Below the pieces are notes generated by a model. That model did no database searches and had not been told where the DNA came from. It was given only the letters and a program-made list of their open reading frames with translations. Source: Planctomycetaceae bacterium (GTDB taxonomy: Bacteria; Planctomycetota; Planctomycetia; Pirellulales; Pirellulaceae). From it: a stretch of DNA of 34,294 bases. Location: NCBI GenBank assembly GCA_007121535.1, contig SKKK01000359.1, positions 1 to 34,294 of the forward strand, read 5' to 3'. This document shows, piece by piece, positions 1-34,294 of this stretch. The first letter of the stretch is position 1. Every line of letters begins with the position of its first letter. Made by a program: the position numbers and the translations under genes.

Positions 1-1
1 C

Positions 2-982
2 GTGCCCAGCCAGCACGACGGCAAGGACGCGGCCGTGATCGCGGAGCTGACAGCCTTCGGGAAAGGCAGGCCTTGGCCTTGGCAAGCGGACAGCGAGCTT
101 CTGGCACTCGTCAAGCATCAGGTGTTCCGGGCGGAAGCCTACCGCAGTCAACAGACTCAGTGGAGCGGCCGCCTGGAGGGTCTGCTGGCACGCCACTGGC
201 CGGAGCTGACCAACCTGCTGAAGTTGGAAAGCCCGACGTTGCTGCGGATGATCGAGCATTACCGCAGCCCGGCGCGGGTGGCGGCCGACGCGGAAGCCGC
301 CCAACGCCTGGCCGGTTGGGGTGGTCCCAAGCTCCAGGAATCGAAGATCCGTCAGGTCATCGAGTCTGCACGCTTGACACAAGGTGTGCCAACCAGCGAT
401 GCCGAGTCATTGTGGTTGGGAGAAGTGGCCTGCGATTCGCTGGCGGCGTATCGCCAGATTCAGTCGGCCAAACGCGAAATCTCGGCTTTGCTGGCCGGCG
501 ATCCGAGTTGGTCGCGGTACACCCCGATCGGAGCGGGGACGCTGGGCGCGATTTGGGCTCACGCGGGCGATCCCCGGGATTACGACAGCGGCGGCGCCTT
601 GCTGAAAGGCTTGGGCCTGAACCTGAAGGAGCGCAGCAGCGGCCGTCGTCAGGGTCAGGTGGCGATCAGCAAACGGGGTTCCAGCGAGGCTCGTCGTTGG
701 ATCTTCTTTTGGGCCTTGCGAGCGGTTCAGCGTGAGGAGGTGTCGCCCTGGTACGCGGAGTTCACGCAAGTTGGTCGGAAGGCTTCGGAGCATGGCCAGC
801 AGGAAGCCCGCCGCATGAAAGGCGTGGTGGCCGTGATGCGAAAACTGGTTCGCGGCTTGCGTTGCGCGATGATCCACGAGGAGGACTTTGATTACAGCAA
901 GTTGTTTGCAGATCAGCCGGTCAAGAAGAAACGTCGGCGTCAACGACGCAGCCGTCACGGCCGGTCGGACGGCTTGTCGTGA
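2..982 (+). CDS. IS110-family transposase, 5'-incomplete (left window edge)
   Basis: This is the C-terminal part of an IS110/IS1111-type DEDD recombinase, the enzyme that moves IS110 elements using a bridge RNA made from the element's own non-coding end. The visible protein opens with HDGKDA, whose two aspartates have the D-x-x-D spacing of the last two acidic residues of the RuvC-like DEDD site. A linker follows, then the IS116/IS110/IS902 C-terminal domain at about residues 171-241, with GTLGAIWAHAGDP, GLGLNLKERSSG and ISKRGSSEARR; the serine of the SKRG stretch is the likely second catalytic residue. The tail is strongly basic. The GTG at position 2 is not the real start: the first two acidic residues of the site are missing, so the reading frame enters from outside the window. 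Nothing visible is broken, so the element could be intact. Confidence 0.9.
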   Translation: MPSQHDGKDAAVIAELTAFGKGRPWPWQADSELLALVKHQVFRAEAYRSQQTQWSGRLEGLLARHWPELTNLLKLESPTLLRMIEHYRSPARVAADAEAAQRLAGWGGPKLQESKIRQVIESARLTQGVPTSDAESLWLGEVACDSLAAYRQIQSAKREISALLAGDPSWSRYTPIGAGTLGAIWAHAGDPRDYDSGGALLKGLGLNLKERSSGRRQGQVAISKRGSSEARRWIFFWALRAVQREEVSPWYAEFTQVGRKASEHGQQEARRMKGVVAVMRKLVRGLRCAMIHEEDFDYSKLFADQPVKKKRRRQRRSRHGRSDGLS

Positions 983-1083
983 GGCACATTGAGAGGCGGC
1001 CAAGCATCATGCTGCCGCCACGCGAGAGGCTTTGATGAATGGAAGAGTACTGTTTGTGTTTCGAATCGTCACCCGGGGAACCG

Positions 1084-1100
1084 CTGGGGCTCAGCCCCAG
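1084..1100. repeat. Short perfect hairpin
   Basis: CTGGGGCT and AGCCCCAG are exact reverse complements with a single C between them. With so short a loop it would fold with the middle pairs open. It lies 44 bases before the longer inverted repeat at 1145-1207, and both may belong to one dispersed element. Confidence 0.5.
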
Positions 1101-1144
1101 ACCCCGAGGGTGGTCGTGGGCAAGAGTTGTGTTGCCCATGGTCC

Positions 1145-1207
1145 GCATTTTTTCTCCCCCACGCCGCCCCAGCTCAGGGTGAGGGCGGCGTGGGGGAGAA
1201 AAAATGC
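1145..1207. repeat. 25-base perfect inverted repeat, 13-base loop
   Basis: The arms at 1145-1169 and 1183-1207 are exact reverse complements (25 of 25). The left arm starts GCATTTTTTCTCCCCC and the right arm ends GGGGGAGAAAAAATGC. The stem would be very stable on either strand. It is about 160 bases downstream of the transposase stop, so it could be a terminator-like or protective 3' structure, part of the IS right end, or a REP/MITE-like dispersed repeat. The lack of a T-run directly after the stem argues against a simple intrinsic terminator. Confidence 0.8.
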
Positions 1208-1661
1208 TGGTGGGATGCAGCGGGCTCGGCCTTCCGGTTTGCGGTTCGCTGCGACTCAGCAGAGCCTGACGCCGTTTGAGCGGCCAGCATGATTGTACCT
1301 GTGTAACCAAGACTCACCCCTGGAGGACCCTACCCGGCATTGAGCGGGCCAGCAACGTCGACTTGTTTGGAGACGACCTTCGTCAACAGGCGCATTGTGG
1401 CCGAACCGGTATCCGCGAGGAGCCGCGAGTTCGCGACCACCCCGGCTAGTATCAAGGCGTCTCCGAACACGTCACCGGAAGTGATCTTCGATGAAGCCAA
1501 TTCGGCGCACGGGATCTCCGGCGAGCAATCGCGGCAGGATCGAACCCAGTGACGTCCCAGGCAAAAGCGGCAAGGTATTCCGGAGCCAGCGCGTGTGACA
1601 AGCGTCGAGCGGTTCGCAGATGTCGCCCCCCCTGAAATCGCCTGAAGACTGAGCGGATGGA

Positions 1662-1686
1662 CGTTTTTTGAACGGTTCAAAAAACG
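1662..1686. promoter_or_regulatory. 25-base perfect palindrome, candidate operator
   Basis: Two 12-base arms around a single central G (1674) are exact reverse complements. The core is TTGAACGGTTCAA, flanked by A/T runs and closed by CG at both ends. An odd-centred palindrome of this length is typical of a dimeric repressor or activator site (LacI, GntR or similar). It sits about 160 bases upstream of the secreted glycoside-hydrolase-like gene, the only gene it could plausibly control. The regulator itself is not in the window. Confidence 0.55.
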
Positions 1687-1849
1687 AGCGCTATCCGTAC
1701 GCAAAGAGGCATCCGAAAACGCCCAAAAAAAATCACTTGACAAGCCTAGAAAAGCGCCGTGCCGCTCACAATCCGCGTTTTCGGCCGAACAACGCAGTAG
1801 ATGTCGTGGTTCGTGGCGGAAGGTCCGGCTTTGAAAAAGGGGAATGCCG

Positions 1850-4800
1850 ATGAACGGGTCTGCAATCTTTCTCACTTTTGCAATGACTTCCGGCGCTGCG
1901 GCCGAAACGGTTCGCGTTCCCGTGGTGTTCGACGACGCGGCCGGCTGCCGCATCACGTCGCGGCGGGCCGAGTTGCTGGATCGCGTGCCCACGACGGGTT
2001 CCGATGGGGCGATTGTAATCGACGGGCGGAAGCCGACGCGTTTCAGCCGCGACCCGCGTCAGGTGGAACGCACCGACGACGGCCTGCTGAACAGCAGCTT
2101 TCTGCGCTACGACTTCCACGTTCAGCAACCGGGCAGCTATCGCGTATTCGTCCGGGCCGCCCTTGCACCGGGCAGGAGCCGATTTGTCGAGGTGCTGGAC
2201 GGGCGGCGATATGCGGGTCCGTTCGATGAGGAGAATCCGGAGCCGGGTGTGTCGTTGCAGTGGATCGAGCGTCCAAAGGTGTGGCTTTCCGGCGGTTTGC
2301 ATCGCCTGAGTTTGGCCTCGGCCGGCTATCAGATGCCTGGCATCGAGGCGATTGTATTGGTGCCCGAGTCGGCTGCATCGCCGGAGGGGACACGTCCGAA
2401 GTCTACGTTTCGCGCAGTCGGTTCCCGCGAGGTGGGAACTCTTCCCTTGGAGCTACCGGGGCTCCGCAAGGTCAAGTCGCTCGACGGCGTTCCGGAGGGC
2501 GTGGCCGTCGCGTGGAGCAAAGCCGGTTCCGACCAGCGGGAGCCGATGCCTGGCCAGGGGTTGACGGTATCCGAGCCCGTCGTATTTCACTTGTCGCTGA
2601 CACCCGAGCATCCGGCCGCCGGTCCGCTGATGGCCGAAGTGGAACTTCATCCCGGGTCCGTTCTTTGCCTGGAACGGCACGGCAAGGAACTGTGGCTTGA
2701 TGCCCGCACCGGCGATTTCGTCATGCTGTACGACCGCTTGCAGGACCGGCTGCTGGCCGGCGGCGAGGGTCCGCAGCCGCTGGTGGCCGTCCAGTTCAAG
2801 CGGGCGGGCGAGGCGCTGTGGATCGAGGTGGGGCCGGATCGCGTCACGGTTCTGCAGCCCAAGGCGCAGCACGCCCTCGGCCCGTGGCACCTTGAAGCGG
2901 TCAGCGAATCGAAGCAGCGGGTCGCGCCGGAGTTCGTGGGGATGCGCGACGGTGCAGCCGAGATACGCCACGTCTTTTCGGCGGAAGAACTCGGCCGTGC
3001 CCGCGTCAGGCAACGCATCTTGCCCGCCGGGAATTCCGAGGGTCCGGCAGTGTGGAACATGGACATCACGGTCGAGGTCCTCGAGGGGCCGGCCGACGTG
3101 GTGGGGGTGGTCTACCCGAGGCTGCCGGCCGTGCGGATGGGTGAATGCGGGCTGGACGACGTGCAACTGCGGATGATGTCGTTCGGTCACCGCACGGTCC
3201 AACCTGGTCGGAACAGCCTTCACGACGCTTCCTACTGCGGGCGCGTGGTGATGAACTGGACGCAGGTTTTCGATCAGCAAGCGAGCCTGTACCTGGGAAT
3301 CCACGACCCGCGAGGCACGACCACGGTGCATGGCTCCCATCCCCAGGGCCCGGAAGGCGACACGGTGGGGCTGGCCACCCGGCGGATCGACGCCATCCGG
3401 CCCGGCCAGCAGATCCACTGGTCAGCCCGGCTGGCCGTCGGCGACGGCGGGTGGCATCAGGGGGCCCGGCTCTACGGCGACTGGTTCACCTCGGTCCATG
3501 GGCCGGCGGACTATCCCGATTGGTTGCGCACCAGCCCCGGCTGGCTCGATCTGAACGTGCAGAACTTCGGTGCCGACTTCCGCTTCGAACAGCTTGGCGA
3601 CTGGCTTACGCGTGCCCGCGCCATCGGATTCGACTGGGTTCAGGTGTGGGGCCAGTTCGCGTATGACTACGGGCCCTGCTGCTCGGCCTGGTACGGACCC
3701 TCGCCCTTGTACGGCGGCGTGGAAGGCTGGCAGGCGGCCATCGACGAAGTGAAGCGTCGCGAGGGGCGCATCGGCGGGTACTTCATCTACGATCGGTTCG
3801 ACCGGCTGCCGGTCTGGCTCGATACGTTCCTGGGCCGCTTTACCCAAGCCGACTATCCCGACGACGTGCCCTGGGACACGGCCCCGTTCCAGCACGAGGT
3901 GGCCGCCGTTACCGATCCGTCCGGCGAGCTGCCGCCGCTGGAGCCTGCGGCGGACGAGCTGGCGAAGTACCGGGAGGCCGTGGCCGAGCATCGTGCCCTC
4001 GCCGAACAGGGATCGCGTGCTCCGCCCGTGCAATGGTGGCAGACCGCGTACCTTCCCGACCCTCGCTGGCGCGCGTACCTGACCCACTGGATCGCCGACA
4101 TCTACACCGGCCGCTGGGGCGCGAACGCCGCGTATATCGATGTATTGGGCACCGGCAACGCCACGATCGACTACGATCCGCGCCGCGGAAACAACGGTGA
4201 CGGCTCCTGGGGGATTGCCCGCAAGTGGCTTGCCAAGGAAGTCCTCGAGCGGGCGAGAGAGCACGATCCGCAGTTCGGGCTGACGATGGAAGGCTTGGCC
4301 GATTTGCCCAGCTTGTACGCGGCGGCCTTGTGCAGCGGCGTCTACCAGGGCAACCGGAACGTGGTGCGATATGCTTTTCCCGATCGCGTCCTCCTGCACG
4401 GCATGGCCAACGCGGGCGGCCATGGCACGGGCGGGCCATGGGAACGGTACCTGGCCACCTTTCGCGAGGGCATGCGATGGGATGTGGTCGGGAACCCGAA
4501 TTCACTGCCGGTGGCGCTGTTGAACCTGACCCGCCCGTTCTTGCCCGAGTTGTACCAGGCGCGTTTCCTGGACACCGAAGGCTTGAAAACGTCCGATCCG
4601 CGTATCGAGGCGCGCCGCTTCGACGCTACGGAAACGGCATTGCGCAGCCATCTGATTACACTCACGAACCCGGAACGGATTTCCGGCCAGTTGCAACTGG
4701 TCGCTCCCGAGCTGCGTGCCGCCGGGACGGTTATGGGAATCACGCTGGACGGGCGGCTGCTGGAAGCTCGAACCGCGGGGGCTGGTTCCGATGCCGGTGG

Positions 4801-5665
4801 CCAAGAGGACGCCGCCCCCCATGACTCGCCTGCCATTGCGAACACCAGACGGGCGCCCTCGGGCAACGGAACGCTGACGGTGCCCTTGGACGGCAGCGTC
4901 CTGGCCGCCGTTCTGATCGTACCTTCGGTCGGTGACCAGCGGGCGCCTGTTTTTCCCGTGCTCTGGCCCGATTGGTCGGCGGACGAAGGACCCTTGAAGC
5001 TTTTCGCGTTCAATCTGTCGGATCAGCCTCGCGAAACCTCGATCGAGCTGCGCTGGGAGGGCTATACCGAACCGTATGGCGAGCGACTACCCGAGATCGC
5101 CCGATTCGAACACCGGCAGCCCGTATCGCTGGCGGCGCACGGGGCGGCCGTGATTCCCATCCGTTCGCCCGTGGCCGCCCGAGAGCCGTGGCGCCAATGG
5201 ACTACGCGGTGGTCGGTTGCCATGCCCGAGCCCGAGAGTCAAGGAGTACGCGAACACTTGCTCACGCCGCTGCTGCTGGATCCTTCGTTCCAGTTTCTCG
5301 AGGTGGGTCAGGGTGAGGCTCCGTTCGGCCGCGCGCTCGAATTGGGACCGACCAGCGAGGGCTATCAGCACCGACGGCTCGACCTCTGGCTGCTGCCCGA
5401 CCGCCCCTACCGGATCGCATTCCCATCGAAGAGGAGCGGTTTCCAAGCCGACGTGCGGGGCTCGCTGTTGCGCCTGCACCGGCGCGACGGCAGCCACGAA
5501 GATCACCGTTGGACCCTGGATCCGCAGCGCCCGAACCAGTGGCAAGAATTGGGCGGCCAGTTCACCACGCCAGCCGACTTGACCCGGGCATCGCTCTACC
5601 TCTACAACGTCCGCTCGCCGCATACGGCCTGGTTTGGCGATATTCGTGTAGATGAAGGCCTTTGA
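1850..5665 (+). CDS. Large secreted glycoside-hydrolase-like protein (DUF6259-type)
   Basis: A 1,271-residue exported protein. The ATG at 1850 is preferred over the in-frame ATG at 1844 because an AAGGGG stretch (1837-1842) is correctly spaced only from the second. The N-terminus AIFLTFAMTSGAAA is a short signal-peptide-like hydrophobic segment, although it lacks the usual basic start. Residues up to about 170 form a beta-rich, carbohydrate-binding-like region, followed by a large beta-sandwich (about 190-550). A TIM-barrel-like region at about 558-880 starts at WLDLNVQNFGADF and carries WVQVWGQFAYDYG, YIDVLGTGN and GLTMEGLAD. The aspartate of YIDVLG and the glutamate of TMEGLAD are candidate catalytic acids. 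The C-terminus is again beta-rich. The assignment to DUF6259-like glycosidases is from memory of the family and the substrate is unknown. It may be controlled through the upstream palindrome. Confidence 0.75.
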   Translation: MNGSAIFLTFAMTSGAAAETVRVPVVFDDAAGCRITSRRAELLDRVPTTGSDGAIVIDGRKPTRFSRDPRQVERTDDGLLNSSFLRYDFHVQQPGSYRVFVRAALAPGRSRFVEVLDGRRYAGPFDEENPEPGVSLQWIERPKVWLSGGLHRLSLASAGYQMPGIEAIVLVPESAASPEGTRPKSTFRAVGSREVGTLPLELPGLRKVKSLDGVPEGVAVAWSKAGSDQREPMPGQGLTVSEPVVFHLSLTPEHPAAGPLMAEVELHPGSVLCLERHGKELWLDARTGDFVMLYDRLQDRLLAGGEGPQPLVAVQFKRAGEALWIEVGPDRVTVLQPKAQHALGPWHLEAVSESKQRVAPEFVGMRDGAAEIRHVFSAEELGRARVRQRILPAGNSEGPAVWNMDITVEVLEGPADVVGVVYPRLPAVRMGECGLDDVQLRMMSFGHRTVQPGRNSLHDASYCGRVVMNWTQVFDQQASLYLGIHDPRGTTTVHGSHPQGPEGDTVGLATRRIDAIRPGQQIHWSARLAVGDGGWHQGARLYGDWFTSVHGPADYPDWLRTSPGWLDLNVQNFGADFRFEQLGDWLTRARAIGFDWVQVWGQFAYDYGPCCSAWYGPSPLYGGVEGWQAAIDEVKRREGRIGGYFIYDRFDRLPVWLDTFLGRFTQADYPDDVPWDTAPFQHEVAAVTDPSGELPPLEPAADELAKYREAVAEHRALAEQGSRAPPVQWWQTAYLPDPRWRAYLTHWIADIYTGRWGANAAYIDVLGTGNATIDYDPRRGNNGDGSWGIARKWLAKEVLERAREHDPQFGLTMEGLADLPSLYAAALCSGVYQGNRNVVRYAFPDRVLLHGMANAGGHGTGGPWERYLATFREGMRWDVVGNPNSLPVALLNLTRPFLPELYQARFLDTEGLKTSDPRIEARRFDATETALRSHLITLTNPERISGQLQLVAPELRAAGTVMGITLDGRLLEARTAGAGSDAGGQEDAAPHDSPAIANTRRAPSGNGTLTVPLDGSVLAAVLIVPSVGDQRAPVFPVLWPDWSADEGPLKLFAFNLSDQPRETSIELRWEGYTEPYGERLPEIARFEHRQPVSLAAHGAAVIPIRSPVAAREPWRQWTTRWSVAMPEPESQGVREHLLTPLLLDPSFQFLEVGQGEAPFGRALELGPTSEGYQHRRLDLWLLPDRPYRIAFPSKRSGFQADVRGSLLRLHRRDGSHEDHRWTLDPQRPNQWQELGGQFTTPADLTRASLYLYNVRSPHTAWFGDIRVDEGL

Positions 5666-5685
5666 GTAGGCCATCGCCCGGCGCC

Positions 5686-5700
5686 AACGGGGCCCCCGTT
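5686..5700. terminator. Short GC hairpin between convergent genes, possible terminator
   Basis: AACGGGG and CCCCGTT pair around one C, between the stop of the GH-like gene and the stop of the metallophosphoesterase gene on the other strand. The position suits a bidirectional terminator, but there is no real T-tract on either side, so the call is weak. Confidence 0.3.
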
Positions 5701-6602
5701 TAAGCCTTTACTTCCAATTCGTATGCTTCCCGGCCGAGCACTTTGATCCACTCCCGGCGCAGATGGTTTCGGAACCGCATGGTGATGCGAGCGCGGTCTT
5801 GCCCGGCTTCTATGGTCAGCAGCGCGCTCTCGCATGGTCTTGTGTCGCCGTGTTTTCGGCACAGCGAAGCCACTTTGATCCGGTCGAAGCCAAATCCTTC
5901 CAGGTCTTCGTCTATGGCCCAACGGTGCGCATGGCCGACGATCCACAGGACGATGTTGTACCGCTCGATGTCATCGGCAAGCCATTCCTCAAAGGCCGAC
6001 ACCGAGCGGCGTCCCGTGAGCGGGCAATGGTGAGTCATGATGATCGTGGGGACGTCGGGGGCATCGTCAAGAACGTCCTTGAACCAGCGATCCTGATTCC
6101 TTCCCAGTTCCGTGACGTGACTCTGGTACTCCAACATTTCGTCCGACAAGGCGATGATCCGGACACATCCGATTTGCCTGGAAAAATAGTTGACCGGCAG
6201 TATCGGCGCTCCCGAATTCCGTTCACTCTTGCGGTCATAATCGTGATTGCCCAGGACATAGGTCCAATCGTGCTTCAGACCGCCAATTTCCTCCAAGAAC
6301 TGCGGGAGAAACGACCGGTCGTCCTCAAAAATATCTCCCAGGACGATGGCATAATCGCTTTCGATGTGGTTGACATCCTGAACCGACGTCCGCAGGTATT
6401 CATCGTACTCGGGATATCCCACGTGAGGATCCGCCGAAACCCACCACGTTTCCCTTACCCGGCGATCCGCAGTGTCCTTGGCTGCTGCGGGAAATGGCGG
6501 TTTGCAGACGGCGTGCGCAGCAGCCATCGTTGGTATTAGGGCGGTGACTGCCGCGCCGGCCTGTTTGAGTAGGCTCCGCCGTGAATAGTCATGATCGATC
6601 AT
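5700..6602 (-). CDS. Tat-exported calcineurin-like metallophosphoesterase
   Basis: A 300-residue protein that hydrolyses phosphoester bonds using a two-metal centre, probably outside the cytoplasmic membrane. The start is ATG at 6602, 8 bases after a perfect AAGGAG; the open frame further upstream is a shadow of the neighbouring gene. The N-terminus YSRRSLLKQAG followed by an Ala-rich hydrophobic stretch is a twin-arginine signal. All metallophosphoesterase motifs are present in order: DPH (DxH), VLGDIFED, YVLGNHDY, MTHHCPL and VGHAHRW. The gene follows the Gfo/Idh oxidoreductase by 68 bases on the same strand, so the two are probably co-transcribed. The substrate is unknown: the general fold covers phosphodiesterases, phosphomonoesterases and nucleotidases. 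Confidence 0.88.
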   Translation of the reverse strand: MIDHDYSRRSLLKQAGAAVTALIPTMAAAHAVCKPPFPAAAKDTADRRVRETWWVSADPHVGYPEYDEYLRTSVQDVNHIESDYAIVLGDIFEDDRSFLPQFLEEIGGLKHDWTYVLGNHDYDRKSERNSGAPILPVNYFSRQIGCVRIIALSDEMLEYQSHVTELGRNQDRWFKDVLDDAPDVPTIIMTHHCPLTGRRSVSAFEEWLADDIERYNIVLWIVGHAHRWAIDEDLEGFGFDRIKVASLCRKHGDTRPCESALLTIEAGQDRARITMRFRNHLRREWIKVLGREAYELEVKA

Positions 6603-6670
6603 CGAATATCTCCTTTGTGTCAGCGGTGCCTTCGATCGGCCGCCCATCTGCTGTCTTAGGGGGGATGCTG

Positions 6671-7897
6671 CTACTCGAACTTGTATTGTGGGATCTTCAT
6701 CAATTCGCCGTCCTTTAGCGCCGAGCGATGGGCGACGACGCCCGGGGCGGTCATGTTCAGCGACGTGGCGATGTCGATCCAAGGCCTGCGCGACTCCAGA
6801 ATCGACAACACGAACTCGTTGCACAGGGGGCCATGGGAGCCTCCGTGACCGCCTGCGGCCATCGTGGGCGGCAGCGGGGGACGGCGTAGCGGCGGAAACT
6901 CTTTTGCCAGCCCTTGGTAGTTCATGTCGTCCATCGAACCAAGCTGACCGCGAACGCGGCCCTTCTCGCCGCTGTGGCCGGGGGTGTCCCAACTGCACGT
7001 CATCCGCGACATACCGCCCTCGCTGGCGCGAAACAAGGCGATTTCGGTGCCGAACGGATTTTTGTACCGGTTGTTTTCCGGCATCAAGTGCTTCACGATG
7101 CTGGGCATGCCCATGCAAGAGACTTCCGTATAGCTGCCGTCGGTGACGCCGATATGATAGGCCGTCGAGTGGGTCGGGTACCAGAGAGGCGGGGCTCCGA
7201 CGCGCCAATCGCGGAACGAATCGATGGGTGTGGGACAGTAGTGGTAGTACTCGCCCTCGGAATAGACGATTTCCCCGAACCCGCCGGCTCGGTAGATCTG
7301 CCGCATGGCGTACAGCCCGGCATGGTAACAGGACGTCTCGAACATCATGTAGTTCAATCCGCTCGTCTTGACCGCCTCCAGCAGCCTGTCGGCCTCGTCC
7401 AGTTCCTCGCCCCAGAACGCCGGCACGGCGATGGCTACGTGCTTGCCGTGTCGGAGCACCTCCAGACAATGCCGTGCATGGCTGGGCGCATCAGTGGCTA
7501 CGAACACGGCTTCGATCGCGTCGTCCTTGACCAGTTCTTCCAGGGAAGGGTAAGTCGTCTCGCACCGGACCGCTTGGGCGAGGGCTCGACAGCGTTCGGG
7601 GATCAGGTCGCTGACGGCCACGATGTCAACGTTCGGATGATCCTGGAATCCGAACGAGGCACCGAAACGGCAAACACCGTATCCGACGATGCCCACGCGA
7701 ATCCTGCGATCGGCGACCGGCTCCCAAGGCTTATCGCTTTCATAATCTCGAGCCTGCTCGAATCCGGGGATCCGGACGTCATCGCCCAAGGCCTTTCCTG
7801 ATCCTAACAGCCCAGCACCCAAAGCTGCTGCCGCTCCACCACTCAATTCGGCAAGAAAACGTCGGCGCGCGGGAAATTTCGAGGGAAGTGCGTTCAT
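6671..7897 (-). CDS. Tat-exported Gfo/Idh/MocA oxidoreductase lacking the EKP motif
   Basis: A 408-residue NAD(P)-binding protein of the Gfo/Idh/MocA family, which oxidises or reduces sugars and related polyols. The ATG at 7897 is chosen because ARRRFLAELSGGAAAALGAG directly after it forms a Tat signal; a longer frame to 7939 adds only an unlikely leader. The Rossmann motif is VGIVGYGVCRFGA, followed by DLIPERC and VFVATDAPSHARH. Where most family members have the EKP signature, this protein reads AIAVPAFWGEELDEAD, so the lysine that normally helps catalysis is absent. The C-terminal alpha/beta domain (EGEYYHYC, WYPTHSTAYHIG, MTCSWDTPGHSG) is otherwise well preserved. It heads a two-gene unit with the metallophosphoesterase. 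It may be a non-redox or altered-chemistry member; the substrate is unknown. Confidence 0.87.
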   Translation of the reverse strand: MNALPSKFPARRRFLAELSGGAAAALGAGLLGSGKALGDDVRIPGFEQARDYESDKPWEPVADRRIRVGIVGYGVCRFGASFGFQDHPNVDIVAVSDLIPERCRALAQAVRCETTYPSLEELVKDDAIEAVFVATDAPSHARHCLEVLRHGKHVAIAVPAFWGEELDEADRLLEAVKTSGLNYMMFETSCYHAGLYAMRQIYRAGGFGEIVYSEGEYYHYCPTPIDSFRDWRVGAPPLWYPTHSTAYHIGVTDGSYTEVSCMGMPSIVKHLMPENNRYKNPFGTEIALFRASEGGMSRMTCSWDTPGHSGEKGRVRGQLGSMDDMNYQGLAKEFPPLRRPPLPPTMAAGGHGGSHGPLCNEFVLSILESRRPWIDIATSLNMTAPGVVAHRSALKDGELMKIPQYKFE

Positions 7898-8108
7898 AAC
7901 CAGTCTCTTTCTTCGGTGGTTGAAGCTGGCGGGCGTCATGGATTCTCCGCGCCGATTCAGCGTCGCGCGACGTCGAACAGCGCGGCACGGCCAACCGCTG
8001 GTGCGTAGCTTGTTTTATGCAACGTGGGCAGCCACTTGTCAATCACGGTGTTAGATCACGAACGGATTGCCGATTCGTTGTACTTTTTGTACAAACCATT
8101 ACCTCGCC

Positions 8109-10319
8109 TTACGGAACGTGCGGGCGGCCGTCCCGGCTGGAGCCGCCCGAGGGTTCTTTGTTCCGGTTCTTCTCGCAGGCGACGACGATCTTGATGGCTT
8201 CGTACCCGATGCGGCCGTGCAGGGCGTCGTGGATCGGCCGCAGCCGGTCGGTATCGGCGTACGAGGCGACCAGGGCAATCTTCTCGGCCAGCTCCGGCGG
8301 CACCCAGCGGCTCGGGTCGTTGATCTGACGAGCAGCGATGTATTCGCACAGATACTCGTGAACCGTCGAAGAGGCTCGATTCATTTGTCGGCTGACTTCG
8401 GCGACGCTCATCCCTTGATCGAACAGCTCGAACGCCGCAAGTGCAGAAGCGTTGGGAGTTCGACTCGGCTCGCCTCGCCGGACTCGGCCGATGGCCGGCA
8501 GACCGGTTTCCAGTTGGTGCCGGGCACAGTAGTCGCAGATCAACGAAAGAACTCGCGGCCCGTACGTTGCCGCCTTTTGCTGGCCGATGCCGTGGACATC
8601 TTGCAGCAACAGCTCGTCGATCGGCCGGCGGCGGGCGAGATCGCGGAGCGTCGCGTCGCTGAATACGATGTAGGCGGGAGCCGATGCCTCCTGAGCCAAC
8701 TCGCGCCGCAAATCGCGAAGCGCCTCGAACAGGCCCGGATCGACTCCCTCCCGGGAATCGACGATGGCCGCTGCGGTCACCGCGGCTTGCCGTTGCACCG
8801 GCCGGGACAGCGACGGTGTGGCCTGAGCGCGCAGCACCTGGCGACCTTGGTCGGTGAGCTGCAGGACGTGATAGCGGGCCGACTGGCCGGATAACGGAAC
8901 CGATCGAAGGAACTGCTGGCCCAACAACTGCTGGATCCAGTCACGGATCTGATGACGCGAATACTCTTTCAACAGGCCCCAGGTGCTGAGTTTCTCGTGC
9001 CCGAATTTCAGAACCTTCGCTTCCGAGCTGCCGGTCAGCACCTTCGTGATATGGTCCGCGCCAAACCTCTCTCGGCAGCGTGCGACACACGAGAGGATCT
9101 TTTGAGCCAGTACCAGGGAATCCTCGGCGACGGCCAGGTTGCCCAGGCAGACGTCGCACGATTGGCAATCGCCACTGATTTGTTGACCGAAATGTCCGAC
9201 CAGCACGCGGTGCCTGCATACCAGCGACGTGCTGTAATCCATCACTTGCTGAAGCGCCCGCAGCCCCGAGTCGCGCACCTCGACCGGCGAGGAATCGAGA
9301 ATCCTTCGCCAGGTGAGATAGTCCCCTGCCGAATAGAACAGCCAACACTCGGCGTCCAAGCCATCGCGGCCTGCCCGGCCCGTCTCCTGCTGGTAGCTTT
9401 CCAGGGACCGAGGCAGCTCGGCGTGAATCACGTAGCGCACGTTCGATTTGTCGATCCCCATACCGAACGCCACCGTGGCCACGATCGCGTCCAATTGGTC
9501 GTGCATCAACGCCTCCTGATTCCGCAAACGGTCGTCGTCCGTCATCCCGGCGTGGTAGGGGCGAGTGCGGAATCCGTATTGATTCAGCAAGCGGTTGATC
9601 TGCTCGACACGGGACCGCGTGATCGCATAGACAATGCCGGCCTGGCCGCGAAACCGTTCCATCACCGAAACGATCTGATTCAACCCGGCAGACCGCTGTC
9701 GCACGTGGTAGATCAGATTGGGCCGATGAAATTCGCCCATCAATACGGCAGCCGATTCCAGATTCAGCGACGCGACGATGTCCGAACGGACTTGCGGAGT
9801 CGCCGTGGCTGTGAATGCGTGCAGCGAGACGCCGGGGAACCGGTGCTTGACAGTCCCGAGCAATCGGTATTCCGGGCGGAAGTCATGCCCCCATTGGCTA
9901 ACGCAATGCGCCTCGTCGATAGCAATGAAGCTGGGCGGGCTGGTCGCCAGGATGTCCAGCATGGTATCGGTCAATAGTCGTTCGGGGGATACGTACAGCA
10001 GATCGAGCTGATGCTCGCGAATCGCCCGCCCGACGATCCGCTGTTGTTCAGCACTCAGCGAACTGTTCCATGCAGCCGCTGCGATCCCCATCGCATTGGC
10101 TGAATCCACTTGATCCTTCATCAGCGAGATCAAGGGCGAGACGACGATGGCAAGACCACTTTGGCAGAGGGCGGGCAATTGGTAACACAGAGATTTGCCG
10201 CCCCCGGTCGGCAGAACTACCAGGGAATCGCGTCCACCGAGCACACATTCGATCGCCTCGTGCTGCAGAGGCAGGAAGTCATCGTATCCCCAATGCTTTT
10301 TCAGCAGTTGGTGTAACAT
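8109..10319 (-). CDS. recQ: ATP-dependent DNA helicase RecQ
   Basis: A 736-residue 3'-5' superfamily 2 helicase that unwinds DNA during recombination and repair. Visible motifs: motif 0 GYDDFLPLQHEAI (residues 11-23), Walker A PTGGGKS (37-43), SPLISLMKDQ (61-70), DEAH (135-138) with the RecQ aromatic loop CVSQWGHDFRPEY, TATATP, and motif VI QQETGRAGRDG. The zinc-binding part of the RQC region has four cysteines (C-RHR then CQSCDVC), followed by a winged-helix region, an HRDC domain at about 530-605 and a C-terminal helix-turn-helix at about 635-725. This is the length and order of a full bacterial RecQ. The ATG at 10319 has GAGGG about 8 bases upstream. The gene is divergent from the DUF488 pair, with about 200 bases between starts. 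Confidence 0.96.
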   Translation of the reverse strand: MLHQLLKKHWGYDDFLPLQHEAIECVLGGRDSLVVLPTGGGKSLCYQLPALCQSGLAIVVSPLISLMKDQVDSANAMGIAAAAWNSSLSAEQQRIVGRAIREHQLDLLYVSPERLLTDTMLDILATSPPSFIAIDEAHCVSQWGHDFRPEYRLLGTVKHRFPGVSLHAFTATATPQVRSDIVASLNLESAAVLMGEFHRPNLIYHVRQRSAGLNQIVSVMERFRGQAGIVYAITRSRVEQINRLLNQYGFRTRPYHAGMTDDDRLRNQEALMHDQLDAIVATVAFGMGIDKSNVRYVIHAELPRSLESYQQETGRAGRDGLDAECWLFYSAGDYLTWRRILDSSPVEVRDSGLRALQQVMDYSTSLVCRHRVLVGHFGQQISGDCQSCDVCLGNLAVAEDSLVLAQKILSCVARCRERFGADHITKVLTGSSEAKVLKFGHEKLSTWGLLKEYSRHQIRDWIQQLLGQQFLRSVPLSGQSARYHVLQLTDQGRQVLRAQATPSLSRPVQRQAAVTAAAIVDSREGVDPGLFEALRDLRRELAQEASAPAYIVFSDATLRDLARRRPIDELLLQDVHGIGQQKAATYGPRVLSLICDYCARHQLETGLPAIGRVRRGEPSRTPNASALAAFELFDQGMSVAEVSRQMNRASSTVHEYLCEYIAARQINDPSRWVPPELAEKIALVASYADTDRLRPIHDALHGRIGYEAIKIVVACEKNRNKEPSGGSSRDGRPHVP

Positions 10320-10337
10320 GGCACCCTCGCAGACTGG

Positions 10338-10365
10338 TTGGATCAGCAGAAAAATCGATTATACT
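10338..10365 (+). promoter_or_regulatory. Possible sigma-70-type promoter toward the DUF488 genes
   Basis: TTGGAT (10338-10343) and TATACT (10360-10365) are separated by 16 bases and resemble -35 and -10 boxes. They would give a leader of about 150 bases before the first DUF488 gene. The RecQ start lies only 19 bases to the left, so the RecQ and DUF488 control regions would touch. The call is from consensus only. Confidence 0.3.
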
Positions 10366-10416
10366 ACAAACGGGAAACAGATCGAACGGGCAAGCGGCCC
10401 CGAACAGGACGCAATG

Positions 10417-10444
10417 CGTTTTCGGCCCACGACCAACCGAGTGG
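10417..10444 (+). repeat. Half copy of the REP-like element found at 11509-11581
   Basis: Over 28 bases this stretch matches the reverse complement of 11542-11569 at 23 positions; CGTTTTCGG and ACGACCAACC are identical in both. It lies in the leader of the first DUF488 gene, whereas the complete inverted-repeat copy follows the second DUF488 gene, so the pair is bracketed by related repeat sequence in opposite orientation. Confidence 0.65.
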
Positions 10445-10520
10445 AGAGTCCGTCAGTCTGTTCGTTCTTTGTGCTCTTTGTGGGGTAATTCCAATCAAGT
10501 CGATGCGAGGAGTGCCGTTG

Positions 10521-11117
10521 GTGACTGCGACGAATTCGGTCTTGTACACGATTGGCCATTCGAACCACGAGCAGGACTACTTCTGCGAATTGCTGTTACA
10601 GCACGGGATCGACGTGTTGGCCGACGTCCGGTCCTCGCCATACTCTCGGTACACGTCGCAGTTCAATACCGAGCAGCTCAAAACCGCCTTGGCCGCCAAG
10701 GGGATCCGCTACGTTTTTCTGGGGGATCAACTGGGCGGACGGCCCACCGCTGCCGAGCACTACGACCAGCAAGGGCATGCTTTGTACCATCGGATGGCTC
10801 GCTCGGAAACGTTCCGGCAGGGCATCGAGCGGCTGGTGGTCGGTATGCAGAAATACCGGGTGGCCATCATGTGCAGCGAGGAAGATCCGTCGGTCTGCCA
10901 CCGGTTTCTCTTGGTCAGCCGTGTGATGGCGGACCAGGGCACCGAGATCCGGCACATCCGCGGCGATGGCTCGTTGGCTTCCCACGATCAGATCCGCGCC
11001 GCGGCCGGCGGAATGCAGCCTCAGGGCCTGCTCTTTCCCGAAATGGAGGACGACTCTTGGAAATCTTTACGATCGGTTTTACCAAAAGCTCAGCCGCAGA
11101 ATTCTTCGGAAGACTGA
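10521..11117 (+). CDS. DUF488-family protein, first of a tandem pair
   Basis: A 198-residue cytoplasmic protein of the uncharacterised DUF488 family. The hallmark TIGHSNH is near the N-terminus, followed by LADVRSSPYSRYTSQFN, FLGDQLGGRP, and the conserved cysteine segment MCSEEDPSVCHRFLL. The start is taken as the GTG at 10521, since GAGGAG (10506-10511) is 9 bases upstream; an ATG at 10503 in the same frame has no ribosome-binding site. The last 61 bases overlap the next gene, also DUF488, so the two are probably translated together. The biochemical role is not known. The divergent RecQ gene and the downstream dual-OB gene suggest nucleic-acid-related work, but that is inference. Confidence 0.88.
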   Translation: MTATNSVLYTIGHSNHEQDYFCELLLQHGIDVLADVRSSPYSRYTSQFNTEQLKTALAAKGIRYVFLGDQLGGRPTAAEHYDQQGHALYHRMARSETFRQGIERLVVGMQKYRVAIMCSEEDPSVCHRFLLVSRVMADQGTEIRHIRGDGSLASHDQIRAAAGGMQPQGLLFPEMEDDSWKSLRSVLPKAQPQNSSED

Positions 11118-11494
11118 AGCGGGCCGGGATTCGCAAACTGATGGACGTCCGTCTGAACAACCGGTCCCAGTTGGCAGGCTTCGCCAAGCGGGATGATCTG
11201 GCCTTCTTCTTGGGGGAGATCTGCCAGGCAGGCTACGAGCACCAGCCTTTGCTGGCGCCCAGCCAGGAGATGCTGGACGACTACAAGAAGAACGGCGGCG
11301 AATGGTCGGTATACGAGCGGCAGTTCTTCGACTTGATGGAACAACGTCGCATCGAAACCGTGCTGACGCCCGACGACTTTACACCCGCCACCGTGCTGTT
11401 GTGCAGCGAGGCCACCGCCGAGCATTGCCATCGTCGCCTGGTGATCGAGTACCTGCAACGGTATTGGCCGGACATCCACCCCGTCCATCTCTAG
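11057..11494 (+). CDS. DUF488-family protein, second of a tandem pair (TTG start)
   Basis: A 145-residue DUF488 protein, shorter than its upstream neighbour. The N-terminus EIFTIGFTKSSAAEFF matches the family's TIG motif with F in place of H, and the frame continues with LMDVRLNNRSQLAGFAKRDD and LLCSEATAEHCHRRL, the same CSE...CHR segment as in the first copy. No ATG is available. The TTG at 11057 is 6 bases after a GGAGGA, a strong argument for it as the start, and it lies inside the end of the first gene. The two proteins share family motifs but differ in length and loops, so they may form a heteromeric pair. The downstream inverted repeat may end the transcript or stabilise it. Confidence 0.86.
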   Translation: MEIFTIGFTKSSAAEFFGRLKRAGIRKLMDVRLNNRSQLAGFAKRDDLAFFLGEICQAGYEHQPLLAPSQEMLDDYKKNGGEWSVYERQFFDLMEQRRIETVLTPDDFTPATVLLCSEATAEHCHRRLVIEYLQRYWPDIHPVHL

Positions 11495-11508
11495 GCTTTG
11501 TCTGAAAA

Positions 11509-11581
11509 GGGGTCGGGAGTCGTTTTCGGAGAAAGTATGTACCATGTGGTTGGTCGTTGCCCGAAAACGACTCCCGACCCC
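11509..11581. repeat. REP-like element, 21-base perfect inverted repeat
   Basis: The arms at 11509-11529 and 11561-11581 are exact reverse complements (21 of 21) with a 31-base loop. The left arm starts GGGGTCGGGAGTCG and the right arm ends CGACTCCCGACCCC. It starts 15 bases after the stop of the second DUF488 gene. The size, the long loop and the nearby RAYT remnant (12363-12665) fit a REP/BIME-type sequence mobilised by such transposases. A diverged half copy is at 10417-10444. Confidence 0.8.
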
Positions 11582-11661
11582 ATTCGCGCAAGGTACCTCT
11601 GAACGAACTCCGACAGTTGTTTCTTTGCCGATCATTAGCGGGCTGACCCGGGGGACTCGAC

Positions 11662-12360
11662 TTGCAAATCATCATCAACCATCTGACGCGGATGCAGAAA
11701 GGCTTCATGTGCGCCGCCGGTGTCGATCCGACGACTCGGCGCCACGTCCGCCCGGTTCTGGCCAGCCGGATGCGCACCGAGATGCTGGCCTGCCACGGCG
11801 GCCCCTTCGAACTGGGTTGTCTCGTCGAACTGGGCGACACCAAGTTTGTGGGCAAGGTCCCTGAGATCGAAGATCGGCAATTCGAAGCCGCCTCGGCCCG
11901 ACGTTTGCAACGCTTGCCCTACCCGCAATTCTGGCAACTGCTGACAGAATTGGCCAACGATACGCTGGCCGAAATCTTTGGCCGCGATTTGCAACCGATC
12001 GGCGCGGCCAGTTGCGGAGTGCCGGAGTTTCGCGGTCTGCGGTCGCTGGGCTGTTACTGGGCGAACCGGCCCGGCATTCATCTGCAGACCACGGCGGATC
12101 ACACCGGCATCCGCTTCGCCTTCGACGAAGACTCGCGGCGCTACAGCATCCCCGTGACCGACATCCGCCTGTACGGTGAAGACCACGTAACGCCCGGTGG
12201 GCCCGCCGTCCAGCGTCTGAGCCAAACCCTGGCGAACCAAACTCGCGCATTAGTCAGCGTCGGATTGTCCCGCGCTTACAAAAGCACCGACGAACACCCA
12301 GCCCTTCACTGGCTGCAAATCAACAACATCCATCTGCCGCCAAACGAAACAGGGCCGTAG
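11662..12360 (+). CDS. Dual-OB-domain protein
   Basis: A 232-residue protein whose opening, IIINHLTRMQKGFMCAAGVD, resembles the dual OB-containing domain family, whose members typically open with a T-R-M...G-CVAG-D pattern and then an H-I-R-P-VL segment; here the latter is TTRRHVRPVLASR. The middle reads FELGCLVELGDTKFVGKVPEIED. The C-terminal part contains LQTTADHTGIRFAFDEDSRRYSIPVTDIRLY. OB folds usually bind nucleic acids, which would fit the neighbouring helicase. The start is the TTG at 11662, since the motif begins at once; the first in-frame ATG (11692) would remove it. It lies 167 bases after the DUF488 pair on the same strand with the REP-like hairpin between, so co-transcription is possible but not certain. 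The function is unknown. Confidence 0.7.
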   Translation: MQIIINHLTRMQKGFMCAAGVDPTTRRHVRPVLASRMRTEMLACHGGPFELGCLVELGDTKFVGKVPEIEDRQFEAASARRLQRLPYPQFWQLLTELANDTLAEIFGRDLQPIGAASCGVPEFRGLRSLGCYWANRPGIHLQTTADHTGIRFAFDEDSRRYSIPVTDIRLYGEDHVTPGGPAVQRLSQTLANQTRALVSVGLSRAYKSTDEHPALHWLQINNIHLPPNETGP

Positions 12361-12362
12361 GC

Positions 12363-12665
12363 AATTCTATTCGGAACAAACGTTACGATCACTACATTTC
12401 CCGCCGCGCTGGGAAGACTTTTTTGTGCGGCGACGGAATCGAGCATCGCAAGCAGTGGATTGAAGACCGCTTGCAGACGCTCTCCGAGTGCTTCGCCGCA
12501 AGTGTCTGCCGTTTCGCGATCCTGGACAATCACCTGCACGTCCTGGTGCGTCTGAAACCGGACGCTGCAAACGATTGGTCGGCCGAAGATGTCGTGCGGC
12601 GGTGATTGGTAGCCTATCCAGCCAAATCGGCAGACGGGCAGACCATCGAAGTAAGCCAGGCTTGA
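12363..12665 (+). pseudogene. REP-associated tyrosine transposase (RAYT) remnant
   Basis: The frame reads KTFLCGDGIEHRKQWIEDRL, then FAASVCRFAILDNHLHVLVR, then DWSAEDVVRR, which is the Y1 (HUH-type) transposase pattern of RAYTs, including the NHLHV metal-binding histidines. A TGA at 12603-12605 follows VVRR exactly where the family has a tryptophan (TGG). The frame continues with the equally RAYT-like LVAYPAKSADGQTIEVSQA until a second stop at 12663-12665. No start codon or N-terminal segment is present and the catalytic tyrosine region is missing, so the gene is dead: truncated at both ends with a probable TGG-to-TGA change inside. RAYTs move REP hairpins, such as the one at 11509-11581. Confidence 0.82.
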
Positions 12666-12964
12666 CTGCAAAGGGTCATTTTGGGTGGGTCGATTTAGGG
12701 CTCAGCGGATCGCCCGATTTGCAAGCGGACCGCATCGCTCATACGCCCCTCGCGGAAAAGGCCAAGATCCCTCGTCGCCGGCTGGTCCCCAACGTCCATC
12801 CGCACGACAATAATGGGCCGTAACAACACCGTTCGGCCGCGACAAGACTGTTCGGCGAGGGTCTCTGACCCCGCCGGAACCGCCGACCGCAGGTCTCCCG
12901 GGCCAGTCTTGTTGCCGCCGCTAAAGGACATGGAACAGCCAGACAGTTGAAAGGGAGGGGGATG
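12666..12964. other. Spacer with a 9-base inverted repeat
   Basis: About 300 bases between the RAYT remnant and the BNR gene, with no recognisable gene. ACAAGACTG (12842-12850) and CAGTCTTGT (12904-12912) are exact reverse complements enclosing a GC-rich stretch, which could be a further dispersed repeat. The ribosome-binding site of the next gene (GGGAGG, 12953-12958) lies at the end. Confidence 0.5.
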
Positions 12965-14419
12965 ATGAGCCATCGAGTGGAAACCGAGACGATGTTCCAG
13001 CACATTTCTTCGCTGCTTGCGGCCGGAACGATCGGACTGCTTGTGCTTGCGTGCTGCGGCAGGACAGCGGCCAGCGACGACGCGGCGCCGCTCGACGCAA
13101 TGTCGGAAGCGTTTGTCCAACCGACGACCTTTGTGAACGAGTCCGATTCTACCTCGATCGCAACGGCGCCGGTGGAACTGGCTGCCGATGGCGGGTGGGG
13201 ATACGCCGGCCACCACGCCTTGATTGCCCGCGACAAGCTGTTCTTTTCGTATCTCGACAGAACAGGCGGCAAATGGGTCGCATCGTACGATCTGTCAACC
13301 GGCCAGACCGAGCGTTGCCAAGTCGGAAAGAGCAATCGCGACCTGCACGGCGCCAACCCCTTGATGATCCGACCCGATGGGCGGATTCAAGCGTTCATCG
13401 AACTGGGCGGCTACCACGACAAAAGGATCCGGTGGCGAGTGAGCACGGAGCCGTGGTCGGTCACTGAATTCGGCGAGTTGCACGAGAGTGAAATTGAAGG
13501 GCAGATCATTCAAGGACGACAGTTCTACCCGATGGTTCACCAGCCCTCGGGCGCGGTCTACCTGATTGTCAATGCGCTGCGCGACGGTCAGCTTCGAGAG
13601 ACCGTCTTGTGGAAATCTCCGGACGGCGGTGATTCCTGGACCGAAGTTCACAGCCTCTGGGGACTGGGCAAGGGGCTTGGAGGCAATCGCTGCTACTCTC
13701 GAGCGTATATCGAAGGGGACCAAATCCATATCGTTACGTTGCGAGTGGGATGGAGCGAACCATTGGACGGCCATCCCATCGGACGGTCCGAAGGCGTGTA
13801 CTACGTCTGTTACGATGTGAACCAGAGGGCGTTCTTCCGCGCCGATGGCTCTCGAGCGTTCGACCTTGAAGACACGCCGCTGTACGAGACAAAACACTTC
13901 GACGAAATTTGGAACTGGGACCAAGATGGTCGTAAGCGACAGCGGGCGCTGTGGAGCGACATCGTCGCCGACCGGGACGGAAGACCGTACGTTACGTTTT
14001 CGGTCTTGGATGCGGTCCCGCAAGGGCAATCGGCCCTGCACGACGGCTATTGGGCAACGCCGGACGATCAGGGAAAGTGGCGTTATCATCGAGTCGCGAC
14101 GCTCGCTCGCGGTTGGGATAATCTGCCGGAACGCAAGAACCTGGCCATCGCCATCGATCCGGCAGACCCGAACACGGTCTTCCTGGCCCGCAGCACGTCC
14201 GCACAGCAGGATCTTTCGCAGATCCAACGCCTGCGCACCCCCGACGAGGGCCGCACTTGGGAGATCGTCTCGGAACTTTCCGACGAGGGGCGGTTGAGCA
14301 CGGTGGTCGTGCCCCGCGTGCTGGATGGCAGCACCCGGAGCATCGACGCCCTGTGGCTGGATGGTCGCATGAAGGGCTGGAGCGACTATGAAACCCGCAT
14401 CATGGCAAACCCGAAATGA
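12965..14419 (+). CDS. Exported BNR-repeat beta-propeller protein
   Basis: A 484-residue protein of the BNR-repeat family, a sialidase-like propeller fold found in many planctomycete secreted glycan-active proteins. The ATG at 12965 is 6 bases after GGGAGG; ATGs at 12962 and 12992 are alternatives. A hydrophobic segment AAGTIGLLVLACCG near the N-terminus is a signal peptide. The cysteine pair there is close to, but not a good match for, a lipobox. The body carries propeller-type repeats: GHHALIARDKLFFSYLDRTG, HGANPLMIRPDGRIQAF, SPDGGDSWTEV, and TPDEGRTWEIV, the last two being Asp-box-like S/T-x-D-x-G-x-T/S-W motifs. Such proteins bind or cleave sugars; without an identifiable catalytic set the activity here is open. 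It stands alone on the plus strand, convergent with the next gene. Confidence 0.82.
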   Translation: MSHRVETETMFQHISSLLAAGTIGLLVLACCGRTAASDDAAPLDAMSEAFVQPTTFVNESDSTSIATAPVELAADGGWGYAGHHALIARDKLFFSYLDRTGGKWVASYDLSTGQTERCQVGKSNRDLHGANPLMIRPDGRIQAFIELGGYHDKRIRWRVSTEPWSVTEFGELHESEIEGQIIQGRQFYPMVHQPSGAVYLIVNALRDGQLRETVLWKSPDGGDSWTEVHSLWGLGKGLGGNRCYSRAYIEGDQIHIVTLRVGWSEPLDGHPIGRSEGVYYVCYDVNQRAFFRADGSRAFDLEDTPLYETKHFDEIWNWDQDGRKRQRALWSDIVADRDGRPYVTFSVLDAVPQGQSALHDGYWATPDDQGKWRYHRVATLARGWDNLPERKNLAIAIDPADPNTVFLARSTSAQQDLSQIQRLRTPDEGRTWEIVSELSDEGRLSTVVVPRVLDGSTRSIDALWLDGRMKGWSDYETRIMANPK

Positions 14420-14538
14420 TTCCGCACCGAGCGAGGATCGAACATCGCATTGGAGTGCGGCGGATTGACGGCGAATTCTTCCCGCTGAAGGCGTCGTACA
14501 CCGAAGCCCGGGGGCACCGTGAAGCGGCGCAGCCCGGG

Positions 14539-15384
14539 TTACCAAATCCGCATCGCCTTGGAAAAACCGAGTTCAACGGCTACTTGCCCTTTCCCCTTGC
14601 GTTCGCGTTCCCGTTGCCCTTTTCCGTTTCCGTTTCCGTTGCCGACGATGACATCATCGTCGTCATCTTCTTCATCGCCCAGCGAGGTGAAGAAATCGTC
14701 GTTGTCACCGGTAGACGAGGAACCCTCGTCGGCGGTACCCGTGCCGGTGGCGTTGGAGCCGAATCCGGACTTCAGGTCAACGTTTCCCTGATTGTTTTCG
14801 TTGTCGAAGGTGTCCTTGGTCGTCTCGAAGTCACCCGACTCGAAGGCGCCTTGGGTGCCCCGGTTGTTGGCGAAATCGAATTCGTCCTTCGTCGATTCGA
14901 TCTGGGCCGCGTTACCCGAGTCGATCGCCGCCTGAGTCTTGGCGATCACTTCATCCACCGAAAATTCGTAGTTGACGTTGGGATGAGCCGTGTTCAGCAG
15001 AGCGGCTGCTGAGTGACGCATCAGTGCGTTCACGCCGCCACCATTTCTCCAGACGGCGCCCAGCAGCGTCGGATCGCCCGCCACGTTGACTCCGAAAACA
15101 TCATTGTAGCTATCCAACGGGCTGTACCCCGTCTCGGGCCAACCCTTCAACGGCGCGGGGCCGAATTCGGAGTGCGTCCTCCAGAATCCGGGCGTCAGCC
15201 CTTCCAGTTCGCCGTCAACCACGGGACTGGCGATGCCCACCAGCTTGACGGCTTGGATCGATGCCAAGTCTTCATCCTCGCCGCCGCCCAGCGGCAGCAA
15301 GCCCGCATCGATGAACGTCAGAGCGTCGCCAGCGTTGACTGCAAACTGCAAGTGGTAACCTGTGAAAACACGAATTTCAGGCAA
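14539..15384 (-). CDS. Secreted-type protein with acidic and Gly/Asn-rich tail, start unclear
   Basis: No known enzyme. The folded part contains LTPGFWRTHSEFGPAPLKGW, a segment I associate with large planctomycete surface proteins, then SYNDVFGVNVAGDPTLLGAV, ALMRHSAAALLNTAHP and a helical stretch with VDEVIAKTQAAIDSG. From about residue 175 the sequence is low-complexity: repeated N/D/F/G motifs, then SLGDEEDDDDDVIVGNGNGN, a basic stretch and the end AMRIW. The TTG at 15384 is only a formal start: no ribosome-binding site precedes it, and the same frame stays open upstream to a TAG near 15495 with no ATG or GTG. The gene may therefore be a 5'-truncated remnant of a larger secreted protein, or begin at a start I cannot see. 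Confidence 0.6.
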   Translation of the reverse strand: MPEIRVFTGYHLQFAVNAGDALTFIDAGLLPLGGGEDEDLASIQAVKLVGIASPVVDGELEGLTPGFWRTHSEFGPAPLKGWPETGYSPLDSYNDVFGVNVAGDPTLLGAVWRNGGGVNALMRHSAAALLNTAHPNVNYEFSVDEVIAKTQAAIDSGNAAQIESTKDEFDFANNRGTQGAFESGDFETTKDTFDNENNQGNVDLKSGFGSNATGTGTADEGSSSTGDNDDFFTSLGDEEDDDDDVIVGNGNGNGKGQRERERKGKGQVAVELGFSKAMRIW

Positions 15385-15540
15385 ATTGTCACCGAGATTT
15401 GCAAGAAATGGGAAAATAATCAGGACAGGAAGTCCGGGACCGTTGTAGAAGCTGGGTAGCCAATATTGTGGCTGCCAGAAGAGAAGATGTTGCTATCTTC
15501 ACATCACGACGTCATTCACGTTCAAAACGGATCAGTTGGT

Positions 15541-15571
15541 GGCCAGCAAACCTAACAAACTCGCCGGTAAG
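15541..15571. repeat. Copy 1 of a 31-base motif shared with 23581-23611
   Basis: This stretch matches 23581-23611 at 26 of 31 positions; AACCTAAC and AACTCGCCG are identical in both. It lies about 160 bases beyond the formal start of the acidic-tail protein, in an otherwise empty spacer (15493-15957). Its role is unknown: it could be part of a dispersed element or a regulatory site. Confidence 0.5.
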
Positions 15572-15654
15572 TTCGATCTGGGGCCGGGGCCGTCAATGGT
15601 GACGTGCGTCCACGAAAACGCATGTCTCCTCGTTCTCGATTGCGACAAGCCGAT

Positions 15655-15684
15655 TACGAGAACGAGTACGAGTACGAGTACGAA
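15655..15684 (+). repeat. Hexanucleotide tandem repeat (TACGAG)5
   Basis: Five consecutive 6-base units, TACGAG-AACGAG-TACGAG-TACGAG-TACGAA, with a single change in each of units 2 and 5. It lies in non-coding sequence. It is too short and lacks spacers, so it is not a CRISPR array; it is a simple repeat that may vary in number between strains. Confidence 0.75.
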
Positions 15685-15957
15685 GGCTGCCTGGGTTGCG
15701 GACGTCAGTCCGCGTTGGAAGAAGATCGTAAGTCCAGGCAGATCTTTCTACCAGAACTGGCTGCGTACACATCCTCATTGGTGCATCTCCTGACAAATGG
15801 CCCACACGTCCGAGCGGCGATGTTTAGCTTAGGTGACATGGGCAGCTCTTACGGATTTTGCGGCGGCCAGCTCATCCGGACACATTCTTCTGCGGATCGT
15901 GACGATCCATTAGATTCGTAAGCTGATGATTCAGGCACCGACGGAGACACAACGCCC

Positions 15958-16113
15958 ATGGACAAACCACGTTCCACGGATTCGCTGCCCGCCGACTTGA
16001 ACGCCTTGCGCGAAGAATTGACGCATTTGCACGCCGAAGCCAGAACGACAGCCGCCCAGCGACGTGGCGAGGCCCCGAACGACCGGGGCGATACGGTCAT
16101 TCGGGGCAGGTAG
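15958..16113 (+). CDS. Small hypothetical protein (51 residues)
   Basis: A short open frame with ATG at 15958 and a GGAGA about 11 bases upstream. The predicted protein is hydrophilic, with a probable helix around DLNALREELTHLHAEA followed by a charged tail. I do not recognise it. It is convergent with the Gfo/Idh gene, whose stop is 18 bases away. Codon pattern and spacing make it plausible, but chance cannot be ruled out for so short a frame. Confidence 0.35.
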   Translation: MDKPRSTDSLPADLNALREELTHLHAEARTTAAQRRGEAPNDRGDTVIRGR

Positions 16114-16131
16114 CCATCGGCAACGTCAGCG

Positions 16132-17451
16132 TCAGGCGAACGGATCGTAGTCACCCGGGAAGATGATCGGGTACTGGCCGTGCTCGTCCGGCATGACGGG
16201 CGGGTCGGTCTCCATGGTGTAGTCCTCGATACCCGGCGCTTCGTCGACGCCCCTCTCCACGGCCTCGTCCCATCGGATGACCCGGCCGCTGTAAGTGGCC
16301 ATACGCCCCAGCACGGCGGTCATGCTGCTGGTCGCTCCGTAGTGCCCTTCGTTGTAAGGCGTGTCGTTGCGGATGGCTTCGACCAGCGTAAAGTGCTCCT
16401 GCTGCATCGGTCCGAACTTGAAGGGCAACCCGCCGTCAGTCGCATCTCCGCCAGCCGTCATCCCGCCTCGACCCTCCGTCCCAAAAGCGTGCTCGCCGAC
16501 GCGATTGAACGCGTTGCGGACGTGGCGGCATTGGCTGTACATCTTCGTCCCGTCGGGATAGGTGAATTCGACGAAGTGGTGATCGAAGATCTGGGTGCCA
16601 CCGGGATTGTCGCGACGGCGGACTTCACCACCGCCCATCCCGTTGGCTTCGACCGGATGAGCGCCTTTGGCCCAATTGCACACGTCCAGGTTGTGAATGT
16701 GTTGCTCGCAGATGTTGTCCCCGCTGAGCCAGACGAAATGGTACCAGTTGTTGACCTGCTTGCGCATCTCGGTCCAGCCTTCGCCCGGACCTCGCCACCA
16801 GATGCCGCCACCATTCCAGTAGGCTTGCAGCAGGATCAGATCACCGTACTTGCCTTCGTGGATCTCCTGGATGCCGCGGACGTACGACCGATCGTGACGC
16901 CGCTGTAGACCGACGCCCACCTTCAAACCCTTCTCGTCGGCCAACTTGTTGGTTTCCAACAGCATGCGGTATCCGGGGGCATCGATGCAGCACGGCTTTT
17001 CCATGAATACGTGCTTGCCAGCTTCGATCGCCGTCTTGTAGATCAACGGGCGAAATCCCGGGGCCGAACAATCGATGATCATGTCCACCCCGGACTCGAT
17101 GGCCTTCTTGTAGGCATCCAGTCCCCAAAACACTCGGTCGTCGGGCAGATCGACTCGATCCTTGAACTCGTCGTTGTCTCGCCAACGTCGAGCGGTTCCG
17201 GTGACGCGATCTTCCAAAGCATCAGCCACCGCGACCAGTTTGGTGTTGTCCGATGCCGTCAACGAGTCACGCACCGCGCCATTGCCGCGACCACCGCAAC
17301 CGATCAAGGCGACCTTCAGCATGTCGCTGCCATGGGCATGCGCCATGCGGGCCACGGTCATGTTCACACCGCCCGCGACGGAAACGCCTGCGATGGTCGC
17401 AGCCGAACCCTTCAGGAAACCTCGACGCGATTCGATCTGTCGATCACTCAT
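16132..17451 (-). CDS. Tat-exported Gfo/Idh/MocA oxidoreductase with canonical EKP
   Basis: A 439-residue NAD(P)-dependent oxidoreductase of the planctomycete periplasmic type. The ATG at 17451 follows AAGGAG by 9 bases. SRRGFLKGSAATIAGVSVAG is a textbook twin-arginine signal. The Rossmann motif is VALIGCGGRGNGAV, followed by VAVADALEDRV, then AGKHVFMEKPCCIDAPG with the family's EKP lysine. The substrate domain contains QRRHDRSYVRGIQEI, GPGEGWTEMRKQVNNWYHF and EQHIHNLDVCNWAKGAHP with the conserved histidines. The C-terminal segment NDTPYNEGHYGATSSMTAVL is typical of this exported subgroup. It lies 130 bases downstream of the GATase1-like gene on the same strand. The substrate is probably a sugar or inositol-type compound but cannot be read from sequence. 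Confidence 0.93.
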   Translation of the reverse strand: MSDRQIESRRGFLKGSAATIAGVSVAGGVNMTVARMAHAHGSDMLKVALIGCGGRGNGAVRDSLTASDNTKLVAVADALEDRVTGTARRWRDNDEFKDRVDLPDDRVFWGLDAYKKAIESGVDMIIDCSAPGFRPLIYKTAIEAGKHVFMEKPCCIDAPGYRMLLETNKLADEKGLKVGVGLQRRHDRSYVRGIQEIHEGKYGDLILLQAYWNGGGIWWRGPGEGWTEMRKQVNNWYHFVWLSGDNICEQHIHNLDVCNWAKGAHPVEANGMGGGEVRRRDNPGGTQIFDHHFVEFTYPDGTKMYSQCRHVRNAFNRVGEHAFGTEGRGGMTAGGDATDGGLPFKFGPMQQEHFTLVEAIRNDTPYNEGHYGATSSMTAVLGRMATYSGRVIRWDEAVERGVDEAPGIEDYTMETDPPVMPDEHGQYPIIFPGDYDPFA

Positions 17452-17581
17452 TACTCTTTGCTCCTTTATGGTGGGTTATCTGTGTCGGTCAATTTCAGCC
17501 AACAAGGTCCTATCATCGATGAATACCACTGTGCGTGTCAATCAGGCCAGACGCTGACCCGTCGAACTTTTTCGATGGCTT

Positions 17582-18931
17582 TTATTGACTGATGGAAACG
17601 AGGGAATTCGATTCCATGGTCCATTGGATGGCCCGTGCCACCAGCGGATCGTGCTGCCGGTGAGATTCCGGGTGGGGGCTGATGATCAGGATGCGGCCCT
17701 GACCCAGCGCGCGAGCCCCGATCGCCGCTTGGCCGACCATCTCGTCACGAGTATTGCCGCGGCTGTCTGTCGACGGGGTCTTGAACCGAGCCAAAACCAT
17801 GAATTCCGGGTCCCCGCCATCCGGCTGTTCCGAATCCAGGAAGATAGGACCGTTATTGTATCGGGTGGTCAACACTCGCTGGTCGGTTCCCAGCAGTTGT
17901 CGGCCTTCGTCGGTCAACTCGATCTCCAGCATGGCTCGGCCTCGAGCCCAAGGCTGACTGTGTATCAGAGGGATCGCGTGCAGATAATTTTCCAGGCCAC
18001 TGCCCGCGAAATAGGCGCCGGCACACACGCCCAGATAGCCACCGCCGGCCTCGATGAACTCGCGCAGCCGCTCGCGGCCCTCGGATTGCAAGCCATTGCC
18101 GATCCCACGACCGCTGCCACCGGGGAAGATACTGGTGGCCGCCACCGACAAAGCGCCCTCGCGAATGTCCTCGCCACAGACCCGGTAGATTCGCACCTGG
18201 CGCAATTGTTGAGCTGCAATGCGTTCCAGGTTGACCGGTCCACCGCCGCCGATCCCCTCGGCATCGTACAACGCGATCAATCGGTCGCAGCCGTCACGTA
18301 ACCGTTGCCAGCAAAAGGCGGCATCATCTGCCAGCAACTGGAGGTCCCGCAGCAAAGCGGTCACCAGCAACCGCGTATAGCGGATTTGGCGGGATGGCGG
18401 CGTACCCGAGGGATACGCGAAAAACGCGACGCCACAACTGGCCGATTGGTTCAGGGACTCGCGGTCGATCACCGCCACCGTTACCTCGGTTGGGATGATC
18501 CGAGCGGCCGTCTTCCGTAGCGGATCGACGTCCGCGGCCTGCACGTGGATCGTGGGTGCGGTGATCTTCTGCCCCGCGTCGTCATTTTGCACGATCCCCT
18601 GGTGCACCCAGATCCAATTCGGTCGCTCGTCGACCGGTAAGGAACGTTTCAGGAGTTCGCCCAATCGATCCTGCTCCAAAACCCGGTCGGCCTGGATGAC
18701 GGTCAGCGTTCCGCGTTGCAGCGGTAACGTCGCGACCTGACAAGCGATTCCGATCGACGCCTCGTGTGCGGCAACCGGAACAACCAACACAACGTGCGGT
18801 CCCTCCGGATCGGGCGCTCGATGCACGGTCACCGAGTTCCCAAGGAGTCCGTCCGTCCCTCGGAAGAAAACCATCAGGGACAACACCAGGACCCAGACGG
18901 TCCATCCGAATCGATTTTTCGAGACCATCAT
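17582..18931 (-). CDS. Exported BPL_N / class I glutamine-amidotransferase-like protein
   Basis: A 449-residue protein. The first ATG of the MM pair (18931) is 7 bases after AGGAG, so the longer frame to 19123 is rejected. RFGWTVWVLVLSLMVFF is a signal peptide or membrane anchor. The N-terminal half is uncharacterised, with HVVLVVPVAAHEASIGIACQ. The C-terminal half, from about residue 235, matches the biotin-protein-ligase N-terminal/GATase1-like fold: LIALYDAEGIGGGG, IFPGGSGRGIG, then GGYLGVCAGAYFAG with a nucleophile-elbow cysteine at about residue 301, and IISPHPESH near the end. Such domains occur in glutaminase-like proteins and in exported homologues of unknown activity. It probably forms a transcript with the following Gfo/Idh gene. 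Confidence 0.78.
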   Translation of the reverse strand: MMVSKNRFGWTVWVLVLSLMVFFRGTDGLLGNSVTVHRAPDPEGPHVVLVVPVAAHEASIGIACQVATLPLQRGTLTVIQADRVLEQDRLGELLKRSLPVDERPNWIWVHQGIVQNDDAGQKITAPTIHVQAADVDPLRKTAARIIPTEVTVAVIDRESLNQSASCGVAFFAYPSGTPPSRQIRYTRLLVTALLRDLQLLADDAAFCWQRLRDGCDRLIALYDAEGIGGGGPVNLERIAAQQLRQVRIYRVCGEDIREGALSVAATSIFPGGSGRGIGNGLQSEGRERLREFIEAGGGYLGVCAGAYFAGSGLENYLHAIPLIHSQPWARGRAMLEIELTDEGRQLLGTDQRVLTTRYNNGPIFLDSEQPDGGDPEFMVLARFKTPSTDSRGNTRDEMVGQAAIGARALGQGRILIISPHPESHRQHDPLVARAIQWTMESNSLVSISQ

Positions 18932-19378
18932 TCGCTTTCTCCTCTCTTTTTGCGGCCCCAGATAACCTGACCTAGGCCTGGCGGTCTTTGTCGTGCTCGC
19001 TCCGCGATGGGGCGAGGTTTGACAGGAAGCGGAGGCCGGCTCATGCTCCGAAGAAAACGGAATCCGGATTTTGGTTGACCGGCAACGACACTTTAAATCT
19101 TTCAAAATGTAGCGGATGTCCACCAGGGGAACAACCCACCTTCACCCGAACCCATCCGACAGCCGTGTTTCGACTTACGGCGGGGTGGCGCAACAGGCTG
19201 GCCGCTAGCGCACGGTATTGACGATCCGTAGCGGCCTCACCCGGTTCTGCCTGATCGACGTGATAATTCCACAGCCCCTTCTTTCCGCGCCGGTTTGCCG
19301 CTAGGCTGGTGGCGATCGTCTGCCGCGATTGTTGGCAGTTTGCGTTCGAATTTTCAAGACACGGGGGAAGAACAACTC
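18932..19378. other. Divergent spacer between the GATase1-like and PfpI genes
   Basis: About 450 bases without a gene, between two divergent starts, so it must hold the promoters of both. No clear -35/-10 pair stands out; TTGACC near 19075 has no well-spaced partner. The stretch contains the REP-like hairpin at 19200-19236 and a good ribosome-binding sequence, GGGGGAAG, just before the PfpI start. Confidence 0.5.
19200..19236. repeat. REP-like hairpin with GCTAGCG core
   Basis: GGCCGCTA...ACGG pairs with CCGTAGCGGCC, leaving a 4-base bulge (GCGC) in the left arm and a 10-base loop. The GCTAGCG at 19204-19210 recurs in the hairpin at 21764-21830, which suggests one dispersed family. It lies in the divergent spacer before the PfpI gene. 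Confidence 0.5.
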
Positions 19379-19942
19379 ATGGCGAAAGTACTGATCATCG
19401 TTGGGGACGCTAGTGAAACGGTCGACACGCTTTATCCGTACTACCGATTGATCGAAGGCGGTTTCCAGCCGGTCGTGGCGGGTCCCGAGGTTCACCGCTA
19501 TCAGATGGTGATGCATGAAGTGAAGCCCGGCTGGACGATCACCAAGGAGTGGGAAGGGTACACGATCCAATCCGACATCGCATTTCGCGACGTCAAGCCC
19601 GAGGAATACTTGGGCATCTTCTTTTCAGGGGGGCGAGCCCCCGAGTACATTCGCTACGATGAAGCGCTCGTCCGGCTGACGCGGCATTTCTTCGAGACGA
19701 ACAAGCCGATCGCCTGCGTGTGTCACGGCGTGGAAATTCCCGCCTATGCCGGCTGCGTCCAAGGGCGGCGAATGGCGACCGTTCCCAAGTGCCAGTTCGA
19801 TCTGGAGGTCTGCGGTGGGATCTTCGTGAACGAGGCCTGTGTGATCGACGGGAATCTGGTCAGTGGTCGGACGTATCACGACCACGGACATTACATCGGC
19901 CCCTGGATCGAAATGCTGAACAAAGCTCGCGAGGGGGTCTGA
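19379..19942 (+). CDS. DJ-1/PfpI family protein
   Basis: A 187-residue cytoplasmic protein of the DJ-1/PfpI superfamily, which includes intracellular peptidases, glyoxalase/deglycase-like enzymes and stress chaperones. The ATG at 19379 is 8 bases after GGGGGAAG. The N-terminus KVLIIVGDASETVDTLYPYY is the first strand-loop of the fold with the usual acidic residue; FFSGGRAPEYIR is the GG(R)APE motif; and IACVCHGVEIPAYAG carries the nucleophile-elbow cysteine at about residue 114 followed by histidine. GRTYHDHGHYIGPWIEMLNK closes the domain. The length is normal for the family. It is a single plus-strand gene. The precise activity cannot be read from sequence. Confidence 0.9.
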   Translation: MAKVLIIVGDASETVDTLYPYYRLIEGGFQPVVAGPEVHRYQMVMHEVKPGWTITKEWEGYTIQSDIAFRDVKPEEYLGIFFSGGRAPEYIRYDEALVRLTRHFFETNKPIACVCHGVEIPAYAGCVQGRRMATVPKCQFDLEVCGGIFVNEACVIDGNLVSGRTYHDHGHYIGPWIEMLNKAREGV

Positions 19943-20024
19943 AGCCGAAGCTTTGGCGATAGGCGACTTGGCATAGCTGGCGCTGTTGGATGGGACGGCA
20001 CAGCAGATGAGCAAAAAGAACAGG

Positions 20025-20073
20025 TTGCGACACCGCTGTGGACATGGTGGTCCATGAATAGAGGAAGGCTCAC
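20025..20073 (-). pseudogene. Stub of a DUF5615 (PIN-like) toxin gene
   Basis: Starting from a GTG at 20073 the frame reads SLPLFMDHHVHSGVA, which matches the N-terminal strand and MDHHV metal-site motif of DUF5615 PIN-like proteins. After about 15 residues the similarity ends, and the frame runs on as unrelated sequence into the 3' end of the PfpI gene. The GTG overlaps the stop of the DUF433 gene as GTGA, the translational coupling expected of an antitoxin-toxin pair. The rest of the toxin appears to have been deleted. The assignment rests on a short match. Confidence 0.55.
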
Positions 20074-20381
20074 GATCGGGCCTTCAGTGCTCTTAGTTTT
20101 CGCGCTATGGGCGAATCGCCGAGGCGCGTTTGCAACTCGTCAACGTTGCTCAAGCGATGCGCGATATCGCGGTCGAGTTCTTCGCGATGGTCGTAGTAGT
20201 ACGCCAACGCGCTGTGAATCTGGGCCAGCGTCAAATAGGAGTAGTGCCGCCGGATGTCGTCTGCGTCAAAGCCATACGCCAAGTGGTCGAGCACAACTTC
20301 TACGACCTTTGTGTTCGTACCGGTAAGCATCGGCACATTGTCCAGATCAACGGATATGTGAGGATAGTTTAGCGTAGCCAT
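20070..20381 (-). CDS. DUF433-family antitoxin-like protein
   Basis: A 103-residue protein of the DUF433 (VapB-like, helix-turn-helix) family, which usually acts as the DNA-binding antitoxin paired with a DUF5615 PIN-like toxin. Motifs: YPHISVDLDNVPMLTGTNTK, then VVEVVLDHLAYGFDADDIRR and YLTLAQIHSALAYYYDHREE, the helical core of the family. The tail DELQTRLGDSPIARKLRALK would bind the partner. The start is ATG at 20381, with only a weak ribosome-binding site. Its stop overlaps the GTG of the truncated toxin stub. With the toxin lost, this is probably an orphan antitoxin that may still repress its own promoter. Confidence 0.85.
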   Translation of the reverse strand: MATLNYPHISVDLDNVPMLTGTNTKVVEVVLDHLAYGFDADDIRRHYSYLTLAQIHSALAYYYDHREELDRDIAHRLSNVDELQTRLGDSPIARKLRALKARS

Positions 20382-20599
20382 ACCCTGATCTTACCCGATT
20401 TCTCGGAGTCAACAAGGCCGGGTGGGGCGAGCCGAAAACGCATAAAGCCGATTGGGACTGGCAGCATGCGTCTGCTCCTGTTGGTGTGTGTCGGGTGGCC
20501 AGAAGTCAAAAATCTGCAAAGTTCTCGTTTTCAGGACTGCGATTTGTGCGCTCGGCTGAAACCGATTTCTCGCGAGAGAGATATCCAAGAGGCATTCGA

Positions 20600-21694
20600 T
20601 CACGAGAATAGGCGGCCTTCGTCCAACATGGCCAGATAGTTGTCCAAGGGGATGTAGTTGGCGACGCTGTTCCCGGTCCCCAGGCAGTATCCGCCGCCCT
20701 CTTGGCAACGCTCGAGCGTTTCACGCGTGCGGCGGCGAACGGCTGAGGGGTCACTGCGGCACAGGAAGTCCACGTCGATGCCGCCCAGCACAGCGATGCG
20801 GTGCCCGTACTTCGCCTTGGTCTCGTGGACGGTCTTGATCGTGTCTTCGAACGAATGCAGGCCGTCGATGCCCACGTCGTCCAGCAGATCGTCCATGATT
20901 GCGTCCAGCTTGCCGCAGCTATGCAGCAGGTACAAGCGGCCCGCCCGATGGGAAGCATCCGCCATGGCCCGATGGCCGGGCAGCACGAACTGGCGCAGAT
21001 CTTTCGGGCCGATCAAGGTTCCGGAGCGAAACCCCATATCGTCCGAGCCCCAGATGACCTTGACCCGATCGAATTGCAGCATCTTTTGCACCACGACCTG
21101 GTACAAATCGATCAGCCGCTGGCTGATGGCGGCGACCAGATCGCGTTGGTCGTACAACGCAAAGCACAAGGTCTCGTATCCCATCAACCACGTCAGGTAC
21201 TCGGCGAAGTGAGCAAACCCGCGGCTGCCGATGATGCACATGTCGTCGGGCAGATTCGCTTGCAGCCACTCGAGTTGCCGGACCGTGATCTTCCGGGGGT
21301 CCGGCCAGGGATAGGCGTGGAATTCTTCCCAGTTGGTGATCGGCCCCCGGTGTTCGTTGACGAACGATCGGCCACCGGTGCGCGCCAGAGGAGCCGTGTC
21401 GTCAGCGGTCAATCGATCGATCTTGATCCCGACGTCGTCGACGCCCCACCGCACGTAGTCATAGCCCAGAAACCGCTGGAGGCGGATCTCGCGTTGCAGC
21501 AGGTAGTGTTCCCGGTCCGGCGATATATCCGCCAGCAGCCCATACCGATCGGCGATCGTCGCCTTGATCTCTTCGTCGATCAACAGCTCGATCGCATGCA
21601 CTCGCTGCGGTGTCCCTTCACGGCGCAAACACCGCAGCAATGCTTCCCCATCGGGATCGATCTTCACGGAAAATGGATGGGCTGCCTTTGGCAT
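20600..21694 (-). CDS. Uroporphyrinogen-decarboxylase-family protein, methyltransferase-like
   Basis: A 364-residue TIM-barrel protein of the UroD superfamily. It contains HAIELLIDEEIKATIADRYG at the N-terminus, YPWPDPRKITVRQLEWLQAN, KVIWGSDDMGFRSGTLIGPK, YLLHSCGKLDAIMDDLLDDV, and ERCQEGGGYCLGTGNSVANY. The histidine and cysteine of LHSCGK (about residue 257) together with the later cysteine of GGYCLG (about 337) match the zinc ligands of the corrinoid-dependent methyltransferases (MtaA type) rather than a haem-pathway decarboxylase, and the haem-specific arginine motif near the N-terminus is absent. I therefore read it as a methyl-transfer or sugar-catabolism family member. The start is ATG at 21694, without a clear ribosome-binding site; a GTG at 21718 is possible. 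It follows the MFS gene on the same strand. Confidence 0.83.
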   Translation of the reverse strand: MPKAAHPFSVKIDPDGEALLRCLRREGTPQRVHAIELLIDEEIKATIADRYGLLADISPDREHYLLQREIRLQRFLGYDYVRWGVDDVGIKIDRLTADDTAPLARTGGRSFVNEHRGPITNWEEFHAYPWPDPRKITVRQLEWLQANLPDDMCIIGSRGFAHFAEYLTWLMGYETLCFALYDQRDLVAAISQRLIDLYQVVVQKMLQFDRVKVIWGSDDMGFRSGTLIGPKDLRQFVLPGHRAMADASHRAGRLYLLHSCGKLDAIMDDLLDDVGIDGLHSFEDTIKTVHETKAKYGHRIAVLGGIDVDFLCRSDPSAVRRRTRETLERCQEGGGYCLGTGNSVANYIPLDNYLAMLDEGRLFS

Positions 21695-21763
21695 GGTTAG
21701 CTGAAAACTCGTCAACACCGTCGATCCGGGGATCGCCAGGGTAACAAAACTTGGTTTTCATGG

Positions 21764-21830
21764 GAGCGGCAGGCGCTGGCCGCAGTTCTTCCCGGTTGCT
21801 TCGGGACCGGTGGCTAGCGCCGTTCCGCTC
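21764..21830. repeat. REP-like hairpin between the MFS and UroD-family genes
   Basis: GAGCGGCAGGCGCTGGCC (21764-21781) pairs imperfectly with GGCTAGCGCCGTTCCGCTC (21812-21830), and a small CCCG/CGGG stem sits inside the loop. It fills most of the spacer between two same-strand genes. It shares GCTAGCG with the hairpin at 19200-19236. It may lower readthrough from the transporter gene into the UroD-family gene. Confidence 0.5.
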
Positions 21831-21849
21831 ACGTGTTCCCTACCGATCC

Positions 21850-23079
21850 TCAACGCGCCGGCAGGTGTCCCTGGAACAGGACGATCAGCGCCAGAACGCT
21901 GACAACCATAATCCACATCGGCACGCTCCACAGCGGCTTCCATTGCAGACGCCCTTCCACCGTGTTTCGATCGAAGACGATCCCGGCCAACTGCGTCCCC
22001 AGGAACAGACCGATCCCGGTCGTTGCCGTGAAGATCAAGGCCTGGACCGATCCACCGATCTCTACCGGGGCGAATTGGCCTGCGAAAATCTGCCCGGCGA
22101 TCAGGAACGTAACATAGGCGATCCCGTGCAGCGCCTGGGCGATGATCACCAGGATCGGCTTCGGTGAATAGACGTAAAAGACGTACAGCAGCAACCAACA
22201 CGCCGCTCCGACCACCAGCGTCCATTTGAAACCGATGGCGTCGGTCAACGGGCCTAGTGCGAAGAGAGTCGCGATGGCTTGAGCCGCTTGGGCGATTCCC
22301 ATCAATCCGGACACATTACTTCCGGAAATTCCGATGTCCTGCATAAAGGGACCGGTGCCCATGAAGTAAAACTGCATCATCCCGGCAATCACCATGGACA
22401 GGACGACAAAGACCAGGAAGTCAAAGTTCTGTAACAGCGCAAGGGCCTTGAAGATGGGCATCTCGGTGAAGGCGGTGCTCTGATCGGCGACCGCCGGCGC
22501 TGGTGGTGTGGCTGGCAACATCAGGCAGACTACGAACATCGCGACCGACAGGATGGCGGCCAGCACGAATCCGTCCGGCCCGCCGCCGCCAATCTTCGTC
22601 ATCTGCCGCCAACCCGTCAGGAAATAGCCGACCAAGGCCCAACCGATCGGGGCCATGATGAAGATCTTTCCTGACTCGACCGGAATCGCCTCGGGCGCGA
22701 CGACTCTGCCCAATTGGTAGAACATCAGCGAATTGACCAACGGCAATGCTGCCGCATAACAGCAGGCGTACAGCAGCATCGTGATGAACATCGGCAGAAA
22801 ACGCTCTTGTTTGGCTGCAATGAACAGCAAGATGGCTCCCAATAGATGAGCAGCGGCCAGAACCCACTCGGTGTTGAAGTACCGGTCGGCGATCTGTCCG
22901 GCGACCATCGGTGCGAAAATGCAAGCCAGCGGCACCGTCGCGAAAATCCACCCGGTCTGCTTTCCGGTCATCTTCAAAGGTCCCAGCAAGCGGGGGGCCA
23001 GAACCGGCATCCAAGCGCCCCAAATCGCAAACTGCAGGAACATCATCGCGCTCAACTGCAAATACAATGTCCAACTCAC
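21850..23079 (-). CDS. MFS transporter, nucleoside:H+ symporter type
   Basis: A 409-residue inner-membrane transporter with about 12 hydrophobic helices. The opening WTLYLQLSAMMFLQFAIWGA is characteristic of the nucleoside:H+ symporter family (NupG/XapB-like); further segments include GWIFATVPLACIFAPMVAGQ, a loop with DRYFNTE, and a second half starting near LQNFDFLVFVVLSMVIAGMM. The start is GTG at 23079, 9 bases after AAGGAG; no ATG fits. In planctomycetes this subfamily is widespread and not always nucleoside-specific, so the substrate may be a sugar or nucleoside-like solute. It lies upstream of the UroD-family gene in the same direction, with a REP-like hairpin in the 155-base spacer. 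Confidence 0.9.
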   Translation of the reverse strand: MSWTLYLQLSAMMFLQFAIWGAWMPVLAPRLLGPLKMTGKQTGWIFATVPLACIFAPMVAGQIADRYFNTEWVLAAAHLLGAILLFIAAKQERFLPMFITMLLYACCYAAALPLVNSLMFYQLGRVVAPEAIPVESGKIFIMAPIGWALVGYFLTGWRQMTKIGGGGPDGFVLAAILSVAMFVVCLMLPATPPAPAVADQSTAFTEMPIFKALALLQNFDFLVFVVLSMVIAGMMQFYFMGTGPFMQDIGISGSNVSGLMGIAQAAQAIATLFALGPLTDAIGFKWTLVVGAACWLLLYVFYVYSPKPILVIIAQALHGIAYVTFLIAGQIFAGQFAPVEIGGSVQALIFTATTGIGLFLGTQLAGIVFDRNTVEGRLQWKPLWSVPMWIMVVSVLALIVLFQGHLPAR

Positions 23080-23529
23080 GGTACCGATCTCCTTGAAAAA
23101 AAGCTGGAAACAATTCCGCGATCCTGCGGGCGGACTCCCTGCGAAGCTCGAACCGTACGTTCAACCGCGTGGGATGTCAAGTAGCCAAGCGAACGTGTTC
23201 CTGGTCCTCGCCGTTGGCAATCGGCCGGTATGCAGGGGCTTCTGCCGCATAGCGGGTACTCGCCTCAGGGCGTCAATAATGGGGCGCAAAGCAGCCGTCA
23301 CAAAACCAAGCTCTGGCGGAAAAAGGGTCAGCCCCTTTGGAGGGCATGCAGAAAAACAGGAAAAATGTTGTGTTTGGAGAGAGTCAGACCTGGCGTGTGC
23401 AATTTGTTCGATTTTCGCCAAGTTTTCGATCTTCAGGCGTCCGCATTTTCGTGCCGCTATAAAAGTCGCCGCCCCGATTGCTGAAATGGACCACCCCCGT
23501 AAATGGCATTGCGAGAAGCCTCAGGTTTG

Positions 23530-23559
23530 CTGGCCAACTGCAATCCTGGCCAACTGCAA
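23530..23559 (+). repeat. 14-base direct repeat, 16-base period
   Basis: CTGGCCAACTGCAA occurs at 23530-23543 and again at 23546-23559 with two bases between. Two units only, in non-coding sequence. Confidence 0.6.
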
Positions 23560-23580
23560 GGTCGGTTGGGAGCCCACTTT

Positions 23581-23617
23581 GGCCAGTGAACCTAACGAAC
23601 TCGCCGCCAAGCGGCGA
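23581..23617. repeat. Copy 2 of the 31-base motif, with hairpin
   Basis: The first 31 bases match 15541-15571 at 26 positions. Here the motif runs into a perfect 7-base-pair hairpin, TCGCCGC-CAA-GCGGCGA (23601-23617), absent from copy 1. It lies about 200 bases beyond the stop of the giant gene. Confidence 0.5.
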
Positions 23618-23815
23618 AGATTCGGGTAGGCAAGAGAAAACAGGGGGAGAAGAAGCCCGTTCGTGGTCCGACAAGACGTGGAAGCGGAAGGCTTGCCGGA
23701 GGCCCCAAGTCAGCGAAAAACAGCGTCAATTCAGAGAGGTTGAACCCGCCCCGCACCCGGTTGGCATCCGAGCCGGACGGAAAACAGAAGCCAGACGGTC
23801 ACCATCACAGCCCCC

Positions 23816-26800
23816 TTATCGACCCAACTCCGCGAATAAGAGATCGCGTGGGGCCAGTGTATCGAGCGGCACGTGCACAGACTTTGATTCGGCCAAAAGC
23901 GAAAGAACGTCCTCTAGCGGATTCTCACGTTCCAGTTCAAAACGGTCGCGGTGGCTGTCGGCAAGGTGATGGCGAGCGTAGCCAGCCGTTGTCTGTGGTC
24001 CGAAGGGCACATCCGCCGTCGCTGGCGATGAGCGATTCGGTTCTTCGAACTCTGCCAGCATCCAAACACTGGATAACGCCTCTGTATCGCCGCCTCCGTA
24101 CGATTCTCCCTCGCCGCCACCGTTCGCCGGAGCGCGCCAGGCGTCTGGAAAGTTGGACGGAAAGACCAACGTCTGTTCGCCCGATTGCACTGCTTCCCGC
24201 GTCTTGCCGAAATTCGGCGCGAAGAAGGCTAGATCGCCGAAATCGACCCGGCCGGACTTGTCGAAATCCGCCCACCATACATACGGCGCTTCGGACGTGG
24301 GTTCACCCACCGTCTTGCCAAAAGCCGCAGCGAAAAAGGAAAAATCTCCGAAGTCGATTTGATTGTTGTCCTCGATGTCGTAAACCACCGCCCACAACTC
24401 GGTGTCCGGAGATTCGCCCAGTACCGCCAAGCTGGCATCGCCATTGCCCAATCGTGCGATTCCGCTGGCCAACTCCATCTGCATGTCGTACGGTCCGATA
24501 TTCCAATCCGTTTGGTCCACCGGCACCTGGTCGTCGTCGGTCGAAGCGAAACCGACCCGAGCCAGCAGCACGTAGCCTTCCTGGCCGAGCCCCCCTTCGT
24601 GCGTGCTGCCTCCGATTTGATGGACTCGGCCCAAGTTGTCTTGGATCTTGCCAGTGAGGTTATCTGTAAAGCCCGGCCCGTATTGGATCTCCTGAGCCGT
24701 CAGATACTCGGTGTGGTAATGCAGATCCACCATCGCTTCGGTGATGCCCACTGTCGTCGTATCCGGCGTGCTGACCCAGATCTCGACCCAGAACGACTGC
24801 CACTCATGAACCCAATCCGCACTGAGGGGCAACTCGTCCACTTCGCCGTTATCACCAATCTCGCTCGGCTGATGGACAATCCTCACGTCGATCCGTGTCC
24901 CGCCGATGTCCGCGGGCCGGGTACCGAAGTGGATGTCTTCGCGGTGCTGGCCCGGTTCCAGTTGGATGCTGTAAGCGAACGAGCCGTCCAATAGCCCGAT
25001 CTCCCCGCTGCCGGGTCGATTCCCGGGACCGCCGTCGATTCCGCCGCCACTGGTGCTCGGATCGAAGCTCCATACGGCATCGGCCAAGGCGGGCAGGTTC
25101 AAACGGAAGAAGGTGTGCCCGGTGTTCGGCACGTTATTGTCTTCATCGTCGCCGTCCACGACCGCCAGGCCCGACGTCCGCAGCAGCTCGCGGAACTGGG
25201 CCGTCGTCAGCCGCTGGCCGTGCTGCTGCAGCGCCAACTGCTGAGCCAGCACGGCCGCTCCGGTAACGTACGGCGCCGCCATGCTGGTCCCGCGCATCGT
25301 GGCCACGCCACCGGTGGCGTTGGCCGCCGTGATCAGCGCCCCCGGAGCCAATGCATCCAGGTGGCTGCCGTGCCGCTGCGAGAAACTGGTGATCCGGTCG
25401 GGGCCGGTGGTGTAGTCCGTGCCGAACGCGCCGAAGGTCTGCCAGCCGCGGTTGCTGTCCCAAACGGCGCCGACCGACAACGAACGTGGATCGGCGGCCG
25501 GATAGGCCAACCCTTCGCGACCGCCGAAGACCGCATAGCTGTTGCCCGCCGCCGACACGGTGATCACGCCCAGCGCGTCCAACGCGGCCAGTTCGTCGGC
25601 GATCCCGTACAGACCGACCGGCTGGCTCCAGTTCTGACCGTCGCCCAAGGAAAGATTGACCGCCGCGATCTGGTAGGTGTCGACGTTCTGGATGACCCAT
25701 TGCAGGGCCTGTTCCAGATAGCCGAAGCTGCCATGCCCGCTGTCGCTGAAGACCTTCAGATGGATGATGTCCACGCCCGGAGCGACGCCGGGATACGTGC
25801 CATCCTGTGACGCGATAATGCTGGTCACGTGCGAGCCGTGTCCGGAGATGTCGCGGGCATCGGCGTTCTTATCGGCAAAGTCGTAGTGAAACACGATCCG
25901 GTCGGCAACCCCGTCGCCGTCGGCGTCGGGGCCGAAGAACGGATGACTGAGATCCAACCCGGTATCGATCACCACCACCGAGACGCCGCGACCGTCCAAA
26001 TCGGTGAACCGTGGATCGGTCCGCAGCACGTCCAACCCGATCAATTGGTGGGCCGGCTGAGCATTCGCGTCCGCCGCGCCGGATCCAAGCGAGACAGGAA
26101 CGGGGCTGCCTTCGGCCTGGTTGATCACATTGATGACGACCAGGGCATCCAGCGGCGTGATCAGTCCGTCACCGTTCACGTCGCGCGAGTCGCCCACTTG
26201 CTGCAACCGCATCGATGCACCGGGTTCCTGCGCGTTCAGCGCGTTGACGATCAGCAGCACATCCAAGGGGGTCACATATCCGTCGCCGTTGACGTCCGCA
26301 CGCACGGCCAGGTGGCTGGGCGCCACTCCCGGGAAACTGGCGATGCCGGGCGTGAACAGCATCGCATCCGAGCCCGTGTAGGTGAACGACGTCGCGCCGC
26401 CTGCGCCCGGATGGGTCTGCTCCCAGCCTTCCTGGACCACGTGCCGCACCACGTACTGGCCGGGCCGCACGTCGTCGAATGCGTACCATCCGTTCTCGTC
26501 GGTCAACGCCGTCGGTTCGCCTTCGTCCCAACTGCCGTTTTGGTTCAAATCCAGGTACACGACTTGGTTCGGCAGTACGGGTTCATCCTCGTCCTTTTGT
26601 CCGTCGCCGTTGCTGTCCCGCCAGACGACGCCGCCGATCGAGCCCAGCGCGACCAGTCCGGCATCCCATTGCAGGTTCGGTCCACTGACGACGGTAAAGG
26701 GCGCAGTCCGGCCCGTTTCCAGGTCGGCATCGCTGTCCAGGGTATCGTCGGTCCCGACGTTGGGCGGGCTGAATCCGTAACCGGCCGGCGCTACAAACTC

Positions 26801-29800
26801 CAGGAAATAGATCCGCGAGATATCGAGATCGGTGAAGCTGTACAAGCCGTCCTCGTCGGTGGTCGTCTCGGCCAGCAATTCGAACGCCGAACCATCCGCC
26901 GGACCGGCTGACGGGACGGTTCCGGCTGAAGAAAGGCCCGTAGGTCCGAAGAATCGCTGGAACGGACTGAAGCACATCTGCCACCCGAAACAACAGTCGC
27001 TTACCGCCAAACTCAGCGGCGTGGTGCCCTCTGAGTAATACAATCGAACCGTCACATCCGGCATCCCTACTTCGCCTTCGTCCTGGATACCGTTGGCATT
27101 GGCATCGATCCACACCCGGTCGCCGATGGTCGCGGTGCCTCCGGGAGTGATGGTGACGGCATCGGGCGCTTCGGGCGGATCTTCCTGGTTGCCCGCGTTG
27201 TCGAAGGCTACGCTGAAGAAAGCGTAGCGGCGGCCAGGGGCGCCCAGGAATTCGGCGGTGGTCAGTTGGGTACCCAGCAACCAGGGCACGAAGGGCCCGT
27301 CGTCTTCGGAGACGAAGACGTGGAAGGCTGCCAGCCCCGAGCCGCCTTCGTCATCACTGCCGGTCCAGGAGACCGTAAATGTGACATCGTCCGCGGTGCC
27401 GGGCAGAGGCTGCACCTCGCTTTGCGGTTTGACGGCATCCAGCGTGTTGAAAATGGGCGGCGTATCGATCGGCGCTTCGGTATCGAACACGATGCGAGCC
27501 TCAGCGTCGATCACGTCGCCGGTGGCCGCCGTGCGTTTCGCGCGGATCGAGTAATTCAGATAACCTTCCCCGGCTCCTTCTTCGTCGTTGATGGCCAGGA
27601 ATCCCACCATCGGATCCAGCGGTTGTTCGCCGGTCTCCGGATCAATGGTGACCAGCGTCCAGAAGGCTTCGCCGGTCTGGATATTGACCCCGGCCGTGAA
27701 ATCGACGAAGTAGCCCCGTTCTTCCGTCAGATCGAGACGGGTGCTGTAGAACGCCCGGTTTTCCGGCACCTGGAAGACCAGTCCGCCGAAGCCGAAATCC
27801 CCAAGACGGAAAGTGCGCCAGTCCAGGTCGTCGTCCAACTGCTGGGTGACCACGACCCGCTGCGCCGGCGCCTGGGCGAACACGGGGTCGTTTTCGTAAC
27901 GGATCATGTAATCCAGTTGCTGATCCGCCGGAATCCAATTCTCCTCGCCGTACCCGATCGGCCCGAGGATGTCGTTCGGGTCCACCGGCGGCGGCACGCA
28001 AGGTCTGTAGGTGATGATCCTTTTGCAGGTATCGGGATCAATGGTTGTGAAGAAGCCACACCCTTCGTCCGTGCCTCGATAGTCCGTGTCCCATTCCTTG
28101 CACTTGCAGCATTCGTCGGGGACGTCGATACCGAACAGCGAAGAGGTCACCAGCGATACGTTAGTCGCCGTGACGCTTGAAGCCCCCAGATTCGCGCCGA
28201 CCAGCAATTGCGGTTCAAACAGCTCGGCGACCGACCACGTCTCGCCCGTCCAGACGCTGGAAAACAGCGCCATGCGATTCTGCTCGTCTGCCGAGTCCGC
28301 GTTTGCGCTCCAGAAGACGATGGGTTGCCCAGCGACTTCGGACATGGCGATCTCACTGAGATTACGACCCGTCGCCACGATGAGGGGATCACCGAACCCG
28401 TCGCCGTCGAATCGCGACGCCAGCAAGTTGTAAGTATCGTCGCCGGTCTTGGTAGCCCAGGCGGTCCATACCGTTCCGTCCGCAAATGCGATCGCTTCGA
28501 CACCGGCATCAGGGCCAGCCGTTTCGGCTATCCGCACCGGCTCCGACCACGCGCCGGCATCGTACACGGCATAGTAGACGTCCGTCGCTTGCCGGGCAGC
28601 CATCACATCGTCGGAATTCGATTCACTGGTCAAGGAGGAGCCATCAGCCATCGACCAGACGACGATCCTTCGACCGTCCCCGTCGACAACCGCCCGCACG
28701 TCGCGGTTGATCCCCGAGCTGTTTGGCAACGCCACCGGAGCCGTCCAAACCGTCCCGTCGAACTCGGCCACGACGATCTGATCCGCCACTGTGTCGAACG
28801 GATCGCCCGCTTTGGTCCACACTGCGAATACTTGGCCATCCGGAGCGACGGCCAGATCGGCTGGACCGTCTTCCCACAACTCGTTGCCGACATCGGCGAT
28901 CACGCTGTTGTCGCCGTAGACCGCGCCCGTTCCAATGGCTCCTTCAGGGTAATAGACCCACTGAATGCCCTCCAGTTCATCACCCTCGGTGTACAGTCCC
29001 AGCACGTCCAGGGCACTGCTGTAGAAATCGACTGACCACGACCTGGCCAACGTCCAGGATCTCCACTGCGCGCTGACGGACACGGAACCGGCGACTTTAT
29101 CCACCTTCAGGCTCGGCAGGATCTGGACGTCCGCCGTGATCGCACCAGCAACCTTTGCTTCAGCATCCCAGTTACTGATCTCCGCTTTGACATAGGGCGA
29201 CAATCCGAAGTTGGCCGTCAGCGAACCCTCGTCCGGAAGGATCCAATTCGGGAACGGTGCCGTGCCGGTCCATCCCAGCGCCGCAGTCAAGCCGGCCGAG
29301 AACTCGATCCCGTTGGAGATCTTGATCGGGGTGAACCAATCGATCAGCGTAAAAGCCCAATCCAAGCCGGTGGCGATCGCCGCAGTTTGAGGAATGCGTT
29401 GCAGCACCCAGATCAGACCGCCTTCCCAGTCATATGTGCCGCTGGCGCTAAAGGCCAACTCAGCCTTATCCGGCTCCCACTGGCACGTTCGGTCGTTCGC
29501 ATTCCACTTTCCCGACCCGGTCAGACCGCTCGCGTAGGTTTCGCTACCGATCTTCAGGGAATTTTCACCCGTCACGCTGGCTGTCAACGTGCAGCCGCTC
29601 ACCCCTACCGCCCCCTTGACACTTGCCTTTTGCTCGATCAGGCCGAACGGGTCTTTGAATTTCACTTCGTACTGGAACGACGTCGAGACATTGGACGGTT
29701 CGATCGCGGGAGTCCTACTGATGCCCATCCCGTTGGGGAACGAAGTCGGATTGACGATAAAGGTATCGAAGTACAGGTCATGGTCGTCGTTGATCGAGTC

Positions 29801-32800
29801 ATCCGATTTGAGGTAGACGACGATGACGGTGCCATCCGGCGCGACGGCCACCGCAGGCGCGATGTCGCGCACTTCGTCGTCGGTCAGCGCTATCACCTCG
29901 CTCCACTCGTAGCCGCCGTCGCTTTCCGACCGGCCGACTGCGTAGTGAATCTCGGCGTCGTTGCCGACGCCCTGGCTCCACGTAGCGATCAATCCCGGCG
30001 AAGTTCCCTCGATCAGATTGGGTGCCGTGCGCAGGCTCAGACTGGTCCCCGGCTCGTCGGCGATGATCTTGGCACCCACCCAGTCGGTACCGTCAAAGTA
30101 CGCATGCCAAATCGCGTTTTCCTTGCGGTACACGATATGGGTAACCCCCTGCGAGTCGACCGCTAACGCGGGTTGGGCCAGCGAAATCGGAAATTCGGCG
30201 AGTTCCAGCTCCCGCACGAAGAGTGAGATTTCTTGGGCATCGGCGTCCTCGGCGATCACCAAGGAAGGCGGCAAATCGTCAGGCTGTCCATCACGGTCTT
30301 GATCGAATGCCAGCTCTCCGTCCAGCGCCAGTTCGTAAACGCCTGGTTGGAGGTAGAGAAACGTAAACGTGCCGTCATCGCGCGTCACCGTGCTCGCAAC
30401 CTGACGGTACCGGCCATCACGCGATTCGTAGGCCGCCAAAACGACGTTGGCCAACGGCTCCTCGCTCTGCGCATGAAGAACGGTTCCGGAGGCGACCAAC
30501 GAGGGTAGGTAATCCGGGTTGTCGGCGTAGAGCTGTTCGAACATCCCTCGCACGTCGCGCAGCGGCCGGCCGGGCTCCGACAACTCGGTGGCCAGCCGGT
30601 TGAGGAAACGTACGTAATGGCCCCAAGTGTCACCGACCCGCGACGGGATGTTGGCCCAGAAAGCGTCCCAGTCCTGCATGGAGATCGACTCCGGCTTGAC
30701 CGACGCCTTGATCTGCTCCCATTGGGCTGTCGAGATGACCGTGCGGTCGTCATGGGTGAACGCTTCCACCCGCACGTTCACGCCCTGCGCCGCCGTGCCG
30801 CTGCGGTAGTAAACCGACACGGTATTCAGCGAGCCCGGGCGCAGGATGTCCAGCGGACCTTCCTCCGGCGATCCCAGGATCTGCAGCGGCGCCCCGGTAC
30901 GCAACTCGCCCGGACTGAAGCCCAGCGGCGTATTGGTCACCCCGGTGGCGACCAGCAGCGGCGCCATCGCGTCGCCGTCGCCGTCGTTGCCGAACAGCAC
31001 ATCGAAGCGGTAGTTCCGGTTGGGCGCAACCACCGCCGGCCCGGCTCCCAACGTGTCGATGTTGTAGCCGGTCCCGGCCACGACCGTCAGCGAGTCCTCC
31101 AGCAAGACCAGAACGTCCTGACCGGGATCGTACGCTGCTACCGTGTACACGTTCGGCGGAACCTGGAACATGTCAAAGGTCACAAACGCGGTTGCCGAAT
31201 CCTGCAAGTAGAGGCGTTCGGCCGGCAGAGCATTCAGATTGCCGTCCAGCACGTAGAACTCCGTATCCTCCGTGAATCGTGCCCCGGAGACCTTGAGCGT
31301 CGCATTGCCCGAGTTGCCGACTCGACCGGCGTTTACGTCCAGGATCGAAAATGGGATGATCTCTGCACTGATGGTATACTCCGGCGCGCCGCTGGCCACC
31401 GTGCCGTAGGCCATCACGTAGTACACGCCCGTCTGCTCGACCGGCAAAACAATCTGCTGATCCGAGATGAACGGCTGGTTGGCTGCCCGGTCGTGTAGAG
31501 TCCGCGAGGGCATATCCCCGAAGCGGACGTATAGTTCGCTGTAGGCGTCCTCGGCCCCCTCGAAACGCAGCCGCACGGTCTCGCCCGCCTCGAGCACTTC
31601 GGTCTTGTAAAACACCGCCCGACCTTGGGCCAGGGTGCCGGTCTGCGGCTCGCCCAACGGCAGCAACTGGGCGTCGATATCCACCCGGTCCAGCGATGCG
31701 CCGATGTTGTTCGTCTCGTCGTCTTCCGGGATCTGATTCAAAACGTCGGTGCGGAGGATCACGTGGTACTCGCCGGGCACAACCCCGGGCAGCGGAGCCG
31801 TCACCTCCTGGGTGTAACTATCGCCGCCCGCCAGCGGCCCCACTCGCAGCACCCGCGCAAACAAGGCGTCGTGGATGTCCCACACATCGTCCGCCGAAAT
31901 GTACAGCGAATCGTACCAGCTTCCCAACGCGGCATCCTCGCCCTGGTTCTGTACGGTATAAGCGATCGTGGCATTCACACCGGGCGAAGCATTGGACGGA
32001 ACGGTGATGGTCCCCACGACCAGATCGGCCGGCGGAACCAAGTTCACCAACATCGACGTGCGGTCGTAGTTGACGTTGTTCAACCGGTTGGGCTCCTTCA
32101 GCAGGTTGCCCCGGTCCGCAACGACAAACACGTAAAAGGGACCTGAAAGTCCGCGCGGGATCGTGAACGAGTGCGTCTTGGTATAGCTTTCCCCCGTATC
32201 CAGCGAGTTGTGATAGACGTGCCCCAGGGAGGTATCCGAGCCCGGGTCCAGCACCTGGTCCAACGACAGGTACACCTGATCGTACCAGTTGCGCGGCGTC
32301 GGATCGCCGTCGTTGCGGACCGTCCACGTCAACTCGAACGGCTGGCCGCTGAAGGCTTCGGCCGGAGCATCCACGTCGACCAGCACCAAATCCGGAACGT
32401 TGACCGTGCCGGGTCGCGGAGGCTCGATCGTGCCCAAATCGATCAAACGCGTGTTGTTGTTCGCGTCGCTCTCGAAGACCTGCTTGTCGGCGTCCGTCAA
32501 GACGCCCAGATAGTAGGGCCCGGAAACGTCGGTAGGAATCTGGACCGTCGCCTGAGCAGTATACGACCCGCCGGCTTCGAGCGGGCTGGTCCGCACGAGG
32601 CTGCCCAGGTGCCTGTCGTTGCCGTTGCCCAACACGTCGTCCGGCGACAGATAGATCCTGTCGCGCCAACTGAGCGCGTTGGTCTGACCTGCACCGGTGT
32701 TCTCGACGGTCCACTGGACGGTCACCCAGTCGCCCGCGTGCACGGGTCCGGTGATCGGCTCCAACGCGGTCACCTGCAGATCGGCCAGATTCTGGACGAT

Positions 32801-34294
32801 GTTCACCGGGACCAGTGGCGAATCATTGTTGTCGTCGTTGTCGCCCTCATAGACCTGGTTGGTGGCATCGGTGCGGACGTACAGGAAGACGGTTCCAGAC
32901 AGATCGATCGGGATGTTGATCTGTTGGTCGAGCATGCTGTAGGAATCTCCGGCGGCCAGATTGCCGTTGCGGACAAACGTACCCAACAGCCGGTCGTCGG
33001 GTCCGCCTTTGACATTGTCCAACGAGACATAAACTCTGTCCCGCCAGGTGCCGCTGACGGTGGGACCCGTCCCCTGGTTCAAGACGCTCCAACTGGCCCG
33101 CAGGAAGCTGCCCGCCTGGGCCGTTGCCCAGGGCTGGAAGCTGCCCGGGACGATCACCAGATCCGGCGGGTTGGACACGATCTGCACGGGCGCCGCGCTG
33201 GCGGTCACGTTGTTGGTCTCGCCCGGCGAACCCGGTGGCCCTTCGAAGACAACGTTGGTCGAATCGGTATGGACCAGGACGTAGTAATCGCCCTCCAGGC
33301 CGTGTGGCAGCGTGAACGTCACGGTCCGCGTGTAAGAATCGTTCGGCGCACCGAAGACGTCCAGGGCGCCGTAGCGAACCACGCTGCCCAGCAGGATGTC
33401 ATCGTCATCCAACGTGGTGTCGGTCGACAGGTAGTAGGCGTCTCGCCACGAGTTGTTGGGAGTCCTGGCCACTCCGTGGTTGGTCACTTGATAGGTGAAC
33501 GTCAGCGGATGGCTGGCCAGGGCGTTGGCCGGCGCGTCGACATAGTCCACTTCCAAGTCCGGCGGCGTCAGCGTGATGTTTGTCCGTCTCGGTTGCAGCG
33601 ATTCATCTCGCCGCACTTCCAGATTGTTGTCTCCGAAAATGTGTTCGAACACATGATTGCTGCTGTCGGTATGTACGAAGAAGTACCAATCGTCTTCGAT
33701 ATGGACCGGGATGGTCACCGCCAAGTGCCGTGTGTAACTCTCGCCCGGGTCCAACGCACCGCTGCGCCATACGCGGCCCATGTTGATCGCATCGACCAGG
33801 GCGTCGGGGGACGAGGACAGATACACCGTGTCGAACCAGCCGGTCTGCAGCGTCCGTCCACCCGCGCCTGGCGTGGTATCGTCGTTCAGCACCGTCCAAC
33901 TAACCGTCACCGTCTCGTAGGAAAACGCCAGATCGGGTCCCGTGATCTCGGTCACGCGCAGATCCGGCGGCGGAGTCATCGTCACGCGCGTCTTCGGTCC
34001 CACTCCCACATTGTCGTGCTCGTTGTTGTGTTCATAGACGTGGTTGCCGGCGTCCGTCTTGACGATGAACCAGTAGTCGCCTTGAATCCCCTGCGGCAGC
34101 GTGACGGTCAGGCTGTTCAAATAGCTGCCGCCGGGAGTCAGATAGCTGGGGTTGGCGACCTGGCCCAGGTAAATGTCGCTGCTGTCCAGCACGTCGTCGG
34201 TGGACAGCCACACGCGGTCGTACCAGACGGGCGCGTTGGTCGAGGCGTCTCCCGTATTGGTAACCACCCACTGGACCACCGCCTGCTGGCTGGA
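23816..34294 (-). CDS. Giant secreted CARDB / propeller / SdrD / dockerin / subtilisin protein, 5'-incomplete
   Basis: At least 3,490 residues; the frame is open to the right edge, so the GTG near 34279 is not the start and the signal peptide is outside. Domains in order (numbering from 34279): seven CARDB repeats (to about 875), a pre-peptidase-C-like and an IPT-like segment, a carboxypeptidase-regulatory-like fold (GTVLHAQSEEPLANVVLAAY), a BNR-type propeller split by a roughly 290-residue unknown insert (about 1510-1790), a cysteine cluster (ECCKCKEW, about 2050), a DUF7619-like segment (WIPADQQLDYMIRYENDP), SdrD-type B repeats (about 2383 and 2542), two dockerin type I EF-hands (DVNGDG, about 2660 and 2698), a complete peptidase S8 domain (about 2740-3035), and two further EF-hand-like units (about 3300-3358). 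The tail ends LLFAELGR. It is likely a cell-surface or extracellular adhesin with built-in protease; partner and substrate are unknown. Confidence 0.9.
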   Translation of the reverse strand, partial: SSQQAVVQWVVTNTGDASTNAPVWYDRVWLSTDDVLDSSDIYLGQVANPSYLTPGGSYLNSLTVTLPQGIQGDYWFIVKTDAGNHVYEHNNEHDNVGVGPKTRVTMTPPPDLRVTEITGPDLAFSYETVTVSWTVLNDDTTPGAGGRTLQTGWFDTVYLSSSPDALVDAINMGRVWRSGALDPGESYTRHLAVTIPVHIEDDWYFFVHTDSSNHVFEHIFGDNNLEVRRDESLQPRRTNITLTPPDLEVDYVDAPANALASHPLTFTYQVTNHGVARTPNNSWRDAYYLSTDTTLDDDDILLGSVVRYGALDVFGAPNDSYTRTVTFTLPHGLEGDYYVLVHTDSTNVVFEGPPGSPGETNNVTASAAPVQIVSNPPDLVIVPGSFQPWATAQAGSFLRASWSVLNQGTGPTVSGTWRDRVYVSLDNVKGGPDDRLLGTFVRNGNLAAGDSYSMLDQQINIPIDLSGTVFLYVRTDATNQVYEGDNDDNNDSPLVPVNIVQNLADLQVTALEPITGPVHAGDWVTVQWTVENTGAGQTNALSWRDRIYLSPDDVLGNGNDRHLGSLVRTSPLEAGGSYTAQATVQIPTDVSGPYYLGVLTDADKQVFESDANNNTRLIDLGTIEPPRPGTVNVPDLVLVDVDAPAEAFSGQPFELTWTVRNDGDPTPRNWYDQVYLSLDQVLDPGSDTSLGHVYHNSLDTGESYTKTHSFTIPRGLSGPFYVFVVADRGNLLKEPNRLNNVNYDRTSMLVNLVPPADLVVGTITVPSNASPGVNATIAYTVQNQGEDAALGSWYDSLYISADDVWDIHDALFARVLRVGPLAGGDSYTQEVTAPLPGVVPGEYHVILRTDVLNQIPEDDETNNIGASLDRVDIDAQLLPLGEPQTGTLAQGRAVFYKTEVLEAGETVRLRFEGAEDAYSELYVRFGDMPSRTLHDRAANQPFISDQQIVLPVEQTGVYYVMAYGTVASGAPEYTISAEIIPFSILDVNAGRVGNSGNATLKVSGARFTEDTEFYVLDGNLNALPAERLYLQDSATAFVTFDMFQVPPNVYTVAAYDPGQDVLVLLEDSLTVVAGTGYNIDTLGAGPAVVAPNRNYRFDVLFGNDGDGDAMAPLLVATGVTNTPLGFSPGELRTGAPLQILGSPEEGPLDILRPGSLNTVSVYYRSGTAAQGVNVRVEAFTHDDRTVISTAQWEQIKASVKPESISMQDWDAFWANIPSRVGDTWGHYVRFLNRLATELSEPGRPLRDVRGMFEQLYADNPDYLPSLVASGTVLHAQSEEPLANVVLAAYESRDGRYRQVASTVTRDDGTFTFLYLQPGVYELALDGELAFDQDRDGQPDDLPPSLVIAEDADAQEISLFVRELELAEFPISLAQPALAVDSQGVTHIVYRKENAIWHAYFDGTDWVGAKIIADEPGTSLSLRTAPNLIEGTSPGLIATWSQGVGNDAEIHYAVGRSESDGGYEWSEVIALTDDEVRDIAPAVAVAPDGTVIVVYLKSDDSINDDHDLYFDTFIVNPTSFPNGMGISRTPAIEPSNVSTSFQYEVKFKDPFGLIEQKASVKGAVGVSGCTLTASVTGENSLKIGSETYASGLTGSGKWNANDRTCQWEPDKAELAFSASGTYDWEGGLIWVLQRIPQTAAIATGLDWAFTLIDWFTPIKISNGIEFSAGLTAALGWTGTAPFPNWILPDEGSLTANFGLSPYVKAEISNWDAEAKVAGAITADVQILPSLKVDKVAGSVSVSAQWRSWTLARSWSVDFYSSALDVLGLYTEGDELEGIQWVYYPEGAIGTGAVYGDNSVIADVGNELWEDGPADLAVAPDGQVFAVWTKAGDPFDTVADQIVVAEFDGTVWTAPVALPNSSGINRDVRAVVDGDGRRIVVWSMADGSSLTSESNSDDVMAARQATDVYYAVYDAGAWSEPVRIAETAGPDAGVEAIAFADGTVWTAWATKTGDDTYNLLASRFDGDGFGDPLIVATGRNLSEIAMSEVAGQPIVFWSANADSADEQNRMALFSSVWTGETWSVAELFEPQLLVGANLGASSVTATNVSLVTSSLFGIDVPDECCKCKEWDTDYRGTDEGCGFFTTIDPDTCKRIITYRPCVPPPVDPNDILGPIGYGEENWIPADQQLDYMIRYENDPVFAQAPAQRVVVTQQLDDDLDWRTFRLGDFGFGGLVFQVPENRAFYSTRLDLTEERGYFVDFTAGVNIQTGEAFWTLVTIDPETGEQPLDPMVGFLAINDEEGAGEGYLNYSIRAKRTAATGDVIDAEARIVFDTEAPIDTPPIFNTLDAVKPQSEVQPLPGTADDVTFTVSWTGSDDEGGSGLAAFHVFVSEDDGPFVPWLLGTQLTTAEFLGAPGRRYAFFSVAFDNAGNQEDPPEAPDAVTITPGGTATIGDRVWIDANANGIQDEGEVGMPDVTVRLYYSEGTTPLSLAVSDCCFGWQMCFSPFQRFFGPTGLSSAGTVPSAGPADGSAFELLAETTTDEDGLYSFTDLDISRIYFLEFVAPAGYGFSPPNVGTDDTLDSDADLETGRTAPFTVVSGPNLQWDAGLVALGSIGGVVWRDSNGDGQKDEDEPVLPNQVVYLDLNQNGSWDEGEPTALTDENGWYAFDDVRPGQYVVRHVVQEGWEQTHPGAGGATSFTYTGSDAMLFTPGIASFPGVAPSHLAVRADVNGDGYVTPLDVLLIVNALNAQEPGASMRLQQVGDSRDVNGDGLITPLDALVVINVINQAEGSPVPVSLGSGAADANAQPAHQLIGLDVLRTDPRFTDLDGRGVSVVVIDTGLDLSHPFFGPDADGDGVADRIVFHYDFADKNADARDISGHGSHVTSIIASQDGTYPGVAPGVDIIHLKVFSDSGHGSFGYLEQALQWVIQNVDTYQIAAVNLSLGDGQNWSQPVGLYGIADELAALDALGVITVSAAGNSYAVFGGREGLAYPAADPRSLSVGAVWDSNRGWQTFGAFGTDYTTGPDRITSFSQRHGSHLDALAPGALITAANATGGVATMRGTSMAAPYVTGAAVLAQQLALQQHGQRLTTAQFRELLRTSGLAVVDGDDEDNNVPNTGHTFFRLNLPALADAVWSFDPSTSGGGIDGGPGNRPGSGEIGLLDGSFAYSIQLEPGQHREDIHFGTRPADIGGTRIDVRIVHQPSEIGDNGEVDELPLSADWVHEWQSFWVEIWVSTPDTTTVGITEAMVDLHYHTEYLTAQEIQYGPGFTDNLTGKIQDNLGRVHQIGGSTHEGGLGQEGYVLLARVGFASTDDDQVPVDQTDWNIGPYDMQMELASGIARLGNGDASLAVLGESPDTELWAVVYDIEDNNQIDFGDFSFFAAAFGKTVGEPTSEAPYVWWADFDKSGRVDFGDLAFFAPNFGKTREAVQSGEQTLVFPSNFPDAWRAPANGGGEGESYGGGDTEALSSVWMLAEFEEPNRSSPATADVPFGPQTTAGYARHHLADSHRDRFELERENPLEDVLSLLAESKSVHVPLDTLAPRDLLFAELGR
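25180..26060 (-). other. Peptidase S8 (subtilisin) domain inside the giant protein
   Basis: The full catalytic set is visible: Asp in SVVVIDTGLDLSHP (near 25965), His in DISGHGSHVTSI (near 25835), the oxyanion Asn in VSAAGNS (near 25545), and Ser in RGTSMAAPYVTGA (near 25285). The domain follows directly after two dockerin-type EF-hands and has no recognisable I9 propeptide just before it. All key residues are intact, so an active serine protease is expected. Confidence 0.9.
31640..34294 (-). repeat. Seven CARDB repeats in the giant gene
   Basis: Each unit of about 125-140 residues begins (P/A)DL, has a WTVxNxG strand, WxDxVYLS, a GxLxxGxSYT turn, G-x-YY-xVxTD and an acidic NN end. Units begin near 33970, 33560, 33165, 32788, 32398 and 32031; the first is cut by the window edge. 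CARDB domains are adhesion-type beta-sandwiches. The units have diverged, so the array is old rather than a recent amplification. Confidence 0.85.

Follow-up and report, generated by a model that had tools for sequence, protein, structure and literature searches.

The question raised by the locus at positions 8109 to 12360 of the window, by which we mean the whole stretch of 34,294 nucleotides from a Planctomycetaceae bacterium that was analysed, is whether a RecQ helicase gene and three smaller genes beside it belong together, and if so, whether they represent something new. A sequence-only reading had described a full RecQ divergent from two overlapping DUF488 genes, and this arrangement was confirmed in coordinates, domains and overlap. 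RecQ (736 aa) is encoded on the minus strand at 8109..10319 and is separated by a divergent intergenic region of 201 bases (10320..10520) from DUF488-A (about 198 aa, GTG start), which extends over 10521..11117 on the plus strand. An alternative GTG start of DUF488-A is possible at 10512. DUF488-B (145 aa; 11057..11494, plus strand) begins with TTG at 11057, overlaps DUF488-A, whose stop lies at 11117, by 61 bases out of frame, and has its likely ribosome-binding site, judged from the sequence, in a GGAGG inside DUF488-A (11045..11049, plus strand). The same reading had let a dual-OB gene follow on this strand. The gene, here called DuOB (232 aa, TTG start; 11662..12360, plus strand), has the claimed position, strand and OB folds, but it does not follow directly, as a palindromic, REP-like dispersed element of 73 bases (11509..11581) is found between it and DUF488-B. 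The 20-base half of the palindrome occurs in 329 copies in the window's genome (178 + 151), and in a same-genus relative (L250) DUF488-B is succeeded by DuOB without such a gap; the element is outside the cassette proper, a term used here for the three plus-strand genes. The window's genome, 95% complete, contains no DUF488 genes other than these two and no other DuOB gene. In five relatives with the same linkage the intergenic region between RecQ and DUF488-A measures 66–383 bases, and no obvious motif shared by the six regions was seen by eye. A promoter scan of 10250–12700 returned no sigma-70-like promoter, and no Rfam families were found in the window.

RecQ is a repair helicase that unwinds DNA, and the window protein compares with the known DNA helicase in its full domain set (DEAD, Helicase_C, Zn-binding, RQC, HRDC and a C-terminal HTH_40 in Pfam) as well as in a score above the NCBIfam equivalog cut-off (TIGR01389: 665 bits versus 640). 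It differs from the commoner RecQ of the family and represents a second, longer type (G000 C130). The PADLOC model DpdF also matched it, at 723.8 bits. In our judgement models of the DpdF type match RecQ helicases generally, and a Dpd system was rejected, since the TIGR01389 equivalog fits RecQ.

Both DUF488 proteins scored above the PF04343 gathering score of 22.2 (85 bits for DUF488-A, 72.2 for DUF488-B), and with DUF488-N3a (cut-off 27) DUF488-B was above at 38.5 and DUF488-A below at 18.7. A C-x-E-x5-CHR motif is conserved in both: invariant residues were D35, R37, C118, E120, C126, H127 and R128 among 16 DUF488-A sequences, and D30, R32, C116, E118, C124, H125 and R126 among 14 of DUF488-B. 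The predicted model of DUF488-B (pLDDT 92) came closest to CbiL (Z 8.1), followed by diphthine synthase (7.2) and laforin phosphatase (7.0), middling matches given that values of Z <8 are common, and its top Foldseek match was CTP synthetase (E 7.5e-3). Cys phosphatases and diphthine-synthase-like methylases, both members of the rhodanese-phosphatase superfamily, are among the neighbours of the model. DUF488 itself is said to have been placed by Burroughs and Aravind, in 2023, in a RapZ-C-DUF488-DUF4326 clade of that superfamily. A fold alone reveals no chemistry.

DuOB reached 26.1 bits against PF22557 (gathering score 27) over profile positions 1–207 of 210, and its predicted model (pLDDT 93.2) consists of two OB folds. 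The first of these was best matched, at a middling level, by a telomere end-binding protein (Z 7.0; 76 residues, rmsd 2.4), with SSB at Z 6.8, and over the whole length two-OB HIN domains led the Foldseek results (E 5e-4, TMq 0.37). Most of the 50 OB matches listed are ssDNA-binding or replication proteins, and an aspartyl-tRNA synthetase is also among the structural matches. When solved structures were searched by sequence, neither DUF488-B nor DuOB found a match up to E 1. As judged from the predicted fold, DuOB is likely the DNA-binding partner of the DUF488 pair.

That the DUF488 pair and DuOB form a real cassette, widespread over many phyla, was evident from searches started at either end. 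Among 80 bacterial loci fetched by DUF488-B alone, DUF488-A was adjacent in 74 and DuOB lay within 1.5 kb in 67, so that the dual-OB gene is indeed a regular companion of DUF488 pairs in other genomes. Searched independently, DuOB was found in 13 of 294 genomes of the phylum, with the pair adjoining in 11; PF22557 above its cut-off occurred in 12 phylum genomes, in ten of which the pair adjoined, and an eleventh had both at contig ends. DUF488-A preceded DUF488-B in 99 of 100 pairs, which, together with the adjacency in 74 of 80 loci, suggests that the two proteins probably form a heterodimer. The place of DuOB varies: of 93 loci having it within 1.5 kb, 52 carry it ahead of the pair, and in the window it comes last. 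Lone relatives of DUF488-A exist as well, seven of 19 phylum genomes with a PDC-M45B score of at least 150 bits having neither a strong DUF488-B nor DuOB. Prior to clustering of 112 loci the duplicates L050, L186, L189 and L194 were removed; for counts on 111 loci L188, overlapping L187 in sequence, was dropped, and L061–L065, relatives of DUF488-A without DUF488-B, were excluded from cassette counts.

The position of RecQ is less general. It was found divergent and upstream of DUF488-A in six distinct genomes (window, L066, L068, L233, L234 and L235), and chance adjacency was rejected on account of the five further loci, which the wide scan and surveys at order and family level brought to light. 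The six linked RecQs share 49–78% mutual identity, and hence, with DuOB present in general, the associations of the DUF488 pair reach beyond very close relatives. In the RecQ tree, where the longer loci window, L232, L233 and L234 stood in for L202, L203, L204 and L211, the linked RecQs and that of G587 formed one clade (support 99/96); in the cassette tree the linked cassettes and that of L067 did so likewise (SH-aLRT 99), each clade thereby containing one unlinked member. The assembly of L234 shows an interrupted reading frame for RecQ and an open cassette. Within the wide scan RecQ stood beside the cassette in two of 80 loci, many flanks of the remaining 78 being short, and no RecQ occurred in the cassette flanks fetched in the phylum survey. 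Since the linkage is confined to one clade, it counts statistically as one event, kept by descent. The earlier proposal that the DUF488 pair works with RecQ and a dual-OB protein is partly supported, by the conserved cassette and by a RecQ recurring in six genomes, but as a partner RecQ belongs to a single clade.

We consider the three plus-strand genes to be one DNA-processing cassette, with the divergent RecQ as a co-inherited fourth component in a planctomycete clade, and assign this reading a probability of about 0.55. RecQ is regarded as a component because its adjacency is maintained in six genomes without other common flanking genes and because the distances match. Specifically, pairwise comparison of the linked loci (15 pairs) revealed no other common ORF of at least 100 aa in the available flanks, and over seven genomes the distances among RecQs correlated with those among cassettes at r 0.93, a value reached by two of 5040 permutations, the true order counted. 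Both observations, moreover, speak against the explanation that the cassette is a stand-alone PDC-M45 module, with RecQ an unrelated neighbour retained by descent in one lineage, and so does the genus of the window, where, of three genomes covered, G000 and G587 have both RecQ and cassette, in G587 on different contigs, and G626 has neither. This explanation draws on the restriction of the linkage to one clade and on the RecQ-free flanks of the wide scan; moreover, a window-type RecQ was present in 29 of 80 family genomes, 26 of them without a cassette in a flank of <=1.5 kb and three with one, and none was found in the genome of L067, which carries the clade's cassette. We regard it as rather unlikely.

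In the preferred reading, RecQ would open the DNA, the module thus borrowing a helicase; DuOB would hold the single strand or end laid bare in this way; and the two DUF488 proteins would modify or trim DNA ends or the sugar-phosphate by means of a Cys/His/Arg/Asp site. We infer the chemistry of the DUF488 proteins as well as a purpose in defence or repair, and of these purposes defence against foreign DNA appears more likely than housekeeping. Repair of damaged DNA has to be taken seriously as an alternative, above all where RecQ is linked: the module would act on ends, adducts or crosslinks with RecQ in its established role of repair helicase, and inside defence operons it would mend the damage that those systems do to self DNA. 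Ten larger ORFs flanking five RecQ-linked loci had no PADLOC match at E 1e-10, so that the RecQ-linked clade is unlike a defence island. Relatives of DUF488-B occurred in 123 plasmid records, and phage records were without a match at 1e-10. One enterobacterial plasmid region, of two examined in detail among the 123, has a 56%-identical relative directly behind UvrA, without DUF488-A and DuOB, and with formaldehyde-detoxification genes and UvrB nearby; no ORF in the 112 loci, however, was related to its UvrA or UvrB. More in line with defence are the patchy occurrence (18 genomes out of 296 in the order), the nesting in Hma and BREX operons and a plasmid island with CBASS genes; repair is regarded as rather unlikely. 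That the cassette targets RNA (ends or 2'-OH) and not DNA is very unlikely, for although the predicted fold of DUF488-B may be akin to that of a superfamily with RNA-end enzymes among its members and OB folds bind RNA too, as the match to aspartyl-tRNA synthetase illustrates, the cassette keeps company with DNA systems (RecQ, BREX, Hma, type I and IIG RM) and the listed OB matches belong mostly to proteins of ssDNA or replication.

The cassette had been proposed as an undescribed system, which did not hold: its domains have Pfam models, and the trio is already described as a candidate, the PADLOC entry PDC-M45, of which it is a variant by sequence comparison. DUF488-A corresponds to PDC-M45B (203.7 bits, E 5.5e-61) and DUF488-B to PDC-M45C (214.2 bits, E 1.4e-64), and DuOB occupies the place of PDC-M45A. 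With a limit of E 0.1 the window's DuOB missed all four PDC-M45A models, as did the DuOBs of L046, L055, L068, L072 and L101, and those of L049, L051, L054, L056 and L081 matched. As several DuOBs, the window's included, miss PDC-M45A, the cassette is filed as a variant. An experimental test of PDC-M45 was not found in the literature, nor was a link of the cassette to RecQ, in a search of limited reach, or any work treating DUF488 together with 'OB fold'; DUF488 is mentioned in PMC9674854 and PMC12704722. The PADLOC PDCs are the output of guilt-by-embedding, and the same approach yielded candidates embedded in Hma (PMC12988326). The nesting in Hma and BREX was considered as a new finding and withdrawn, since PDC candidates derive from such embedding (PMC12988326), and it is probably the way in which PDC-M45 was originally found.

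Neighbours in other loci belong to Hma, BREX, type I and IIG RM, or are unrelated genes. PADLOC was applied to immediate neighbours encoded on the same strand, 78 in all from 64 loci, a tally leaving out opposite-strand neighbours and those above 1300 aa; mad3 (4), HmaB (3) and AriA (3) were among the first 25 of 224 PADLOC families, and several immediate neighbours were ordinary metabolic genes by Pfam. The defence context is thus given as examples and, without a matched control, not as a rate. Compared with Hma (HmaA helicase, HmaB methylase, HmaC ATPase), the order HmaB–DuOB–A–B–HmaC is seen in L107 and in the fragments L083 and L099. In L048 DUF488-A is fused to an SNF2 helicase; HmaA is the best PADLOC match of the fusion, and a methylase that matches HmaB in part is encoded nearby. 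Compared with BREX, L087 has the order brxC, two ORFs, pglX, DuOB, A, B, pglZ, brxL. Among the window ORFs phmmer detected no relative of the PglZ and BrxL of L087 or of the HmaB and HmaC of L107, and Pfam no BREX or Hma component in 15 of them.

A bolder version of the preferred reading, which we put forward tentatively, would see the four genes as a system of their own, confined to one planctomycete clade: a dedicated RecQ would feed ssDNA to DuOB, acting as a HIN-like sensor, and to a heterodimer of DUF488 proteins performing an undescribed modification of DNA ends, and the same cassette would be plugged into BREX, Hma and SNF2 systems as a subunit, a general exchangeable effector of immunity or repair on opened DNA. 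For the widespread DUF488 family, whose function is unknown, the occurrence of the pair with RecQ, in an SNF2 fusion and in Hma and BREX operons offers a testable role, that of an enzyme pair working on helicase-opened DNA. For the defence candidate PDC-M45, from which the window form differs in its linked RecQ and in having DuOB last, the analysis predicts a DNA-binding subunit and an active site, and it points to a helicase as the natural partner for assays.

The arrangement proposed in the sequence-only reading, a RecQ helicase gene beside an overlapping DUF488 pair and a dual-OB gene, was confirmed on contig C148, the window, which belongs to a 9.3-Mb genome of planctomycete type, as judged from named relatives such as Pirellulaceae. 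RecQ (8109-10319, minus strand) was recognised as an ORF with domain and profile matches, and DUF488-A (10521-11117), DUF488-B (11057-11494), whose start lies inside DUF488-A, and the dual-OB gene (DuOB, 11662-12360), all on the plus strand, as ORFs with domain matches. GGAGG precedes the DUF488-B start within DUF488-A, and translation of both genes, as judged from this signal, is therefore likely coupled. The two DUF488 proteins, hereafter A and B, are paralogues with a conserved A-B order and share the motifs C-x-E-x5-CHR and D-x-R, which did not vary among 14 B and 16 A sequences; no further DUF488 or DuOB genes were found in the window's own genome. A palindromic repeat at 11509-11581 is a REP-like dispersed element; the genome contains 178 forward and 151 reverse copies of its 20-base half, often paired 51 bases apart. 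Elsewhere, the contig starts with an ORF bearing a transposase domain of the IS110/IS116/IS902 type (2-982, plus strand) and its other end cuts the frame of a giant protein (23816-34294, minus strand; 3487 aa or longer) that combines subtilase, dockerin, CARDB and SdrD_B domains.

DUF488-A, DUF488-B and DuOB are a real cassette. When each family was searched separately in 294 genomes of the phylum, DuOB was present in 13, and the pair adjoined it in 11 of these, including G191, where DuOB lies on the opposite strand and B is distant (50 bits); in G166 the pair and DuOB stand at the ends of two contigs, and in G041 DuOB was located on a short contig that lacks the pair. DUF488-B reached at least 146 bits in 13 phylum genomes (next score 68), and PDC-M45B, the PADLOC model for the A position, at least 150 bits in 19, of which 12 hold the cassette and seven lack both a strong B and DuOB; relatives of DUF488-A are less tied to the cassette than DuOB and DUF488-B are. 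Five loci with such relatives (L061, L062, L063, L064, L065) were without DUF488-B and DuOB in the flanks examined. In a wider scan, DUF488-B alone served as query against one genome per species (84,980 species). The best 80 of at least 571 relatives were kept; these loci are spread over many phyla, with A adjoining B in 74 and DuOB at most 1.5 kb away in 67, while B occurs without A in six, of which L119, L130 and L134 show no A despite more than 2 kb on both sides, so that some DUF488-B genes seem to be orphans. Six loci with A and B gave no DuOB profile match, the pair being at or near a contig end in four. A precedes B in 99 of 100 pairs. DuOB lies at most 1.5 kb from the pair in 93 loci: before it in 52, after it on the same strand in 39 and on the opposite strand in two. 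A second cassette, of another group and with DuOB first, was seen close to a contig end in a same-genus relative (L251; G587 contig C398, 2878-4702).

The enrichment near DUF488 pairs that the sequence-only reading had called for held for the dual-OB gene (67 of 80). RecQ adjoins the cassette in two of the best 80 of at least 571 relatives (L066 and L068, both planctomycetes). A true DUF488-B was detected in 18 of 296 genomes of the order (at least 198 bits; next match 82), beside RecQ in the window and G526, and RecQ of the window's type in 29 of 80 genomes of the family (at least 600 bits), three of which (window, G610, G598) carry the cassette beside it, as judged from flanks reaching at most 1.5 kb. 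Six distinct loci, the window, L066, L068, L233, L234 and L235, share a layout with RecQ divergent and upstream of A across a gap of 66-383 bases. The sequence-only reading was right to treat the block as a unit, RecQ included, within one clade. RecQ is present in six of the 76 loci that contain both A and B and have an upstream flank of 3 kb or more; when neighbours of 112 loci were clustered, leaving out shadow ORFs opposite the cassette, RecQ (six loci) and an ABC-transporter ATPase (seven loci, in scattered places) were the commonest families.

Within this clade RecQ and cassette were co-inherited. One clade of the RecQ tree (99/96) unites all six linked copies with the G587 copy, and one clade of the cassette tree, built from 100 loci, unites all six linked cassettes with that of L067 (SH-aLRT 99); RecQ of this type was not found in the genome of L067. 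Across seven genomes, RecQ distances correlate with cassette distances at r 0.93, a value reached by two of 5040 permutations, the true order included; L068 is placed differently in the two trees, with weak support. Linked RecQs are up to 78% identical (L066 vs L233), and no other ORF of at least 100 aa was common to the linked loci in any of 15 pairs, compared over uneven flanks: the RecQ side spans 2.7-14 kb, and beyond DuOB there is no sequence for L066, 0.8 kb for L235 and 8-22 kb for the remaining loci. A second, commoner RecQ of the family was taken as control, and its neighbour ORFs gave 11 matches between the window's genome and G587 (antisense shadows counted), one to four in four other pairs and zero in the remaining pairs. 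By this control, loss of order is normal between the distant genomes, and the retention of the linked RecQ therefore stands out, though it is no proof. In G587 the orthologues of cassette and RecQ stand on different contigs and both persist, at identities of 84% (A), 88% (B), 78% (DuOB) and 77% (RecQ), and in G626, also of the window's genus, neither was found. We infer a functional link between RecQ and cassette.

The well-predicted structure of DUF488-B (pLDDT 92) gave weak Foldseek matches, CTP synthetases being best (E 7.5e-3), followed, among others, by PFA-DSP-type Cys phosphatases and CbiL/OphA methylases; a second structural comparison ranked CbiL highest (Z 8.1, with rmsd 3.4 over 118 residues), then diphthine synthase (Z 7.2) and laforin phosphatase (Z 7.0, with rmsd 3.2 over 111 residues). 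These matches would fit the rhodanese-phosphatase superfamily as reportedly described by Burroughs and Aravind in 2023, whose abstract is said to predict DNA-end processing in conflict systems for the clade of DUF488. DuOB, likewise well predicted (pLDDT 93), resembled telomere-end proteins, SSB, RPA, POT1, baculovirus LEF-3 and the two-OB HIN domains found in cytosolic DNA sensors, with a best Foldseek E of 5e-4 and a best Z of 7.0 over 76 residues in the second comparison. The matches indicate an OB fold and likely nucleic-acid binding, though not its specificity. Most likely, a helicase (RecQ in the window, SNF2 in a fusion elsewhere) would open DNA or move along it, DuOB would bind single strands or DNA ends, and A and B would form a two-part enzyme altering a DNA end or backbone.

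Such an activity could serve defence or repair. Defence is favoured by patchy distribution, by nesting in defence operons and by plasmids: DUF488-B has relatives in 123 plasmid records, of which 81 are predicted to be conjugative, and an island on an Agrobacterium plasmid combines DuOB, A and B with a CBASS cyclase, a HORMA protein and an integrase. Repair is favoured by RecQ, by the ordinary setting of the linked loci, where 10 flank ORFs of L066, L068, L233, L234 and L235 gave no PADLOC match at 1e-10, and by a single UvrA neighbourhood in the one enterobacterial plasmid region examined (pKrDSM16656L; L253, 12158-15432). There a DUF488-B relative, without A and DuOB, directly follows UvrA amid formaldehyde-detoxification genes, with UvrB further off; this stretch also encodes Ppl, annotated as an anti-phage protein. 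Relatives of this UvrA and UvrB were absent among ORFs of the other loci. Several immediate cassette neighbours elsewhere are metabolic genes. In L077, L078, L110 and L128 a Schlafen/AlbA_2 + HATPase_c_4 protein immediately precedes DuOB. Three loci from planctomycetes (L187, 5314-6957, minus strand; L190; L088) have an ScpB-domain gene upstream, either of the cassette or of DUF488-B.

The suggestion of an undescribed system was not borne out, as PADLOC-DB catalogues DuOB, DUF488-A and DUF488-B as PDC-M45A, PDC-M45B and PDC-M45C. PDCs are putative candidates from 'guilt-by-embedding' (PMC12988326) and are termed unpublished candidate systems (PMC11811056); the name PDC-M45 was not found in a literature search. 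As far as such searches reach, the clade with a linked RecQ is new, and so is the SNF2 fusion; the PADLOC candidate was probably recognised through the cassette's nesting in Hma and BREX, for which no novelty is claimed. The fusion of an SNF2 helicase with DUF488-A is a single frame of 1140 residues (L048, 10253-13672, minus strand) in the order methylase with partial HmaB match (86.6 bits), small ORF, fusion, DUF488-B, DuOB; in L135 a PglXI-type methylase directly precedes A, and an SNF2-like protein lies behind DuOB. Compared with PDC-M45, the window has counterparts of all three components and differs in its DuOB, which falls in a sequence group missed by the PDC-M45A models, and its system is therefore a PDC-M45 variant. 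Within Hma, the cassette sits between HmaB and HmaC in L107 (SNF2-type helicase resembling the HmaA-like helicase of L048, other ORFs, HmaB, DuOB, A, B, HmaC) and in the fragments L083 and L099 (HmaB-DuOB-A-B-HmaC), and B adjoins HmaC in L136; within BREX, it sits between pglX and pglZ in L087 (brxC, two ORFs, pglX, DuOB, A, B, pglZ, brxL).
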